From Sedimentisphaerales bacterium (lineage in GTDB: Bacteria > Planctomycetota > Phycisphaerae > Sedimentisphaerales > Anaerobacaceae), in assembly GCA_016936075.1 (NCBI GenBank), contig JAFGPS010000158.1, forward strand, positions 1 through 64,000: a DNA stretch of 64,000 bases, written 5' to 3'. Below are positions 1 to 64,000 of this stretch, one piece after another. A model generated the notes under the pieces. It was given only the letters and a program-made list of their open reading frames with translations. It did not search any database and was not told where the DNA came from. Within the stretch, counting starts at the first letter, position 1. Every line of letters starts with the position of its first letter. Both the position numbers and the translations under genes were made by a program.

Positions 1-90
1 GGATTCGAAATAGAATTGAATTATTATAAGAACACTATAAATGTTTTGAGAAACTGCTTTGGCAACAAGCCCGCAGGCGGGAATCCATAA
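1..90 (+). CDS. Possible 3' end of a truncated upstream gene
   Basis: The first plus-strand frame is open from base 1 to a TAA at 88-90 and would give a 29-residue tail ending in GNKPAGGNP. The last codons lie inside the GC-rich palindromic repeat at 70-125, so the repeat seems to supply the stop codon. No family can be recognised from so short a piece, and 29 open codons can occur by chance. Confidence 0.25.
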   Translation, partial: GFEIELNYYKNTINVLRNCFGNKPAGGNP

Positions 91-125
91 TAACGATAAA
101 GAAATAGATACCCGCCTGCGCGGGT
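70..125. repeat. REP-like pair of palindromes (BIME-like)
   Basis: Two GC-rich palindromes stand in an AT-rich gap: CCCGCAGGCGGG at 70-81 and ACCCGCCTGCGCGGGT at 110-125. Each folds on itself, and the two are also nearly complementary to each other across an AT-rich spacer. This is the architecture of repetitive extragenic palindromes. The sharp contrast in base composition with the flanks supports a dispersed element. No second copy of the same type was noticed in the window. Confidence 0.6.
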
Positions 126-188
126 ATGACAATAAAGAACCAGATTGTGATTGCCTCTGATTAATATTTCGTTTAAAATCATAGTTTT

Positions 189-1241
189 ATGCCGAACGAA
201 CTGAAAAACATCTTGATAATGAAACCAAGCGCTTTAGGCGATATCGTACTCGCTTTGCCCGCACTTGCGTCTTTGCGGAAAAGTTTCCCAAACGCAAAAA
301 TTAGCTGGCTTGTGAAGCCTGAATTCGCATCGCTTCTGGAAAATCATCCTTATCTCGATGAAATCATAATTTTCGACCGCAAACATCTGAGCAAAGCATT
401 ATCCAACACAAAAGCGTTCGGCTCGCTCCATTCTCTCATCGCGCAATTACGACAAGAAAAATTCGACGCTATTTTCGATTTCCAGGGACTTTTCAGAACC
501 GCGTTTATGTCATGGCTCTCCGGCAGCAAAAAAAGATACGGTATAGCAAACGCCCGCGAAATGGCTCACCTTTTCTATACAGATAAAATCGAACATAATT
601 TGGATTGTATTCATTTGGTCGATTTATATTTAAAAATGGTACAAGCCGCTGGTGCAAAAAACGAAAAGGCTGAATTTGTAATTCCCTCAAACCAAACTGA
701 TGTAGATTCCGTAAAAAAACTTCTGAAAAATCATAATATCGAACCAAACAAATATATCGTTTTCATACCAGGTTCAGCGCAGGAATCAAAGTGCTGGCCG
801 GCTGAACGTTTTGCCCAGTTAGCAGATAAATTTTCTGCTCAATACAATTACCCGATAATTGCGATAGGAAGTAAATCAGAAAAAAGTAAAGCCCAGGAAA
901 TAATCACTCTGGCAAAAACAGAAATTATAAACTTAGCGGGCCAAACATCACTCAAGGAATTAGTTGAACTTTTAAGAATGGCCAAATTGGTAGTAAGTAA
1001 CGATACAGGCCCGGGACACATCGCGTCTGCACTTGGCATGCCGTTAGTAATAATGTATAGCTGGTCTAATCCAGCAAGAATAGCTCCCTACGGCAGAGAC
1101 GAATGTATGGTCGCCCGCGATCCATATTCCAGAGGCATGGAAATAAAAAGTAATAATCCAAATCATAGCATCACGAATATCACAGTTGAAGAAGTCTTCC
1201 AAAAGGCTTCTGAACAGCTAAATAAGTCAACTGCGAAATAA
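189..1241 (+). CDS. Glycosyltransferase family 9 (heptosyltransferase-like)
   Basis: This 350-residue protein has the full GT9 layout: an N-terminal Rossmann-like half opening with a MKPSALGDIVLALPAL motif (about residues 11-26), and a C-terminal half with the sugar-nucleotide motifs FIPGSAQESKCWP (about 193-205) and SNDTGPGHIASALGMP (about 270-285). Known family members move ADP-heptose or a related sugar onto the LPS inner core at the cytoplasmic face of the inner membrane. Length is normal for WaaC/WaaF. With kdsA in the same window it argues for LPS. The exact sugar cannot be told, so no symbol is given. No clear ribosome-binding site precedes the ATG. Confidence 0.85.
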   Translation: MPNELKNILIMKPSALGDIVLALPALASLRKSFPNAKISWLVKPEFASLLENHPYLDEIIIFDRKHLSKALSNTKAFGSLHSLIAQLRQEKFDAIFDFQGLFRTAFMSWLSGSKKRYGIANAREMAHLFYTDKIEHNLDCIHLVDLYLKMVQAAGAKNEKAEFVIPSNQTDVDSVKKLLKNHNIEPNKYIVFIPGSAQESKCWPAERFAQLADKFSAQYNYPIIAIGSKSEKSKAQEIITLAKTEIINLAGQTSLKELVELLRMAKLVVSNDTGPGHIASALGMPLVIMYSWSNPARIAPYGRDECMVARDPYSRGMEIKSNNPNHSITNITVEEVFQKASEQLNKSTAK

Positions 1242-1350
1242 AATATATATTTTAACACGCCTGCTTGCTTTACTTGATTAAAATAGTAAAATAGAGATAA
1301 ATAATTATTAAGCGAATAAAATGGGATTATTGAGATAGAAAGGGATAATT

Positions 1351-2622
1351 ATGAGCAGGAGAATTAATTCAAAATCAATTACGGTTCTTGTATTTTTATT
1401 AACATCCATTTTTGGGGTACAGATTCAATCAGCTTTAGGCAGAGGAACCAGAAGCGGAAGACCTGAGCTTCAACAAATTGAGTTACTGAACAGTGAATCT
1501 CTCGAACAGAGCATTAAAAACCTCTACCTTCCTGATTTATACCTTGCGTCCAGAACAGGTGCCGGAGGTATAACTATACCTTTCCCAAAGACTATTGGCA
1601 TGGAGGATATTGATAGCATAATCAAAAATCAAAGAGTTGCCAAAGTTTATAACGAGCTTTCAAAAATAGGCCCTGACAAGGCAAGCAAAATGATTATCGA
1701 GCAGATAAATGAAACTCTTCCCATATATAAGCGAATGTTTTCAGAATCATGGGACAAAGTATTCAAAGCACATGAGAACGAAACTCCTTCACAGCGGCAG
1801 ACAATAGGCCCTTCTCTCCAGAGTGATGATCCTAACGGAGGGCCAACATTAGCAGGAATGCGTTCTAAATTATTTTCACTCGTTATTCTGGCGGGTAATC
1901 TCAAACTCGAAAGTACCCGACCTGCTATAGAAAGCATTGTCATGGAGTCACTTGCTCAAAGGAATAAGTTCTATAATCCAAACACCGGATTCGAAGGTGA
2001 CCGATTCAGTATGTTGAGAAAAGCAGGTTTATATAACAGGCAAATACTTGCAACAGGAATACTTCTTACATCTGGTAAGCCAAACGATTCGACAAGCAGT
2101 GAACATAATATATGGCAAACTATATATCTTGCAAAAGATACAGCAAATTCTCCTTACATGAAAGTATCACCGGGCAATTCTCGTAATGTTTTGAATCTCA
2201 TTTTTCTCAAACCGATTGACGATAGCGAATTTGATAAAATCTGCCAGGATGAGATTTCTGTAAGTACACTGAAACAAACTCCAGAATCTAACGAAACAGA
2301 ACATGCGTCCGCAGAATTTCAGGCAGCAGAACAGAAATCCAATATGCGGATTATCCCTGTACCAAGTCAGGATATACTAATTTTAACTCCGGACCAGACA
2401 ATACAAATTCTCCAAAGAATAGGTTTCACCGATTCGCAGATTCAGGAACATGCTTTTTCAATACGCGACGGCCTGGAAAAGCAAGGCGCGGTTCGGATTT
2501 TGATTGACGATGAAGTACAGGCAGGCCTTGCCGTTCGAGATGATGAAGTTTTCATAAGCTCACGTAGCAAAGGCCAGTTTATCTATAACATTAAAACAGG
2601 CTGGGTAAATTCGCAGAGATAA
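1351..2622 (+). CDS. Exported protein of unknown function
   Basis: I do not recognise a family in these 423 residues. A signal peptide is visible: basic N-terminus, then a hydrophobic stretch ITVLVFLLTSIFGV, with cleavage likely near residue 30. The rest is soluble-looking with a mainly helical middle and a C-terminal segment that includes a VRILIDDEVQAGLAVRDDEVFISS stretch in two short beta-like halves. A good ribosome-binding site (AAGGGAT) lies just before the ATG. It is monocistronic, convergent with the HepT/MntA pair. A periplasmic or surface role is inferred from the signal peptide only. Confidence 0.7.
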   Translation: MSRRINSKSITVLVFLLTSIFGVQIQSALGRGTRSGRPELQQIELLNSESLEQSIKNLYLPDLYLASRTGAGGITIPFPKTIGMEDIDSIIKNQRVAKVYNELSKIGPDKASKMIIEQINETLPIYKRMFSESWDKVFKAHENETPSQRQTIGPSLQSDDPNGGPTLAGMRSKLFSLVILAGNLKLESTRPAIESIVMESLAQRNKFYNPNTGFEGDRFSMLRKAGLYNRQILATGILLTSGKPNDSTSSEHNIWQTIYLAKDTANSPYMKVSPGNSRNVLNLIFLKPIDDSEFDKICQDEISVSTLKQTPESNETEHASAEFQAAEQKSNMRIIPVPSQDILILTPDQTIQILQRIGFTDSQIQEHAFSIRDGLEKQGAVRILIDDEVQAGLAVRDDEVFISSRSKGQFIYNIKTGWVNSQR

Positions 2623-2658
2623 AACAATTATTAAAACCAGTTCCACAATAAAAGAGTA

Positions 2659-2985
2659 CTATTGAATAATAACATATTGTTTTTTTATATTATCCTTCAT
2701 ATTTTCCGGCAGGCGATTAAAATCAAGCAGTTGGATTTTAAAAGGTATATCGCTTTCGATAAATATTTCATTAAGTTTTGGCATTTGCTTTTTGGCTGTA
2801 TCTTTATCGCAAAAAACAGCCAAATCTAAGTCGGATACAGGACGATTTGAACCTTTAATGCGTGAACCGAATGCCCAGATAATTGAATCAGGTAGATATG
2901 TTTTCAATTGCTCCAGAATATATTGCAAATGATTTTCAGGAACTGCAATATTTTGAGCCAGTTTTTCTAAATCAGATGGATTCAC
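2659..2985 (-). CDS. mntA: MntA-type minimal nucleotidyltransferase antitoxin
   Basis: This 108-residue protein carries the minimal nucleotidyltransferase signature G40-S41, ten residues, then D52-L-D54 (GSX10DXD), which binds metal and ATP in the MNT family. In characterised HEPN/MNT modules the MntA enzyme AMPylates a tyrosine of the HepT toxin and so silences it. The start is GTG at 2985 with GAGGA seven bases upstream; the gene overlaps the end of the HEPN gene by 14 bases, typical of a translationally coupled pair. Function is inferred from motif and context; the symbol follows the family name. Confidence 0.82.
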   Translation of the reverse strand: MNPSDLEKLAQNIAVPENHLQYILEQLKTYLPDSIIWAFGSRIKGSNRPVSDLDLAVFCDKDTAKKQMPKLNEIFIESDIPFKIQLLDFNRLPENMKDNIKKQYVIIQ

Positions 2986-3376
2986 CTGTCATTCCTCGAT
3001 AGAGATCAATCACATCTTTATAAAAATCTTCAGTAATATCCAATACTGTTTCGGCTTTATCACTTGAATAATCGTGTGAAGTATCCTGTCGAAATCGCAG
3101 GTACGTGAACCATACTTCAGGATTGCTAATGAAATTCCTTTGAGCCGCAAGACGTATAATTGATTTTGGACTGCCTGTAGCCGCTTCTGCAAAACCTTCA
3201 TCTTCAAGATGCTTCTTGCAGATTTTCCATGCGACTTCCAGAGTATATTCAAAGCGTTTGATTAGTGAATCCTGTACAGCTTCCTGCTCCAAAGGCTCCC
3301 TGTCTGTATTATTGCGATATGCTTCCAACATTTCGCCGAATCGCTTTATTGCTGTTTTGAGTTGAGTATAATCCAT
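2972..3376 (-). CDS. hepT: HepT-type HEPN toxin (HI0074 family)
   Basis: This is an all-helical HEPN protein of the HI0074 'nucleotidyltransferase substrate-binding' family. It contains RQDTSHDY, an exact RX4HXY motif; R and H form the RNase active site in this family and Y is the residue AMPylated by MntA in studied systems. I chose the ATG at 3376 (134 residues, AAGG eight bases upstream, normal family length). A GTG at 3457, overlapping the stop of the next gene, would add 27 residues without a ribosome-binding site. It overlaps mntA, giving a toxin-first two-gene module. Toxicity is inferred, not shown. Confidence 0.82.
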   Translation of the reverse strand: MDYTQLKTAIKRFGEMLEAYRNNTDREPLEQEAVQDSLIKRFEYTLEVAWKICKKHLEDEGFAEAATGSPKSIIRLAAQRNFISNPEVWFTYLRFRQDTSHDYSSDKAETVLDITEDFYKDVIDLYRGMTGESI

Positions 3377-3456
3377 AAGAAAAACCTTATACTTCTTGCA
3401 CAATTCAGGATTTTCAGCATCAGGGTTACCTTGCGGCATGTCCAGATTAAAATTCA

Positions 3457-4575
3457 CTATGCTTTTTGTGCTGCCGTTACTTTTTCCACGGCCAAATACT
3501 CTGCAACTAATGAATCAACAAGCTCTTTAACAGATATTATTTTATCTACTCTGTAGGCGTTTGCGCCGGCAAAGGCAAATCCTGCATCCAAATTACCTAT
3601 CTTAGCATTAGTTAATGCACTGGCTATGCAATACGGCACTTTCTTGAAATTACAGCTTCTCAGGCACTTCCATGAACACTTAAAAGTCTCTCGCACACCT
3701 GATGAGACCCGCTCAAGAAATTCATTCCTGATAGCTCTTCCGGGCATCCCGACAGGGCTGTCAATCAGGGTAATATCCTCTTTTTTACTTTTAAGATAAG
3801 TTTCTTTGAATTTATCTGAGGCGTCACATTCATGAGTCGCGACAAACCTTGTGGCCATCTGGACTCCCTGAGCACCCAAATCCATGATCCTATGAATATC
3901 CGCACCTGTATATATTCCCCCTGCGGCAATGGCCGGAATATTTTTGTTAAATTGATCTTCGTAAGGTTTTATAGCTTCAACTACTTGCGGCACTAATTTT
4001 TCCAGTTTATAGTCAGGATCGACAGTCTGCTCTTTCGAGAAACCAAGATGCCCACCGGCTAACGGACCTTCTACAACCACTGCATCAGGTACGTGATTAT
4101 AACGTTTCTGCCAAGTCTTAAATATTAAATTAGCTGCTCTACCCGATGATACAATTGGCACAAACTTCGTGCTAACCTCACCCAGCCTGTCAAGCGGCAG
4201 TGTTTCAGGAAGCTTTAACGGCAATCCTGCGCCAAGAAAAAGCACATTTACCTTTTCATCAACGGAACATTGGACAAGTTCATCGAAATTTGAAAGAGCG
4301 ACCATCACATTTACGCCGATAAGGCCGCTTGTCATGGATTTTGCTTTTCTTATTTCTTTTTGTAATGCCCTTTTATTCGCGTTTCTGGGATTTGAATCAT
4401 AATCAGGCTCGAATTGACCAATACCAGGAGTTGCAATAACTCCGATACCGCCTGCATTTGCTACTGCTGCCGCTAAATTTGATAACGATATACCAACACC
4501 CATTGCTCCCTGCACTATCGGTACATCAGCCACCAAATCACCTATTCTCAGTGTTGGTATTTTCTTAATAATCAT
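3457..4575 (-). CDS. Nitronate monooxygenase / FabK-like FMN enzyme
   Basis: A TIM-barrel flavoprotein of the 2-nitropropane dioxygenase family, 372 residues. Visible signatures are VPIVQGAMGVGIS near the N-terminus, EGPLAGGHLGF (about residues 167-177), AAGGIYTG and GVQMATRF in the phosphate-binding region of FMN. The family includes nitronate monooxygenases and enoyl-ACP reductase II; sequence alone does not separate them here. The C-terminal part has a cysteine cluster (CSWKCLRSC, then C eight residues on), seen in some anaerobe members and possibly metal or Fe-S binding (inference). It lies just upstream of hepT with a one-base overlap only if the GTG start of hepT is used. Confidence 0.8.
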   Translation of the reverse strand: MIIKKIPTLRIGDLVADVPIVQGAMGVGISLSNLAAAVANAGGIGVIATPGIGQFEPDYDSNPRNANKRALQKEIRKAKSMTSGLIGVNVMVALSNFDELVQCSVDEKVNVLFLGAGLPLKLPETLPLDRLGEVSTKFVPIVSSGRAANLIFKTWQKRYNHVPDAVVVEGPLAGGHLGFSKEQTVDPDYKLEKLVPQVVEAIKPYEDQFNKNIPAIAAGGIYTGADIHRIMDLGAQGVQMATRFVATHECDASDKFKETYLKSKKEDITLIDSPVGMPGRAIRNEFLERVSSGVRETFKCSWKCLRSCNFKKVPYCIASALTNAKIGNLDAGFAFAGANAYRVDKIISVKELVDSLVAEYLAVEKVTAAQKA

Positions 4576-4762
4576 ATATCACAACTTCATATAACATTGT
4601 CAAAAATTTAAACTTACACAGACTATAATATAAAAAATCATTTTAAGAAATTAAATTTTGGATAAAAAATGCAAAATAAAGTCTCTTTATTTGTAGAATA
4701 TAAAGAATCGCACCATTATTCTAAAATATTTTCTTACTCTTTAATTCGAAATAATATATTTT

Positions 4763-7618
4763 TCAAGCAGAGACGACTTCAATACATCTCTTGCATAAAT
4801 CAGGTTTTTCACTATCTAAACCCACGCTTGACCAGTAGTTCCAGCATCTTTGGCACTTCTGGTGTTCGCTTTTCCTGGCGGAAATAACTCTGTCGCCTTC
4901 ATGATGTTGTACATTCACTTCACTGACAATGCACAACGCGGCAAATTGCTCCAAACCAAACTCATTAAGCAAAGTTGAATCTTCATCATTGCAATTTATT
5001 GTAACAGAAGCTTCCTGATTACTGGCGATTAACTTGTCTCGGCGTAAACCTTCCAGAACACGAAGAACTTCATCCCGCAAGTCCATCAATTTATCCCATT
5101 TCGGCTCTTGAGCTTTATAATCAATCGAACTATCAACTTTCGGCATTGTACTTAAATGTACAGTAGCGGCATCCTGAGACTTGAACTTCATAGCCGCCCA
5201 TGCTTCTTCTGATGTATGTACCAAAACAGGAGTGAGTAAGCGAACAAGACTGTCTGCTATATTGTACATCGCAGTCTGGGCACTTCTGCGAGACTGACTT
5301 TCAGCAGCGTCGCAATACATCCTGTCTTTCAGAACGTCCATATAAATACTGCTCATCTCAACTGTGCAGAAATTGTAAATCAGAGAAAATACTCGATGGA
5401 ATACGAAGTTTTCATAGGTATCTGTAACTTCTGCTATCAGTTTTTGCAATTTCTGCATTGCCCATTTATCAATTTGCTGCATCTCATTATAGCTTACCGA
5501 ATTTTCATTCGGATTAAAATCATCGATATTTCCGAGCAGATACCTGAGAGTATTTCTAATTTTCCTGTAAGCCTCCTGCGTGCGTCCTATAATTTCGTCA
5601 TTACACCTGATATCTTCCTGGTAATTCACACTCGAAACCCAGAGCCTGAGAATATCTGAGCCGTATTTGTGGATTTCATCCAATGCGTTTACATAATTAC
5701 CGAGCGACTTGGATTGTTTCATACCCTTTTCGTCAACAGTAAAGCCATGTGTTAAAACATTCTTGAACGGCGGTTTTCCTGTTGCGCCAAGTGCCGGAAG
5801 AAGCGACAACTGGAACCAGCCTCTATGCTGGTCAGAACCTTCGAGGTATAAATCCACAGGTACGGACCAACCGGACCTTTTCACGCATACACTATACCAA
5901 CTGCAACCCGACTCGAACCAGACATCGAAAATATTTTCTTCTTTTTTCAAAGTGTCCAGGTTGAAACCTTCGGGCAGATTAAAATCGTCACCCAGAATTT
6001 CTCGCGGCGTATCGGTAAACCAGCTATCAGAGCCTTTTTTCGCAATATGATTTGCTACGGCCAAAACGGATTCTTTTGTCAAGAGAGACTCACCATCTTC
6101 ATTCAGGAAAACCGGAATTGGAAGACCCCAGCTTCTCTGCCTGCTGATGCACCAATCAGGACGCGATTCGAGCATTCCGGCGATACGTTTCTGTCCCCAT
6201 GCCGGAATCCATCTTACATCGTTGACACTTTCAAGTGCCATATCACGCAGGTTTTTACCTATACCAGGTAATTCATTATCAACACTAACAAACCATTGTT
6301 CTGTAGCCCGGAAAATAACCGGTCCCTTGCTTCTCCAGCAATGTGGATAGCTATGCAAAATTTCCTTTTGAGCAAAAAGCAATCCGATTTCGTTCAAATG
6401 ATTGTTTACAACTTTATCTACTTCGAGAACGTTCTGGCCCTTGAGCCATTGAGGAACTGTATCATCGTAGCAACCGTCGTCCATAACCGGAGAATAAACT
6501 TCCAGGTCATATTTTTGCCCGGTGAGGTAATCTTCAAGACCGTGTCCCGGTGCGATATGGACCAGACCTGTTCCATCTTCAATCGTGACATAGTCCGCGA
6601 GAATTACCATGTAAGCATCTTTTTCAGTCGGATTTTTTTCAATGAATGGATGATTGTATCTTAAACCTTCAAGCTCTGAGCCGCGAACTGATTTTTCACT
6701 GACACTGTATTGACCTTCTTCTAATTCACCACCAGCGACAACCGCTTCAATTCGTTCGGCGGCTACGAGAGAGACAAATTTCTGTCCATTCTTCTCGTAG
6801 CTAATTGTTTTATATTCAAGATTTGGATTCACCGCAACCGCCATATTAGCAGCTAAAGTCCATGGTGTTGTCGTCCAAATCATAAAGCAGACTTTTGCGT
6901 TATCGCCGTCCTGTACAAGACCAAGTTCTACAAGCTTGCTTTGGCTTTCCTGTGTTACAGGATAATTTACAAATATACTTGGTGATGCAATATCTTTGTA
7001 TTCCAGTTCAGCTTCTGCCAGAGCGGTTTCGCAACCAATTGACCAGTGAATCGGTTTCAACTGTTTGTAAACCAGGCCTTTTTCTACCAGCATGGCAAAT
7101 ACTTCAAGAATGCCTGCTTCGTATGTTGGTTTAAATGTCAAATAAGGATTATCGAAATCGCCAAATATGCCAAGTTCCTGGAATTGTTTGCCCTGCTGCT
7201 TGACATATTTTCTTGCGTATTTAAAGCAGAGCTGACGAATTTCCGGCTTGGACATTTCCTTGGCTTTATCGCCAAGTTCAGTCATTACTTTAGATTCGAT
7301 AGGCAAGCCGTGGCAATCCCAGCCGGGAATATAAGGAGCATCGAAACCTGTCATAGTTTTGTATTTTATAACGAAATCCTTGAGAACTTTATTTATAACG
7401 TGTCCCATGTGAATATCGCCATTTGCATAAGGCGGACCATCATGGAGGATATATAAAGGCGTTCCGCTTTTGGCTTCCCTGATTTGGCTGTACATATTTT
7501 CTTTGGCCCAGGCTTTTCTCATCTGCGGCTCACGCTGGACGAGATTGGCCTTCATTGCAAAATCAGTTTTCGGCAGATTCAACGAATCACGATAACTTTT
7601 TTCATTCTTATCTGACAT
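4763..7618 (-). CDS. ileS: Isoleucyl-tRNA synthetase
   Basis: A 951-residue class I synthetase that charges tRNA-Ile in the cytosol. The HIGH motif appears as HMGH (residues 70-73) after DGPPYANGDI, the editing domain occupies the middle, and the KMSKS loop is written KQSKS within GMKQSKSLGNYV. The C-terminus has the zinc-binding pattern CQRCWNYW...CKRC expected for bacterial IleS of this class. Length is normal. The ATG at 7618 follows AAGGA. It is transcribed alone from the promoter at 7652-7680; the 187-base gap before the next minus-strand gene shows no clear terminator. Confidence 0.97.
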   Translation of the reverse strand: MSDKNEKSYRDSLNLPKTDFAMKANLVQREPQMRKAWAKENMYSQIREAKSGTPLYILHDGPPYANGDIHMGHVINKVLKDFVIKYKTMTGFDAPYIPGWDCHGLPIESKVMTELGDKAKEMSKPEIRQLCFKYARKYVKQQGKQFQELGIFGDFDNPYLTFKPTYEAGILEVFAMLVEKGLVYKQLKPIHWSIGCETALAEAELEYKDIASPSIFVNYPVTQESQSKLVELGLVQDGDNAKVCFMIWTTTPWTLAANMAVAVNPNLEYKTISYEKNGQKFVSLVAAERIEAVVAGGELEEGQYSVSEKSVRGSELEGLRYNHPFIEKNPTEKDAYMVILADYVTIEDGTGLVHIAPGHGLEDYLTGQKYDLEVYSPVMDDGCYDDTVPQWLKGQNVLEVDKVVNNHLNEIGLLFAQKEILHSYPHCWRSKGPVIFRATEQWFVSVDNELPGIGKNLRDMALESVNDVRWIPAWGQKRIAGMLESRPDWCISRQRSWGLPIPVFLNEDGESLLTKESVLAVANHIAKKGSDSWFTDTPREILGDDFNLPEGFNLDTLKKEENIFDVWFESGCSWYSVCVKRSGWSVPVDLYLEGSDQHRGWFQLSLLPALGATGKPPFKNVLTHGFTVDEKGMKQSKSLGNYVNALDEIHKYGSDILRLWVSSVNYQEDIRCNDEIIGRTQEAYRKIRNTLRYLLGNIDDFNPNENSVSYNEMQQIDKWAMQKLQKLIAEVTDTYENFVFHRVFSLIYNFCTVEMSSIYMDVLKDRMYCDAAESQSRRSAQTAMYNIADSLVRLLTPVLVHTSEEAWAAMKFKSQDAATVHLSTMPKVDSSIDYKAQEPKWDKLMDLRDEVLRVLEGLRRDKLIASNQEASVTINCNDEDSTLLNEFGLEQFAALCIVSEVNVQHHEGDRVISARKSEHQKCQRCWNYWSSVGLDSEKPDLCKRCIEVVSA

Positions 7619-7651
7619 TTCTAAAAATTCCTTATATAGTAAAAGATAGAC

Positions 7652-7680
7652 ATGATACGACTTTCAAACGAAAATGTCAA
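7652..7680 (-). promoter_or_regulatory. Sigma-70-type promoter of ileS
   Basis: On the minus strand TTGACA (7680-7675) is followed after exactly 17 bases by TATCAT (7657-7652). The -10 lies about 35 bases upstream of the ileS start, leaving a short leader with no T-box structure visible. Confidence 0.7.
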
Positions 7681-7744
7681 TATCGCCTCTTATTTCTGAA
7701 AAAAAGCTCAATATTAAGGTATTATTCTGGAAAAACAAGCGTTC

Positions 7745-8659
7745 TTAGTTGTTTTGCTTATCCATAAGGCCGCTCAAAGTCATCCAGTCAATACAACGTT
7801 CGGACCAGGTCGAAATAACGCCATGTCTTTTCTCAATACCGGTTCCGTGACCACCTTTAAGATAAATATGCATCTCAGCCGGTACTCTTGCCTTGCGAAG
7901 AGCAAGATAAAAATTGACACTGTTTTCGACCGGAACGGCTCCATCTTCATTCGAATGCACAAGGAAAGCTGGAGGGGTTTCAGATGTCACTTGCTTTTCA
8001 TTAGAATAGAGTTCTACTAAATTCGGATCGGCATCACGACCTAATAGATTTATCCGCGAACCTCTATGAGTATAAGAATTATCCATCGTAATGACAGGAT
8101 ATGCAAGTATCATAAAATCAGGCCTGCAACTGACTTTATCCAAATTATCTTTTGCTTCATAATAATTCGTCTTAAAATGAGTTCCTATACTTGAAGCCAG
8201 GTGACCACCAGCAGAAAACCCTAAAATTCCAATTCGCTTCGAATCAATATTCCATTCATCTGCCCTGCTTCGAACGATTCTCATTGCCCGCTGTGCATCC
8301 TGCATTGGAGCAGGGAAGCTATAGCCCCTACCATGATAACGATAACTCAAAATAAAAGCGGCTATACCATTCAAGTTGAGCCAATCGGCAATTTGTGCTC
8401 CCTCATGGTCCATTGCAAGGTCTTGATATCCACCACCGGGACAAATCACAATGGCTGTTCCGTTTGCTTTGTCTTTTTCCGGCAGACAAATTGTTAGAGC
8501 AGGCTTATCTTTATCCTCAGTTCCTTTTGCACCCGGTGCACCATCCGGCCAGAGCAACTCGATTTTACTCGTTTTGGAGTTTTCCCCGGCTGGAACGGTT
8601 CCACTTATAACTACCTGAACAATTACAAATGTTAATAAAATTCCGAATCGCTTGTTCAT
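7745..8659 (-). CDS. Exported alpha/beta hydrolase (acetyl-esterase-like)
   Basis: A 304-residue serine hydrolase of the alpha/beta fold with an N-terminal signal peptide (hydrophobic GILLTFVIVQVVIS). The oxyanion loop is CPGGGY, the nucleophile elbow is GFSAGG, and a likely acid and base are D in HSNEDGAVP and H in KGGHGTG. Family members with this layout are acetyl-xylan or related carbohydrate esterases and dipeptidyl-peptidase-like esterases found in polysaccharide-degrading bacteria. It opens a run of minus-strand exported proteins. AAGGAGC precedes the ATG. Its substrate is unknown. Confidence 0.85.
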   Translation of the reverse strand: MNKRFGILLTFVIVQVVISGTVPAGENSKTSKIELLWPDGAPGAKGTEDKDKPALTICLPEKDKANGTAIVICPGGGYQDLAMDHEGAQIADWLNLNGIAAFILSYRYHGRGYSFPAPMQDAQRAMRIVRSRADEWNIDSKRIGILGFSAGGHLASSIGTHFKTNYYEAKDNLDKVSCRPDFMILAYPVITMDNSYTHRGSRINLLGRDADPNLVELYSNEKQVTSETPPAFLVHSNEDGAVPVENSVNFYLALRKARVPAEMHIYLKGGHGTGIEKRHGVISTWSERCIDWMTLSGLMDKQNN

Positions 8660-8739
8660 TCCTATTGCTCCTTATAACATTTTCTTTATACATAAATTTT
8701 TCTTAATATTACTATATCCATGCCTTAAATCCATAAAAA

Positions 8740-8772
8740 AAGCCTTCCGAAGTTTGCCGCTCCGGAAGGCTT
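8740..8772 (-). terminator. Rho-independent terminator after the aldo/keto reductase gene
   Basis: A perfect 10-bp stem, AAGCCTTCCG (8740-8749) and CGGAAGGCTT (8763-8772), with a 13-base loop. Read on the minus strand it is followed by a run of seven T. It separates the reductase gene (and the small ORF at 8783-8896) from the hydrolase gene. Confidence 0.85.
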
Positions 8773-8782
8773 ACATATTTTA

Positions 8783-8896
8783 TTAAACGCACTTTCTCAG
8801 AGAAGCTCCATACGGTCTCCAATAATAATTATAATCGAAATATTTATATTTATATTGTTCATTTTTAGCCCTATACCTTTTCTGCGAAAGCGTCAT
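8783..8896 (-). CDS. Possible Tyr-rich small protein (37 aa)
   Basis: On the minus strand an ATG at 8896, inside the last codons of the aldo/keto reductase gene but in another frame, opens 37 codons that end in TAA at 8783, eleven bases before the terminator stem. The product would be basic and tyrosine-rich in its middle (repeated YKYKY, then YNYYWRPYG) and end ASLRKCV. Its position, filling the space between reductase stop and terminator, is what a translationally coupled small gene would show. The AT-rich sequence favours TAT codons by chance, and no family is recognised. Confidence 0.3.
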   Translation of the reverse strand: MTLSQKRYRAKNEQYKYKYFDYNYYWRPYGASLRKCV

Positions 8897-9842
8897 TAAT
8901 ATTCTTTATCGCTTCATCGATTTCTTCTTTGCTCTTTACACCGATGATTACTGCGTCTATTATATCAGATTGCATTACCCATGCAATAGATTTCTTTCTT
9001 TGTTCTATATCGGTAAAAGCACCTTCTCCAATTAATTTCATACCAATCGTGCCGTGTCCTTTTTCTCGCATAATTTTAAGCTGCTCAACTACAGGGGGAA
9101 CGTCTGATTCGCTGCTCTGTGCGAAAACCTGTTGTTGTGAAGTATCCATAAGAACGCCCTGCGGATTAATTCTTACAAGATTTACATCAACCCAGTCTAA
9201 TGATGCTGCTTTTGTCGTTGCGGATAAAGAATGACAGGAAATTCCATGCGTGCGGATATAACCTTTTTCTTTGGCTTTGGCAAGGTCTTCCATCAATTGC
9301 TTATTATCCTCATCCCAGGTTGGATTTGTCTGGCAATGAATAAGGAGGCTATCGATATATTCAGTATCATATGTTTTGAGAAATCCTTCGATTTTTTCGA
9401 GATTGTTTGGAGGAGTAGCCGCAGCTCCTGACCTGCGGCCAAATCTGCCGCCGCGACCGCCGCCATAAGCTGAAATTTTAGTTTGAATAAACAATTTCTC
9501 ACGAGGTAAGCCTTTAATCGCTTCGGCTAACATGGAATGTGTTTGATATGCTTCTGCGGTATCTAAACTGGTAATTCCCTTATCATAAGCATATTTAATC
9601 AGGTCTTTTAATCCATCCGGCCCGAGATTTCGCTGCTCAACTCCGTTTCTCGTTCCAAGACCAAGACCGAGCCTGCTAAGCTTTATACCTGTTTTTCCAA
9701 GTTCAACCTGGTCAATTGCAGTTTTCTTTACGATTTCAGTTGAAGTTTCAGCGCTTATTGCATATTGTGAAATTAACGCAGCACCGGCAACGGCTGCGGT
9801 ACCTTTAATAAATTCACGCCGATTTATTTGCTCTTTTTTCAT
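8871..9842 (-). CDS. TAT-exported aldo/keto reductase
   Basis: A 323-residue aldo/keto reductase with a twin-arginine signal (NRREFIKG at 7-14, then AAVAGAALIS), so it is exported folded. The catalytic set is visible: D94 and Y99 in SLDTAEAYQ, K122 in IQTKIS and H169 in LIHCQ. A Gly/Arg-rich insert, GGGRGGRFGRRSG (about 127-139), sits just after the catalytic lysine and is not usual for the family; similar inserts occur in the next three minus-strand genes. AAGGG precedes the ATG. Redox substrate unknown. Confidence 0.87.
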   Translation of the reverse strand: MKKEQINRREFIKGTAAVAGAALISQYAISAETSTEIVKKTAIDQVELGKTGIKLSRLGLGLGTRNGVEQRNLGPDGLKDLIKYAYDKGITSLDTAEAYQTHSMLAEAIKGLPREKLFIQTKISAYGGGRGGRFGRRSGAAATPPNNLEKIEGFLKTYDTEYIDSLLIHCQTNPTWDEDNKQLMEDLAKAKEKGYIRTHGISCHSLSATTKAASLDWVDVNLVRINPQGVLMDTSQQQVFAQSSESDVPPVVEQLKIMREKGHGTIGMKLIGEGAFTDIEQRKKSIAWVMQSDIIDAVIIGVKSKEEIDEAIKNINDAFAEKV

Positions 9843-9961
9843 AACGGAACCCTTTCATTGTTTTTATTATTACGATCCCTGTTTGTATTTAGTTCTATTC
9901 TTATTTAAATACTCAATTTGAATATTTTAAACAATATTGCATAAAATTATTAGATATTTAG

Positions 9962-11998
9962 TCATTCGGCTTGAAAAACGCGGAAGGAGTTTCCGGGGAT
10001 AGCAATATCGAAAGAAGCACTATTACTGACATTTCCGCCGCGTCCACCCATCATACCACCGCGACCTCCCATCATGCCGCCAAATCCTGCTCCTCTCCCA
10101 CCCATACCACCGAATCCCTGGCTGGCTGTGAGTATCTCATCTGTAAGAAGATTATGCAAACGAGCAGCACCACTAACCGAAACACGAGTGCTAACGGATT
10201 GTGATTTGAAATTCTGTACAATAAAAGTTTTATTATCATAGGCAAAGAGACTTACATGATCAGGAGCATCGAGACTGACAAATATATCCCTGCCGAGAAA
10301 ATTGCGAATCTGGTTAAGTACACTTTGCGGCAATCGATACAAATCCGCGAAATCATCAGGAATAGCAATAGCATAAAATGTACCTTTACCATATATTGTT
10401 GAACGCTCTGTCCCAATTACCATCGGGTATCCTGAAGCCGCTGTGTTGAACGGAATAGAATCCCAGGTATCATTCTCGAAATGTCGCATTTGAGGCATGA
10501 GGATATTCAGGTCCGGCTCGACTGCAGGCACCTGACCGCCTGTGCCGCCTCGTTGACCGCGACCAAAACCTCCAAAGCCGCCGAATCCACCACCAAAACT
10601 TTTTGCAATAACTCTATGGCCGGTGACTTCTATTTCAGCAATGTCCTGAAAACCATTCTCACCAAGAGCTTCTATCAGGCCGGTTGTCGCAATCACTCTT
10701 CCGCCCGCCTGAACAAACTTCTTCGTTTTGGCGACAAGTTGTTTGTCATACTTAGAAGCCGCGGTTAGTAAAATGGTGGAAGCGTTTTCAGGAAATTCGG
10801 GAACGAGGTCAATAGGAACGCCTATCGTACCAAGATAGTTGGGAAGATACGCTTCACCAACGGAATTGCAGGGCTTGTATGTAGCTAATCCAATCGGCTT
10901 GCCAAGTTTACCGAGGAATTTATCTAACAATTCCGCTGAATAACCGGCTGTGCGGGCTACCATATCAGGTGTATAGCTCGAGCCATCCGGTTGCAGAACA
11001 GGTTCCATAAGTCCGGCGAGTGTAGCATTTGGGTCCGGCTGGTTCTGCACCCCGCCTCTTGCACCGCCCATGCCCATACCACCCATCATACCTCCGCCAC
11101 CAAATCCGCGAAGTGTACCCATTATTTGCTGTGAATTAAATAATGTGATTTCTGGTACTTTTGCGAAAAATGTATCCCAGAACTGTTCAGCATAACGCGC
11201 GTCACCTCCACCGTCAATCCATCCGCCCTGATTGCCGCCGGGCTTGATGTTATTAAAATACTGCGTTTGAAGATAACTCTGGTATGACTGTAACCGCTGG
11301 CCGCCCTCGGCGTTGCGGGTTTCTGTGCCGGTGTAGATTGCATCGAAAAGTTTCGGCTGAACTGCCAAATCATAACCCAAACCTTGAAAACTTTCGTACC
11401 AGTTTGGATATTTTATAATAATCCTGACATTAGGATTTATTTTCTTAGCTGGGTTGATTATTAGATTTTTTGATACTTCATCCATCTGCTCAGTGCGAAA
11501 CTGGGTCCAGCTTTTGTCACCTTTGGCGTCTATACAAAGGTCACATTTGCAATTTGTAAAATAGAAATCATCAAGAATGATTTCATCGAAATATTTCGCC
11601 GTAAATTCGACCATTTCTTTAACCCTGTCCCTTTGTTCTTTATTGCTGTAACAGAAAGACTGGAAACCATTACCTTCATTAACTGTTAATCCCAAACCAG
11701 CGGAAACTTTAATACCCCTGTCGGCAAAGAATTTCTTCAATATTGTCACATCTGATTCTGTCGCGAGCTGATTGTTACGGGTAGTTTCGAGATACACCTT
11801 GTCCACCTTAAGCTGCTTTTCAACATTTTCCCACTGGCTCGCAAAACGCTCGAGGTTAGCCGGAGTCGAGTGAACTTCCTGGTAACGGAAATACACCGCT
11901 ATTTTCAAATTTTCATAGGCGTTTGCACAATTGCAAAAGAGTGACAGAAAAACAGTAATAACAAATAAGATTGCGGGACATTTGGTATGTTTCAACAT
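9962..11998 (-). CDS. Exported glycoside-hydrolase-like protein with Gly/Met-rich inserts
   Basis: About 678 residues from the ATG at 11998, which follows AAGGAGC; an upstream TTG would add six residues. A signal peptide (ILFVITVFLSLFC) is followed by a region that looks like a TIM-barrel glycosidase-like fold: the EIILDDFYFTNCKCDLC stretch resembles an acidic strand end and carries a CxCxxC cysteine group. Three low-complexity inserts rich in Gly, Met, Phe and Arg (GGGGMMGGMGMGG, GGGFGGFGGFGRG and GGMMGGRGGMMGG) lie near the middle, at two thirds and near the C-terminus. Enzymatic activity is not provable from this; carbohydrate or surface metabolism is inferred from neighbours. Confidence 0.6.
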   Translation of the reverse strand: MLKHTKCPAILFVITVFLSLFCNCANAYENLKIAVYFRYQEVHSTPANLERFASQWENVEKQLKVDKVYLETTRNNQLATESDVTILKKFFADRGIKVSAGLGLTVNEGNGFQSFCYSNKEQRDRVKEMVEFTAKYFDEIILDDFYFTNCKCDLCIDAKGDKSWTQFRTEQMDEVSKNLIINPAKKINPNVRIIIKYPNWYESFQGLGYDLAVQPKLFDAIYTGTETRNAEGGQRLQSYQSYLQTQYFNNIKPGGNQGGWIDGGGDARYAEQFWDTFFAKVPEITLFNSQQIMGTLRGFGGGGMMGGMGMGGARGGVQNQPDPNATLAGLMEPVLQPDGSSYTPDMVARTAGYSAELLDKFLGKLGKPIGLATYKPCNSVGEAYLPNYLGTIGVPIDLVPEFPENASTILLTAASKYDKQLVAKTKKFVQAGGRVIATTGLIEALGENGFQDIAEIEVTGHRVIAKSFGGGFGGFGGFGRGQRGGTGGQVPAVEPDLNILMPQMRHFENDTWDSIPFNTAASGYPMVIGTERSTIYGKGTFYAIAIPDDFADLYRLPQSVLNQIRNFLGRDIFVSLDAPDHVSLFAYDNKTFIVQNFKSQSVSTRVSVSGAARLHNLLTDEILTASQGFGGMGGRGAGFGGMMGGRGGMMGGRGGNVSNSASFDIAIPGNSFRVFQAE

Positions 11999-12032
11999 TT
12001 CAACGCTCCTTATCAATAGTTTTGAATTGTAG

Positions 12033-12051
12033 GGTGGGGTTCTACTCCACC
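12033..12051. repeat. GC-rich intergenic hairpin
   Basis: GGTGGGG and CTCCACC-type arms (12033-12039 with 12045-12051, one G-T wobble) fold into a seven-pair hairpin with a five-base loop in an otherwise AT-rich divergent gap (11999-12306). It looks like a short dispersed palindrome rather than a terminator of a known gene. The rest of this gap holds an imperfect inverted repeat (ATCAACTTTGAG near 12097 with CTCAAAGCTGAT near 12130) and no recognisable gene. Confidence 0.4.
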
Positions 12052-12306
12052 ATTTTTGAATCTAAACTTAAAACTTCTCTATAAGTGTAATTTTGAATCA
12101 ACTTTGAGTCAACAAGAAAACATCTGAATCTCAAAGCTGATGAATATTTCAAGTTGTTCTCGTTCATATTCTCAAAAAATAGAATAATTTTTCTCTTTTT
12201 TCAAATATTTAGGTAACGAATTGATGTTCTGTCTCGTCTATATATAGTGAAAAATCATTGAAGTATTGGTTAAATTGAAGAAAAGAATATTTCGTTTGAG
12301 GTTAAA

Positions 12307-12834
12307 ATGGAAACACCTGATATCGCAAAAAGCCATGGAAAAATTAAAAAAAGAGTTCTCGCAATAGCACGAATTATGATTCCATTATTAATCGTGATTT
12401 TGTGCATAGGAATAATGATGCATGTATTAAAACAGAAAGCAGAAGAAAAGATTTGCGGTGCTCGTATATCCAGCCTCGCAAGAGCACTTCTGATTTATAC
12501 TAATCAAAATGATCAGCCTATTACCCCCGAGAAATGGTGCGATTTACTGATTAAGAATTATAACGTTATTCAATCAGACTTCCGTTGTAGTAGTGCAAAG
12601 AAAGGGCCATGCAATTATGCTCTCAACAAAAATATAACACAAATTGGAAAGTCTTCACAAGAAGATATTGTTTTGCTTTTTGAAACACATCCCGGCTGGA
12701 ACCAAGTTGGAGGACTGGAAATATTAACAACAGAAAACCATTCACGTAAAGGATGCTATATCGCCTTTTGCGATTTGCATGTCGAATTCGTAAAAACAGA
12801 TGATATCAAAAAACTCAAATGGAAACCTGACTAA
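12307..12834 (+). CDS. Single-pass membrane protein, pseudopilin/DUF1559-like tail
   Basis: A 175-residue protein with one membrane segment (about residues 22-42, IMIPLLIVILCIGIMM) and a cysteine-rich outer domain. The ending GCYIAFCDLHVEFVKTDDI resembles the 'FxDGHV' tail of planctomycete proteins with a type II secretion-like N-terminal helix, with CDL in place of the usual DG, and a preceding H-S-R-K-G. The N-terminus lacks a clear prepilin peptidase site. It stands alone on the plus strand between minus-strand exported proteins. Function unknown. Confidence 0.65.
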   Translation: METPDIAKSHGKIKKRVLAIARIMIPLLIVILCIGIMMHVLKQKAEEKICGARISSLARALLIYTNQNDQPITPEKWCDLLIKNYNVIQSDFRCSSAKKGPCNYALNKNITQIGKSSQEDIVLLFETHPGWNQVGGLEILTTENHSRKGCYIAFCDLHVEFVKTDDIKKLKWKPD

Positions 12835-12853
12835 AAACTTATGCAATACTGTA

Positions 12854-14677
12854 TTATTTTTTCTCCTCTATCGGCTTTAGTTCTTTTCCTTTGAGGCCGG
12901 GATAATCTACTGTGTATCTATAAACTCTGAAAATTTGTGTTTCCATTATTCCAAAACCTGTTCCGCCGCCCCAGACTGGTAATGTGGATGGCATTCCTTT
13001 TAAACCGGCAACAGTTGGGTCATCACGAGATACCACGAATCTTGGTAATTCTTCAGTTGGAGTTTGCTGTGAGCCGCCAAATCCGGGCATACCGGGAAAT
13101 CCGCCACGACCTCCGGGACCACCGAAGCCGCCGCCCATCATACCTCCCATCATTCCTCCACCCATCATGCCGCCGCCAAACTGGGATTTCATATCAGGTC
13201 CTTCGGGGCCGTCACCGCCGGTATAGACACAACGCCAGAGAACTTTCTTATCTGGAGTCACTTCGAAGAAAACACCAAATGCACCAGAGCATATAAGGGT
13301 ATTGCCATTAGGTTGACGTTCTGCGCCGGAGATATGCATTGAGAAGAAATCTGTTTTATTTGGTGCGGTATAACTCCAGAGAGCTTCTTTCGGGCTGTAA
13401 GCTTTGCCTTTTTCGAGAGGATAATTTCCATTCTCATCTACAGGCGTGACAATTTCATCAACTGATGAATAGTCACCACCGGGTCTGTATGGGCCATTGT
13501 TAAAGACCAATAAATGTCCGGCTCCGGGTTTTCCTTTTGTAATCCAATGAACATCATGCTGATTGAAAAATCTCTGGTCATCTTCTGTTCCGGCTCGATA
13601 CGCGCGAGGATTGCCCCATCTATAAATCAGGTCCCCACCTTTTCCATGCTTGCCGCCTGTATGACCTTTTGCTTCTTCTGTTGTCGTGCTATGGTCAATT
13701 ACCCAAATTTCACTGAATCCGTAGCAGCTTATCGCAATCTGGTCGAGGTCTGGATTATAATCAATTGCATTCGTATGCAGCCAGTCGGGAGGCATTGTGC
13801 CACCTGCGCCAGTCAAACCCGGCATAGTCATTCCTGCCCCACCGCCAAATCCGGGCATGCCGCCAAAACCGCCCATCATACCGCCACCGAAACCACCCGC
13901 CGCAGATTGAGAAGAACCAGCGGCTGGAGTAACAGTACGATTCGCGGTGAAATTAATATCAATAAGTTCCGGGTGAGCCGCAACGTCACCATAATTGGCT
14001 TTGTTTTTATCAAAATCCTGTATCAAATGGTCCCATGAGTGCCATTGCCAGACGATTTCTCCGCCGTTATTCACTTTGTCTGGTTTGATTTCAATAATAA
14101 AATCAGGATGCAGAACATTATTTCCCTGAACACTCGGATTTCTACCCGCGTCGATTGTTTCCTGTGCGGTTTTTCTTTCCCATGCTATACAGAGAATATT
14201 TCCATTTGGCATTTTTTCTATATCATGATGCAATGTATGGTCATCGCCGTAGAACTTGAATTCCCATACAACTTTCCCGTCCCAGTCAATTTCCTGTATA
14301 CGTCCGCCTGCTCCGCCGCCCCTGCTTTCCGAGCCGAATCCCGGCATAGCGCCAAATCCGCCCATTCCACCGAATCCGCCTCGACCACCGCGAGCATTTT
14401 GTCCCGCCGCAGGCTGTTCGAGCTGGTCAACCGTACTTGTGCGTAAGAGGTTTCCGTTCTCAAGTAAATATGCACTGATTGCTGGCGAGCCGTCATTGAG
14501 CCAGTAATGTACTACATTACCATCCATATCAACAAGATAAGTCGTAGTATGAAAATTCGGGGCGACAAGATTATAGCCATCATAGGTCTTATCAGCAGTG
14601 CCGCCAAATACTGAAACTGATAAAACAATTTCTATTATCAACAACGCTGATTTTAATATTCTCTTAAACATGTTCAT
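12854..14677 (-). CDS. Arylsulfotransferase-like exported beta-propeller protein, paralogue 1
   Basis: A 607-residue exported protein (hydrophobic segment about 9-24) with repeated propeller blades typical of the ASST family: TTTYLVDMDGNVVHYW (45-60), RIQEIDWDGKVVWEF (126-140), HHDIEKMPNGNIL (150-162), GAERQPNGNTLIC. Family members transfer sulfate between phenols in the periplasm; activity here is unproven. Three Gly/Met-rich inserts break the propeller at about 96-125, 261-291 and 500-536. It is a tandem paralogue of the gene just upstream (30-base gap). The cluster suggests exported redox or sulfur-compound chemistry, which is inference. Confidence 0.75.
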   Translation of the reverse strand: MNMFKRILKSALLIIEIVLSVSVFGGTADKTYDGYNLVAPNFHTTTYLVDMDGNVVHYWLNDGSPAISAYLLENGNLLRTSTVDQLEQPAAGQNARGGRGGFGGMGGFGAMPGFGSESRGGGAGGRIQEIDWDGKVVWEFKFYGDDHTLHHDIEKMPNGNILCIAWERKTAQETIDAGRNPSVQGNNVLHPDFIIEIKPDKVNNGGEIVWQWHSWDHLIQDFDKNKANYGDVAAHPELIDINFTANRTVTPAAGSSQSAAGGFGGGMMGGFGGMPGFGGGAGMTMPGLTGAGGTMPPDWLHTNAIDYNPDLDQIAISCYGFSEIWVIDHSTTTEEAKGHTGGKHGKGGDLIYRWGNPRAYRAGTEDDQRFFNQHDVHWITKGKPGAGHLLVFNNGPYRPGGDYSSVDEIVTPVDENGNYPLEKGKAYSPKEALWSYTAPNKTDFFSMHISGAERQPNGNTLICSGAFGVFFEVTPDKKVLWRCVYTGGDGPEGPDMKSQFGGGMMGGGMMGGMMGGGFGGPGGRGGFPGMPGFGGSQQTPTEELPRFVVSRDDPTVAGLKGMPSTLPVWGGGTGFGIMETQIFRVYRYTVDYPGLKGKELKPIEEKK

Positions 14678-14707
14678 TTTCCAAAATATATTTAATAAAA
14701 ATACATC

Positions 14708-16534
14708 TTAATTTTGAGTATCATTCTTAATAGGAGTCAGTTCTTTTCCTTTAAGTGCAGGATGATCAGCAGGTATTCGTACCGCGCGGAAAATCTGGTT
14801 GGCCATATTGAAACCGCCCATTCCACCGCCGCGAGCACCGCCACGTGCACCACCTGCTCTTGCGCCACCAAAAGCACCTGCTCCTGCACCCTGGCCCAAT
14901 TGGCCTCTCATACCGGCCATACCTGCACCTCTTTGTCCCTGAGGAGCGGCTGAATTTGCATCAGCGGGAGCGGCTCCCATTCCTCTCATACCACCACCGA
15001 AAGCTCCTGCGCCACCCATCATACCAGCGCCGCCACGAGCACCCTGACCGCCGCCAAAGCCCCCTCCCATCATTCCGCCGCGGGCACCGCCAGCGCCGCC
15101 TAAGCCGCTTGTAGAATAATCAAATTCCCAAACAATTTCCTTATCAGACGTTACTTCAAAGAAATGACCACTGGCACCTTCACATATAAGGGTATTGCCA
15201 TTAGGCAATCGCTGTGCGCCGGCAATATTCTGAGAATAAAAGTTCGTTTTTTTATTTGGATCCGTATATTGCCAAACAGGTATTACATCAGCAAAGACTT
15301 TTCCATTCATCTTAAATTTACCATTTTCGTCTATAGGAAGAGTAAATTCTTCGACAGAAGAATAGTTGCCGTCAAGTCGATTCGGACCATTATTGAAAAT
15401 TAGCAGGTGACCTTCACCCGGTAAACCTTTTTCTATCCAGTGAATGTTATGCGGGCTGAAGAATTTTTTATCTTCAATCGTACCTTGTTTATAAGCAGCG
15501 GGATTTCCATATCTGTAAATCAGGTCGCCGCCTTTACCATGTTTGCCACCAGCATGACCGGCCGCTTCTTCTGTAGTTGTGCTATGATCGATAACCCAGA
15601 TTTCACTTATAGTATAACTGCTAACGATAATCAAATCGAGTTCTTCATTATAATCGATAGCATTGAAATGGGTCCAGTCTGTTACAGGTATTGGACCTCC
15701 CCCTCCCATCATACCACCACCCATACCGCCTGCACCGCCGCGGCGATTACCTTGTCCGGCACCTGGCGCAGTATCATCCCAGCTATCTGTATAATTAAGA
15801 TTGATTAATTCGGGATGTTCAGAAACTTTGCCATAATTGGGTTTGTTTGGATCAAAATCCTGAATTATATGGTCCCATGCATACCATTTCCAAACAACTT
15901 CAGCAGTATTAGGTCCAGTAGGTTTAAGTTCTACAATACAATCGGGATTCTGTTCTCCAGACTGAAATGCGGGATTACGTCCTGCTTCGATTGACTCCAG
16001 AGCAGATTTCGCATCCCAGCAAATTAGTAAAATATTATCGTTGGGCATTCTTTCAATATCATGATGCGGTACTTCTGTTTCAGTTGCATATATATACTCC
16101 CAGACGACATTTCCATCCCAGTCAATTTCCTGTATTTTTCCGCCTACTCCAATTCCGCCCGGCTGGCGTTTTTCATCACTAAATTCCTGCGTTCCGGGTG
16201 CACCGCCTCGTTGACCACCTCGGCCGCCGCGTCCGCCCATCATGCCTCCCATCATTCCGCCGCCCATCATTCCGCCGCCTGCGGTTCTGGATGCTGATCT
16301 GAACAAATGACCATTATCGAGGAAATATGTACTAAATCCCGCAGAATTTTCCATATCCCACTCATGAACGATTTTACCATCCATATTTATAAGATATGTA
16401 GTAGTGCCAAATAATTGTTGAAAGAGAGTGTATCCTTCAAACACTTTATCGTTTGTTTGTGATAGAGCGCTTCCAAAAATTATAAAATGAAGAATTGCGA
16501 ATGCTGATATGACGACAAATAAACCTTTTTTCAT
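14708..16534 (-). CDS. Arylsulfotransferase-like exported beta-propeller protein, paralogue 2
   Basis: A 608-residue paralogue of the next gene downstream, with the same blade motifs (GTTTYLINMDGKIVHEW, KIQEIDWDGNVVWEY, HHDIERMPNDNIL, GAQRLPNGNTLICEG) and signal peptide. The two align along their length, but the Gly/Met-rich inserts differ in length and content: here about 86-112, 258-280 and a long one at about 483-575. The inserts fall at matching places, between conserved blades, so they expanded independently at the same loops. GAGGAGC precedes the ATG. Likely first gene of a two-gene operon. Confidence 0.75.
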   Translation of the reverse strand: MKKGLFVVISAFAILHFIIFGSALSQTNDKVFEGYTLFQQLFGTTTYLINMDGKIVHEWDMENSAGFSTYFLDNGHLFRSASRTAGGGMMGGGMMGGMMGGRGGRGGQRGGAPGTQEFSDEKRQPGGIGVGGKIQEIDWDGNVVWEYIYATETEVPHHDIERMPNDNILLICWDAKSALESIEAGRNPAFQSGEQNPDCIVELKPTGPNTAEVVWKWYAWDHIIQDFDPNKPNYGKVSEHPELINLNYTDSWDDTAPGAGQGNRRGGAGGMGGGMMGGGGPIPVTDWTHFNAIDYNEELDLIIVSSYTISEIWVIDHSTTTEEAAGHAGGKHGKGGDLIYRYGNPAAYKQGTIEDKKFFSPHNIHWIEKGLPGEGHLLIFNNGPNRLDGNYSSVEEFTLPIDENGKFKMNGKVFADVIPVWQYTDPNKKTNFYSQNIAGAQRLPNGNTLICEGASGHFFEVTSDKEIVWEFDYSTSGLGGAGGARGGMMGGGFGGGQGARGGAGMMGGAGAFGGGMRGMGAAPADANSAAPQGQRGAGMAGMRGQLGQGAGAGAFGGARAGGARGGARGGGMGGFNMANQIFRAVRIPADHPALKGKELTPIKNDTQN

Positions 16535-16724
16535 TTTTTTGCTCCTCTTAACTGAGATTAACCTTTCCTGTGATTATTTTTACAGCTAAGACGTATCTTA
16601 TCATATTCTTTATTGCATTAAAAGAGGAAAAAAGAGTTGATATTTTAAAATCAAAACCAGATTGCTTATCTATTATTTTTAATGTATTTATTTTTAAGTT
16701 ATGAACTATACGCCCAAAAACAAA

Positions 16725-18311
16725 TCAACTTTCAGCAATCAAACATAATTTCTCAGATGACAGCGATGATAGCTCCGCGCCACAATGTGGACAATGAGGA
16801 GTATTTAAGCCGCGTTTTTTATTGCAATGGTGACATTTTATTGTCGGCGTGAAATTCAAAGCCAGATATACAAGCAAACCAATAATATTAAACAAAAACG
16901 CAAATATAACCCAGCAGCCCAAATCTATCCAGCTTTTCCTTCTCGGCCATGCGTGAATAAATACAATCCCTGCTAATATTAAACTTAGCAAATAACTATA
17001 TACATCAGTGTTTGGTGCAAATCTAAATAACTCCCTATAAATTGCCCATATATCCTGATTGTATCGGATTAATCTTCTAAATACCAATCTGCCAAGTATG
17101 TCATAGAAAGCAGGTGATATTTTTGAAAGCACTTTTATTGTTTTTTGTTCAAGCGAAGCTTCTCGACTGTATGCAATTTCTCGTGGCGATCTTACCCATT
17201 CGAATTTGTTTATAAATTTTATATTTCCTGAAGAATCAACTTCGTATAACTCTTCAGCTTGTGTAATAGGTTCTTTCATACGTTCCTGACGCCATTTTAT
17301 ATAAGCTTCAGAGTTCATTGTAATTTCTTTTGGTGGAATCAGACTTGAATAAGTTGCACGCATATATATTTTTTCATTGGTTGCGGTTACAATTGAAATA
17401 TCACTATTTAATCCTTCAGGCTTTTTTATCTGGAAAGATTCGTCAGGATCGCGAAGAACAACATACGTGGAATTCTTTTCTGTCCTGCAAAATATTAAAG
17501 GGCGATACCCCTCATTAATTTTATAATATTCATTATCAAGTGACAATTCCATCCAGTTATGAAGCAGAATATCTCTGATACTATCATCTGTTATATGCAA
17601 AAGTGTTTGAAAAGTCTGTTTCCTGAAATCGATTTGAAGTATATCGCTTTTATTAATCCACAACACAATTGGACCACCCCCCTGCACCGGCACCCAAGTC
17701 TGGATTTTATCAGCTTTTTTTAATGGTTTTATCTGAGATTTTTCTTTTGTAAAACCATTTGAGCCGCAATATGCGATTAAACTTCCATTTTTATCAAAAC
17801 CTTCAAAATATTCTCCTATATAATTATACCGCCATAGATTAATAATTTCTCTGTTATTAAGGACTGATACGACAAAAGATCTGCGTGAATCTGGAAACAT
17901 GGAATCAAATTGATTCGTTAAATAATCATAATTCATATAATATTGTGTAGAATTTACCCATTTCAGATATTTATCAGGAAGCGCATTACCTTTACCTTGC
18001 CAGAGAAGGTTGTCATTTAAATCATATATCTTACATTGCTGGTCTTCAGGCAAAGAGTAATTTGTATATGCCAGATTTACACTTCCATCAGGTAAAAATA
18101 TCTTGCCGGAGCTTTCGATTAGTTTCTGATGATCTATAGGTTCTTGCTGTTTTTCCTGATTTTGATTAGGTGATGTATTATAAATAAAAAAAGAGCCTAT
18201 TATTCCTATGGTAAATAGTTGAATAATAAAAAGCGATAATGAAAGTAAAAATGTCAACATCAGTACTCTGCTGAACTTTCCAGCTATTTCTATATATTTT
18301 TTACTTTGCAT
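16725..18311 (-). CDS. Membrane protein with C-terminal zinc ribbon
   Basis: I do not recognise the family. The 528 residues hold one membrane helix near the N-terminus (about 17-41), a large middle domain with WxxxGNALPDKYLKW-like repeats, three hydrophobic segments near 430-485, and a C-terminal CHHC...CPHC zinc ribbon. It follows the ABC permease gene by 15 bases with GGGAGAG before the ATG, so it is the last gene of the gntR operon. The middle domain is large enough to be extracytoplasmic, and the ribbon would then be cytosolic. It may be an accessory to the transporter. Confidence 0.7.
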   Translation of the reverse strand: MQSKKYIEIAGKFSRVLMLTFLLSLSLFIIQLFTIGIIGSFFIYNTSPNQNQEKQQEPIDHQKLIESSGKIFLPDGSVNLAYTNYSLPEDQQCKIYDLNDNLLWQGKGNALPDKYLKWVNSTQYYMNYDYLTNQFDSMFPDSRRSFVVSVLNNREIINLWRYNYIGEYFEGFDKNGSLIAYCGSNGFTKEKSQIKPLKKADKIQTWVPVQGGGPIVLWINKSDILQIDFRKQTFQTLLHITDDSIRDILLHNWMELSLDNEYYKINEGYRPLIFCRTEKNSTYVVLRDPDESFQIKKPEGLNSDISIVTATNEKIYMRATYSSLIPPKEITMNSEAYIKWRQERMKEPITQAEELYEVDSSGNIKFINKFEWVRSPREIAYSREASLEQKTIKVLSKISPAFYDILGRLVFRRLIRYNQDIWAIYRELFRFAPNTDVYSYLLSLILAGIVFIHAWPRRKSWIDLGCWVIFAFLFNIIGLLVYLALNFTPTIKCHHCNKKRGLNTPHCPHCGAELSSLSSEKLCLIAES

Positions 18312-18326
18312 AATATGGCTCTCCCG

Positions 18327-19016
18327 TTAAAACTCTCTTTGCAAAAATACTTGATAAAGCTGCACAATTAAAATAATAAAGGCGAGTATTGAAATAAAAA
18401 AAGCACGATATAGATTCGCCTGAGAAATTATTATTAAATATATTACAAAAACAAATAATATACTGAATAATTTGGTTGTATACCACCGAGCTCTTGTTAA
18501 AGCACAAAGAGCTGTTGACATATAAATAATAAATCCAAGAAACGCATAAAAAACACCTAAACGAATCATTCCATCTTCAGGCGGAATAACGAAACTTTTA
18601 GATTTAATGACAAACATTACCAATAACAGCCAGGCAAGTGACATACATATCACCATTATTGCCGCAACTGATAATTTTGATGTAAGGATTGAAAATCTTG
18701 TTGTAGAACGATGTATCATAAATTGCCATGTTCTTCTGAAACCTGGCATCCAGAAATGAATAAATCCGAGAGCCAAACCAAGCAAAATAGTAATAAAGAA
18801 CATTAAAACTGCTGGTCCACTCAGTATATCCACACTAAATATACTATATTGGTTTATCATTTCACCGCTTTGAGATATTCCATAACCACCTTGTTTTATA
18901 TCGTACAATCTCATGCGAACTAAAAACCAGCTAAACAAATATAATGATAGTATAGATACAATAATCCATGGCAATGCGTCTCGAATTTCTTTTTTCAATA
19001 AAGTAAGGAACTTCAT
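18327..19016 (-). CDS. ABC transporter permease
   Basis: A 229-residue membrane protein with about six hydrophobic segments and a short cytosolic N-terminus (MKFLTLLKKEIRDALPW), the pattern of ABC-2 type permeases. The ATG at 19016 lies one base after the stop of the ATPase gene and has GGGAGG nine bases upstream; a longer frame beginning in the ATPase gene is not needed. The pair with a YtrA-type GntR regulator is typical of transporters induced by cell-envelope stress or antimicrobials in other bacteria; substrate unknown. Confidence 0.85.
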   Translation of the reverse strand: MKFLTLLKKEIRDALPWIIVSILSLYLFSWFLVRMRLYDIKQGGYGISQSGEMINQYSIFSVDILSGPAVLMFFITILLGLALGFIHFWMPGFRRTWQFMIHRSTTRFSILTSKLSVAAIMVICMSLAWLLLVMFVIKSKSFVIPPEDGMIRLGVFYAFLGFIIYMSTALCALTRARWYTTKLFSILFVFVIYLIIISQANLYRAFFISILAFIILIVQLYQVFLQREF

Positions 19017-19017
19017 A

Positions 19018-19941
19018 TCAGTTTGCCTCCCATTGGAATTGCTTATCTCTTCTTTTCGGTTCCGTAAATTCAATGAACTGATCCTCAAGATTCATTGGAA
19101 TAATCTCGTAATTTTCAGCTTTCGCGGTATTTGCCCATTCCTTTATTTTCTCATTGGATGTCTCGACTAAAACGACTTCAAGCTCTTTACCTAATATTCT
19201 ATAATTCATAAGGCCTTCAATTTCGATAATTGCCGGAACTTCTCCTTTGAAAGAGAATCTCGCTTTCTTAACAGATTCCCTGAACTTGTCTATCGAACAA
19301 TTTGCTCTTAATCTGCCCTTATCAAGGACAACTACTCTGTTTGATACGCGCTCAACATCACTTAAAATATGACTTGAAAAAAGCACGGTCCTCCCCTGCT
19401 GCATAATAAGACGAATAATCCCCTGTAGGAATTGCCTCCTAATAGCCGGGTCAAGTCCTAAAGTCGGATCATCCATAACCAATATTTCAGGATGTGGTGC
19501 TAACGCAAGAGCAAGTGAGACCTGCGCACGCTGGCCGTTTGAAAGATGTTTTACCTTCTGCTTTTTAGATAAATCAAAATATTCAATCATCTCTGCAAAG
19601 AACTTATCATCCCATTTTTCTTCGAAGAAAGGTTTCTGGAATTTTTCAAGCTGAGAAATAGTCATCCCGCGAAACAGCCGATGTCCTTCGGTAACATATC
19701 CAATTCTCTGACGTATATCAGGCGTAAGAGACATTGAATTGCATCCCAATACCGAAGAACTTCCGGCTGTCGGCTCTAAAAAACCAAGTAAAAGCTTTAT
19801 CGCAGTAGTTTTACCTGCACCGTTCCTGCCGATAAAGCCGCATATACAACCCTGTGGAATTTTTAAATCAAAGCTCTCCAAAGCAGCTTTCTTAGAAAAA
19901 TATTTTGTAAGACCTTTTGTTTCGAGAACTATTTCACTCAT
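19018..19941 (-). CDS. ABC transporter ATP-binding protein
   Basis: A 307-residue ATPase with Walker A GRNGAGKTT, the signature LSNGQRAQVSLALAL, Walker B ILVMDDPTLGLD and the H-loop SSHILSDV. The ATG at 19941 overlaps the last eight bases of gntR and sits behind AGGAGAGG; the longer upstream frame is not needed. The C-terminal 90 residues form an extra domain of the kind seen in exporter ATPases partnered with two-component ABC-2 permeases. Powers the permease encoded next. Confidence 0.93.
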   Translation of the reverse strand: MSEIVLETKGLTKYFSKKAALESFDLKIPQGCICGFIGRNGAGKTTAIKLLLGFLEPTAGSSSVLGCNSMSLTPDIRQRIGYVTEGHRLFRGMTISQLEKFQKPFFEEKWDDKFFAEMIEYFDLSKKQKVKHLSNGQRAQVSLALALAPHPEILVMDDPTLGLDPAIRRQFLQGIIRLIMQQGRTVLFSSHILSDVERVSNRVVVLDKGRLRANCSIDKFRESVKKARFSFKGEVPAIIEIEGLMNYRILGKELEVVLVETSNEKIKEWANTAKAENYEIIPMNLEDQFIEFTEPKRRDKQFQWEAN

Positions 19942-20350
19942 TTTCCTCTCCTGATTTACCTGGTTTATCAGAGAATTTTTCAAGTCTTGATTTATACATT
20001 TCAGAAATATCTTTTGGCTTAAGACCCAGATTTATTGCGCGAGTGATTATATTGTCTATCCTCTCATTAAGATAGTTTACCTCAGCAATATCCGTTGAAC
20101 GTTCATTTTTATCCGCTATATATGTACCCGAGCCTGTTTTGGTAACAATCAGTTTTGCCTGTTCGAGATATGTGTATGCTTTTGCCACTGTATTAGGATT
20201 TATTACCAGCTCAGAAGCAAGCTTTCTTACTGCTGGCAACTTATCACCCGGCCTTAACTTGCCTTCGGCAATCGCTTTGCTTATTTGATTTACAAGCTGA
20301 GCATATAACGGCTCATTCGAGCCTGCTGATATTTGTATCCATAAAGCCAT
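19934..20350 (-). CDS. GntR-family regulator, YtrA subfamily
   Basis: A 138-residue repressor-like protein: an N-terminal winged helix (PLYAQLVNQISKAI, then LPAVRKLASELVINPNTVAKAY) and only a short C-terminal helical tail, as in the YtrA subfamily, which usually governs the adjoining ABC transporter. The ATG at 20350 has AGGA at a good distance; a frame starting 24 bases earlier is less likely. It is the first gene of the operon with the ABC genes, and the inverted repeat inside its promoter is the likely binding site, hence autoregulation. Confidence 0.87.
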   Translation of the reverse strand: MALWIQISAGSNEPLYAQLVNQISKAIAEGKLRPGDKLPAVRKLASELVINPNTVAKAYTYLEQAKLIVTKTGSGTYIADKNERSTDIAEVNYLNERIDNIITRAINLGLKPKDISEMYKSRLEKFSDKPGKSGEENE

Positions 20351-20392
20351 ATCACAATATCCTGATAAATACAAAATACAATCGTATTACTA

Positions 20393-20421
20393 CATATAAT
20401 ACACTTTGTATTACATGTCAA
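20393..20421 (-). promoter_or_regulatory. Sigma-70-type promoter of the gntR-ABC operon
   Basis: On the minus strand TTGACA (20421-20416), a 17-base spacer, then TATATG (20398-20393), about 43 bases upstream of the gntR ATG. The -35 is a perfect consensus. Confidence 0.75.
20397..20413. promoter_or_regulatory. Probable GntR operator
   Basis: The palindrome TAATACA-CTT-TGTATTA (perfect seven-base arms) fills the spacer between the -35 and -10 elements of the gntR promoter. Related half-sites (AATACAA, CGTATTA) follow between the -10 and the ATG. Binding here would block RNA polymerase. Confidence 0.65.
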
Positions 20422-20487
20422 TAATATTTTTATATTTTTTTTGAATATTTTTATATGTATATGACTATTAAAGATTTGCGCGCAAAA

Positions 20488-20514
20488 AAAATCCCCGCAT
20501 AAAACGGGGATTTT
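20488..20514 (-). terminator. Rho-independent terminator after xerC/D
   Basis: A ten-pair stem (AAAATCCCCG at 20488-20497 with CGGGGATTTT at 20505-20514), seven-base loop, and on the minus strand a T run after it. It lies 24 bases beyond the recombinase stop. Confidence 0.85.
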
Positions 20515-20537
20515 CATTTAGTTAATTGCAATTTTGC

Positions 20538-21554
20538 TTAGTTATGAAGAGGATTAGGATTTAACTCGTCATTTCTTGGATGAGCGTTATCGTAAACTTC
20601 TTTTAATCTTGCTGTTGTAAGATGTGTATAAACCTGTGTAGTCGAAAGTGACTGATGGCCAAGTAATTCCTGAACACTTCTCAGGTCGGCGCCATTGTTA
20701 AGCATATGTGTAGCGAAACTATGACGTAATGTGTGCGGGCTGATAGCTGGATCAAGACCGGCCATTTTCAGGTACTTGTCCATTTTGCGGCGAACACTTC
20801 TTGTGCTCAAGCGCTTGCCGTGCTTGTTGACAAAAAGAACCTTCGGATCGAAATTACTATTGTTCTGCGCTCTTTTGTTTCTGTATTCCATATAATGCTG
20901 AATAGTTTGCAGAGCGGAAGTACCGATAGGAGCGATTCTTTCCTTCTTGCCTTTACCTCTGACATGAATTACTTCACCGAGGAAGTCGATGTCTTCCATA
21001 TTGAGAGCGACGAGTTCACTAACTCTTACACCTGTACTGTATAGTGTCTCCATTATCGCTCTGTCCCTTGCTCCGAGCCAGGTATTTGTCTGTGGGGTTT
21101 CGAGCAGTCTCTTAACCTCTTCATATTCGAGAAAACGCGGCAGCTTCTTTTCCTGTTTTGGTGTCCTTACAGACGTAACAGGATTCGAGTCTATATAGTT
21201 TCTCTTAACAAGAAATTTATAGAAGCTTCTAAGAGTTGCCAATTTTCTTGCAATCGTAGCTTTCGAATATTCTTTTCCGTTAAGATGTGCCATGTAGGCT
21301 CTTACTGATTCCGTATCGACAGCCTTAACAAGCATATTCACATCGACATGAACCGCTACTGCAGTAGCCGGACTATGTTCATGATGTCCCATCGACATGG
21401 AATCATTGTCATGACTTCCATCTTCATGTACACTGCTCAGAAAATCACCGAACTGTACGAGGTCAGCACCGTAACATTTTGCTGTATGTTCTGAAAATCG
21501 TCTTTCAAATTTCAGGTAATCCAAAAATTCGTTTATGATTTTGCTTTCTTCCAT
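20538..21554 (-). CDS. xerC: Tyrosine recombinase XerC/XerD
   Basis: A 338-residue site-specific recombinase. The SAM-like N-terminal domain is followed by the catalytic domain with R177 (TGVRVSEL), K201 (RGKGKKER), H274-TLR277, H300 (LLGHQS) and nucleophile Y309. This set is complete. It probably resolves chromosome dimers at dif with a partner recombinase; whether it is the XerC or XerD ortholog cannot be decided. Residues about 43-60 form an unusual His/Asp/Met-rich insert in the N-terminal domain, which makes the protein longer than the usual 295-310 residues. Confidence 0.9.
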   Translation of the reverse strand: MEESKIINEFLDYLKFERRFSEHTAKCYGADLVQFGDFLSSVHEDGSHDNDSMSMGHHEHSPATAVAVHVDVNMLVKAVDTESVRAYMAHLNGKEYSKATIARKLATLRSFYKFLVKRNYIDSNPVTSVRTPKQEKKLPRFLEYEEVKRLLETPQTNTWLGARDRAIMETLYSTGVRVSELVALNMEDIDFLGEVIHVRGKGKKERIAPIGTSALQTIQHYMEYRNKRAQNNSNFDPKVLFVNKHGKRLSTRSVRRKMDKYLKMAGLDPAISPHTLRHSFATHMLNNGADLRSVQELLGHQSLSTTQVYTHLTTARLKEVYDNAHPRNDELNPNPLHN

Positions 21555-21626
21555 AATGTCCCTATCTTTTTTCTAACGAGAGTTTTGGTTATATATCTTA
21601 AATTTCCAATCTTCCGGAATTTACAA

Positions 21627-21866
21627 TTAATTCAGATTCAATTGCGTGTCTTTCTGTCCCCCCAGAAGTTCATCAGCCTGGCAAATCAGTAACTGAGTAA
21701 GTTTAAAACTCAACACAGCCGCATCAAACCAGTCAAAACTCGTCCTTTTGTCTTTTGCCTGTATAATAAGTGCATCGAGAAGCTCATCCTCACAACCGTC
21801 TTCATAACGGAATATAAACTTCTCTGAGCCTTTATTTAAAACCAATTGTCTTTTAATATTTTCCAT
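21627..21866 (-). CDS. Small conserved-looking protein of unknown function
   Basis: Seventy-nine residues, no signal peptide or membrane segment. The core FIFRYEDGCEDELLDALIIQAKD followed by FDWFDAAVLSFKLTQLLI suggests a compact alpha/beta protein. It lies 72 bases upstream of the recombinase gene on the same strand. No function is known to me. The 268-base gap before it (21867-22134) holds no gene I can see, only a lone DnaA-box-like word at 22124-22132. Confidence 0.6.
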   Translation of the reverse strand: MENIKRQLVLNKGSEKFIFRYEDGCEDELLDALIIQAKDKRTSFDWFDAAVLSFKLTQLLICQADELLGGQKDTQLNLN

Positions 21867-22134
21867 AATTATATATCACTCAAAAAATACATGTGATAAT
21901 AGCTACAATTTTCGAATATTCATAAGGCTTTTATCGGCCAATAACGATTTAAGCTTTACAAAATTATGAAAATGTACAGTGGAAAATTAATAATAGAGAT
22001 GTGTGTTTATCAATAATTAACAAAAAGGATATCAAAAGATTGTCTTATAATAATCTCAGTTCTATGCTCTATCGTCCTTATTTGTTGTATTAAATATTAA
22101 TTATCTTTCTGTTCTATTCTGAGTTATCCACATC

Positions 22135-23106
22135 TTAAGAATCAATGTGAATAGCGGCTTTGAAATACTTTGTTCCATCAATATTTTCAGAATGAATACG
22201 ATTGAGTTTTGTTAGTTCGCTAATATATTTTATTGCAACATTGCGGTGCATATTCATAGACGAGCATATATCTTCCAAAGAACATGGCCTGCGTTTCAGC
22301 ATTGAAAACAGGGTTTCCATAATCATTTCATCCTGCTTCGATGCTATTTTGTGCTTATTATCTGAGTTGTCACTCTGAGTTAAATCAGCTATTACTTCAC
22401 AATTGGGCCCAATCAGATTCGCAATTTCCTGCAATTTGTCAGCACTAAGCTTTTTTACATTCTCTTCAGTAGTAGGCCTTACAGATGTATTAAGTTGAAC
22501 TTTGTCGGGTTGAATTCGATCTATAGCAGCTTTAATTTTAGCGATTTGGTCAGGGTATGAATTAGCCGATTCTATAAGGAAAACCTCGAGCCAAATCTGG
22601 CCTGAATATTCTTTTCTGAACTCACACAATCCGGAAATCAGCTTTTCAATACTAATATCAGGGTGCGGCCTGTTTATTTTCAAAAAAGCTTCCTCATCAC
22701 CAGCATCAAGCGAAGGCAAAACTACATCAGCTTTGGCACAATCATCCCGTACATCCTTCATGTATAACAATGTTCCATTGGTTACGATTGTAACCGGAAT
22801 ATCTGTGATTTTTTTTATTTCATCTATTATTTTTCCAAGTTCCGAATTAAGAGTAGGCTCACCCGAACCGGCAAGAGTAATGTAATCTGTTTCAAGACCT
22901 TGCGACAGAGCAAGAGATAGTTCCTCAATAATCAACTCAGCCGGTAAATATTTTTTCCGCTCGATTGTTTTGTTAGTTGTTTTTCCAATCTGGCAATAGA
23001 TACAATCTAATGTACATATTTTTGCCGGAACGATATCAACTCCCAAACTCCTGCCAAGCCTCCTCGAAGGAACTGGGCCATATAAATATTTTCTTTCTTT
23101 ATTCAA
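22135..23106 (-). CDS. Radical SAM protein with C-terminal winged helix
   Basis: A 323-residue radical SAM enzyme. It opens YGPVPSRRLGRSLGVD, a signature of the COG0731-type group, and binds its 4Fe-4S cluster with C31, C35 and C38 (CTLDCIYC). LAGSGEPTLN is the SAM-contacting GGEP-like motif. The last 65 residues (METLFSMLKRRPCSLEDICSS) look like a winged helix. The start is TTG at 23106 behind AGGG; no ATG lies upstream in frame. It follows kdsA by 22 bases and is probably co-transcribed. Reaction unknown. Confidence 0.8.
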   Translation of the reverse strand: MNKERKYLYGPVPSRRLGRSLGVDIVPAKICTLDCIYCQIGKTTNKTIERKKYLPAELIIEELSLALSQGLETDYITLAGSGEPTLNSELGKIIDEIKKITDIPVTIVTNGTLLYMKDVRDDCAKADVVLPSLDAGDEEAFLKINRPHPDISIEKLISGLCEFRKEYSGQIWLEVFLIESANSYPDQIAKIKAAIDRIQPDKVQLNTSVRPTTEENVKKLSADKLQEIANLIGPNCEVIADLTQSDNSDNKHKIASKQDEMIMETLFSMLKRRPCSLEDICSSMNMHRNVAIKYISELTKLNRIHSENIDGTKYFKAAIHIDS

Positions 23107-23128
23107 AAATGCAATCCCTATCCGGAAA

Positions 23129-23968
23129 TTATTCTCTTACTATTTCAAAAATCTTCTTGCAGACTTTCAGCAGATTTTCAAGCCATTCTATCGGCATAAC
23201 ACAGGCGGCGTCTGATTTTGCCATATCAGGATTTGTATGGACTTCTAAAAACAGGCCGTTTGCTCCGGCGGCGACAGCAGCTTTTGCAAGGATTGGCGCC
23301 AATTCTCTTCTTCCAGCGCTTGCGTTGCCCAATCCTCCCGGTTGCTGCGTGCTATGAGTAGCATCAAAAATCACTGGGCAATCGAGCTTTTGCATAGCTT
23401 CAATGGAAGCCATATCATTAACGAGTCTATTATATCCAAAAAACGTACCACGTTCAGTAAGCATAATTTTTTCATTTCTGCAGGAGCGAATTTTTTCTAC
23501 TACATTTTTCATTTCTGCAGGAGAAAGAAACTGTCCTTTCTTTACATTTACAGGTTTGCCTGTTTCAGCACATGCACAAAGCAAGTCAGTCTGCCTGCAC
23601 AAAAAAGCCGGAATCTGGAGACAGTCCACAACTTCACCAACTTTCTTTGCCTGAGAAGTTTCATGAACATCAGTCATTACAGGAAGTTTTGTCTGATTGC
23701 GAACTTCGTCGAGAATCTTAAGTCCTTCTTCCATACCCGGCCCGCGAAAACTATCTTTACTCGAACGATTGGCTTTATCAAAACTTGCTTTGAAAATTAT
23801 TCCTATATTTAGTTTATTACTGATAGAAACAAGTTTATTACCAATCTCAATGCAATGTCCAAGGCTTTCAATCACACAAGGCCCTGCCATTACAAACAAA
23901 GGTGCTTCAAGACCAACTTCAACATTACCAATCCTGAAATTCTTACTCATATAATTTTCTGAGTTCAT
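23129..23968 (-). CDS. kdsA: 3-deoxy-8-phosphooctulonate synthase
   Basis: This 279-residue enzyme condenses phosphoenolpyruvate with arabinose 5-phosphate to KDO 8-phosphate, a step towards the LPS core. Family hallmarks: FVMAGPCVIES (about 25-35), FKASFDKANRSS, GLKILDEVR, VTDVHET, IPAFLCRQTDLL, VIFDATHSTQQPGG and LFLEVHTNPD. Length matches the family. The ATG at 23968 follows the stop of the lipid-kinase gene by two bases with AGGA in the end of that gene. It shows that the organism makes KDO. Confidence 0.96.
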   Translation of the reverse strand: MNSENYMSKNFRIGNVEVGLEAPLFVMAGPCVIESLGHCIEIGNKLVSISNKLNIGIIFKASFDKANRSSKDSFRGPGMEEGLKILDEVRNQTKLPVMTDVHETSQAKKVGEVVDCLQIPAFLCRQTDLLCACAETGKPVNVKKGQFLSPAEMKNVVEKIRSCRNEKIMLTERGTFFGYNRLVNDMASIEAMQKLDCPVIFDATHSTQQPGGLGNASAGRRELAPILAKAAVAAGANGLFLEVHTNPDMAKSDAACVMPIEWLENLLKVCKKIFEIVRE

Positions 23969-23970
23969 TA

Positions 23971-24915
23971 TTATCCTATCGCTCTTTTAATTCTTGTTCT
24001 TATTCCCGCTGGTTTCGCACCTTCCGGAACCACGCACTGAACTGCATTTGGTATTACATTTATTTCTACAGGTAAGGCAGGTCCCGGGTCGCCGTCTATT
24101 TCTGTTCTTATTCGATCAGTTTCCGATTTGATGGAAATTTTTTTACCCTGTCGATAAATAACATCCCTGCAGTGTGAATGGTGTTTTAAAACAGTCATTA
24201 GCGAATGCTTGACCAGATGACTTTGCGAGCCGCATTTGTATACGCATACATCCAGCAAACCATCACTGTAATTCGCATCATGTAATATTTGCAGACCTAT
24301 AGCATATCGTGAAATATTTCCTACAAAAACAAGTCCCGGGCCGTTATATACTTCTTCGCCGTCAATTGTAACACACATCGGCTCGAATTTATAGTTCCAG
24401 AAACTTCGCCAGATAGGCCAGAAATAATCATAGTGGTCGATATGCCCCGATCGCTGCTCATTCATTCTATGTACTACTTCGCCGTCATATCCGAAACCCG
24501 CAATTGAAGTAAAACATCTTCCGTTGATATTTCCTAAATCGAGCGGCCGTATATAGCAGGCATCAAACGTTTTTATAATTGTCTCAAGTTTTCCGTTAAA
24601 ACCCAATTCGTTCGCTAAAAGATTTTCCGTTCCGCCCGGCAATATAAGTAAAGGCGTACTGCTTCCCTCAAGACCATGCGCAACTTCCCGTATGGTTCCA
24701 TCGCCGCCAATTGCGATAGTCATAGCACAATCAGAATCATTCGCCGCCTCAACCGCCAATTCACAAGCATGGCTGAGAGACTGAGTCAGATTGATTCTAA
24801 CATCAAATCCTTTCTTCATCAGGTATTTCTCGAACCTGTTCCAGACTAATTTGCCGCTTGTGGCACCGGATTTCGGATTTACAATATATTTGATATAACC
24901 ATCATCTGGTTTCAT
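23971..24915 (-). CDS. Diacylglycerol/lipid kinase family protein
   Basis: A 314-residue lipid kinase of the DagK/YegS type. The nucleotide loop GGDGTIREVAHGL and the upstream IVNPKSGATSGK identify the N-terminal catalytic domain; LILPGGTENLLANELG and GFGYDGEVVHRM are the next conserved blocks. The C-terminal half is the usual beta-sandwich. Cytosolic, acting on membrane lipids. It sits between the CYTH gene and kdsA in a tightly packed operon. The substrate (diacylglycerol or another lipid alcohol) is not resolved. Confidence 0.9.
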   Translation of the reverse strand: MKPDDGYIKYIVNPKSGATSGKLVWNRFEKYLMKKGFDVRINLTQSLSHACELAVEAANDSDCAMTIAIGGDGTIREVAHGLEGSSTPLLILPGGTENLLANELGFNGKLETIIKTFDACYIRPLDLGNINGRCFTSIAGFGYDGEVVHRMNEQRSGHIDHYDYFWPIWRSFWNYKFEPMCVTIDGEEVYNGPGLVFVGNISRYAIGLQILHDANYSDGLLDVCVYKCGSQSHLVKHSLMTVLKHHSHCRDVIYRQGKKISIKSETDRIRTEIDGDPGPALPVEINVIPNAVQCVVPEGAKPAGIRTRIKRAIG

Positions 24916-24932
24916 AAACTAAAAGATTCCGT

Positions 24933-25472
24933 TCACTTGTTACATTCTTGATGAAGCTTTTCTGAAATTAAAGATGCATAGCTTTTAGATATATTCTGCA
25001 CATTTTCCAATCCAAGGCTTTTCTGTACATCATTAATTACTTTCTCATCTGGTCCTTCAATTTCCACGAAATATCCAAGCAGTTTCAGCGTATCCAAAGC
25101 AACTTCGCATCCGCCCAACTTCCAGAAACTGCGTGTTTTTTCTACTATAAGTCTTTTGACATATCCCAAAGCAGATAAAAGTTCTTTTACTGAGTCTCCG
25201 TTACTTACTTCAGTTTCAATCTCACGTCTTTTCTTCAAGTTGCTTTTTTCTTTTGCGCCTTTATAAGTTAATATGTACTTTGTCTGGCCGTTCATAACCT
25301 GTTTGCGTAAGCGAAGACAGCTATCACTCTTAGACAAACTCTCATCAGCCGCATCAAACAATATATCATCCTGTAACTGTTCACCGATAAATTCTGCGTC
25401 AAGCTCAATAAGCTTGTTCTTGATTTCATCGTGTGATTCGACTTTTAATTTTGCTTCGATTTCAGTGTACAT
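24933..25472 (-). CDS. CYTH-domain protein (class IV adenylate cyclase-like)
   Basis: This 179-residue protein is a single CYTH domain: the hallmark ExExK appears at residues 4-8 (EIEAK), followed by basic and acidic strands (CLRLRKQ, ILTYKGAKE, RREIETEVSNG) that line the triphosphate tunnel. Members are class IV adenylate cyclases, thiamine triphosphatases or inorganic triphosphatases; the bacterial two-letter layout and length suit CyaB-like proteins. Its ATG follows the leuS stop directly (TAAATG), so it is translationally coupled to leuS. Confidence 0.85.
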   Translation of the reverse strand: MYTEIEAKLKVESHDEIKNKLIELDAEFIGEQLQDDILFDAADESLSKSDSCLRLRKQVMNGQTKYILTYKGAKEKSNLKKRREIETEVSNGDSVKELLSALGYVKRLIVEKTRSFWKLGGCEVALDTLKLLGYFVEIEGPDEKVINDVQKSLGLENVQNISKSYASLISEKLHQECNK

Positions 25473-28028
25473 TTATACTACTATATTAACTAAACGCGAT
25501 TTGATAACAATAACTTTCTTCGGTTCTTTACCTGCCATAGCCGCTACAACCTTTTCACTGCTCAGGGCTTTTTGCTTAATTTGTTTTTCATCAGTATCGG
25601 CAGGCACAACTATTTTATCTTTTATTTTTCCGTTGACCTGAATCGCCAATTCGATTTCTTTTTCCTTGATAAGTTCTTTATCATATTGCGGCCAAGGTTC
25701 ATAAACAAGAGTATCACTATGGCCGAGCGTTTGCCATAATTCTTCTGCAATATGAGGTGCAAACGGCGCCAGAATCAGCACAATTTGTTCGACTGCTTTT
25801 TTCGGTACAGTATCAAGTTTCGATAAATGATTTACTAAAATCATCATTGCGCTTATCGCGGTATTGAAACCGAAACTCTCTACATCATCTCCGACTTTCT
25901 TTATAGTCTGATTTAACAATCGAAGAGTTTCTTCATCGGCCTGCACATCTTTTACATTATTATTCAGTCCGCCGGCTTCCTTTTCCACGACTAAACGCCA
26001 GAGCTTTTGCAGGAAACGATGAACTCCATCAACGCCGTGCATACTCCATGGCTTAATCGCTTCGAGCGGCCCCATGAACATTTCATAAAGTCTCATTGAG
26101 TCCGCGCCGTAGTCGGTAATAACTTTATCAGGATTAACTACATTGCCGCGAGACTTACTCATCTTCTGGCCGTCTTCACCAAGAATCATTCCCTGATTAA
26201 CAAGTTTTTTGAATGGTTCCTTGACCGTGACATATCCAAGGTCATAAAGGAACTTGTGCCAGAATCTCGAATACAACAAATGCAATACGGCGTGTTCGGC
26301 TCCGCCAATATATAAATCAACCGGCATCCAATATTTTTCTTTCTCAGTATCCCAACCTTTCTCATTATTATCAGGGTCGAGGTAACGTAGATAATACCAG
26401 CAGCTTCCGGCCCATTGCGGCATTGTATTAGTTTCGCGAACAGCTTTTGTTCCATCAGGCAAAGTGATATTCACCCATTCAGTAACATTTGACAATGGAG
26501 GCTCACCATTACCGGACGGCTTATAATCTTCGACCTTGGGTAATTCCAAAGGTAAATCTTTTTCATCAAGACTAATAACTTGTCCATCTTCAGTATGAAT
26601 TATCGGGAAAGGTTCTCCCCAATATCTTTGCCTGCTGAAAAGCCAGTCACGAAGTTTGTAATTAATCGCTTTATTACCCTGACCAATCTCATTGAGCCAT
26701 GCAGTTATTTTCTCCTTGAACTCAGGAGTTCTCAGGCCGTCAAATTGGCCGCTGTTTATCGCAATACCATCACCGGCAAAACAGAGCTTGCCCTGCTTGA
26801 CCAATTCTGATTGTTTTTCGTCTTCAGGTTGAACTACCTGAATTATTTTCAAATCAAACTTAGTAGCGAATTCATAATCTCTATCATCATGTGCAGGTAC
26901 GGCCATAATCGCGCCCGTTCCATAGCTAATCAGAACATAGTCGCTTATCCAAATCGGAATCTTTTCATTGTTGACTGGATTAATTGCGTATGCACCGGTA
27001 AATTCACCGGTCTTGCCCTTAGACAAATCTGTACGGTCCAAATCACTTTTACGTACCGCTTCTTCACGATATTTCTGAACCGCTTCTTTTTTATCAGGAC
27101 TCGTAAGAATATCAACAAGCCTGTGTTCAGGAGCCATTACCATATAGGTCGCGCCGAATAATGTATCTGGACGAGTTGTAAAAACTCGAATTGTTTCATC
27201 GCAGCCATCTACTTTAAAGTCTACATTTGCGCCGATACTTTTTCCAATCCAGTCGTGCTGCAATTTTTTTATCGAATCCGCCCAGTCAACTTCTGATAAA
27301 TCATCGATAAGTCTCTCGGCGTATTCGGTTATCCTAAGCATCCACTGCCGCATTGGTTTGCGAAATACAGGATGACCGCCTCGCTCACTGACTCCACCTA
27401 TCACTTCCTCATTTGCAAGAACGGTCCCGAGTTCCGGGCACCAGTTTACAGCGACTTCAGCTTCATAAGCCAGACGATGTTCGTCTATATATTTACGCTT
27501 TTCCTGCTCGCTCAATCCTTCAGGAATTGGCAATTGCTCAATCGATTTGGCTTTCTGCTCGTTTTTATCGAAGAAGCTATTGAATAATTTAAGAAATATC
27601 CACTGTGTCCATTTGTAATAATTCGGACTGGTCGTATTTACTTCCCTGTCCCAGTCATAACTGAAACCAAGCGATTTTATTTGCCTTCGAATATTATCAA
27701 TATTCTTTTTCGTTGTTGCTTCAGGCGCAGTTCCGGTCTGAATTGCATATTGCTCGGCAGGCAAACCGAAAGCGTCCCAGCCCATTGGATGAAGAACATT
27801 AAATCCTTTCATACGTTTATAGCGGGCTACGATATCGCTCGCGGTATATCCTTCCGGATGACCTACATGCAAACCCTGCCCGGACGGATAAGGAAACATA
27901 TCCAGAACGTAATATTTTGGCTTTAATTTATCACAATCTTTTGCTTTGAAAGTTTTGGAATTTTCCCAAAACTCCTGCCATTTCTTTTCAATTTCGTTAA
28001 AACGATAAATTCCTTTATTCTCATTCAT
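25473..28028 (-). CDS. leuS: Leucyl-tRNA synthetase
   Basis: A class I synthetase of 851 residues from the ATG at 28028 ([17 protein letters not shown]). A longer frame would prepend 52 residues derived from an intergenic repeat at 28161-28181, so it is rejected. HIGH is written HVGH in [21 protein letters not shown] is intact in [10 protein letters not shown], and the editing domain lies between ([16 protein letters not shown]). The C-terminal anticodon-binding region ends in [12 protein letters not shown] and the tRNA-binding tail. It heads an operon with the CYTH, lipid kinase, kdsA and radical SAM genes. Confidence 0.96.
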
Positions 28029-28160
28029 CTGTATCAAACTTCTCCTAAAACAAAGATTCTCGAGATTATCGCAATACAATAAACCACATATCGCTAAAAA
28101 TCCACAAAAAACCGTTTTCCTTGTAATTGAACCTGTTGCAAAAGCGTCCTGCCCGCGAAT

Positions 28161-28181
28161 GCATGGGCAAGATGCCCATGC
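28161..28181. repeat. Dispersed palindromic element upstream of leuS
   Basis: GCATGGGCA-AGA-TGCCCATGC is a perfect nine-base inverted repeat with a three-base loop, in a GC-rich island (about 28140-28190) of an AT-rich gap between the divergent leuS and hom genes. On the minus strand the island extends the leuS reading frame and gives a spurious N-terminus. Differs in sequence from the elements at 70-125 and 12033-12051. Confidence 0.55.
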
Positions 28182-28205
28182 CACATTAAATTTACTGGTT
28201 TTTAC

Positions 28206-28234
28206 TTGACTAAGAAGGATTTTTAGGGTTTAAT
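28206..28234 (+). promoter_or_regulatory. Sigma-70-type promoter of hom
   Basis: TTGACT (28206-28211), 17-base spacer, TTTAAT (28229-28234), 76 bases upstream of the hom ATG. No riboswitch fold is evident in the leader. Confidence 0.6.
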
Positions 28235-28310
28235 TTCGAGTTTAATAATATTATTCCAGAATAACTTCTGGAAAGAACCTGCGTGTAGAAATTATTCGAA
28301 AAGAACCATT

Positions 28311-29633
28311 ATGAATGAACGAATTGTAAAAGTAGGTCTCGTAGGATTCGGGACAATCGGCAGCGGCGTAGCAAAGCTGATACTTGAAGACGGTGATTCT
28401 ATTGCAAAACGAATCGGTGTCCGTCTTGAGCTTGCATGTGTTGTGGATATCGATACAACCACTCCTCGTCCGGTTAAATTGCCCGATGGTATTCTCACAA
28501 ATAATCTGGACAGACTCCTGAACGATGATTCTATTGAAATAGGTATAGAATTAATCGGCGGAACTACAATCGCAAAAGAAGTTCTAATAAAAATGCTTCA
28601 GGCAGGTAAAGATGTTGTTTCTGCCAACAAAGCCTTATTGGCCGAACATGGCAATGAGCTTTACAGTATAGCAAGGCAAAATAATAAGTGTATAGCTTTC
28701 GAGGCAAGCTGTGCCGGCGGTATCCCCCTGATTTCAACTATTCGTGGTGGTTTAACCGCAAATAATATAACCGCAATGTATGGTATCGTAAACGGAACAT
28801 GTAACTATATCCTTTCAAATATGACCGCTTGTGACGAAGATTTTTCTGTAGCTTTGGAACAGGCCCAGAAAAAAGGTTACGCCGAACTCGACCCAACACT
28901 GGATATAAACGGAAGCGATAGTGCGCATAAACTGGCAATTCTCGCTTCAATAGCTTTCGGATGTGAAATTAATCTCGAAGATGTATATTGCGAAGGTATA
29001 GAGCAGATTTCAAGAGATGATATCCGTAATGGAAATGAAATGGGTTATTGCCTGAAATTGCTTGCGATAGCTCAAAAAGATAAGCAAAATAATGTAACAT
29101 TGCGAGTTCATCCTTCTTTCATTTCAAAGGAAAATCATCTTTCCCGCGTTGGTGGTCCATTCAACGCGATAAGTATATTCGGAAGCGCAGTGGGTCAGAT
29201 TTTATTATACGGCAGAGGAGCCGGGATGATGCCAACCGCAAGCGCAGTCGTAGCAGACATTATTGATGTAGCTCTTGGCAATTCAAAAACTACGTTCCAG
29301 AATCTGTCAATACGAAGTAAATCAGAAGCTGGAATTTCAATTGAAACTATAGACAATCAGATATGCAGGTTTTATATCAGGATAATGTGCCAGGACAAGC
29401 CAGGAGTATTTGCTCAATTGAGCAAGGTTCTTGCCGAACATAATATCAGCATATCAGGTTTATTACAACATGAAGGAATTGGCCCCGATAACACCGTACC
29501 GGTTGTAATCGTTACTCATCAGACTCTCCAGAAAAACATTACAGCCGCTCTGGAAGATATGGAGAAACTTGAAGGAATCGGCGGAAAACCCGCTTGTATT
29601 AGAATTGTCGATATACCGGAGGATAAGGATTAG
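28311..29633 (+). CDS. hom: Homoserine dehydrogenase
   Basis: A 440-residue enzyme that reduces aspartate semialdehyde to homoserine with NAD(P)H, the branch to threonine and methionine. N-terminal Rossmann motif GLVGFGTIGSGVAKLI (about 9-24), catalytic-domain blocks CAGGIPLI, YGIVNGTCNYIL and GYAELDPTLDINGSDSAHKL, and a C-terminal ACT domain (about 357-435, GVFAQLSKVLAEHNISIS) for feedback control. Length is normal for the ACT form. Its TAG overlaps the GTG start of the next gene by one base. Confidence 0.97.
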   Translation: MNERIVKVGLVGFGTIGSGVAKLILEDGDSIAKRIGVRLELACVVDIDTTTPRPVKLPDGILTNNLDRLLNDDSIEIGIELIGGTTIAKEVLIKMLQAGKDVVSANKALLAEHGNELYSIARQNNKCIAFEASCAGGIPLISTIRGGLTANNITAMYGIVNGTCNYILSNMTACDEDFSVALEQAQKKGYAELDPTLDINGSDSAHKLAILASIAFGCEINLEDVYCEGIEQISRDDIRNGNEMGYCLKLLAIAQKDKQNNVTLRVHPSFISKENHLSRVGGPFNAISIFGSAVGQILLYGRGAGMMPTASAVVADIIDVALGNSKTTFQNLSIRSKSEAGISIETIDNQICRFYIRIMCQDKPGVFAQLSKVLAEHNISISGLLQHEGIGPDNTVPVVIVTHQTLQKNITAALEDMEKLEGIGGKPACIRIVDIPEDKD

Positions 29634-30820
29634 TGGCAAAATACGTTATAATAATTCCTGATGGAGCTGCTGACGAACCTCTTGATATCTTTGACGGCAA
29701 AACACCTCTTGAAGCAGCCGAAACGCCCAACATGGACGAAATATGCAGAATCGGCAGACAGGGCATGGTACGAACTGTCCCAGACGGACTGGAAGCCGGA
29801 AGCGATGTAGCGCAGATGTCTCTGCTTGGTTATGACCCGAAAAGATATTATACCGGCCGGGCTCCAATCGAAGCCACCGCAAGAAATATTAATCTTGGAC
29901 CAAATGATTGGGTATTCCGATGCAATCTTGTGACCATTGCGGACAATAAGATGGCAGACCATAGCGCGGGGCATATTTCCACTCCTGAAGCTGAAAAGCT
30001 GATAAAAGATTTGGATGATATGCTTGGCTCTGACAAAATGCGTTTTCATACAGGAGTAAGTTACAGACATCTTCTGGTTTTCAAAAATGCGGATTTTGAG
30101 GTTCAGACATATCCGCCTCATGACCATATAGGAACTGAAATCGAAAAGATTCTTCCACGTGGTAAAGGTGCAGATATACTTATAGACTTGATGGCACGCT
30201 CACAACAGTTTTTTGCAAATCATGATATAAACCGCGTCAGGCAAGACCTTGGGGAAAATCAGGTCAGCTCAATCTGGTTGTGGGGTCATGGCAAACGAGC
30301 ACAAATGGAAAGTTTCGAAAAAAAATTCGGGCTTAAAGGTGCTACTATTACTGGTGTTGACCTTGTAAGAGGATTATCAAAGCTTATTGGCTTCGATTTG
30401 ATAAACGTCCCCGGTGCTACCGGTTTTATTGATACAAATTTCGAAGGCAAAGGTCAGGCCGCAATAGAAGCTCTCGATAAATATGATATTGTGTTTGTCC
30501 ATGTAGAAGCACCTGACGAGGCGGCTCATGGCGGTAATGCCCAATTGAAAATGAAAATGATTGAGCAAATCGACAAGCATGTAGTAGGACCTGTGTTTAA
30601 AGCTATCCAGAATTATGACCAATGGCGAATACTCGTATTGCCGGACCATCCTACACCAGTGCAAACCTGTTCTCATTCACCAGAGCCTGTCCCATTTGCT
30701 ATGGCTGGATACGATATTAATGGTATCCTCAAAAAAGGATTTAGCGAGTCGAATTCCGCTAAATCTGGTTTTAAAATCGATAATGGTTTTGAATTGATGG
30801 AATATTTTTTAAAGAGCTAA
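29633..30820 (+). CDS. ApgM-type phosphomutase family, proposed homoserine kinase
   Basis: A 395-residue alkaline-phosphatase-fold enzyme of the archaeal-type cofactor-independent phosphoglycerate mutase family. Metal-binding motifs: IIPDGAADEP (about 6-15), HVEAPDEAAHGGN, and LPDHPTPV. The start codon is GTG behind GGAGGATAAGG. Position directly after hom matches the subfamily (TIGR02535) proposed to replace ThrB as homoserine kinase; no other thrB-like gene is in view. The alternative is a glycolytic mutase, but operon context (hom before, lysC after) favours the threonine pathway. Confidence 0.85.
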   Translation: MAKYVIIIPDGAADEPLDIFDGKTPLEAAETPNMDEICRIGRQGMVRTVPDGLEAGSDVAQMSLLGYDPKRYYTGRAPIEATARNINLGPNDWVFRCNLVTIADNKMADHSAGHISTPEAEKLIKDLDDMLGSDKMRFHTGVSYRHLLVFKNADFEVQTYPPHDHIGTEIEKILPRGKGADILIDLMARSQQFFANHDINRVRQDLGENQVSSIWLWGHGKRAQMESFEKKFGLKGATITGVDLVRGLSKLIGFDLINVPGATGFIDTNFEGKGQAAIEALDKYDIVFVHVEAPDEAAHGGNAQLKMKMIEQIDKHVVGPVFKAIQNYDQWRILVLPDHPTPVQTCSHSPEPVPFAMAGYDINGILKKGFSESNSAKSGFKIDNGFELMEYFLKS

Positions 30821-30824
30821 TAAC

Positions 30825-30853
30825 TTGACAAATTAATCAAAGTAAAATATAAG
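30825..30853 (+). promoter_or_regulatory. Sigma-70-type promoter of lysC
   Basis: TTGACA (30825-30830), a 17-base spacer, TATAAG (30848-30853), only 24 bases before the lysC ATG. The leader is too short for a lysine riboswitch. Confidence 0.7.
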
Positions 30854-30876
30854 AACATGTTTTTAACAGGAAATTT

Positions 30877-32118
30877 ATGAAAATACTTGTACAAAAATTT
30901 GGTGGAACATCGGTTGCGGATGCTGTAAAGATGCGTCGAGCCTGCCAACGTGCTATTGATGCCAAAGAAAAAGGCTTCGGAGTAGTAATTGTAGCATCAG
31001 CACGCGGCAAGCAAACCGATGTACTTGTAGCAGATGCATATGAACTTAATCCAAATCCTCCAAAACGCGAAATGGATCAACTTTTGAGCACTGGTGAAAT
31101 TCAATCTGTATCACTTCTGGCAATGGCTTTAGAATCTATGGGCCATAAAGCCATCAGTTTTACTGGAAGTCAAATCCGTATGGTTACCGATAGTGTTCAT
31201 ACAAAAGCACGCATTAAAAGTATTGATGCCGAACGAATTCATAAAAAGCTTAATGAAGGAAATATCGTTGTTATAGCCGGATTCCAGGGCATTGATGAAC
31301 ACGAAAATATCACAACTCTTGGACGTGGAGGTTCAGATACGACCGCAGTTGCTATCGCGGCAGCTCTCGGAGCCAAGGAATGTGAAATTTATACTGATGT
31401 AGATGGTGTTTATACAACTGATCCAAGAATTTTCAAGAAAGCCGCTAAGTTAGATCTAATAAGTTATGATGAAATGCTGGAAATGGCAAGTCTGGGTGCT
31501 GGAGTTATGCACTCGAGAGCTGTTGAATTTGGCAAAAAATATGATGTAACTATTCATGTAAGAAGCAGTAGCGAACAAACAAATGGGACATTAATAACTC
31601 ACGAGGTACCTCAAATGGAAGACGTCGTAGTATCTGGCGCAACAATACAAAAAGACATGGCCAAAATCGGACTTCTCGGTGTAGCGAATAAACCGGGTAA
31701 TGCCGCAAGGATTTTCACTCATCTTGCACAACACAAAGTAGTAGTAAACGATATTATTCAAACCGAAATAAGCCCTGACGTTGCAAATATTTCATTCATG
31801 ATTAATCTCTCGGACCTGAACAGTGCAAAGGAAGCTATTGAAGAGATTAAAAAGGAAATCAGCGTTAAAGACGCATTCATTCGTGAAGATATCGCCGAGG
31901 TCTCTGTCGTGGGTGTCGGCATGAGAACGCATTACGGCGTCGCTGAAAAAATGTTCGGTGCATTAGCTGAAGCAAAAGTTAATATCGATACGATTACAAC
32001 CAGTGAAATCAGAATCAGTTGTTCTGTAAGCAAGGATCAGGCAGAAAAAGCTCTTGAAGCTGTTTGCATGGCCTTCGAACTTGATAGACCAGCCAAGCAA
32101 AGAACAAAAAGTAGTTAA
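30877..32118 (+). CDS. lysC: Aspartate kinase
   Basis: A 413-residue aspartokinase, first step of the aspartate family of amino acids. N-terminal kinase domain with KFGGTSVA (7-14), FTGSQIRMVTD, TLGRGGSDTTAVAIA and MHSRAVEFGKKY, followed by two ACT domains (about 265-400) that bind lysine and/or threonine. Length and arrangement match the ACT2 type alpha subunit. It has its own promoter 57 bases after the previous gene, so it can be expressed apart from hom. No internal beta-subunit start was evaluated. Confidence 0.96.
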   Translation: MKILVQKFGGTSVADAVKMRRACQRAIDAKEKGFGVVIVASARGKQTDVLVADAYELNPNPPKREMDQLLSTGEIQSVSLLAMALESMGHKAISFTGSQIRMVTDSVHTKARIKSIDAERIHKKLNEGNIVVIAGFQGIDEHENITTLGRGGSDTTAVAIAAALGAKECEIYTDVDGVYTTDPRIFKKAAKLDLISYDEMLEMASLGAGVMHSRAVEFGKKYDVTIHVRSSSEQTNGTLITHEVPQMEDVVVSGATIQKDMAKIGLLGVANKPGNAARIFTHLAQHKVVVNDIIQTEISPDVANISFMINLSDLNSAKEAIEEIKKEISVKDAFIREDIAEVSVVGVGMRTHYGVAEKMFGALAEAKVNIDTITTSEIRISCSVSKDQAEKALEAVCMAFELDRPAKQRTKSS

Positions 32119-32139
32119 AATATTATAAATAAAGTTGCG

Positions 32140-32185
32140 TCTAAAGTGGATTGATATACATAATTATACCTTAATCCACTTTAGA
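32140..32185. repeat. Long inverted repeat after lysC
   Basis: TCTAAAGTGGATT (32140-32152) and AATCCACTTTAGA (32173-32185) are perfect 13-base complementary arms around a 20-base AT-rich loop. No T run follows on the plus strand, so it is not a standard terminator; transcript stabilisation or a dispersed element is possible. Its CTAAAGTG core recurs in the inverted repeat beside pnp at 63308-63382. Confidence 0.6.
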
Positions 32186-32216
32186 TACTCAACACCTTTT
32201 ATATTAAAGTAGAGTG

Positions 32217-32879
32217 ATGCACAAAATAGTGCACATATCAAAAGGCAAATATGCTCTCAGTAAGCGAGGGCAAAGGTTTATCTTTGTTTTATGTCTGCTT
32301 TTTATATTAATTCTGGCATTTCTCGACAAAAGCTATTTTAATTATTCATTTCAGTCGTGGCATGAAAACAAAACGCAGAGTGCCAGTTCAGATATCGAGA
32401 AATATCATGCAAACACTTTTACTGTAACAAATGTCGTAGATGGTGACACCCTCGATATAAATTGCCCGGACAATCAAAACATATATACAAGAATAAGACT
32501 GCTTGGAATTGATACACCTGAAATGAACACTGAATCAGGGGAAATGTACTTCGCCAGAGAAGCATCTGTTTTTGCTCAGAAATCGGCACTTGGAAAACAA
32601 GTTACTATCTATCTCGATGAAATAAGCGATACGAGGGACAAATACGACAGGCTTTTAGCTTATGTCCTTCTGCCTGACAGTGTATTTCTCAATGAGACTC
32701 TGCTCAGTGAAGGATATGCTTACGCCTATACACGATACAAGCACAGCTTCTATAATAAATATAATCAACTTGAATCACGAGCGAGAAGTAATAAAAAGGG
32801 ACTTTGGCTCAACGTTAAACCTGAACAATTTCCACAATGGTTTCAGGATAGCAAAAAAAACAACAAAATATCAAGATGA
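32217..32879 (+). CDS. Membrane-anchored thermonuclease-family protein
   Basis: A 220-residue protein with one N-terminal membrane helix (FIFVLCLLFILILAFL, about 22-38) and a staphylococcal-nuclease domain: VVDGDTLDINC, RIRLLGIDTPEMN, then DKYDRLLAYVLLPD and GYAYAYTRY. These provide the calcium ligands and the R/E catalytic pattern. An extracytoplasmic nuclease that may digest DNA for nutrients is inferred. Start taken at the ATG; a GTG one codon earlier is possible. It runs nine bases into the end of the convergent fliD. Confidence 0.85.
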   Translation: MHKIVHISKGKYALSKRGQRFIFVLCLLFILILAFLDKSYFNYSFQSWHENKTQSASSDIEKYHANTFTVTNVVDGDTLDINCPDNQNIYTRIRLLGIDTPEMNTESGEMYFAREASVFAQKSALGKQVTIYLDEISDTRDKYDRLLAYVLLPDSVFLNETLLSEGYAYAYTRYKHSFYNKYNQLESRARSNKKGLWLNVKPEQFPQWFQDSKKNNKISR

Positions 32880-35231
32880 AAAACCAAGTGCAGCCATCTG
32901 GTTCTGAAGCAAGGTTAAAGTTTTTTCAAGACGTGCAAAACGAGCTTTTAGATGTTCTTCTTTCTTTTCAAGTCGATATTCTTCAAGTTCAATTTTGTCT
33001 TCCAGTAATTCGATCTGGTCTTTGACATTTTCCCTGTCGATTTGAATTGAGCCTGATGTATTTTTTAATATCCTGTCAAGCGAATCTTCCATAGCTCCGG
33101 CAAAGCCCTGCTTTACTCTTACATTTGCATTGAAAGTTCCATCCTGACTTAAATCAACGCTAAGCTGCAAGCTATTCTCGGGATTAATCGGGTCTCCGTT
33201 ATCGTCGAAAGTACTCACACCTGTAATAATATTACCTGAAAAAGTAGCGTTACGATACGTTGATTCACCTGATAATTTGATACGCGCACTTGTAATCGCC
33301 CCGCCGCTCACTGTAACTTGCACATCATAATTACCTGCGGTCGTGTATTTACTGCTCGCGCCGTAGTATTCGATTGTATTACTATTGCTGCTTCCGTTTT
33401 TATTTGCTCCTATTAAAGCAAGAACAGACATATAATCTTCAGCAATAGCTTCATCGAAAACATTCATATCAAGAGATAATACACCATCTTTATCCACCTC
33501 GAAGCCGATTTGTGCTGGTATAAGAAAGCTGTCAATATCCTCGATGAATCCACTTGTCTGTGCAATCAGAGGTGTTCTTATTTGTGACTTTATGGATGAA
33601 ACAGTATAATCAGCCATCAAAATACCGGCTTCCTTGGTACTCGTATCATAGGCCGTATTTTCCTTGATAAAAGTAACCGCTTGATTATAAGCTTCAACCA
33701 TTGACTGTACTTTTGTTTTTACTGATTCGATGTCCCTGGTAAGAGTTATTTCCTCGCCGCTTTCGTTAGTCGTATCATGCAGGTGCAGTGTGACTCCGTG
33801 AATGACATCGTCAATAGTATTTGAACTTCTGCTTATGTAAGCTGGAACACCTTTCGTCGTCTCAGCAACTGTTACCGGTGAACTCGCGGGACCAAGATTG
33901 GCTCCATTAACAGAAATCATGCTTACGTCACCGAGTATGTTATTAAAAGTAAATGTCACATCTCCATCATCTAAGCCATTAGCAGATCCATCTACAGTTA
34001 TATCTCCTGTATTAACTGTAGATAAAGCTTCAAGTGCGGCCTGAATTTCTGCCGGAGATGCATTATATGCAATTTCAGTCGTTGTTTGACCTTCGTAGGT
34101 AATTGTATAAGTACCAGAACCTGGAGATGGTGAGCGGCTTATTGTCTGAACTTCAGAAACAGCAGAATCAGTTGGAAAGCCATCGACTTTAATCAATGAA
34201 TCCTTTGCTACTTGTGTTTGTGTAAAATCAGAAAAGTCGAAATTAGCAAGACTTGAAGTCATACTTCCACCTACGTCTGTAATTGCCATTGAAGGAAGCG
34301 ATAATGTCGCGGCAGAACCATTAGCGTTATAAGAAATATTTATTGACAGGTCGCTGTCACCACATGCTTTATCAGTTAAAATTATTTTGCCGTTTTCAAA
34401 AGTCGCTCTGGCAATACCATCGAACGCATCGTTAATTTCATCAATAATATGACTTAACTTCGTATTACTTGTAACAGAAATATTTACCTGTGCAATCGCA
34501 TTGCCATTATGGTCAGTTCCGGTTATCTCAATTACCTCACCACCTTCGAGAGAATTTTCACCGAACTGGTCAAGGTCAATAATTCTCGTGCTCAATGTCG
34601 CATTATCATCACCTTCTGTAAACTCACTATCTGCTTCGAGAATTTGTGTGTTGCTTGAATTGACCGAAATTCTATAATCTGTTCCAGCATCATTTCCATT
34701 GAGTACCAAATGATATGCTTTATTGTAATAGAGCATACTCGCGGTTATACCGGGATTATTCGCATCGTTATTTATCAAACCTACAAGCTCTTCAAGTGTT
34801 GTTGTTTCAGTGGTTGTTATCGAAGTTTCCTTATTATTATATGAATAGATAAAAGTACCTTCGCCGACATAATCTTCAGCATATTCCAGTCCAGCTTTTT
34901 GAACCCATCGCTCTGATGTCGCTAACTGGTTTACAACAACATTATGATTACCTTCAAATGAATTATACGATGCTTCAGCGGTTACAACATCCGAATCGCT
35001 CGATGACGCAGAAAAAGCTTTCAATTCATCAGCATCGGAAAGATCACGAATTGAACTCCTGAGATTACTCAACTTTGTTTCAAGTGTATTGAGTGCCTCT
35101 TTTCTATCATCCCATGTTTCTTTTCGTGCTGTATATAAATCCATAGTACGTTGCTCAACCGCCATTAATTGAGCAATCAACTGTTCTGTATCTATACCCG
35201 TCGATAATCCTGATAACTGGGTTGTTGACAT
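32871..35231 (-). CDS. fliD: Flagellar filament cap protein FliD with an inserted repeat domain
   Basis: A 786-residue filament cap, longer than usual. The N-terminus LSGLSTGIDTEQLIAQLMAVE and helical C-terminus (about 730-786) identify FliD. Between the conserved VDGFPTDS (about 349-356) and ISRSSNTIDDVIHGVTLHL (about 466-484), which are adjacent in ordinary FliD, lies a block of about 110 residues (PGSGTYTITYEGQTT, IAYNASPAEIQAALEAL, then VTFTFNNILGDV). This matches a repeat type seen in large surface and phage-associated proteins. A sigma-28 promoter precedes the gene. It is the last gene of the flagellar locus. Confidence 0.95.
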   Translation of the reverse strand: MSTTQLSGLSTGIDTEQLIAQLMAVEQRTMDLYTARKETWDDRKEALNTLETKLSNLRSSIRDLSDADELKAFSASSSDSDVVTAEASYNSFEGNHNVVVNQLATSERWVQKAGLEYAEDYVGEGTFIYSYNNKETSITTTETTTLEELVGLINNDANNPGITASMLYYNKAYHLVLNGNDAGTDYRISVNSSNTQILEADSEFTEGDDNATLSTRIIDLDQFGENSLEGGEVIEITGTDHNGNAIAQVNISVTSNTKLSHIIDEINDAFDGIARATFENGKIILTDKACGDSDLSINISYNANGSAATLSLPSMAITDVGGSMTSSLANFDFSDFTQTQVAKDSLIKVDGFPTDSAVSEVQTISRSPSPGSGTYTITYEGQTTTEIAYNASPAEIQAALEALSTVNTGDITVDGSANGLDDGDVTFTFNNILGDVSMISVNGANLGPASSPVTVAETTKGVPAYISRSSNTIDDVIHGVTLHLHDTTNESGEEITLTRDIESVKTKVQSMVEAYNQAVTFIKENTAYDTSTKEAGILMADYTVSSIKSQIRTPLIAQTSGFIEDIDSFLIPAQIGFEVDKDGVLSLDMNVFDEAIAEDYMSVLALIGANKNGSSNSNTIEYYGASSKYTTAGNYDVQVTVSGGAITSARIKLSGESTYRNATFSGNIITGVSTFDDNGDPINPENSLQLSVDLSQDGTFNANVRVKQGFAGAMEDSLDRILKNTSGSIQIDRENVKDQIELLEDKIELEEYRLEKKEEHLKARFARLEKTLTLLQNQMAALGFSS

Positions 35232-35287
35232 ATTAATATACCTTTTAATTTATTTTTATTTATAGCTTATTACAGCTTTTTATTCTA

Positions 35288-35314
35288 TTATCGATATATA
35301 GTAATTTTTCTTTA
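35288..35314 (-). promoter_or_regulatory. Sigma-28 (FliA) promoter of fliD
   Basis: On the minus strand TAAAGAAA (35314-35307), 11 bases, then ATCGATAA (35295-35288). This fits the flagellar consensus TAAAGTTT-N11-GCCGATAA at the key positions and has the exact spacing. It lies about 57 bases upstream of the fliD ATG. Confidence 0.75.
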
Positions 35315-35339
35315 ATATATTTCATTCTCAAACATAGTG

Positions 35340-36287
35340 TTACATTATTTCAACCAACTCTATGTCATAAATTAAATCCTTTCCTGCAAGAGGATGATTT
35401 GCGTCCAATGTAATCCGTGATTCAGTCACTTGTGAGACTTTTACATTTATAACACTCCCATCCTCCTGATGATCACAAAGCATTTGACCTGATACAGGTG
35501 TCAGATGTTTCGGAAATTGACTTCTTTCAATCACTTGTGTCATTTCATTTCGATATGGACCGTATGCATTGGCAGTATTAACATAAATATTTTTAATCTC
35601 CCTTTCGACCATACCAATGAGAGCATTCTCGAGATAAGGTAATATTTCACTATTACCAATGGTAATTTGTTCAGGTTCTTTATTATAGGTTGACTCAAAA
35701 ATACTACCATCATTAAACTTCCCGGTATAATGAATACGAACTCTATCGCCAATCTTTACGCTATTAACTGAAGCAATTTCAAGTAAATACGTATTGTCAT
35801 ATTCTGAAACTTTTCCCCATCTTTCGAGTTTTTGCCGGGACCAGGAAGAAATATGTCTTTCATTTTGATTATCATATATGGCATCCTGATGTAAAACATT
35901 TATTGGTGTTGCAATCATTGCGAATTTGGATTTTTTCTTAATCGTATCCAGCAGAATTATTCCATCGCTTTCTGTCAAATGCTCTAACATGTCACTACAT
36001 ATCATCATATCATAATTATCCAGCGTAGGTAATATTTGAACTGCATCGCCGATAAATATATGATCATAAATTTCTCTTTGCAACTGCTTTATATATTTTT
36101 CATATATTTCGATTCCATCAATTTTTGTTTGCCAATTGAAATATCTTCCGAGTCTGACATCAGTGTATTCTCTGGCCAAAAAACCGAATTTCCCGAATCC
36201 GATACCAATATCCAGAACAGACATGGGACTCTTTTCAAATATTCTATTACATATAGCTGTTACAGTAGTTGGTCTTGAACACGGCAT
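35340..36287 (-). CDS. Methyltransferase fused to a SlyD-like FKBP prolyl isomerase
   Basis: One uninterrupted 315-residue frame joins two domains. Residues about 20-165 form a class I SAM-dependent methyltransferase: SAM-binding VLDIGIGFGKFG (24-35), acidic strand end IDGIEIY, DYDMMICSDMLEHL-type motif and IATPINVLHQ. Residues about 175-315 form a SlyD-type FKBP: IHYTGKFNDGSIFEST, ALIGMVEREIKNIYV, ANAYGPY and the insert-in-flap end LDANHPLAGKDLIYDIELVEI. The combination is not one I know. In an operon with glycosyltransferases; perhaps methylates a sugar or the flagellin while the FKBP domain holds the unfolded substrate (inference). Confidence 0.88.
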   Translation of the reverse strand: MPCSRPTTVTAICNRIFEKSPMSVLDIGIGFGKFGFLAREYTDVRLGRYFNWQTKIDGIEIYEKYIKQLQREIYDHIFIGDAVQILPTLDNYDMMICSDMLEHLTESDGIILLDTIKKKSKFAMIATPINVLHQDAIYDNQNERHISSWSRQKLERWGKVSEYDNTYLLEIASVNSVKIGDRVRIHYTGKFNDGSIFESTYNKEPEQITIGNSEILPYLENALIGMVEREIKNIYVNTANAYGPYRNEMTQVIERSQFPKHLTPVSGQMLCDHQEDGSVINVKVSQVTESRITLDANHPLAGKDLIYDIELVEIM

Positions 36288-36305
36288 ATTCTGTTAGTCT
36301 CCATA

Positions 36306-39300
36306 CTATGAAATAGTCTGCATTTTATCTTCATCAATTCTAACTTTGTCTAAAACAAATTGTTGTACGATTTTTTGGATGAAGGGATTTTCGGGTTCCA
36401 TCTCCAGGCATTTTTCGTACTCCTGCTTTGCTTTTTCAAAAGCCATATAAGCATATATATGTGAATCTTTTGAATTGAGATAGGTTTTACCTATTCCGAT
36501 GAAAGTTTCCGCAGTGAGGCATTTAGCATATAAACGCTCTTTTCCGGGCATTACCTGATTCCAATCTGTATCCGGAAACAGTTCGTTATATTCAAATGTC
36601 TTTGTGTACCTTTCAAGAATTTCGAAAAGGTTTTCTGCTTTTTTTCGAGAATAGCTTTTTGAAAGACTTTGACTGTTCATACGCCGCAAATACAAAGGTT
36701 CCTTAAGATGAAGTATAATCAGACCCTGTCGAACAAATCTACGCATCATATCATAATCTTCACCGATTAATAATCCTTCATCAAAAAATCCAATTTTATC
36801 GAAAACGCTCCTTTTTATACAAGTCCTGAACGGAACTACCGGAAAACCATTTTTGAAAAGGTCTCTGATTAGTAGATTTCTATTTGAATATTCCGGCCTT
36901 TTTATAACTCGTATCGGCTTTGCGTTCTCATCAATAAGATAATCATCACAATACACAAGGTCAGTGTCAGGATACTGTTCAAATTCCTGAAGATGCCTCG
37001 ATATGAAATCGGGCATCATCATATCATCGGTATCGAGCTTAATTACATATTCACCAAAAGACTCTTTTATACCTCGATTATGAGTTGCAGCAAGACCTCG
37101 ATTTTCCTGTTTAAAATATCTTATTTTTTCATCCTTATAACTCAATATTATTTCTTCGGTATTATCAGTAGAACCGTCGTTAATAATTATAAGTTCGAAG
37201 TTCCTGTAATTTTGAATCAGGACACTTTCAATAGCAGAGGCAATATCCTTAGCGGCATTATAGGCCGGCATAATCACAGAAATCAGAGTATTATTTCTGC
37301 TCTTATATTGCTGTATTATTGATATGTAAGGATTTCCGTATCTTTTTCCGACTAAATATCTCTCATATAAACTATGAATTTTCGCACCATGCTCTATACC
37401 TGCTTCGTTATGATAGTATAGACCGAGAAATTCAGGAATTCTTTTTAACTCGTGTTTTTCAGATATTCTCAACCAGAAATCCCAGTCACCGGCACAGGTC
37501 AACGATTCATCAAAATAACCAAGTTCATCATGGAGGCTTCTTCGCCACATCGGCTGAGAACCTGTACAGCACCCGAAAAGCAACCTTTCTCTGCTGTATT
37601 CGGACCTGCGAAGCTCTTCTGTTCCATGATTATCAGCGAAGGTATCATTAGGTGTATCAGTTCGTATCTGGTCACCATATACCAGGCCAACATGAGGATT
37701 CGACTCCAAAGCATTAACCATAAATTCAAATGCGTCGTCGCGATGCCGGTCATCTGTATTTGCATTAGTTAAAAAAGTTCCATGTGCTGCCTTTACTGCA
37801 CGATTCCAGGCGGAATAAATCCCCTCACGCTTTTCGGTTTTAATATAAACTATATTATTATACTTCTGTTGGAATTCGTTGACTATCACTTCTTCGTTTT
37901 CCTGCGAACCGCTGTTAACAACTATGATTTCCATCTTGTCAGCTATAGTCTGCTGTTCAAGATCATCGAGGCAGCCTCTTAGATATTTTTCTGAATTATA
38001 AGTAGACACAATAGCGGAAACGAGATATTTATCCTGTCCATTTTCGTTATCTGCCATTAAACGTCTGTCGGCCTGATATCGTAAATTAGCAGATTCCGTC
38101 AAACAAACCTTGTCGTTTTCAGTCAGGCTCTTACCTATCGCCTCATGCACCATACCAACAGAAATATTCTTTATACATAATATATCATTTTGGCGGCACT
38201 TCCAGTTGCAGTTATAGCACTGCATCTGATAACTAACCAGGGTCGTTAACGGACTGTACGGCAGGAATCTGCCATAATGGCCTCCGCCTAATAAAACAAC
38301 ATGCGGACAATTTACCGCAGCGGCAATATGCGCCGGCGCAGAATCAACCGTAACACATATACGTGATCTCTGCAATAGTGCAGCTAACTGTCTAAGGGTA
38401 ATTTTTCCACATAGATTATATATATTTGGATGGCCCGCTGCGTTTTTAAGCCTATCTGCACTTTCCTTATCTTTTTCAGCCCCGCAAATTATAATCGGAA
38501 AATTATTGTAACATGAAATTAATTCCGTCCAACTGCTAATTGACCATTCTTTTTGCCTGAACTGAGCAAAGGGACATATGATCATTGCTTTTTCTATATC
38601 TACACCAAGCTTGCTTATCAATTCCTTTATAAAATCTTCGTCCTCTTTTTCAATCCATATTTTGGGCATGAGCGGTTCATTAATTACAGCCCCAAGACCA
38701 CGCATAAATTCTTCATTACGCTTAGTTTCCAGCATCACAATATTTTCGGCCGGTATTATTTTCGTATAATAACTATTGTTTTTTAGTCTCTGCTCCATAG
38801 AGATATTAGTATCATCCCCAATCGATGCTATTAATTCGCGGGCACTACTGTTTAACGTCAGAAACTCCCCTACCTTGTCCCTTGAATAAACCGGATTTAT
38901 CGCTATATCGAACTTATATTCCTGTAACCGGCGTATAATTTGTCCGGCGTACTCGCTATCATTAATAATTTTTTCTCGCGATTCGAAAGTTATTACCTCA
39001 TCGATATAGGGACATGGCCGAGCAAGTTCAGCAATTCTCTTCTGTACAAGAATATGAATGCGCGCATCAGGATATAATTTCTTAAAATATTTAAGAGAAG
39101 AACTGAAAATAATATAATCACCAATAGCATCCGGTCGAACGATAAGTATTTTCTGCTTTGGTTGGATTTGGCGTGAATTGTCTTTGGATAAACCAGTTTG
39201 ACAAACGGGATTCATTCGCCAGCCTGTATAATCGTCCTTGAATAAAAGCTGCAATACAGGTACTCGAATATTACCGTGAAGGTATCTAAGTATCGCAGCA

Positions 39301-39941
39301 CGATGCTGTCCATCTCGAATGTACGGTTCGTCGCCAAAGACAACAATCATATTATTGTTGTAAGGATAGCCATGCTGTTCGATTGATTTTTTCAGGCTGT
39401 GAAGATTTTGTATATCATGGTTCGGTTCGCCAAACTGTTCTATATAACATTTATAAGATTCAGTATTGCCCTGCAGACATTTGTACGGCATTGATTCGAT
39501 TATCGCTTTAGGTTCCCATCGACATGGCTGCTTCGATAGCTTACTGATGCAAAGCAAATTATCCAAAGGCATTTCCAGTACTTTAGCTTCCTTGACATAC
39601 TGAGCCATCTGCCCCATAGTCTTGATAAAAACAGGATCTAATTGAACCTGGAGTTTTCCCTGATCCGTTTCTCCTGCACGAATGTTAGGAGCTTGAGGAG
39701 GTTGCGGCTTTTGTATAGTCTCATTTTGCTCCAACAAAATAGCATTCAGATTGCTTCTCGCCTGCGAGCAGACTTCCGCCAGTTTTATAAAGTCCCTGAT
39801 AGAGAAATCAAGCCGCAAATTACGCCAATGAATATGAATTGCCTCACCAATGTTGTCCTCGATTTGCAGCCGCGTTGAACAAAGTTTGGGCTGCGCTTCA
39901 ATCTGTTCTGTTTTCAAAACTATAACTGCTATGTTTGCCAT
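36306..39941 (-). CDS. Four-domain glycosyltransferase: ParB-like, GT9, GT2, GT2
   Basis: A 1211-residue protein. Residues about 1-75: small domain related to the 68-residue protein encoded downstream of the nucleotidyltransferase. About 105-235: ParB/sulfiredoxin-like fold with RDGQHRAAIL (209-218). About 264-600: GT9 domain (ILIVRPDAIGDYIIF, TVDSAPAHIAAAVN) ending in a cysteine group (CYNCNWKC). About 639-870 and 886-1100: two GT2 domains with VSTYNSE/NTDD and MPAYNAA/KLDTDDM. Residues 1140-1195 look like one TPR-type hairpin. Fits stepwise assembly of a flagellar glycan in the cytosol, which is inference. Its ATG lies 13 bases inside the end of the upstream CgeB-like gene. Confidence 0.88.
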   Translation of the reverse strand: MANIAVIVLKTEQIEAQPKLCSTRLQIEDNIGEAIHIHWRNLRLDFSIRDFIKLAEVCSQARSNLNAILLEQNETIQKPQPPQAPNIRAGETDQGKLQVQLDPVFIKTMGQMAQYVKEAKVLEMPLDNLLCISKLSKQPCRWEPKAIIESMPYKCLQGNTESYKCYIEQFGEPNHDIQNLHSLKKSIEQHGYPYNNNMIVVFGDEPYIRDGQHRAAILRYLHGNIRVPVLQLLFKDDYTGWRMNPVCQTGLSKDNSRQIQPKQKILIVRPDAIGDYIIFSSSLKYFKKLYPDARIHILVQKRIAELARPCPYIDEVITFESREKIINDSEYAGQIIRRLQEYKFDIAINPVYSRDKVGEFLTLNSSARELIASIGDDTNISMEQRLKNNSYYTKIIPAENIVMLETKRNEEFMRGLGAVINEPLMPKIWIEKEDEDFIKELISKLGVDIEKAMIICPFAQFRQKEWSISSWTELISCYNNFPIIICGAEKDKESADRLKNAAGHPNIYNLCGKITLRQLAALLQRSRICVTVDSAPAHIAAAVNCPHVVLLGGGHYGRFLPYSPLTTLVSYQMQCYNCNWKCRQNDILCIKNISVGMVHEAIGKSLTENDKVCLTESANLRYQADRRLMADNENGQDKYLVSAIVSTYNSEKYLRGCLDDLEQQTIADKMEIIVVNSGSQENEEVIVNEFQQKYNNIVYIKTEKREGIYSAWNRAVKAAHGTFLTNANTDDRHRDDAFEFMVNALESNPHVGLVYGDQIRTDTPNDTFADNHGTEELRRSEYSRERLLFGCCTGSQPMWRRSLHDELGYFDESLTCAGDWDFWLRISEKHELKRIPEFLGLYYHNEAGIEHGAKIHSLYERYLVGKRYGNPYISIIQQYKSRNNTLISVIMPAYNAAKDIASAIESVLIQNYRNFELIIINDGSTDNTEEIILSYKDEKIRYFKQENRGLAATHNRGIKESFGEYVIKLDTDDMMMPDFISRHLQEFEQYPDTDLVYCDDYLIDENAKPIRVIKRPEYSNRNLLIRDLFKNGFPVVPFRTCIKRSVFDKIGFFDEGLLIGEDYDMMRRFVRQGLIILHLKEPLYLRRMNSQSLSKSYSRKKAENLFEILERYTKTFEYNELFPDTDWNQVMPGKERLYAKCLTAETFIGIGKTYLNSKDSHIYAYMAFEKAKQEYEKCLEMEPENPFIQKIVQQFVLDKVRIDEDKMQTIS

Positions 39942-40879
39942 GATGTTGTTTCCGCCAATTGGGATTTGCTTTCGTTGAATCTTTTAATAAAATAATTTGT
40001 GCCAAGCACTTTATTAATCATCTCAATATATCGATGAATTAACATATGACTGTTGAGTACACTAATAGACGTGTCCGGCGTATTATCAGCAGATAAAGCA
40101 TTCTGAAGAACCTGGCCGAAGTCTGAGAAATTACGTTGAAAAAAATAAGTTGAAGAATAGTCAACGTCTTTAATGTTGTCATGGTCAGGAACTTTGTTAG
40201 TAAGCAGCGATCGGTTCAAACCCCATACTTCAAAGTTCCTTATATTAAAATCGTCAAACAAACTGATATTCAGGACTATTCGTGATTTCAGGATTAAATC
40301 CATATTAGCCATACCGGACTGGGCTGGGCCAAGATGATACCGGATACCTATTTTCTGGAAGTATTCCTTTAATTTCTGTGCCAGATTGAGGAAGTTGACA
40401 TTGTTGTTAAGGTCGAACGGAAATACGACATCGTATTTAACGTTCTTTTCAAATAACGACCTCAATCTTAGTTCTTTTAAATGGTCGATATCGAATCCCA
40501 GAAAACAATCCGGAACCCATTCTGTTCTAACATCATTGAATTTTCCCAGATACGGCGAATGAGCAATAAAAAAGGTATCAAAGTATTTCTGGAAACGCCT
40601 TTCTTTTTCATAGCAGTGATGAGAATCAAAGGTCCAAAGTGCCTTGTGAGTATGAATTCGCTCAAGGCATAACCGCTCAAGTTTGTCTGCGTTTGTCCCG
40701 AAAAGTGCAACGATAAGCATATCTGCTGTATTAGCTGCTTTTATAAGTGACTCAATTTCCTCATCGGTAATAAACTCAAGCTTTGGAAACGGAACAATCT
40801 CAAGCGTCTCGTTATTCTCTATGTATTTTATGTCTCTATGCGGAAAATAATTCCCGCTGATAATAACTTTAGGCATCAA
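39929..40879 (-). CDS. CgeB-like glycosyltransferase
   Basis: A 316-residue protein of GT-B type. The C-terminal half contains the pattern of CgeB/Glyco_trans_1_2 proteins: SRIVLNISLFDDFNIRNFEVWGLNRSLLTNKVPD, split here as a donor-site stretch rich in acidic and Asn residues, and an N-terminal half with repeated Rossmann-like strands. CgeB-like enzymes are common in flagellin glycosylation loci. Overlaps the next gene by 13 bases and follows the nucleotidyltransferase by six, so it is translated in series. Donor sugar unknown. Confidence 0.7.
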   Translation of the reverse strand: MMPKVIISGNYFPHRDIKYIENNETLEIVPFPKLEFITDEEIESLIKAANTADMLIVALFGTNADKLERLCLERIHTHKALWTFDSHHCYEKERRFQKYFDTFFIAHSPYLGKFNDVRTEWVPDCFLGFDIDHLKELRLRSLFEKNVKYDVVFPFDLNNNVNFLNLAQKLKEYFQKIGIRYHLGPAQSGMANMDLILKSRIVLNISLFDDFNIRNFEVWGLNRSLLTNKVPDHDNIKDVDYSSTYFFQRNFSDFGQVLQNALSADNTPDTSISVLNSHMLIHRYIEMINKVLGTNYFIKRFNESKSQLAETTSWQT

Positions 40880-40885
40880 AAGCTC

Positions 40886-41530
40886 CTAATAATCACAAAA
40901 TGTAATATATCTCTCAAAAATGTACTCAGTTTCTCCTTTCGCAACCGTAGATAAAAGCAACTCTGTGGACTTCATGAAAACCGAGTTACAATATTCCTTT
41001 ACTTTCTCCATATCTGCTATGCGAAACAATTCTTTGATTCTATCCATGTATTTTTGTGGAACTGTCCTTTTATCGTAAATACATCGGCATAAAAGCATCA
41101 GAAACTCATCTTCATAAGATGGCATATATTTCCATATCTCATCAACGCGTCTTTTATTTTCGAAGATTGATTCCTGTAGATTCTTGTCAAGAGGGACCAT
41201 CTCGCATTTGTTCAGAGATTTATACGCAAGTTCCTCAACAACGTGTATAGCTATATCCAGCGGCTTATGTACGAAAAATATACCGGGATGTGCACCATAA
41301 AGATAGACGGTGTCTATAGGATCGATGCTGGATGCTATAAATCCTTTTTTTTCAAATATTTGTGTGGCAAACTTAACGGAGTCCGGGTGAATTAATAAAT
41401 CTACGTCCTGCTTTTGTGATACCTTATATGGAATTAAGTCGAAACCTCGCATCGTGATAAAATTAATTCCCTGTGTATCGAGTGCGTTGAAAAGCTTTAT
41501 TACCAATTCTGATTTTGCTGTGTTCATCAC
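40886..41530 (-). CDS. Nucleotidyltransferase-like protein (NTP_transf_5 type)
   Basis: A 214-residue protein with the minimal nucleotidyltransferase signature: an R-G motif in MRGFDLIPYK followed by QDVDLLIHP (about 37-48). The rest is helical (MLLCRCIYDKRTVPQKYMDRIKELF). Such proteins occur beside glycosyltransferases and may activate or modify a sugar or a carrier; the family function is not established. It is followed six bases later by the CgeB-like gene. Confidence 0.65.
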   Translation of the reverse strand: MMNTAKSELVIKLFNALDTQGINFITMRGFDLIPYKVSQKQDVDLLIHPDSVKFATQIFEKKGFIASSIDPIDTVYLYGAHPGIFFVHKPLDIAIHVVEELAYKSLNKCEMVPLDKNLQESIFENKRRVDEIWKYMPSYEDEFLMLLCRCIYDKRTVPQKYMDRIKELFRIADMEKVKEYCNSVFMKSTELLLSTVAKGETEYIFERYITFCDY

Positions 41531-41535
41531 AAATC

Positions 41536-41742
41536 CTATATCTTCCTCTTTATGCTTTTTAGTTTCTCACATGCATTACAAACCGCTTCGGCAAATTCTT
41601 TGAATTCCTGAGTAGAAAGTTCGATTCGCCAGCAATTGCTTTGCAGATGAACGGTTTCATTTGTGTTGAGCTCCATATCCATATAATCACATGGATTGTC
41701 CTGAAAATCCACTCTGCCTAAGACATTTAATATTTGTCCCAT
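41536..41742 (-). CDS. Small protein related to the N-terminus of the 1211-residue glycosyltransferase
   Basis: Sixty-eight residues. The stretch ETVHLQSNCWRIELSTQEF aligns with EAIHIHWRNLRLDFSIRDF at residues 33-51 of the large glycosyltransferase, with E, H, R, S and F in matching places and AE further on. So it is a free-standing copy of that domain, possibly a dimer partner or adaptor. GGAGG lies before the ATG inside the end of the upstream gene (16-base overlap). Function unknown. Confidence 0.6.
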   Translation of the reverse strand: MGQILNVLGRVDFQDNPCDYMDMELNTNETVHLQSNCWRIELSTQEFKEFAEAVCNACEKLKSIKRKI

Positions 41743-42113
41743 TCTAAGCCTCCAACAAGTGCTCTATTTTCTACTGAAATATTATTACGGTATGTTAACA
41801 AAGTTTTTTTGCCTTTATTAATATGGTTTAATTGATTTTGTGTATCATTTCTTTTTGCAATCACCGCAAGGTTAAGATTATCATACAATCTTTTAATATG
41901 CTCTTGTTTATCTTTAAACTGTTCCATATCAAGCAGACCTTTAGCCGCAACTTGACTGACAATAGATTGTATCTGCTCTACAAGAGCTTCGACTTTCCTG
42001 CCGGATACGCCAGAACACTGGATGATATTTACCTGTTCTTCCAACAGCTTCGTAAGCCTGTTGAGCAATAAAACATCTTCTTGTTTAATATTTTCTATAG
42101 TGTTGGTACTCAT
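41727..42113 (-). CDS. Helical FliT/FlgN-like chaperone candidate
   Basis: One hundred twenty-eight residues from the ATG at 42113, which follows AGGAGAG; a frame that starts 54 bases earlier lacks this. Entirely helical with heptad-like leucines (LLNRLTKLLEEQVNII) and a C-terminal NHINKGKKTLLTYRN, which resembles the ending of FliT/FlgN-type export chaperones. Lies in a flagellar locus ending in fliD, so a chaperone of FliD or flagellin is plausible. Divergent, so the call is tentative. Confidence 0.45.
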   Translation of the reverse strand: MSTNTIENIKQEDVLLLNRLTKLLEEQVNIIQCSGVSGRKVEALVEQIQSIVSQVAAKGLLDMEQFKDKQEHIKRLYDNLNLAVIAKRNDTQNQLNHINKGKKTLLTYRNNISVENRALVGGLEWDKY

Positions 42114-42144
42114 ATAATACTCTCTCCTATACTCCTTCTCAGGA

Positions 42145-42765
42145 CTATACATTTTGTGCCTGTGCAAGATTGTGTTCTATTTCTTCAAGTAAATTAGCCG
42201 CATCCTTATTCTTAGGATCAAGAACAAGAATATCTCTAAGAACATTTTGTGACGCTTCAATTTTTCCGTCTTTCATATAAAGAGCAGCCAATGGATACAT
42301 AACAGAAGTATCACCAGGATGCATATCGAGGTACATTTCAAGGTAATGTGTCACCTGCTCGAATGAACCCATCTGACATGAAGTTTGAAATAATCCAAGA
42401 ATACCGATTAAATTCTCACTGTCCAATTCAAGCGATTTCAGATACATATCAAAAGCATAACGATAATCATTATTCTGCTGCGCAACCATACCCAAACCAG
42501 AATACGCCTTTGCACAGGTATTATCGAGCCTGCATGCAACTTTAAAAGCCGCATGGGCATCATCCATCTGATTATTCTGCAAAGCCACGACTCCAAGACC
42601 AACATAAGGAGCGGCTTCGTCCGGTTCTAAAACGGCTGCGTTTTCATAATATTTCCTGGCTTTTTCATAATCACCCATAGAACAATAACAATCGCCCAAT
42701 TCCTGCAATATTTCATAATGTTGGGTAGAATCATGCTGAGAGGCATTTTTTCGAGCTATGTCCAT
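42145..42765 (-). CDS. TPR-repeat protein
   Basis: A 206-residue protein built almost wholly of tetratricopeptide repeats, about five copies (GDYEKARKYYENAAVLEPDE, QMDDAHAAFKVACRLDNT, DYRYAFDMYLKSLELDSE and so on). No signal peptide. It overlaps the GT2 gene upstream by ten bases. Together with the TPR segments of the two neighbouring glycosyltransferases it may form a scaffold for the glycosylation complex (inference). Confidence 0.85.
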   Translation of the reverse strand: MDIARKNASQHDSTQHYEILQELGDCYCSMGDYEKARKYYENAAVLEPDEAAPYVGLGVVALQNNQMDDAHAAFKVACRLDNTCAKAYSGLGMVAQQNNDYRYAFDMYLKSLELDSENLIGILGLFQTSCQMGSFEQVTHYLEMYLDMHPGDTSVMYPLAALYMKDGKIEASQNVLRDILVLDPKNKDAANLLEEIEHNLAQAQNV

Positions 42766-44321
42766 AAATACTCCATTCCATCTATCGTTCTTTCAGCTAT
42801 CGTTAGTAATTCGACAGCTTCGTCATATTTCTTTTCTTCGCGTTTGACTTTTGCTTCAAGCAGTAAAGTACTAACTGTTGGTCTTTGCTGATTAATTTCA
42901 TGGCACAAACAAGCCGCTAATTGTTTATTGCCGGCTTTGTATAACGCATTTGCACTAAGGGATTTCATCCACAATTCGTTGTTATGATTTTCAGCTATAT
43001 ATTCATAAATTTGAGCGGCGTGCATCCAGTTACCATCATTTTGAGCATTAAATGCCTGCTGAATCATATTATCGAATTGTAATGGAAGTTCCTCAAATTC
43101 AGGTTTTTTAAGTTTTATACCGGAAGCATTCAGAGAATCAAGCAGTGACAAGTGCGGGAACATTTTTCTCGCTTTTGAGATATCTTCTTTTTTCAAAACA
43201 ACTCCCCACATACTATCTGTCGAATCTTCCAATAGATATCCGATTCTGTCACCTCTATTATTAATTAAAGCGTAAAGCGGATTCTCAATCCATCTGTCCC
43301 TTATAGGATATTCTCTGGGTATAATTGCGATATATTCGCCCTCAGATTGCATTAGTAATAAATCTAATTGTTCTTCCTGAGACCTTTCTGGACTTACAGA
43401 TACAAAAACAAGGTTCTTCATATCTGTACTAATTCCGTTGAAATCTTTCTGTGAAACCGGCAAATATAATTTGTAAGGATAAAAAGTATGCTGACGAATT
43501 GCGCCTATTGTTTGTCCAGTCTGACGGTCCAACCTGTTTGTCATAAATATAATAGACAAATCTTTTATTTTCGGCCATGGCTTTTCAGGCCGGGAAGCAC
43601 GTATTTCTACAACATTTCTAACATAATTCTGTTTATTTTTTCTTTGCTGAACAGAAATTCTGTCACAGTCACCCATAGGATGATAATATTCGCCTGTAAT
43701 TTTATAAACATGATAGAAATCCGTAAAGAAAGCAAGCCTGCGTGTCATATCCCAGTCAATCAAAACATTCAGATTTTCGTTATAGGGACCAGTCTTTTCA
43801 ATCAGGTCACGGCGATGCATCAAGCTTACATGCAGAACATGATTGAAATGCAGCATAAAAAAACGATCGAAGTCCCTGCTCACTTCAACAGTCTTGCTGA
43901 GAACCTGCCTGCTTCCATCCTGCGATACCTTGCAATAAGCCTTGTACAAATCACTATACGCAACCTGGCAATCTGTTCGATTTTCCAGCGTATCAACGAG
44001 AGTTTCAATATGCTCGGGGTAAAACATGTCATCATCATCAAGATACGCTACATATTTACCTTGTGCATATTTCAGTGCTTCATTGAGTGAAAATGCTTTG
44101 CCATAGTTTTCTTTCCTGTTAATAAAAAGAATCCGCGAATCACAAAAGGATTCGACAATATCAGAGACATCCTGTCCACCATCGTTTACTACGATAATCT
44201 GCATATTCTCATAACTCTGATTCAATATGCTTTTCAGAGCTTTTTGAAAATATTGAGGACGATTAAAAGTCGGTATAATAACATTTACAAGCGGTTCGAT
44301 TTTTTTATAATCTCTTTTCAT
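42756..44321 (-). CDS. GT2 glycosyltransferase with C-terminal TPR region
   Basis: Five hundred twenty-one residues. N-terminal GT2 domain: VIIPTFNRPQYFQKAL (about 14-29), VVNDGGQD, and the DXD-type YLDDDDMFYPEHIE (about 93-106). Residues about 410-515 are helical with A-x-x-Y/L patterns of TPR repeats. A middle domain of about 150 residues is not recognised. The ATG directly follows the stop of the GT4 gene (TAAATG). Likely acts in the cytosol on flagellin or a lipid carrier. Confidence 0.85.
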   Translation of the reverse strand: MKRDYKKIEPLVNVIIPTFNRPQYFQKALKSILNQSYENMQIIVVNDGGQDVSDIVESFCDSRILFINRKENYGKAFSLNEALKYAQGKYVAYLDDDDMFYPEHIETLVDTLENRTDCQVAYSDLYKAYCKVSQDGSRQVLSKTVEVSRDFDRFFMLHFNHVLHVSLMHRRDLIEKTGPYNENLNVLIDWDMTRRLAFFTDFYHVYKITGEYYHPMGDCDRISVQQRKNKQNYVRNVVEIRASRPEKPWPKIKDLSIIFMTNRLDRQTGQTIGAIRQHTFYPYKLYLPVSQKDFNGISTDMKNLVFVSVSPERSQEEQLDLLLMQSEGEYIAIIPREYPIRDRWIENPLYALINNRGDRIGYLLEDSTDSMWGVVLKKEDISKARKMFPHLSLLDSLNASGIKLKKPEFEELPLQFDNMIQQAFNAQNDGNWMHAAQIYEYIAENHNNELWMKSLSANALYKAGNKQLAACLCHEINQQRPTVSTLLLEAKVKREEKKYDEAVELLTIAERTIDGMEYLWT

Positions 44322-45860
44322 TTACAATACATTTAATAAACTCATATCAGGTTTATTTGAAAACTTATCTTTTACTCCAGTCGAGGAATAATTATATGGC
44401 ATTTTCCCTGATTTCTCAGACTCGATTTTTGCTTCAAGCTGAATAAAAATATTATTAATTTCAGCTAATTGTTTTTTAAGAGGATATTTTTCCTCAACAT
44501 ACCTGCGATATTGAACAGGCTCATATGAATCAGAAAGAATATGCTGACAAAATTCCTCAGCTATATTGAACAAATATTCCTGTTTGAATATCTCGCTTGC
44601 TCCAGGGAAATTATGAATCACCGGCTTAAGCCCGCAAGCCATCGCTTCGAGTAATCCCATTCCCTGGCTTTCAATAATGCTTGTAGATGCGACATAATGT
44701 TTATCCTTGAGCCATACATGCACATCTCTTTGCCAGTTTTCAAAAAATACCACATCCTGAAGCCCAAGAGCATTAACCATGTGTTTTAAATATTGTTCGA
44801 GACTTCCATCCTGAAACTGCCCTGCGAAAAACAATTTGTACTCCGGGTCAATATAATGCAGCTTCTGCATACATTGCAAAATCATCGAAGGATTTTTAAC
44901 TAATCTCAGGTTTGATAAAAACACAATATTTTTACCGCGGTGTTTATCGATAAAAGAAAAACGCTCCAGATTCACTCCGCTCGGGATAGTAAGAAAGTTA
45001 GTTTTATTTTCAATATCAGGAATCCATTGAATAAGTGCGCTTTTAACAAAGCTGTTTCCTACATTAATCAGAACGTCAATATTTGACCAGTTTACTTCTA
45101 CCGGCCATTGCTCATATGCTTCATATCGATGCAGCCTGATTATATTTTCACAGACCTTAGGTTTTCTGGAACCAATAACCGCAAGGTTTGTACACCACTC
45201 GAACCATGAAATGTCGCTCCATTTCATCAATTCATATAACTGTTCTTCATTATTTCCATCAAAAATTCTGACTTCAAAACGCTCTTTTAAGAATTCACAG
45301 ATTTCATTAAGGAAATTCATTCCATCCCCGCCACAGAAGAACGCTATTTTGGGCCTTTTTGATTTTATTACCTTGAGCATAGGCATTAGAATTTCTTGTT
45401 TCGGGCAAATATAAAGAGACTGTAAGAGCATTTCAATAGCTCCGGCTTTATTATTTTGATTAAGAAATACATTTGCCGTCCTGTTGAGTATATCAACATT
45501 CAAAATTTTCATCTTTTTCATTTCATCAAAAAGATAGGCCGCTTCTCTTGGCCTTCCAGTTGCAAGATATATTTCCGACAGGTTCCACAAAATCTCAGCT
45601 GATTCACCATTCAATTTTCGTGCCCTGAGAAAATAAGGAATTGCTTCTTCCGAACGTCCATGACAATGCAGAATTGCTCCGATATCATTAAGAACTTGCG
45701 AATCTTCACCTTCTGTCTTTATATGCTCCTGCATAAAAGATAGCGCTTGCTCATATCGACCAGCCTGAACAGCTTCCAATCCTTTTTCATAAGAATTCTT
45801 TGTTCCGAATTGATTGTTCGGAATTCTTCCCTCCTGATTCAAGTAACCATCTGGTCCCAT
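44322..45860 (-). CDS. GT4 glycosyltransferase with N-terminal TPR region
   Basis: A 512-residue protein from the ATG at 45860, which follows AGGAG; an upstream frame of 31 residues runs into promoter DNA and is rejected. Residues about 20-150 are TPR repeats (EKGLEAVQAGRYEQALSFM, GRSEEAIPYFLRARKLNGE). The C-terminal part is GT4/GT-B: NIVFLSNLRLVKNPSMIL, KLFFAGQFQDG, STSIIESQGMGLLEAMACGLKP with the E-x7-E donor motif. First gene of the glycosylation island and the one behind the sigma-54 promoter at 45984-45999. Confidence 0.87.
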   Translation of the reverse strand: MGPDGYLNQEGRIPNNQFGTKNSYEKGLEAVQAGRYEQALSFMQEHIKTEGEDSQVLNDIGAILHCHGRSEEAIPYFLRARKLNGESAEILWNLSEIYLATGRPREAAYLFDEMKKMKILNVDILNRTANVFLNQNNKAGAIEMLLQSLYICPKQEILMPMLKVIKSKRPKIAFFCGGDGMNFLNEICEFLKERFEVRIFDGNNEEQLYELMKWSDISWFEWCTNLAVIGSRKPKVCENIIRLHRYEAYEQWPVEVNWSNIDVLINVGNSFVKSALIQWIPDIENKTNFLTIPSGVNLERFSFIDKHRGKNIVFLSNLRLVKNPSMILQCMQKLHYIDPEYKLFFAGQFQDGSLEQYLKHMVNALGLQDVVFFENWQRDVHVWLKDKHYVASTSIIESQGMGLLEAMACGLKPVIHNFPGASEIFKQEYLFNIAEEFCQHILSDSYEPVQYRRYVEEKYPLKKQLAEINNIFIQLEAKIESEKSGKMPYNYSSTGVKDKFSNKPDMSLLNVL

Positions 45861-45983
45861 TTTAACTCCTTTTAATATTTGTTTTTCACATTTTAAAAAG
45901 CCTGTACGTGCAGAGTAAAACATGCTTATTAATAAATAGTGTTCAAAGTACATCCTGCACTATTGTCAAGCTATAATTAATAT

Positions 45984-45999
45984 AGCAAATTGCGTGCCG
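45984..45999 (-). promoter_or_regulatory. Sigma-54 promoter of the glycosylation island
   Basis: On the minus strand CGGCACGCAATTTGCT: GGCACG, four bases, TTGCT, with the required GG-N10-GC spacing. It lies about 125 bases upstream of the GT4 ATG in the 263-base gap after flgL, which otherwise shows no gene. Confidence 0.75.
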
Positions 46000-46123
46000 T
46001 TCTATTTTCCCGCTTTTCACATGATATTAATGGTATTTTTACTTCATAAATGTATAAATATCAAACACTTCTCATTTCTTATATACGATACTCAATAGAA
46101 ATATTAACTATATGAAGTACTTA

Positions 46124-47305
46124 TCAAATAAAGTCTAAAAGAGAAACAGACAATACTTTTCCAGCAATTGACAAAGACATCTGATAGAGAATCTCACGGC
46201 GTGTTAAATCAACTGTTATTTGAGCAATGTCAGCTTCCTGAAGCCTTGTTGATTCATCCTCTGCCGTATATTTCATATCAGTGAGGCTTTCTTTTAAGCC
46301 TTCTAAGAAATTGATTTTCGAGCCTAAAGAAACTTCCTTCTGAACCAGGAGACTATTTATTTCCTCTACTGAGTTTAAAATTGTATCCTGAAAATCCTTG
46401 ATCTGAGATTCAGACAGATTGGCATCGTTTTTAAGCAGATCTCGAACACTTATTAACATTCCAAATAAATCATAAGTTCCCGGTGAACAAACCAAATCCA
46501 CGCCGGTTTCGCTGATTTGAGTAGTATCAACATATAAAACCTGTCCATTGGTTGAATTTATTACTGCAAGATTAGTATCTGTTCCATCACTTGTAAAAGT
46601 TGTAAGACCTCCATCGATGGAAAGATTCCAGTTTCCTTCTGAACCTGTAACTGTAAGCCATGTATCACCTTCTATATTGGATGTTCCTGTACCGGCCTGT
46701 GATCCTGTACTGCCGAAAAATAAACAATCTCCGCGATTGTCAGAATGAAAAACTTCTTCACCAACCAAAAGAGGATTAGTCTGCATTCCATCAGCAACTT
46801 CAACATTCCTGTTTTGTAAACTTCCATGGTATGTTACAGAAGTAATTCTACCATCAGTTCTTTCTACCTGATATGGCGCAGTTTCCGTATTACCTCCACC
46901 AAAAATATATTGACCAAGATTTTTGGTATTGGCTAATGTCACAACCTGCTCTAATATATCATTTATACCCTCAGCAGTTCTTTCTCGTGCATCATCAGTG
47001 TATATACCACTTGAAACCTGAGTAATTTGAGAACGCACGTTACTAAGTGATGAAATTATATTTTGTATTATTCCAGAGGAAAGTTCAAGAGAATCTGTCG
47101 TTTCCGTAATAGTGTTAATATAGTTATCCAGAGACTTTTGCTGAGATCCAAGACCAAGTACCTTAAAAGCGGAAGTCGCATCATCCGAAATCCTGTTTAT
47201 TCGGGAACCGGTAGATGCCTGCTCCTGAAGCTTCCCCATAGCTTCTGCATTAATTAGCAAAGCATTACTGACATTATTATAAACATTACTAAGCGTTCCA
47301 CTCAT
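46124..47305 (-). CDS. flgL: Hook-filament junction protein FlgL
   Basis: A 393-residue flagellin-like junction protein, second adaptor between hook and filament. The N-terminus has the flagellin pattern (MSGTLSNVYNNVSNALLINAEAMGKLQEQASTGSRINRISDDATSAF) split in blocks, and the C-terminus ends in the helical TQADIAQITVDLTRREILYQMSLSIAGKVLSVSLLDF-type segment. The middle is variable as usual. Ten bases after flgK. Exported by the flagellar type III system, no signal peptide. Confidence 0.93.
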   Translation of the reverse strand: MSGTLSNVYNNVSNALLINAEAMGKLQEQASTGSRINRISDDATSAFKVLGLGSQQKSLDNYINTITETTDSLELSSGIIQNIISSLSNVRSQITQVSSGIYTDDARERTAEGINDILEQVVTLANTKNLGQYIFGGGNTETAPYQVERTDGRITSVTYHGSLQNRNVEVADGMQTNPLLVGEEVFHSDNRGDCLFFGSTGSQAGTGTSNIEGDTWLTVTGSEGNWNLSIDGGLTTFTSDGTDTNLAVINSTNGQVLYVDTTQISETGVDLVCSPGTYDLFGMLISVRDLLKNDANLSESQIKDFQDTILNSVEEINSLLVQKEVSLGSKINFLEGLKESLTDMKYTAEDESTRLQEADIAQITVDLTRREILYQMSLSIAGKVLSVSLLDFI

Positions 47306-47314
47306 TTTTCACCG

Positions 47315-49279
47315 TTATATTATATCCATTATTATTGATACTGAATTTTGGAGAGTTCCAAGATATTTTGCCATTCCCTGGAACATCTGTTCGAAAACAA
47401 GTAATTTAGCAGCTTCGTCATTAAGGTTGACACCGCTTATTTCTCCCTGCTGGTTTGTAAAGTTCTGTATTGAAGCCTGCATATTGTCCTGAAGAATATT
47501 TCTCGTCGAAATATCTATTCCTATATCCGTTACAAGCTTGCGATAGAAATCCCCGAATGTCATAGAATTCAGGTTTTCCATTTTTATATCTTTCAGTTCT
47601 GCAAATCTCAAAACATTTTCATTGTCAGTCATCTCAGGACCAATCGAAGTCGCAATAAGTTTTGGATCATCTGAAATATTAGAGTTGACTGAAATATCAG
47701 ATGCGCTTCTGCCCGAAAAGAAAGTGTTTATTCCCAAGGCTGCCAGAAGCCCGGTTGTATCACTTTGCGATAAAGCATCTACTTCAAATGTATTACCATC
47801 CGCCAAATCTCCCAAACTAAAAGAAATTTTAATTCCATTGCAAATTTCAAGTTCATCACCAGCGGAATAACCAGAACCAACGTTTAAGATTTTAACTATA
47901 TCACCATTACCATCAGCGACAGAGATTTCCAGAGTGCCATTACCTACTGAACCTGTACCGGAAACATTAAATGTGAATGTTTGATTCTCAGTTCCAGAAT
48001 ATATCCCCGACATAGAAATAGAAGGAGCAGATGAAGTACCTGAAAAATCGCTTGCCGTTGGTTCGGAAAGTACAGCAGGCAGAAAATCAAATTCATATCC
48101 GCTATCAGCCTGTATTCTAAGTGTAGAATTAGAAACAGATGCATTTAATCCTGTAATTGCTGAAATATCAGCGGCTATATCAGTTAAGGAATCCGCTGAT
48201 ACATCAATAGGAATTGTTGTACGTGTCACCTGACCTGTAGCGGTATCTGTAACTCGAATAGAAAAACTACCATCAGAAAGAACAGGCTGAAAATCAGCTA
48301 AATCTTCACTTACCATTATCGAACCTGTTATATCAGTAAAAGAACCTTCAGAGCCAACACCTTGGACATGATTTTGATTTATTTGCTGGATAATTTCTGA
48401 TGCGAGATTATTAAGATCATTATGAATATTCGAGATGATTCTATTTTTAAGGGAACACAAACCTCCAAGTTGACCTCCCTGTATATCTGTGGAGTAATTC
48501 GATTCACCAGCAATTGTTATGCCTAACATCCCATTTTCATCTAAACCTGCCTCTAATTCTAATGATGAAATTCCTGCACATACTGGTATTCCTTCGATAC
48601 TCAGATCAACTACACCATGGTCACGCGACAAAGTCTCAACATTAACCAGTTCCGAAAGCTGTGCAATACACTGATCTCTCTGGTCACGGAGATTATTCGC
48701 ATTTCCGCCGCTTATAACCAAATTTTGAATCTTACCATTCAACTCTGTTATAGATTTAGTGAGAGAGTTTATTTCCTTAACTACATTATCCGTCTCCTGC
48801 TTCAATTGTGTCTCAAGTTTTGTAAGATAATCATCGAGAAGCTGAAATCTGTTTGCCATACTTTCAGCGGAAGAAACAGCCTGTTCCTGGTATATAATTT
48901 CCGATGGATGTGCTGAAAGATCTTTTAAGGCATTGAAGAAATCATCGATTGCGGCATTAAGGCCACTTTCAGAGGAAAGCTCCCCAAATACTGTTTCAAC
49001 AGATTTTAGAGTATTAAGTTCCTGTGAAATAAATGTAAATGAAGACTGCTGCCTATATATTTCCTTTTCAAGAAGAGTATCTATTGCTCTTGTTACCTCA
49101 CCAATATCTACACCACCACCTAATACAGTATCCCCGATCTGTGTAGTAAAAGCAGGAGTTAAATTTAGCCTCTGAAGATGATATCCTTCTGTTGCGGCGT
49201 TGGCTATATTATTGCCGATTACTTCAAAAGCCTGTTGTGCCGCTGAAAGGCCGCTAATTGCTACATCATAACTATCCAC
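47315..49279 (-). CDS. flgK: Hook-filament junction protein FlgK
   Basis: Six hundred fifty-four residues. N-terminal YDVAISGLSAAQQAFEVIGNNIANAATEGYHLQRL and a C-terminal helix (about 600-654) are the conserved D0 segments. Residues about 410-520 form an extra beta-rich domain (SGIYSGTENQTFTFNV, GNGTLEISVADGNGD, LNVGSGYSAGDELEI) that is larger than the FlgK core of enterobacteria. It is exported by the flagellar apparatus. It follows flgN after 64 bases. Confidence 0.93.
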   Translation of the reverse strand: MDSYDVAISGLSAAQQAFEVIGNNIANAATEGYHLQRLNLTPAFTTQIGDTVLGGGVDIGEVTRAIDTLLEKEIYRQQSSFTFISQELNTLKSVETVFGELSSESGLNAAIDDFFNALKDLSAHPSEIIYQEQAVSSAESMANRFQLLDDYLTKLETQLKQETDNVVKEINSLTKSITELNGKIQNLVISGGNANNLRDQRDQCIAQLSELVNVETLSRDHGVVDLSIEGIPVCAGISSLELEAGLDENGMLGITIAGESNYSTDIQGGQLGGLCSLKNRIISNIHNDLNNLASEIIQQINQNHVQGVGSEGSFTDITGSIMVSEDLADFQPVLSDGSFSIRVTDTATGQVTRTTIPIDVSADSLTDIAADISAITGLNASVSNSTLRIQADSGYEFDFLPAVLSEPTASDFSGTSSAPSISMSGIYSGTENQTFTFNVSGTGSVGNGTLEISVADGNGDIVKILNVGSGYSAGDELEICNGIKISFSLGDLADGNTFEVDALSQSDTTGLLAALGINTFFSGRSASDISVNSNISDDPKLIATSIGPEMTDNENVLRFAELKDIKMENLNSMTFGDFYRKLVTDIGIDISTRNILQDNMQASIQNFTNQQGEISGVNLNDEAAKLLVFEQMFQGMAKYLGTLQNSVSIIMDII

Positions 49280-49343
49280 TTACGTTCTCCTGCTTATTAT
49301 ATGTAATATACGCTTCATAAAATACATATTTTTCCACTATCCC

Positions 49344-49883
49344 CTATAAATCGCAATTCACGAGCCAGGGTTTATTATTGTCTCTATGCTCTCTAACTTT
49401 ACCATTTGGATTATAATAAACTGAGTTGGTTTTAGCTGGTTCGAAAATGCTCTTTATTAACATCTTATTAAATCTCGAACATTCGGATACGAGTATTATC
49501 GTGCTTGCATATTCACTTTTAAAACTTTCAACAAGTGATTTTATTAGAGCTTTTTTTGCACTTACATAGTTTCTTTTTTCTTCAGCCAGCATGGTTGCGA
49601 GATTTGACAAAGTAACTTTTTCTATTTTACACCCGAGTAAATTAGCCAAACGCCTTCGTATCATTTGCCGTTTTAATTCATGCCCTCTATAACTATCAGA
49701 TTCCATTTGAATATCGTTCAGCAATCTCATCAACTGTGCATCATCGCGTTTTATAACAAGTGCTCTCAACTCGTTCAAACGCGATAGATTGGTTTGGATA
49801 TGTTCAATGTCAACATCAATACATTCCAGCATTTCATCGATTTTATTTTCAATTTCCATTGCATTCATTTTTGTTATTTTCAT
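49344..49883 (-). CDS. flgN: FlgN-like export chaperone
   Basis: A 179-residue all-helical protein directly upstream of flgK, the place where FlgN (chaperone of FlgK and FlgL) is expected. It shows repeated amphipathic helices (NLSRLNELRALVIKRDD, LMRLLNDIQMESDSYRG) with no hydrophobic segment. Sequence alone is too divergent to prove the call; position decides. The C-terminal 25 residues are basic and polar. Confidence 0.6.
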   Translation of the reverse strand: MKITKMNAMEIENKIDEMLECIDVDIEHIQTNLSRLNELRALVIKRDDAQLMRLLNDIQMESDSYRGHELKRQMIRRRLANLLGCKIEKVTLSNLATMLAEEKRNYVSAKKALIKSLVESFKSEYASTIILVSECSRFNKMLIKSIFEPAKTNSVYYNPNGKVREHRDNNKPWLVNCDL

Positions 49884-49916
49884 CCGAATTAATTTTACTT
49901 AAATTAGAAATCCGTA

Positions 49917-50264
49917 TTACTCCTTCCCAATAGAGTTTTCTGTTTGTTGTACCTGCTCATTGCCTGGCATTGATTTATAAATATCTTTCCACAGGCCCAA
50001 TCCACCCTGATCAGAGATTTCTTTAGCAAGATTTATCCAGAACAATCCATCAATTTGACCCGATGCACCATCCTTTTCAAAACCCCAGCTGCCTACTGTA
50101 TTCTTCATCTCATCAAGTAGATTATTAATCAAAATAGACTCAAAATCTTTGGAGGCTTGAATTTTCTTTTGCTCCGAAGAATTTTTAAGATTAGATTTAT
50201 TAATTTGCTTAACAGGCAAAGATTGATTAATCTGTTCAGGAAATATTGATTTTATATTTTCCAT
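49917..50264 (-). CDS. flgJ: FlgJ N-terminal (rod-binding) domain only
   Basis: A 115-residue protein from the ATG at 50264, behind TAGGA within the end of flgI; a TTG start eight codons earlier is not needed. The FlgJ rod-binding pattern is clear: DFESILINNLLDEMKNTVGS and the closing NLAKEISDQGGLGLWKDIYKS. The muramidase domain of enterobacterial FlgJ is absent, as in many other phyla, so another enzyme must open the peptidoglycan. Confidence 0.88.
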   Translation of the reverse strand: MENIKSIFPEQINQSLPVKQINKSNLKNSSEQKKIQASKDFESILINNLLDEMKNTVGSWGFEKDGASGQIDGLFWINLAKEISDQGGLGLWKDIYKSMPGNEQVQQTENSIGKE

Positions 50265-50274
50265 AAAAATAATC

Positions 50275-51423
50275 CTACATGATTTCAAGTTTAGCCTGAA
50301 GCGCTCCGGCTTTTTTCAATGTATTAAATATCGCTATTATGTCACTCGGTGTCGCGCCAATACTATTAAGACTCTTTGCTAAATCAGAAACTGTGACCGA
50401 ACGCTGCAGAGGAATCAGACTTGCTTCTGGTTCTTCAACCTCGATCGCCGTATTCTGACCTCTTTCAGTATTACCAGCATCAGAAAAAGAAGCAACAGGC
50501 TGAGAAATCCACTCTAATTCTGATATTTTTACCACAAGAGAACCTTGTGAAATCGCTACGGCGGAAATTCCGACTTTTTCTCCAACTACAATTGTACCTG
50601 TTCGCTCATTAATAACTACTACGGCGGGAGTATCGACTTCGACTTCATACTGTGTAATTTCTGAGATAAATCCTGAAATTCTGTCATCTTCAATTCCGCT
50701 TGGAACTTTAACCTGAATGGTAGCTGCATCTGCTACTTTTGTGCTTTCAGGAAACTCAACATTAATAGCACGTCTGATTTTTTCAGCGGTTGTAAAATCT
50801 TCGTTTCTCAAATTCAAAGTAACAATTCTATCTCCAAGAACCTTTTCATAAAAATCCGCCAATTCCTGTTGTTCAACAGTTGCTCCATTTGGAATTCGTC
50901 CTACAGTCTGGTGATTTTTCGTGACTGATGATTTTTCACCTGAAGCAGTCCAGCCGCCAATTGAAACCGCACCATTAGCAACCGCGTAAACCTGACCATC
51001 GAGACCTTTGAGCGGCGTCGTATAAAGAGTGCCGCCCTGAAGACTTTTGGCGTCTCCTATTGCCGAAACACTTACATCAATACTCGAGCCTTCACGATCA
51101 AAAGGTCCAAGCTCTGTAGTTACCATAACTACGGCAATATTATTGCCTGACAAATCTTCAGGATTTAGAACAAGACCTGATTCTCTGAGAATATTAGTAA
51201 GGATTTGTCTCGAAAGTATCGATGAATCACCTGTTCCGGCCAACCCTGTAATCAGTCCTATTCCACTTAGCGGATTGCTGCGAAGACCCTGAATATCGAC
51301 GATATCTTTAATACGCTCACATTTACCTGTATTTGTACTTAATGCAAGTAATAACAAAGAACAAGCTATTACAGTAAATACACTCTTTTTCTTTTTAATC
51401 ATGTTATTTATTTGGGATTTCAT
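50275..51423 (-). CDS. flgI: Flagellar P-ring protein FlgI
   Basis: Three hundred eighty-two residues with a Sec signal (SVFTVIACSLLLLAL). FlgI motifs: DIVDIQGLRSNPLSGIGLITGLAGTGD (about 41-67), AVVMVTTELGPFDREGSSIDVSVSAIGDAKSLQGGTL, and the C-terminal SDLAKSLNSIGATPSDIIAIF. Forms the periplasmic ring in peptidoglycan. Presence together with FlgH means a Gram-negative-type flagellar bushing. Confidence 0.96.
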   Translation of the reverse strand: MKSQINNMIKKKKSVFTVIACSLLLLALSTNTGKCERIKDIVDIQGLRSNPLSGIGLITGLAGTGDSSILSRQILTNILRESGLVLNPEDLSGNNIAVVMVTTELGPFDREGSSIDVSVSAIGDAKSLQGGTLYTTPLKGLDGQVYAVANGAVSIGGWTASGEKSSVTKNHQTVGRIPNGATVEQQELADFYEKVLGDRIVTLNLRNEDFTTAEKIRRAINVEFPESTKVADAATIQVKVPSGIEDDRISGFISEITQYEVEVDTPAVVVINERTGTIVVGEKVGISAVAISQGSLVVKISELEWISQPVASFSDAGNTERGQNTAIEVEEPEASLIPLQRSVTVSDLAKSLNSIGATPSDIIAIFNTLKKAGALQAKLEIM

Positions 51424-51439
51424 AATTATTTTCCATAAA

Positions 51440-52045
51440 TTAGAATGGCCAAATCAAATCAAGAATAGCACCGAGCCATCCCGGCTTTGTAAATGGAGCA
51501 CTTATACCTTTATTTTTCGTTGTCAAATGAAAATCGGCAACCTGCTCACTCATAACGGTATTATCATATTCAATGTCACTCGGCCTGACTATGCCGCTTA
51601 TTTCGATTATCTGTATATCACCGGCAATATCGCGTTCACGGTTTCCCATAACAACAAGATTTCCGTTTGGAAGAATATCCACAACAACCACAGTAACACT
51701 ATCGCTAAAGCTTCTCTCGTCCTTATAATCAGCTTTACTTGAAAGTGAATTACCACTACCGGCTTCCATTCCATATTCACCAATATCAGCAAAGCCACCG
51801 AGTTCACCGTTAAATGAAGTTGATCTATCAGTATTTTTTGACAAATCTCTTTTGGCTTTATTATCGACTGTGCTGCTTTCGGCAACTTTTATCGTAAGAA
51901 TATCACCTATCTGCCTGGCTACATCATCAGAATACAGAGTTTTCGCATTTTTACTTCGTTTGGCCCAGATTGAATTTGCCTGTAATAATCCAGAATTAAC
52001 AAATAATAAAGCAAGCGATATATATAATATTTTCTTATGATTCAT
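51440..52045 (-). CDS. flgH: Flagellar L-ring protein FlgH
   Basis: A 201-residue L-ring protein for the outer membrane. Conserved blocks: GDILTIKVAESSTVDNKAKRD (about 47-67), LSSKADYKDERSFSDSVTVVVVDILPNGNLVVMGNRE, and IEISGIVRPSDIEYDNTV. The N-terminal signal (KKILYISLALLFVNSGLLQA) has no lipobox cysteine, unlike the lipoprotein FlgH of enterobacteria; the anchor must differ. It follows flgA by 14 bases. Confidence 0.95.
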   Translation of the reverse strand: MNHKKILYISLALLFVNSGLLQANSIWAKRSKNAKTLYSDDVARQIGDILTIKVAESSTVDNKAKRDLSKNTDRSTSFNGELGGFADIGEYGMEAGSGNSLSSKADYKDERSFSDSVTVVVVDILPNGNLVVMGNRERDIAGDIQIIEISGIVRPSDIEYDNTVMSEQVADFHLTTKNKGISAPFTKPGWLGAILDLIWPF

Positions 52046-52059
52046 TTTATTCTCCTGTA

Positions 52060-53040
52060 TTACATAGGTTCAACGCTGCCGTCTTCGTTCACTTTCGCAA
52101 TAATAATTGTTTGCGAATCAACGTTTTTCACTTTTATACATTCACCAACTCTTCCATCCTGCATTGTTTTCCCTACCGCTGAAATTGTAAATCCAGGTCT
52201 AACAATACGTATTACGACATTCTGATTTCTCTTTATAATAACTTCCGGTTTCACTGTGCCTATCATATCATTGCGTATTACAGTATTGGCTTGTATTACT
52301 CTTTTTGCTACCAAGCCATATGGTGACTTCCAGTCAAGCGGTTCAGGGGAGTATGAAGGTCTTTTTTCAATTTTAATATTTTCTGAGGTTATTACCGTAC
52401 CAACTGGAATATTAGTAAGAGCAACAGGTGTACGGTTTTCATATTCGAGCCTGAAAGTTATGCTTCTTGAACCAATTTTTTGATCGCCTGACGAAACCTC
52501 TATTCTTAGACTAACATAGCCGCTATTTATGCTCTTTTCGAGTTTATATGAATATTTTACATCTTCACCTGAATCAGGAATAATTAATTCCTGTGCGGCT
52601 CGAATAGGTTTCCAGCCGCTGATTGAATTGTCTGTAATATTTTTCTTTAAGAAATTATCTGCAAGTTTTGTAAAATCATCACCTGTAATAATCTGCTGTT
52701 TCCGTCTTATGTTTACTTCTTCAGCTCCCATAAATGTCACATCGGAAACAGATATTCCCTCTGAAGCCAACCTGCTCATTATAGTATGCTTTGAAATAAC
52801 TATCTCTTGACCCGGCATTGAAAAACGGCCTAAATTAATTTGATTCGCCTTTTTGATAAAAGAATCCGTTCCTCTAACAATACCAACATAACCAAGTTTT
52901 AAAGTACTTTCCTGGATTGAGATTTCTCTTGGAAGATATATTTGCAGGTCAGTTTTATTCTCATTCAGAGTTTGAGCAGACTGTATATCGCCAAACAATA
53001 AGCATATAACAATAAACACAATAATCTTGTTTTTATTCAT
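52060..53040 (-). CDS. flgA: Flagellar P-ring assembly chaperone FlgA
   Basis: Three hundred twenty-six residues with a Sec signal (IIVFIVICLLFG). The C-terminal half is an SAF domain: PVALTNIPVGTVITSENI (about 210-227), KSPYGLVAKRVIQANTVIRNDMI and the closing VRPGFTISAVGKTMQDGRVGECIKVKN. It helps FlgI to polymerise in the periplasm. Longer at the N-terminus than the E. coli protein. It is followed by flgH and flgI as a ring-assembly set. Confidence 0.9.
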   Translation of the reverse strand: MNKNKIIVFIVICLLFGDIQSAQTLNENKTDLQIYLPREISIQESTLKLGYVGIVRGTDSFIKKANQINLGRFSMPGQEIVISKHTIMSRLASEGISVSDVTFMGAEEVNIRRKQQIITGDDFTKLADNFLKKNITDNSISGWKPIRAAQELIIPDSGEDVKYSYKLEKSINSGYVSLRIEVSSGDQKIGSRSITFRLEYENRTPVALTNIPVGTVITSENIKIEKRPSYSPEPLDWKSPYGLVAKRVIQANTVIRNDMIGTVKPEVIIKRNQNVVIRIVRPGFTISAVGKTMQDGRVGECIKVKNVDSQTIIIAKVNEDGSVEPM

Positions 53041-53049
53041 AATAATCCT

Positions 53050-53835
53050 CTATGTACCAATACTATTTGCTGTCCTAAGCATATCATCACCGGCTCTTAT
53101 CGCTCGCGAGTTGATTTCATATGCTCTTTGTGCTGTAATCAGGTTCACTAATTCTTTTACCATTTGTACATTTGACTTTTCAAGGAATCCGGATTGTATT
53201 GAACCCAGTCCATTTTCTCCGGGAGTACCTGTAATTGCCGAGCCGCTTGCTATGGTTTCCGCGAGTAAGTTATCTCCCTCACTCGAAAGACCAGCAGGAT
53301 TAGGAAAACGTGCTAATTGAATATTTCCCACAACAGATTGTGAACCGGAAGAATCAGTCACATTTACTCCTCCGTCTTTTTGTATAGTTATCTCAACTGC
53401 ATCAGATAAGCCACTAATTGAAGGTTCTATTGCATATCCCTGTGACGTAACTAATTCACCATTGCCATTAACCTGCAATGCACCGTCACGAGTGTATCTT
53501 AATTCTCCGTTAGGCATAACAACCTGAAAAAATCCATCTCCGCCGATGGCTATATCAAGGTTATTACCAGTATTTTCCAGTTCACCTGCGCTAAATACTT
53601 TTGTAGTTGATGCCGCACGAACACCGCTTCCTATTTCCAATCCTGTAGGAGCAACTACACCTGATGCTACTTCTGTTCCAGATTCCTGCATATTAACATA
53701 GACCAGGTCCTGAAAATTTATCTGGCTGCGTTTGAATCCGGTTGTATTTATATTCGCAAGATTATTCGAGATAATATCCACCATCATCTGCTGTGCAGTC
53801 ATACCTGTGGCTGCCGTAGAAAACGCTCTTAACAT
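53050..53835 (-). CDS. flgG: Distal rod protein FlgG
   Basis: A 261-residue rod protein of standard length. The N-terminus LRAFSTAATGMTAQQMMVDIISNNLANINTTGFKRSQ and the C-terminus SNVQMVKELVNLITAQRAYEINSRAIRAGDDML match FlgG closely. It polymerises to the distal rod that passes through the P- and L-rings encoded next. Ten bases precede flgA. Confidence 0.96.
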   Translation of the reverse strand: MLRAFSTAATGMTAQQMMVDIISNNLANINTTGFKRSQINFQDLVYVNMQESGTEVASGVVAPTGLEIGSGVRAASTTKVFSAGELENTGNNLDIAIGGDGFFQVVMPNGELRYTRDGALQVNGNGELVTSQGYAIEPSISGLSDAVEITIQKDGGVNVTDSSGSQSVVGNIQLARFPNPAGLSSEGDNLLAETIASGSAITGTPGENGLGSIQSGFLEKSNVQMVKELVNLITAQRAYEINSRAIRAGDDMLRTANSIGT

Positions 53836-53870
53836 TTTTAACTCCTTTTATAAATATTGATAAATAAATA

Positions 53871-54605
53871 TTATCCCAAAGCTACACTAAGCAGACTTTT
53901 TGAAGCTTCTTTGCTTGAATCCAGAAAATTAACGTTTGCTTCATACATTCGAGTAACCATTATCATATCAACCAGTTCTTCAATAACCTGAACATTCGAT
54001 GCTTCCTGAAAACCCTGTTTAACTACAATATTTTCCGCCGCGTCAGACTGAACACCTTCTTCGGTCATTGCAAAACAATTATTTCCAACCGGAGCAAGTT
54101 TGCCCTGATTATCGCCAAAATCTACAAGTCTGAATTTTCCTATTGTAGTGCCCTGTGCACTTACAGAACCATCAGCATTAACAAACAATTCAGAAACCGA
54201 AACATTTTGGGGAATAGTTATTAATCCGGATTCTCCGGCTACAGTTCTTCCCTGCATATCTACAATCTGTCCGTTTTGATCAGTACTGAATACTCCATTT
54301 CTTGTATACAGCGGCCCATCAGGCGTTTCAATAACAAAAAATCCCTTTCCCATAAGAGCAAAATCAAGCTCACGTCCAGTCTCTGTCATATTACCTTGTG
54401 AAAAATCAAATGCTGTACTCAATTCAACAATTCCAGGTGAGTATGTCTGATCGGGAGAATTCTGTTCATCAAGAGCTTTCGAGAACGCATTGCTTCTGCG
54501 CTTGAATCCGGCAGTACTAACATTTGCCAAATTATGCGTTATGATTTCATATTCCTTCATCAACGCATCCATGCTTGAACTGACTTGTACTGCTAATTCT
54601 GACAT
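53871..54605 (-). CDS. flgF: Proximal rod / hook-basal-body protein FlgF
   Basis: A 244-residue rod protein with the flg_bb_rod segment YEIITHNLANVSTAGFKRR at the N-terminus and QGFQEASNVQVIEELVDMIMVTRMYEANVNFLDSS at the C-terminus. It is shorter and more divergent than the flgG product, and sits just upstream of flgG as flgF does elsewhere. A second FlgG-like paralogue cannot be excluded. Confidence 0.85.
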   Translation of the reverse strand: MSELAVQVSSSMDALMKEYEIITHNLANVSTAGFKRRSNAFSKALDEQNSPDQTYSPGIVELSTAFDFSQGNMTETGRELDFALMGKGFFVIETPDGPLYTRNGVFSTDQNGQIVDMQGRTVAGESGLITIPQNVSVSELFVNADGSVSAQGTTIGKFRLVDFGDNQGKLAPVGNNCFAMTEEGVQSDAAENIVVKQGFQEASNVQVIEELVDMIMVTRMYEANVNFLDSSKEASKSLLSVALG

Positions 54606-54614
54606 ACTTTACCT

Positions 54615-55889
54615 TTAGCCAATTATGGTTTCCGATATATATTCATATTTGGGTGATTTTTCTTTATGTTCCGGAAGAATCTCTTGTATACGTCTCTTGC
54701 TCAGAGAAGCTTCATTGGTTGCTTTAACCATTTCACTTAAATTCGATTCACTGAGATTAGTTAATTCAAGAGCAATAGAATAAGCTTGTTCCACTTTTTC
54801 GATATGTCTAACAACACCGACGTTTTCTATTACTTTGAAAGGTCTTGTATTATTTTTGACAAAATTTGATTGTACATTATTTCTATTGATTAAATATCCC
54901 AGTTTTAAAATGACAACAACTCTATCACCAATTTTAAATTCTACTGGCGATAAGAGTCGAAGACCGGGACCTGCCAATTCAATTAAATCAGCAGGGATGA
55001 ATTTGGGAGGCTCCAAAATATCGTAATCATGTGATTCAAAATTAGTTTTTCGTTTATTTATTTGATTACCTGAAAAATCTCTTAAAAATGGAAAAGCCGC
55101 TATATATGCCGGTTCATTAACTGCAACTCTCAGAAAACGTCTTCGATTAACATACCTTATTTTGTCACTGTGCTGTAATATTAAAGTATTATTTTTCGTT
55201 CTTAGAACAAATGTATCAAATTCCCAAATTACTGAACCAGAATAATAGCGTGCACAAAAAGCATCACCAGGCTCACATTCAAACATCTCCTGTAATTGAA
55301 CACTCAAGCCAATACTTGAATTTTCAATAATTATTGATTCTACTTCAATAAACTCAATTGACTCCGGATTTGTTAGATATATTTTCTTACCTTCAGATAT
55401 TTTTCGGCTGCTTGGAACACCTTTTTTTATCGCCATTTTCAAAACTGAATTACGTTTGATAAAACCCATTTTCTCACGGAGCATTGATAACTCAGCACTT
55501 AAATATCTGCTTCTTTTTGCACCATATTTTGCCATTGCAACTCTTAACATCTGTGTTGCACCGCGGTCAAAAACATCACCCATGGTAAAAATGGATTCTG
55601 CAAGCCTTAGCCTTGCTCTGGTTGCAATATCCATAAGAATTTGTCTTTCACGAATATTCAAACCTCTCTTGTCAGCATATTCGATAAACAAACGATTTGA
55701 GTTCCTTTTCTTTTTAATAGCATCAAGAAGAGTCACAATAATAAATAGCATAATCAATGCAGCAAGTATAACGCCGCATATAAGAACAAATCCATCCTTA
55801 GCCCATAAATCAGAATTAAGCAAACGTAAGGCACTTAATCGCTGATTCGATGTTAAAGATGATAATGCATTCATATGTAAATTAAACAT
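54615..55889 (-). CDS. Membrane protein with a degenerate PilZ domain
   Basis: Four hundred twenty-four residues, one membrane helix (about 35-58, LICGVILAALIMLFIIVTLL), a helical cytosolic middle and a C-terminal PilZ-like domain (about 247-400). The first c-di-GMP motif RXXXR is present in RRRFLRVAV, but the second, normally D/NXSXXG, reads IELAGPGLRL, with the Ser missing. It may not bind the ligand, or may be a structural homologue. Ten bases before flgF, within the hook-basal-body operon, so a YcgR-like effect on motor or export is plausible but unproven. Confidence 0.7.
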   Translation of the reverse strand: MFNLHMNALSSLTSNQRLSALRLLNSDLWAKDGFVLICGVILAALIMLFIIVTLLDAIKKKRNSNRLFIEYADKRGLNIRERQILMDIATRARLRLAESIFTMGDVFDRGATQMLRVAMAKYGAKRSRYLSAELSMLREKMGFIKRNSVLKMAIKKGVPSSRKISEGKKIYLTNPESIEFIEVESIIIENSSIGLSVQLQEMFECEPGDAFCARYYSGSVIWEFDTFVLRTKNNTLILQHSDKIRYVNRRRFLRVAVNEPAYIAAFPFLRDFSGNQINKRKTNFESHDYDILEPPKFIPADLIELAGPGLRLLSPVEFKIGDRVVVILKLGYLINRNNVQSNFVKNNTRPFKVIENVGVVRHIEKVEQAYSIALELTNLSESNLSEMVKATNEASLSKRRIQEILPEHKEKSPKYEYISETIIG

Positions 55890-55918
55890 ATTAACTATGC
55901 CATTCCATTCTGAGTAAT

Positions 55919-57583
55919 TTATCTGATAAGATTCGTTAATTCTCTAAGAATATCGTTCGCAACTGTTATGCTTCTTGCATTCGCCTGAAAACCATTTTGT
56001 GCAAGAATCATATTAACAAACTCAGTAGCGACATCTGCATTCGATTTTTCCAGTGCGCCGCCGTGAACTACACCAGCACCACCAGTCATAGCCTGTGTTG
56101 AGATGGCTTCACCAGAGTTAGCCGATGAAGCATAATAGCTATTTCCGATATTTTCAAGACCCATTGAATTCTGGAACATAGCTATCTGGATTGTAGCAAT
56201 ATTTTTCTTAATACCATTTGAAAATGCACCGATAACAATTCCTTCATTGTTTACTGAAACAGTTGAAAGATTTCCTGCTTCATAACCATCCTGATCTTTT
56301 GCGACCGCGGTAGAATTTCCGGCAAATTGTGTTAGGCCATCCAGTTTGCCGCTTGTACCTAAATCTATATTGATTGTTTGCGGATTTAATGAATCGTGAG
56401 CATATGTTATTACGAATCGTGAAAGATCAGTGCCGGATAAACCAGAGAATGAACCATCATTAGCATCAAAGGTAATTCCTTCAATCCGCCTGTTATCCAT
56501 TGTTAATTCATTCACATCACCAGTAACTGAACTCAAAACCAGATCCCAGGTGTTTGCTTCATCAGTTCGTACAAAAGCACCTGAAATAACATGTTTACCA
56601 CCCTGGGCGTCATAAGTAGTTATATTCATACTTTTTACTTCCTCACCACCTATTGTAGATAATTCAAAATAAGCAGGAGTTGTTAAAGTACCATCACCTG
56701 AATATGACATAGAAATATCTGTTCTGCTATACCCGCTTGTATCATCAGTAATACGAATCTGGCCATTTACGAGTGTTGCTGTTGAACCGTCAAGAACATT
56801 CGTATTCAAATGGTTTATAATATCGCCTAAAGTCGTACTTCCATCGACGGCAAGTGTAAGACCAGAATCAAAAGCTGTCCCATCCTTATCGTAGCCGCTG
56901 AAAGTTAACGTACCAGATGTCATAGTACCACTATATTGATCAAGCTGGTCAAGCTCTGTACTTGTGGCTGCGATTGTCCCATCACCATATGTATACGATA
57001 TATTTGATGTTACAACCTGTGTCCTTGGTGTGCTAAAAGATGAATCGGCACTAAGATTACCTGAAACAACGATTTCAGACGTTGCTTTTGCAGGCATGGC
57101 TACGTCATAAGGAATATGAATATTGCTATCACCAGCTATCTGAAAACCATCAGCTTCACCTTCTGAACCGATTCTTTGAACATGGTAACCTGTTGCTGGA
57201 TCAACCAGATTAGAGTCTGCATCGACAGCAAACGCTCCTGCTCTTGTATAAACATCCTGTTCACCATCACTTAAAACAAAGTAGCCTTCACCTTCTAATG
57301 CAAGATCGAGAGAATTCCCTGTATTTACAATATTACCCTGAGTCAGAATTTGGGATATACCTGAAACTCCAACACCACTACCCATCTGTTGAGGATTTGT
57401 TCCACCAACACTTGATGTTGGTTGAGATGCTTTTGCAACAGTTTGACTTAAAAGCTCCGAAAAAACAATCCTACTGGATTTGAACGCGGTAGTATTTACA
57501 TTCGCCAGGTTATTACCGGCTATATCAATCATTTTCTGGTGCGCCTGTAATCCTGAAACTGCCGCTGATAATGCAAAACTCAT
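55919..57583 (-). CDS. flgE: Flagellar hook protein FlgE
   Basis: Five hundred fifty-four residues. N-terminal SFALSAAVSGLQAHQKMIDIAGNNLANVNTTAFKSSR and C-terminal ATEFVNMILAQNGFQANARSITVANDILRELTNLI are FlgE/F/G family D0 segments; the large middle carries the hook-specific D1/D2 domains (SMNITTYDAQGGKHVISGAFVR). Longer than the 400-residue enterobacterial hook, as common outside that group. It follows flgD by 60 bases. Confidence 0.95.
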   Translation of the reverse strand: MSFALSAAVSGLQAHQKMIDIAGNNLANVNTTAFKSSRIVFSELLSQTVAKASQPTSSVGGTNPQQMGSGVGVSGISQILTQGNIVNTGNSLDLALEGEGYFVLSDGEQDVYTRAGAFAVDADSNLVDPATGYHVQRIGSEGEADGFQIAGDSNIHIPYDVAMPAKATSEIVVSGNLSADSSFSTPRTQVVTSNISYTYGDGTIAATSTELDQLDQYSGTMTSGTLTFSGYDKDGTAFDSGLTLAVDGSTTLGDIINHLNTNVLDGSTATLVNGQIRITDDTSGYSRTDISMSYSGDGTLTTPAYFELSTIGGEEVKSMNITTYDAQGGKHVISGAFVRTDEANTWDLVLSSVTGDVNELTMDNRRIEGITFDANDGSFSGLSGTDLSRFVITYAHDSLNPQTINIDLGTSGKLDGLTQFAGNSTAVAKDQDGYEAGNLSTVSVNNEGIVIGAFSNGIKKNIATIQIAMFQNSMGLENIGNSYYASSANSGEAISTQAMTGGAGVVHGGALEKSNADVATEFVNMILAQNGFQANARSITVANDILRELTNLIR

Positions 57584-57643
57584 ATTTTATTCTCCTTATT
57601 ATCACGAGCATTTAGCACATGCTCGCACAATTTGATTTTAGTC

Positions 57644-58048
57644 CTATTGATTCTCTACCAAAACTACACCATCTAATCCAAGCGTGTATTTCTGATCATC
57701 ACTATCTTTTACCCCAAGAAGACTTTCCTGGGTTTCAATATCATAAAGAACCGATTCAACAGTTCCTGATTTCAACTCTAAATCACCGCTTGTTTCATTT
57801 TCCATATAGAAAGCAACATTCTTGCCCATTAATGAATTAGCATAATTGCGATTAGTAGTTGAAAGAACTTCAGAAAAACTCGAATTCATACCTTCAAGCT
57901 GCGAGAGTTGTGAAAACTGTGCCAACTGCGAAGCCATATCGCTATTATCCATTGGCTCAAGAGGATTTTGGTTTTGAAGCTGTGATACCAGAAGTTTCAT
58001 ATAATCCATTTGGATTTGACTTGCTGAACTTGCTTCTACTGATGCCAT
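57644..58048 (-). CDS. flgD: Hook-capping protein FlgD, short form
   Basis: A 134-residue protein with the FlgD core YMKLLVSQLQNQNPLEPMDNSDMASQLAQFSQLSQLEGMN, then GKNVAFYMENETSGDLELKSGTVESV. It lacks the large C-terminal Ig-like part of E. coli FlgD (about 230 residues) but keeps the N-terminal segment that is enough to direct export and hook growth. First gene behind the sigma-54 promoter; AAGGAAAAAA precedes the ATG. Confidence 0.93.
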   Translation of the reverse strand: MASVEASSASQIQMDYMKLLVSQLQNQNPLEPMDNSDMASQLAQFSQLSQLEGMNSSFSEVLSTTNRNYANSLMGKNVAFYMENETSGDLELKSGTVESVLYDIETQESLLGVKDSDDQKYTLGLDGVVLVENQ

Positions 58049-58108
58049 TTTTTTCCTTTTCTAATTACAATTTATTACTAATATTCCTAAAACAACATGG
58101 AAATAAGT

Positions 58109-58125
58109 AGCAATTATCGTGCCAA
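58109..58125 (-). promoter_or_regulatory. Sigma-54 promoter of the flg operon
   Basis: On the minus strand TTGGCACGATAATTGCT, an exact fit to TTGGCACG-N4-TTGCW with GG-N10-GC spacing. Transcription should begin near 58097, about 50 bases before flgD, and run through the hook-basal-body genes. Confidence 0.88.
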
Positions 58126-58255
58126 AGAAGTATTATTTCTTTATAAAAGCAGCTATTAACACTTAATCAAAAAGAATACAAGTCACGTTTATACAAGATG
58201 TTACATATACTCAGGAAATCTGTTTCACATTATATTGGTTAAATTTGAAATAGTG

Positions 58256-58282
58256 TTATCGGGTTATAATTAACTATTTTTA
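58256..58282 (-). promoter_or_regulatory. Possible sigma-28 promoter upstream of flgD
   Basis: On the minus strand TAAAAATA (58282-58275), 11 bases, CCCGATAA (58263-58256). Seven of eight -10 positions match the GCCGATAA consensus, and the -35 keeps TAAA. It would give a second, later start for the operon, about 210 bases before flgD. AT-rich surroundings weaken the call. Confidence 0.45.
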
Positions 58283-58424
58283 CGGAAATTTTTGCCGGTT
58301 CTTTTTATTCAAAAAGTAAAAATAATATACGAAAAACATTCAAAACCAATAAACTTTCGCTATATGAAAGTTGTATATATTAAAAGTTCGTTTGTTATTC
58401 TTAACGAAAACAAAAGCAATACAG

Positions 58425-58453
58425 TTGACTTAAATTGGATGCTCGATTAGACT
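58425..58453 (+). promoter_or_regulatory. Sigma-70-type promoter of purF
   Basis: TTGACT (58425-58430), a 17-base spacer, TAGACT (58448-58453), 124 bases before the purF ATG. The 528-base gap (58049-58576) between flgD and purF holds this promoter and the two flgD promoters; the leader 58454-58576 shows no purine-riboswitch core and I see no gene in the gap. Confidence 0.55.
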
Positions 58454-58576
58454 ACGCTAAAGCAAAATTAATATTAAAATAACATTAATAAAATTATTCT
58501 TACTTTACAGTAAATTCGTTAAGCTTAATAACGTATTTTCCAGAGTAGCTGTGGAGAATTGAAAGGCATTTATTAA

Positions 58577-60037
58577 ATGAAAGAAGGTCGTTTTTCTTCT
58601 TATTCAATGCGTGAAAATTGCGGTCTGTTTGGAATTTTCGGTGATAAAGAAGCAGTAGAAAATACTTACTTTGGTCTGCATAGCCTCCAGCATCGCGGCC
58701 AGGAAGCAGCCGGGATTGCTTCGAGTAACGGCGAAACTGTTCAGTGTTATACCGGAATGGGAACGGTCAAAAGAGTATTCCGAAGAGGCAGTGAAATCCT
58801 GAATCAATTATCCAATCCGATAGCTATTGGTCATGTAAGATATTCAACCGCTGGTTCAAGTAAAGTTATAAACAGCCAGCCGCTTTTAGCTGAATACTCT
58901 CAGGGACAAGTAGCCGTTGCACATAATGGAAACCTTATCAATGCACGCCTGCTTCGGGATGAATATGAAGCGCATGGAAGCATATTTAAAACTACAAGTG
59001 ACACAGAAGTTATCATCCATTTGCTTGCAAAACCAACTCATGTCTGTAAGCCTGATCCTCTTGGGCATGTCCTTAAACATCTTCAGGGAGCATATAGCCT
59101 GCTTTTCCTTTATGCTGACAGAATTGAAGCCGCTCGTGATCCATATGGAATCAAGCCGCTTTGCATAGGTAAGACAAAAAAAGGCGCTTATATTGTAACC
59201 AGTGAAACTTGTGCTTTAGACGCAATTGAAGCAGAGTTTATTCGAGAAGTCGAACCTGGGGAAATTGTTACTTTGGATAAAAAAGGCCTGCATAGTAGAT
59301 TTTTTGTTACGCCAGGAAAAGTATCGTCTGCCCACTGTATATTCGAGCATGTATATTTTGCTAAACAGAACAGTACAATATTTGGAGAAAATGTCCATGA
59401 GTTCAGGAAAAAACTTGGACGCAGACTGGCAATAGAACACCCGGCAAAAGCAGATGTCGTAATACCTGTTCCTGACTCAGGAACTTCAGCAGCATTAGGT
59501 TTTGCTGAACAGAGTAAAATTCCATTTGATATGGGATTTGTACGAAGTCACTATATCGGACGAACATTTATATCCCCCGAACAAAAACAAAGAGAAATAG
59601 AAGTCAGGCTCAAACTTGGAATTATTAAGGAAGTAGTCGCTGGTAAAAATATTATAGTGATTGATGATTCAATCGTTAGAGGTACAACAACCAGAAGCAA
59701 AATAAAAACATTACGCCAGGCCGGAGCAAAAGAAATTCATCTAAGAATAAGCTGCCCTCCAATAAGATTCCCATGTTTTTACGGCATTGATTTTCCAACA
59801 AAGGAAGAGCTGCTCGCTAATAATCGTAATATTGAACAAATCAAAAAATTCCTCGACGTTGATAGTATGGGATATATTTCCCTGGATGGAATGTTGGATT
59901 GTGCAATAAAAAGTCCGGAGGAATACTGTACAGCTTGTTGGAGCGGCTCATATAGAATACCTGTAGATATGCCTGTGAGTAAGTACTCACTGGAAAGTTA
60001 TCAATTGAATATGTTTGACGAATTTTTGGAAATATAA
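58577..60037 (+). CDS. purF: Amidophosphoribosyltransferase
   Basis: Four hundred eighty-six residues. The glutamine amidotransferase Cys is the C in RENCGLFGIFG (residue 15), reached after a short propeptide, and the PRPP loop reads IIVIDDSIVRGTTTRSK. A set of cysteines (SCPPIRFPC and YCTAC near the C-terminus) fits the 4Fe-4S form of PurF known from Bacillus. Catalyses the first committed step of purine synthesis. The ATG at 58577 has AAAGG ten bases upstream; a second ATG ten codons on is less favoured by spacing. Confidence 0.96.
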   Translation: MKEGRFSSYSMRENCGLFGIFGDKEAVENTYFGLHSLQHRGQEAAGIASSNGETVQCYTGMGTVKRVFRRGSEILNQLSNPIAIGHVRYSTAGSSKVINSQPLLAEYSQGQVAVAHNGNLINARLLRDEYEAHGSIFKTTSDTEVIIHLLAKPTHVCKPDPLGHVLKHLQGAYSLLFLYADRIEAARDPYGIKPLCIGKTKKGAYIVTSETCALDAIEAEFIREVEPGEIVTLDKKGLHSRFFVTPGKVSSAHCIFEHVYFAKQNSTIFGENVHEFRKKLGRRLAIEHPAKADVVIPVPDSGTSAALGFAEQSKIPFDMGFVRSHYIGRTFISPEQKQREIEVRLKLGIIKEVVAGKNIIVIDDSIVRGTTTRSKIKTLRQAGAKEIHLRISCPPIRFPCFYGIDFPTKEELLANNRNIEQIKKFLDVDSMGYISLDGMLDCAIKSPEEYCTACWSGSYRIPVDMPVSKYSLESYQLNMFDEFLEI

Positions 60038-60049
60038 ATTATAACATTT

Positions 60050-61117
60050 ATGGCAAACTATATAAGTTACGAGAAATCCGGCGTAAGCATTGATGCTAAC
60101 GAGGACATGATTAAAAAGATTTGGCCTGCCGTATCAAGAACATACAGTCCAAGAGTGATTGAATCTGAAGGCGGATTCGCCGGAATGTTCAGGCTGGATT
60201 ACGACGAGAAACTATTTAAGAAAAATTATAAAAACCCGGTTCTCGTTTCCTGCACTGACGGCGTTGGAAGCAAGGTGCAATTAGCGGCACAGATGAAAAA
60301 ATATGATACTGTTGGCATTGATCTCGTTGCAATGAGTATTAACGATATGCTCGTTGTCGGCGCAGAGCCTTTATTCTTTCTGGATTATATCGGCACACAC
60401 AAACTTGAGCCGGATATTATCGCAGAACTCGTAACAAGCGTCGCAGCCGGATGCAAACAGGCTGATTGCTCACTCATAGGAGGAGAAACCGCTGAGATGC
60501 CGGACACTTACAAAGAAGGTGATTTCGATTTGGCCGGTTTCGGAGTTGGCGTAATAGAAAGAGACAAAATTATCAATGGCAAAATTGTTCAAAACGGAGA
60601 TGTAATTCTCGGTCTTGCCTCAAGCGGAATACATAGCAATGGATATTCTCTTGTACGTCATATCTGTTTGAAACAATTAAAACTTAAACTGACCGATACA
60701 ATCGATGAGCTTGATGGAAAAGTTCTTGGCGAAGTTCTTCTCGAACCTACACGAATCTATGCAAAGTCTATCGTCAAACTTCTGGGCAAATACAAAGTCA
60801 AACGTGTTGTCCATGGCATGGCACATATAACAGGCGGCGGAATTATTGAAAATCTTCCACGAATACTACCTGATAATTGTAACGCTGCAATAAAAAAGCA
60901 AAGCTGGCCAAAACATAAGATTTTCACTTTCCTACAGGAAAAAGGACCCGTTGAAGAAAATGAGATGTACAGAGTTTTCAATATGGGTATCGGGTATATC
61001 TTAATAGTTGCTCAGGATTTCGCAGATTCGATTAAGATGAAACTCGAAAAATATGGAGAGAAAGTTTACAAAATCGGCAAGATTACACCCGGCACAGGAA
61101 AAGTCGTACTCAAATAA
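60050..61117 (+). CDS. purM: Phosphoribosylformylglycinamidine cyclo-ligase
   Basis: A 355-residue PurM that forms aminoimidazole ribotide with ATP. Signatures: YEKSGVSIDANEDMIKKI (6-23), VSCTDGVGSKVQLA, GIDLVAMSINDMLVVGAEPLFFLDYIG, LIGGETAEMPD and LASSGIHSNGYSLVR. It follows purF by 12 bases and is the next enzyme but two in the pathway, so the pair forms a purine operon. No classical ribosome-binding site is visible before the ATG. Ends 14 bases from the convergent response regulator gene. Confidence 0.96.
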   Translation: MANYISYEKSGVSIDANEDMIKKIWPAVSRTYSPRVIESEGGFAGMFRLDYDEKLFKKNYKNPVLVSCTDGVGSKVQLAAQMKKYDTVGIDLVAMSINDMLVVGAEPLFFLDYIGTHKLEPDIIAELVTSVAAGCKQADCSLIGGETAEMPDTYKEGDFDLAGFGVGVIERDKIINGKIVQNGDVILGLASSGIHSNGYSLVRHICLKQLKLKLTDTIDELDGKVLGEVLLEPTRIYAKSIVKLLGKYKVKRVVHGMAHITGGGIIENLPRILPDNCNAAIKKQSWPKHKIFTFLQEKGPVEENEMYRVFNMGIGYILIVAQDFADSIKMKLEKYGEKVYKIGKITPGTGKVVLK

Positions 61118-61131
61118 CTCACTGCTCCCTG

Positions 61132-62508
61132 TTACAGGTTGTAGTCTTTGATTTTCCGGTAAAGAGTTCTTTCACCTATACCGAGCATTTTAGCGGCCTT
61201 CTCGCGGTTTCCATCTGTTTTGGCAAGTGTCTCGGCAATTGCGTGTTTTTCCAATTCATTCAGTGACATACTGTCATCACCTAACATTGATGATACATCA
61301 CGAGGTGCAGCCAACTGCGGCCTTTTCGCTATATCAGGCGGGATGTCAATTACATCAATCTTATCACGGTCGCACATTACTACCATTGTTCTTATACTGT
61401 TTCTAAGCTGACGGATATTACCCGGCCAGTCATATTTTAATAGAGTTGATAACGCTACCGGTGTAATTCCTGTAACTTTAGAGCCAACTTCTTCAGCGGC
61501 TTCTTTAAGAAAGAAATCGACAAGAGGAGGAATATCTTCTGATCTTTCACGAAGAGAAGGAAGTGAGATATTCACACCCTTTATTCTAAAATACAAGTCT
61601 TCCCTGAACTTCTTTTCGTCTATCAATTCTGATAAATTCTGGTTTGTTGCGCTGATTATTCGCACGTCAACATTAATAGGCTTGGTTGAGCCTACAGGGA
61701 CAACTATTCCATCTTCAAGCACTCGAAGAAGCTTAGCCTGAGAATTCGGTGTCATATCACCAATTTCATCCAGGAACAAAGTACCCTGATTAGCAACTTC
61801 GAAAAGACCTTTTCTATCAACTGCAGCTCCGGTAAAAGCTCCTTTTGTATGACCAAATAACTCGCTTTCCAGTAATGTCTCTGTCAAACCTGCACAATTA
61901 ACCGGCCTGAATGGCTTGTTCCATCGCTTCGAGTTATTATGAATCGCGCGAGCCATTAGTTCTTTTCCCGTGCCGGACTGACCTTCGATGAGCACAGAAA
62001 TATTAGTAGGTGACACCCTGCGAAGAACTTCTACGATTCCTTTCATGGCGGGACTTTGCGGCAATACACCTTCGAAATAAAAATCTTCTTTGTCTGGTTT
62101 TCTTTTTCCCGCATCACGCCCCTGAGAAGAATCTATCTTTTGACTGGCTTGAGTCACTAAAGTACGAAGCTGACCAATATCAATAGGCTTTACAAGATAA
62201 TCGAATGCACCGAGTTTAATTGCTTCCTTACAGGTATCAATTGTTGCGTATGCTGTTATTAAAATCACTTCAGTTCGACTGTCATGTTTTTTCGCTTCGG
62301 TAAGAATTTGTAAGCCGTCAATTTCACTGTTCAATTTTAAATCAGTGACAACAATATCTATTGTTTGGCTATGAAGAATTTCCAGTGCGTCTTTACCGTT
62401 ATAGACAGCGATCGCCTTATCGCATAATTTTTCAAGTGCTTCGGCAACACCGTCGGCATGTTCACGCTCGTCATCGACAACAAGTATAATTCCCGCCTTC
62501 TGGCTCAA
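61132..62508 (-). CDS. Sigma-54-dependent response regulator (NtrC family)
   Basis: Four hundred fifty-eight residues in three domains: receiver with D12, D13 and phosphoacceptor D56 (VVTDLKL), AAA+ domain with Walker A GQSGTGKE (176-183), the sigma-54 contact loop GAFTGA (223-228) and Walker B ANQGTLFLDEIGD, and a C-terminal Fis-type helix-turn-helix (GNREKAAKMLGIGERTLYRKI). Activates sigma-54 holoenzyme. Two sigma-54 promoters at 45984-45999 and 58109-58125 head flagellar operons, so a FlgR/FlrC-like role is likely but not proven. Its ATG overlaps the kinase stop by four bases. Confidence 0.92.
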   Translation of the reverse strand: MSQKAGIILVVDDEREHADGVAEALEKLCDKAIAVYNGKDALEILHSQTIDIVVTDLKLNSEIDGLQILTEAKKHDSRTEVILITAYATIDTCKEAIKLGAFDYLVKPIDIGQLRTLVTQASQKIDSSQGRDAGKRKPDKEDFYFEGVLPQSPAMKGIVEVLRRVSPTNISVLIEGQSGTGKELMARAIHNNSKRWNKPFRPVNCAGLTETLLESELFGHTKGAFTGAAVDRKGLFEVANQGTLFLDEIGDMTPNSQAKLLRVLEDGIVVPVGSTKPINVDVRIISATNQNLSELIDEKKFREDLYFRIKGVNISLPSLRERSEDIPPLVDFFLKEAAEEVGSKVTGITPVALSTLLKYDWPGNIRQLRNSIRTMVVMCDRDKIDVIDIPPDIAKRPQLAAPRDVSSMLGDDSMSLNELEKHAIAETLAKTDGNREKAAKMLGIGERTLYRKIKDYNL

Positions 62509-63275
62509 TTTGTCACCTCACGAATCATCGGCAATTTGATTGTAAAAGCAGTTCCCTTGCCCTGCTCACTTTCTACAGTTATCGTTCCTCTATGCAGTTC
62601 GATAATTTTCTTTGCGATAGATAGTCCAAGCCCCCTTCCCTGGCTATGTGATGAATAATAAGCATCGAAAATATGAGGCAAAACTTCGGCTGATATGCCG
62701 CAGCCGGTGTCACATATCTGAACAAAAACTTCATTGTCTTGACTGAAAGTTCTTATTATCAATTCTCCGCTACCACTCATAGCCTGTTGGGAGTTTATGA
62801 AGAGATTCAAAATCACCTGTTTAATCATATCCGCATCAAGTCTGCACGAAAGTTTTTCATGGGATAATGATTGACGTATAGTAATAGAGTGACTTGAAGC
62901 TTGCGGCAAATAGAAATCAATCATATCACTAACAAGCTCATTTAAATCAACATCGCTTAATTGAGGCTCATTATGATCAAGATAACGAAGAAAACTATCA
63001 AGTATCTGTTCGAGTCTGTCCGCTTCTTTTTCGACTACGGAAATTTTTCTCATAGCTCTCGACAAAGTGCGTTCCGCTCTTTCAGACGACATATCACTTA
63101 AACAGGAAGAACTTAAATCTGTAAGCTCTTCACTGATTAGTTTTAAATTGACTTTAATTGTAGAGAGGGGATTTTTAATCTCATGTGCAAGCTGACCGGT
63201 CAGTTTGCTTAATTGCTCAAACTGTTCAAAATTATCTTCTTTGCCAGTCTGAATATTGTCATCTGCCATGACCAT
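62505..63275 (-). CDS. Soluble histidine kinase partner of the sigma-54 activator
   Basis: A 256-residue kinase without membrane segments or a large sensor domain, like FlgS or FlrB. H31 in GQLAHEIKNPLSTIKVNL is the phosphorylation site; the catalytic domain has the N box (QVILNLFINSQQAM), the D box DTGCGIS and the glycine-rich GRGLGLSIAKKI. It probably reads a cytosolic signal, perhaps the state of flagellar export, which is inference from analogous systems. Overlaps the response regulator by four bases (ATGA). First ATG used; a second lies two codons on. Confidence 0.9.
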   Translation of the reverse strand: MVMADDNIQTGKEDNFEQFEQLSKLTGQLAHEIKNPLSTIKVNLKLISEELTDLSSSCLSDMSSERAERTLSRAMRKISVVEKEADRLEQILDSFLRYLDHNEPQLSDVDLNELVSDMIDFYLPQASSHSITIRQSLSHEKLSCRLDADMIKQVILNLFINSQQAMSGSGELIIRTFSQDNEVFVQICDTGCGISAEVLPHIFDAYYSSHSQGRGLGLSIAKKIIELHRGTITVESEQGKGTAFTIKLPMIREVTN

Positions 63276-63307
63276 AATACATCATTAAAAATTGAAGTGA
63301 CGAAAAT

Positions 63308-63382
63308 AAGTTAAAGTGCCTAAAGTGAGATTTAAAGATTCATATAACATTATTATCTTTTAACTTTAGACACTTTTAACTT
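63308..63382 (-). repeat. Inverted repeat after pnp
   Basis: AAGTTAAAGTGCCTAAAG (63308-63325) pairs with CTTTAGACACTTTTAACTT (63364-63382) with one bulge and one mismatch that becomes a G-U pair on the minus strand. It follows the pnp stop, so it may stabilise or end the pnp transcript, though no strong T run follows. It shares the core CTAAAGTG with the inverted repeat at 32140-32185. Confidence 0.5.
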
Positions 63383-63391
63383 TTGACTTTT

Positions 63392-64000
63392 TTATTCTTC
63401 TTCCTTCTTTTCCTGCTTCGATTCTTGCAGAGCCGCTTTACGTGAAAGTTTTAGTCTGCCTTGATCGTCAATTAATATCAGTTTCACATCTATCAGGTCG
63501 CCTACTTTGCAAACGTCTTCGGCGTTTTTAACATAACTATCACTCAATTCGCTTATATGGCAAAGCCCTTCAACGCCCGGAATTATTTCAACAAATGCTC
63601 CGAAATCCTTTATAGAAACGACCCTTGCGTTTTGGTAAATCTTTCCAACCTTTGGCGGCTGGGTAAGACCTTCAATTATTTCTTTAGCTTTAAGATGGCC
63701 ATCGCCGTCAACACAGCTAATAAAAATAGTACCATCTTCTTCGATTTCGATTATTGTATCAGTTTGTTCCTGAATACTCTTAATCATCTTGCCGCCTGGG
63801 CCGATTATTTTTCCAATAAACTCAGGATCAATTTCAATACTAATCAGTTTCGGTGCATAAACACTTAACTCGGATCTTGGTGAGCTTATAGCATCGTTCA
63901 TCTTCTTGAGTATTTCAAGACGAGCGACTTTTGCTCTTTCGAGCGTCTCAACCATAATGCTATGGGCCACTCCCTCTGCTTTGATATCAAGCTGAATAGC
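63392..64000 (-). CDS. pnp: Polynucleotide phosphorylase, C-terminal part (cut by window edge)
   Basis: The reading frame is open to base 64000 and shows the last 200 or so residues of PNPase. After the end of the second RNase PH domain (DIKAEGVAHSIMVETLERAKVARLEIL) come a KH domain with GxxG (IGKIIGPGGKMIKSIQEQTD) and an S1 domain (IYQNARVVSIKDFGAFVEIIPGVEGLCHISEL). The tail is Lys/Glu-rich. Degrades RNA 3' to 5' with phosphate in the degradosome. The start lies outside the window. Confidence 0.95.
   Translation of the reverse strand, partial: AIQLDIKAEGVAHSIMVETLERAKVARLEILKKMNDAISSPRSELSVYAPKLISIEIDPEFIGKIIGPGGKMIKSIQEQTDTIIEIEEDGTIFISCVDGDGHLKAKEIIEGLTQPPKVGKIYQNARVVSIKDFGAFVEIIPGVEGLCHISELSDSYVKNAEDVCKVGDLIDVKLILIDDQGRLKLSRKAALQESKQEKKEEE

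Follow-up and report, generated by a model that had tools for sequence, protein, structure and literature searches.

A methyltransferase-SlyD fusion in a flagellar glycosylation operon of two planctomycete genera

The window analyzed here is a stretch of 64,000 nucleotides (contig JAFGPS010000158.1, positions 1 to 64,000) from a member of the Sedimentisphaerales. The genes considered below lie on its minus strand, in a run that opens with flgL and flgK (46124 to 49279), the start of the flagellar hook-filament genes, and reaches fliD (32871 to 35231). Between flgL and fliD is a gene for a protein with the TPR-glycosyltransferase domain pair of FlmG (44322 to 45953), which is likely to be a flagellin glycosyltransferase. 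The run also holds a GT2 glycosyltransferase with a C-terminal repeat region (42756 to 44321), a TPR protein (42145 to 42765), and a weakly supported glycosyltransferase-like gene (39929 to 40879), all assigned by Pfam, as well as a 1,211-aa glycosyltransferase with a GT9 and two GT2 domains (36306 to 39941). This giant gene lies 18 bases upstream of the gene that concerns us (35340 to 36287), which encodes a 315-aa protein combining a methyltransferase with a SlyD-type FKBP domain; the two genes are probably in the same operon. fliD lies 108 bases downstream, with no terminator-like site between the two. The flagellar setting described in an earlier sequence-only reading, with glycosyltransferases and fliD adjoining the fusion gene, is therefore correct.

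The glycosyltransferase preceding fliD ranges from 1,211 to over 2,500 aa in relatives (window 36306 to 39941; loci L123-L142). In about half of those compared, the last ~330 residues are conserved and the rest are variable, as if N-terminal domains had been exchanged. A search of the window genome for the Maf-type modifier (PF01973) gave no match, which says little, as the model's controls matched only archaea. Elsewhere in the window, two adjacent proteins (12854 to 16534) contain low-complexity runs of the GGM/GRG type.

The fusion gene starts with ATG and continues without an internal stop. Residues 1 to 171 (35775 to 36287) constitute a class I SAM methyltransferase of a family distinguished by MPxSxP and IDGIEI motifs, and residues 175 to 315 (35343 to 35765) constitute a SlyD-type FKBP domain with an IF insert at about residues 243 to 297. 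Each half is recovered by its own Pfam profile, namely, Methyltransf_23 at residues 10 to 160 (E 1.2e-7; 32.0 bits versus a cutoff of 27) and FKBP_C at residues 177 to 311 (E 6.4e-13; 49.3 bits versus a curated cutoff of 21.1). These matches uphold the single uninterrupted frame with both domains that the sequence-only reading had described; its methyltransferase boundaries (about residues 20 to 165) have to be widened, as the domain extends from residue 1 to about residue 171, where the standalone relatives end, at the fusion junction. A search of PDB sequences matched SlyD, SlpA, and FKBP chains to the second half from E 5e-14, with alignment over the entire SlyD/SlpA length, including the IF chaperone insert in the flap. 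The FKBP match spends 135 residues on 89 profile positions, indicating that an IF-sized insert is present. The domain scores below the NCBIfam equivalog cutoffs for SlyD/SlpA. It shares the FKBP fold and IF insert with SlyD and SlpA (FkpB; PDB 3cgm and 4dt4) but differs from them in its fusion to a methyltransferase and in having no histidine-rich tail.

Structure prediction, with an alignment consisting of the window copy, the orthologue described below, and standalone relatives, yielded two compact domains with a mean pLDDT of 93.5; at a pTM of 0.63, the mutual position of the two halves is not fixed. In Foldseek searches with the AlphaFold model, the SlyD half superposed on Thermus thermophilus SlyD with a TM score of up to 0.80 of the target (matches include 4odo, 3cgn, and 3luo), and the methyltransferase half superposed on class I methyltransferases. 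Among these are Hen1 and also EvdMO1, whose structure contains SAH and D-fucose. The Foldseek matches listed include no methyltransferase-SlyD protein.

A full-length orthologue, 62 to 63% identical to the window copy, is present in G024, a Phycisphaerae metagenome-assembled genome (public contig JAUWBI010000017.1) that belongs to the same family but to another genus. There, too, the gene order is giant glycosyltransferase, fusion, and fliD, followed by export genes. Comparison of the two copies shows saturation of pS (0.81 and 0.99) but pN values of 0.18 for the methyltransferase half and 0.29 for the SlyD half, indicating that both halves have long been kept by selection in one frame. The stretch between codons 124 and 226 of the window copy contains no ATG, GTG, or TTG; hence, its SlyD domain cannot be started at the domain border and is made only in fused form. 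The second full-length copy and the codon pattern rule out an assembly or frame artifact joining two genes. Recent transfer of a cassette between the two genera is not supported, as the identity of the fusion (62%) is about that of fliD (59%) and of the adjacent glycosyltransferase tail (58%). The domains of the two fusions group as sisters in a tree built from 65 SlyD domains (support of 98/87), which fits a single joining event, and the window branch is long (0.70 versus 0.093). Two genera thus encode a selected methyltransferase-SlyD fusion within an operon for flagellar glycosylation.

The fusion is rare. Among about 800 genomes of the phylum, searched as overlapping sets of 89 genomes from the family, 161 from the order, an even phylum sample of 392, and an even class sample of 397, only the window genome and G024 have a full-length copy; the order, phylum, and class sets added no further one. 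Other SlyD matches examined in these sets are standalone, and long SlyD frames in six genomes (G356, G261, G275, G210, G481, and G395) were judged to be high-GC frame extensions or off-frame reads rather than fusions. Two genomes of the same genus (G001 and G002) have fliD without the fusion. The position before fliD was compared in 20 relatives: it is mostly occupied by the giant glycosyltransferase itself and in a few instances by a TPR or small protein. As the giant gene directly adjoins fliD, with no fusion, in most flagellated relatives, the fusion is an accessory component. A scan of a genome collection with the window protein alone gave no match, and one with the window and G024 proteins together retrieved the G024 contig and two standalone methyltransferases. 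A phage origin of the entire gene was considered and set aside: viral contigs carry the halves separately, and none of the matches seen has them joined. Our literature search, mostly outside subscription journals, found no paper on the pair, in agreement with the statement of the sequence-only reading that no protein with it had been characterized. The protein is thus a new combination of known domains.

The first half is a class I SAM-dependent methyltransferase with a Rossmann fold. D26, G28, and G30 of motif I (DxGxG) and the acidic E60 after strand 2 are invariant in 16 relatives. The family has homologues in phages and on viral contigs, where identity reaches 53%, as well as in Zixibacteria, a Paenibacillus glycan cluster, and many Planctomycetota; among viral fold matches, a phage protein named glycosyltransferase ranks second. 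The 62 immediate neighbors of 17 homologues from planctomycetes include 12 with matches to glycosyltransferase group 1/4 models, 5 to GT2, 7 to other methyltransferases, and 4 to the O-antigen exporter Wzt. One homologue forms the N terminus of a 2,040-aa glycosyltransferase adjoining fliP and fliR (G217; L144, 738 to 6860); this giant protein has several glycosyltransferase domains and a second methyltransferase. The open reading frame of another extends into a 745-aa frame whose C-terminal part is, by reading only, glycosyltransferase-like. The methyltransferases of glycan clusters and phages (e.g., Paenibacillus WP_244364731.1 and Tunturiibacter phage XOB77376.1) belong to the same family at about 33 to 53% identity, with the N-terminal MPxSxP and IDGIEI motifs in common, but they are standalone or joined to glycosyltransferases and, in the sets searched, never joined to SlyD.

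A search with a family profile recovered bacterial Hen1 (E 6e-9). D99, E102, H103, and H145 align to the E-x-x-E-H...H site of Hen1, which serves metal-dependent O-methylation; E102, H103, and H145 are invariant in the 16 relatives, and 15 of the 16 have D or E at position 99. The similarity is significant only over positions 92 to 165, and the profile alignment did not show whole-domain similarity. Because E-H after that strand is a common feature of other small-molecule methyltransferases as well, the Hen1-like site is suggestive only. Unlike Hen1, a small-RNA 2'-O-methyltransferase (PDB 3jwg and 3jwi), most members have Asp as the first site residue, and their genomic setting is one of glycans rather than RNA repair. 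Taken together, the membership in a glycan-cluster family and the O-methyltransferase-like site make O-methylation of a sugar likelier than methylation of a protein, and on the basis of families and context, we infer that this half O-methylates a sugar. Of the two targets entertained by the sequence-only reading, flagellin or its glycan, the glycan is therefore favored over the polypeptide. As the family is found mostly outside flagellar loci, the target could also be another surface glycan.

The conservation of the SlyD half is uneven. A comparison restricted to columns with conservation of 70% or more among 57 standalone SlyDs gave 14 departures in 35 columns for the window copy in the FKBP pocket part, which extends to residue 242, against 1 in 19 in the IF/C-terminal part beyond that residue (Fisher p 0.009). 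At the identical columns, the G024 copy has 3 and 0 differences; its isomerase pocket is nearly canonical, and loss of isomerase function is accordingly not general. With the list of pocket residues from a study of T. thermophilus SlyD (PMC5034536), the window copy keeps Y187, Y242, H298, and L305, the first three being Y13, Y63, and H119 of that protein, and has replaced D23 with E198, L27 with E206, G39 with Y218, and F128 with Y307; I208 is a further replacement. Because single pocket changes lowered the activity of T. thermophilus SlyD only partly (PMC5034536), we can only infer that the isomerase activity of the window copy is reduced. The IF domain of T. thermophilus SlyD binds unfolded peptides (PMC5034536). 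The flagellin of the window genome, whose gene adjoins fliS on a different contig, contains a single proline among its 271 aa, which would leave little work for an isomerase, unlike a holder of an unfolded chain. On these grounds, the SlyD half of the window copy has the look of a holder of substrate and not of an isomerase. To this extent, the role in presenting substrates that the sequence-only reading gave to SlyD gains indirect backing from the conserved IF part, the drifting pocket, and the proline-poor flagellin.

How enzymes that modify flagellar subunits find their cytoplasmic targets before export is largely open, and FlmG of Caulobacter crescentus is the worked example. Its N-terminal TPR domain binds flagellin, and its C-terminal domain glycosylates flagellin in the cytoplasm (PMC7591256). 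The fusion resembles FlmG in coupling a binding module, putative in this case, to a modifying enzyme in a flagellar setting, but FlmG pairs TPR with a GT-B glycosyltransferase, whereas the fusion pairs a methyltransferase with SlyD/FKBP in the reverse domain order. The most reasonable comparison is one by analogy, of working principle and not of family. With this precedent, the account that we tentatively prefer, while holding it to be far from secure, is that of a flagellum-dedicated methyltransferase whose SlyD chaperone domain is a substrate-holding module. The N-terminal half would transfer a methyl group from SAM to a sugar hydroxyl, either of a glycan that the flagellar subunit already carries or of a precursor supplied by the neighboring glycosyltransferases. 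The C-terminal half would rely mainly on its IF domain to hold an unfolded or export-competent flagellar protein by the methyltransferase in the cytoplasm, acting for it as the TPR half of FlmG acts for its glycosyltransferase half. Use of the IF domain is suggested by families and context, as is recruitment of a flagellar protein by the chaperone half; that the protein held would be flagellin or the co-encoded FliD, and at what time, is a guess. It is probable that the fusion steers methylation toward flagellar proteins or toward their sugars. If so, a natural chaperone-methyltransferase fusion would be a second and different answer, besides FlmG, to the problem of finding subunits and a case of a folding-helper domain turned into a targeting module.

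Other explanations start from the same observations. The position in a flagellar operon and a chaperone half suited to unfolded polypeptides would equally suit a protein methyltransferase acting directly on flagellin or FliD, at either a side chain or a terminus, while SlyD unfolds or holds this target. FliB, the flagellin lysine methyltransferase, would then be the parallel in effect, as the outcome of methylation in a flagellar operon would be similar. The fusion, however, has no match to the FliB family in Pfam or NCBIfam, and our proposed target is another one; the occurrence of the methyltransferase family in glycan and O-antigen clusters and phages, the resemblance of its site to O-methyltransferases, and the mere 7 lysines in the 271 aa of flagellin make direct protein methylation improbable. 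Methylation of a sugar of the capsule or lipopolysaccharide, synthesized by the large neighboring glycosyltransferases, with the adjacency to fliD incidental, would accord with homologues found mostly in polysaccharide clusters, some with Wzt exporters. Yet the run of glycosyltransferases in the window is enclosed by flgL and fliD, the giant gene adjoins fliD across many members of the family, and the fusion occupies an identical position in two genera, for which reasons we regard this as the least probable of the explanations.

It is also conceivable that the SlyD half has no part in substrate choice and is simply a folding or solubility aid for its own methyltransferase or the only SlyD of the cell. 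In keeping with this, the fusion is the sole FKBP_C match in the window genome (89% complete) and the sole match of the fusion profile in G024. We consider this unlikely, given that the standalone methyltransferase relatives do without SlyD, that many relatives in the genome sets searched have no SlyD at all, so that it is not an indispensable function of the cell, and that the drift of the domain is uneven, with the pocket changed and the IF part kept.

A further frame is relevant to how often such domains have been joined. In a genome of the genus of G024 (G094), the start of a contig (L065, G094:C6, 1 to 615) encodes the last 32 residues of a closely related SlyD domain (81% identical), joined in frame to a different methyltransferase-like domain with a weak, sub-cutoff Pfam match. 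The frame may represent a third join of SlyD with a methyltransferase, the domains being in reverse order; as only about 100 bases of SlyD are present, it may also be an assembly chimera. A broader and distinctly speculative proposal, which we would not expect to hold in full, is that SlyD, having largely given up prolyl isomerization, acts as a dedicated holder delivering flagellar subunits in the unfolded state to a metal-dependent sugar O-methyltransferase ahead of export and that SlyD and methyltransferases were joined more than once, as the G094 frame may show. Farther along the G094 contig are homologues of kdsA, the LeuRS gene, and xerC, all with counterparts in the vicinity of the fusion in the window. 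One planctomycete family (f53; L096, L098, L102, and L104) has SlyD genes in tandem pairs separated by less than 1 kb, and standalone SlyD genes are present on many large phage contigs (viral_contigs loci L158-L237, 80 retained of 274 relatives).
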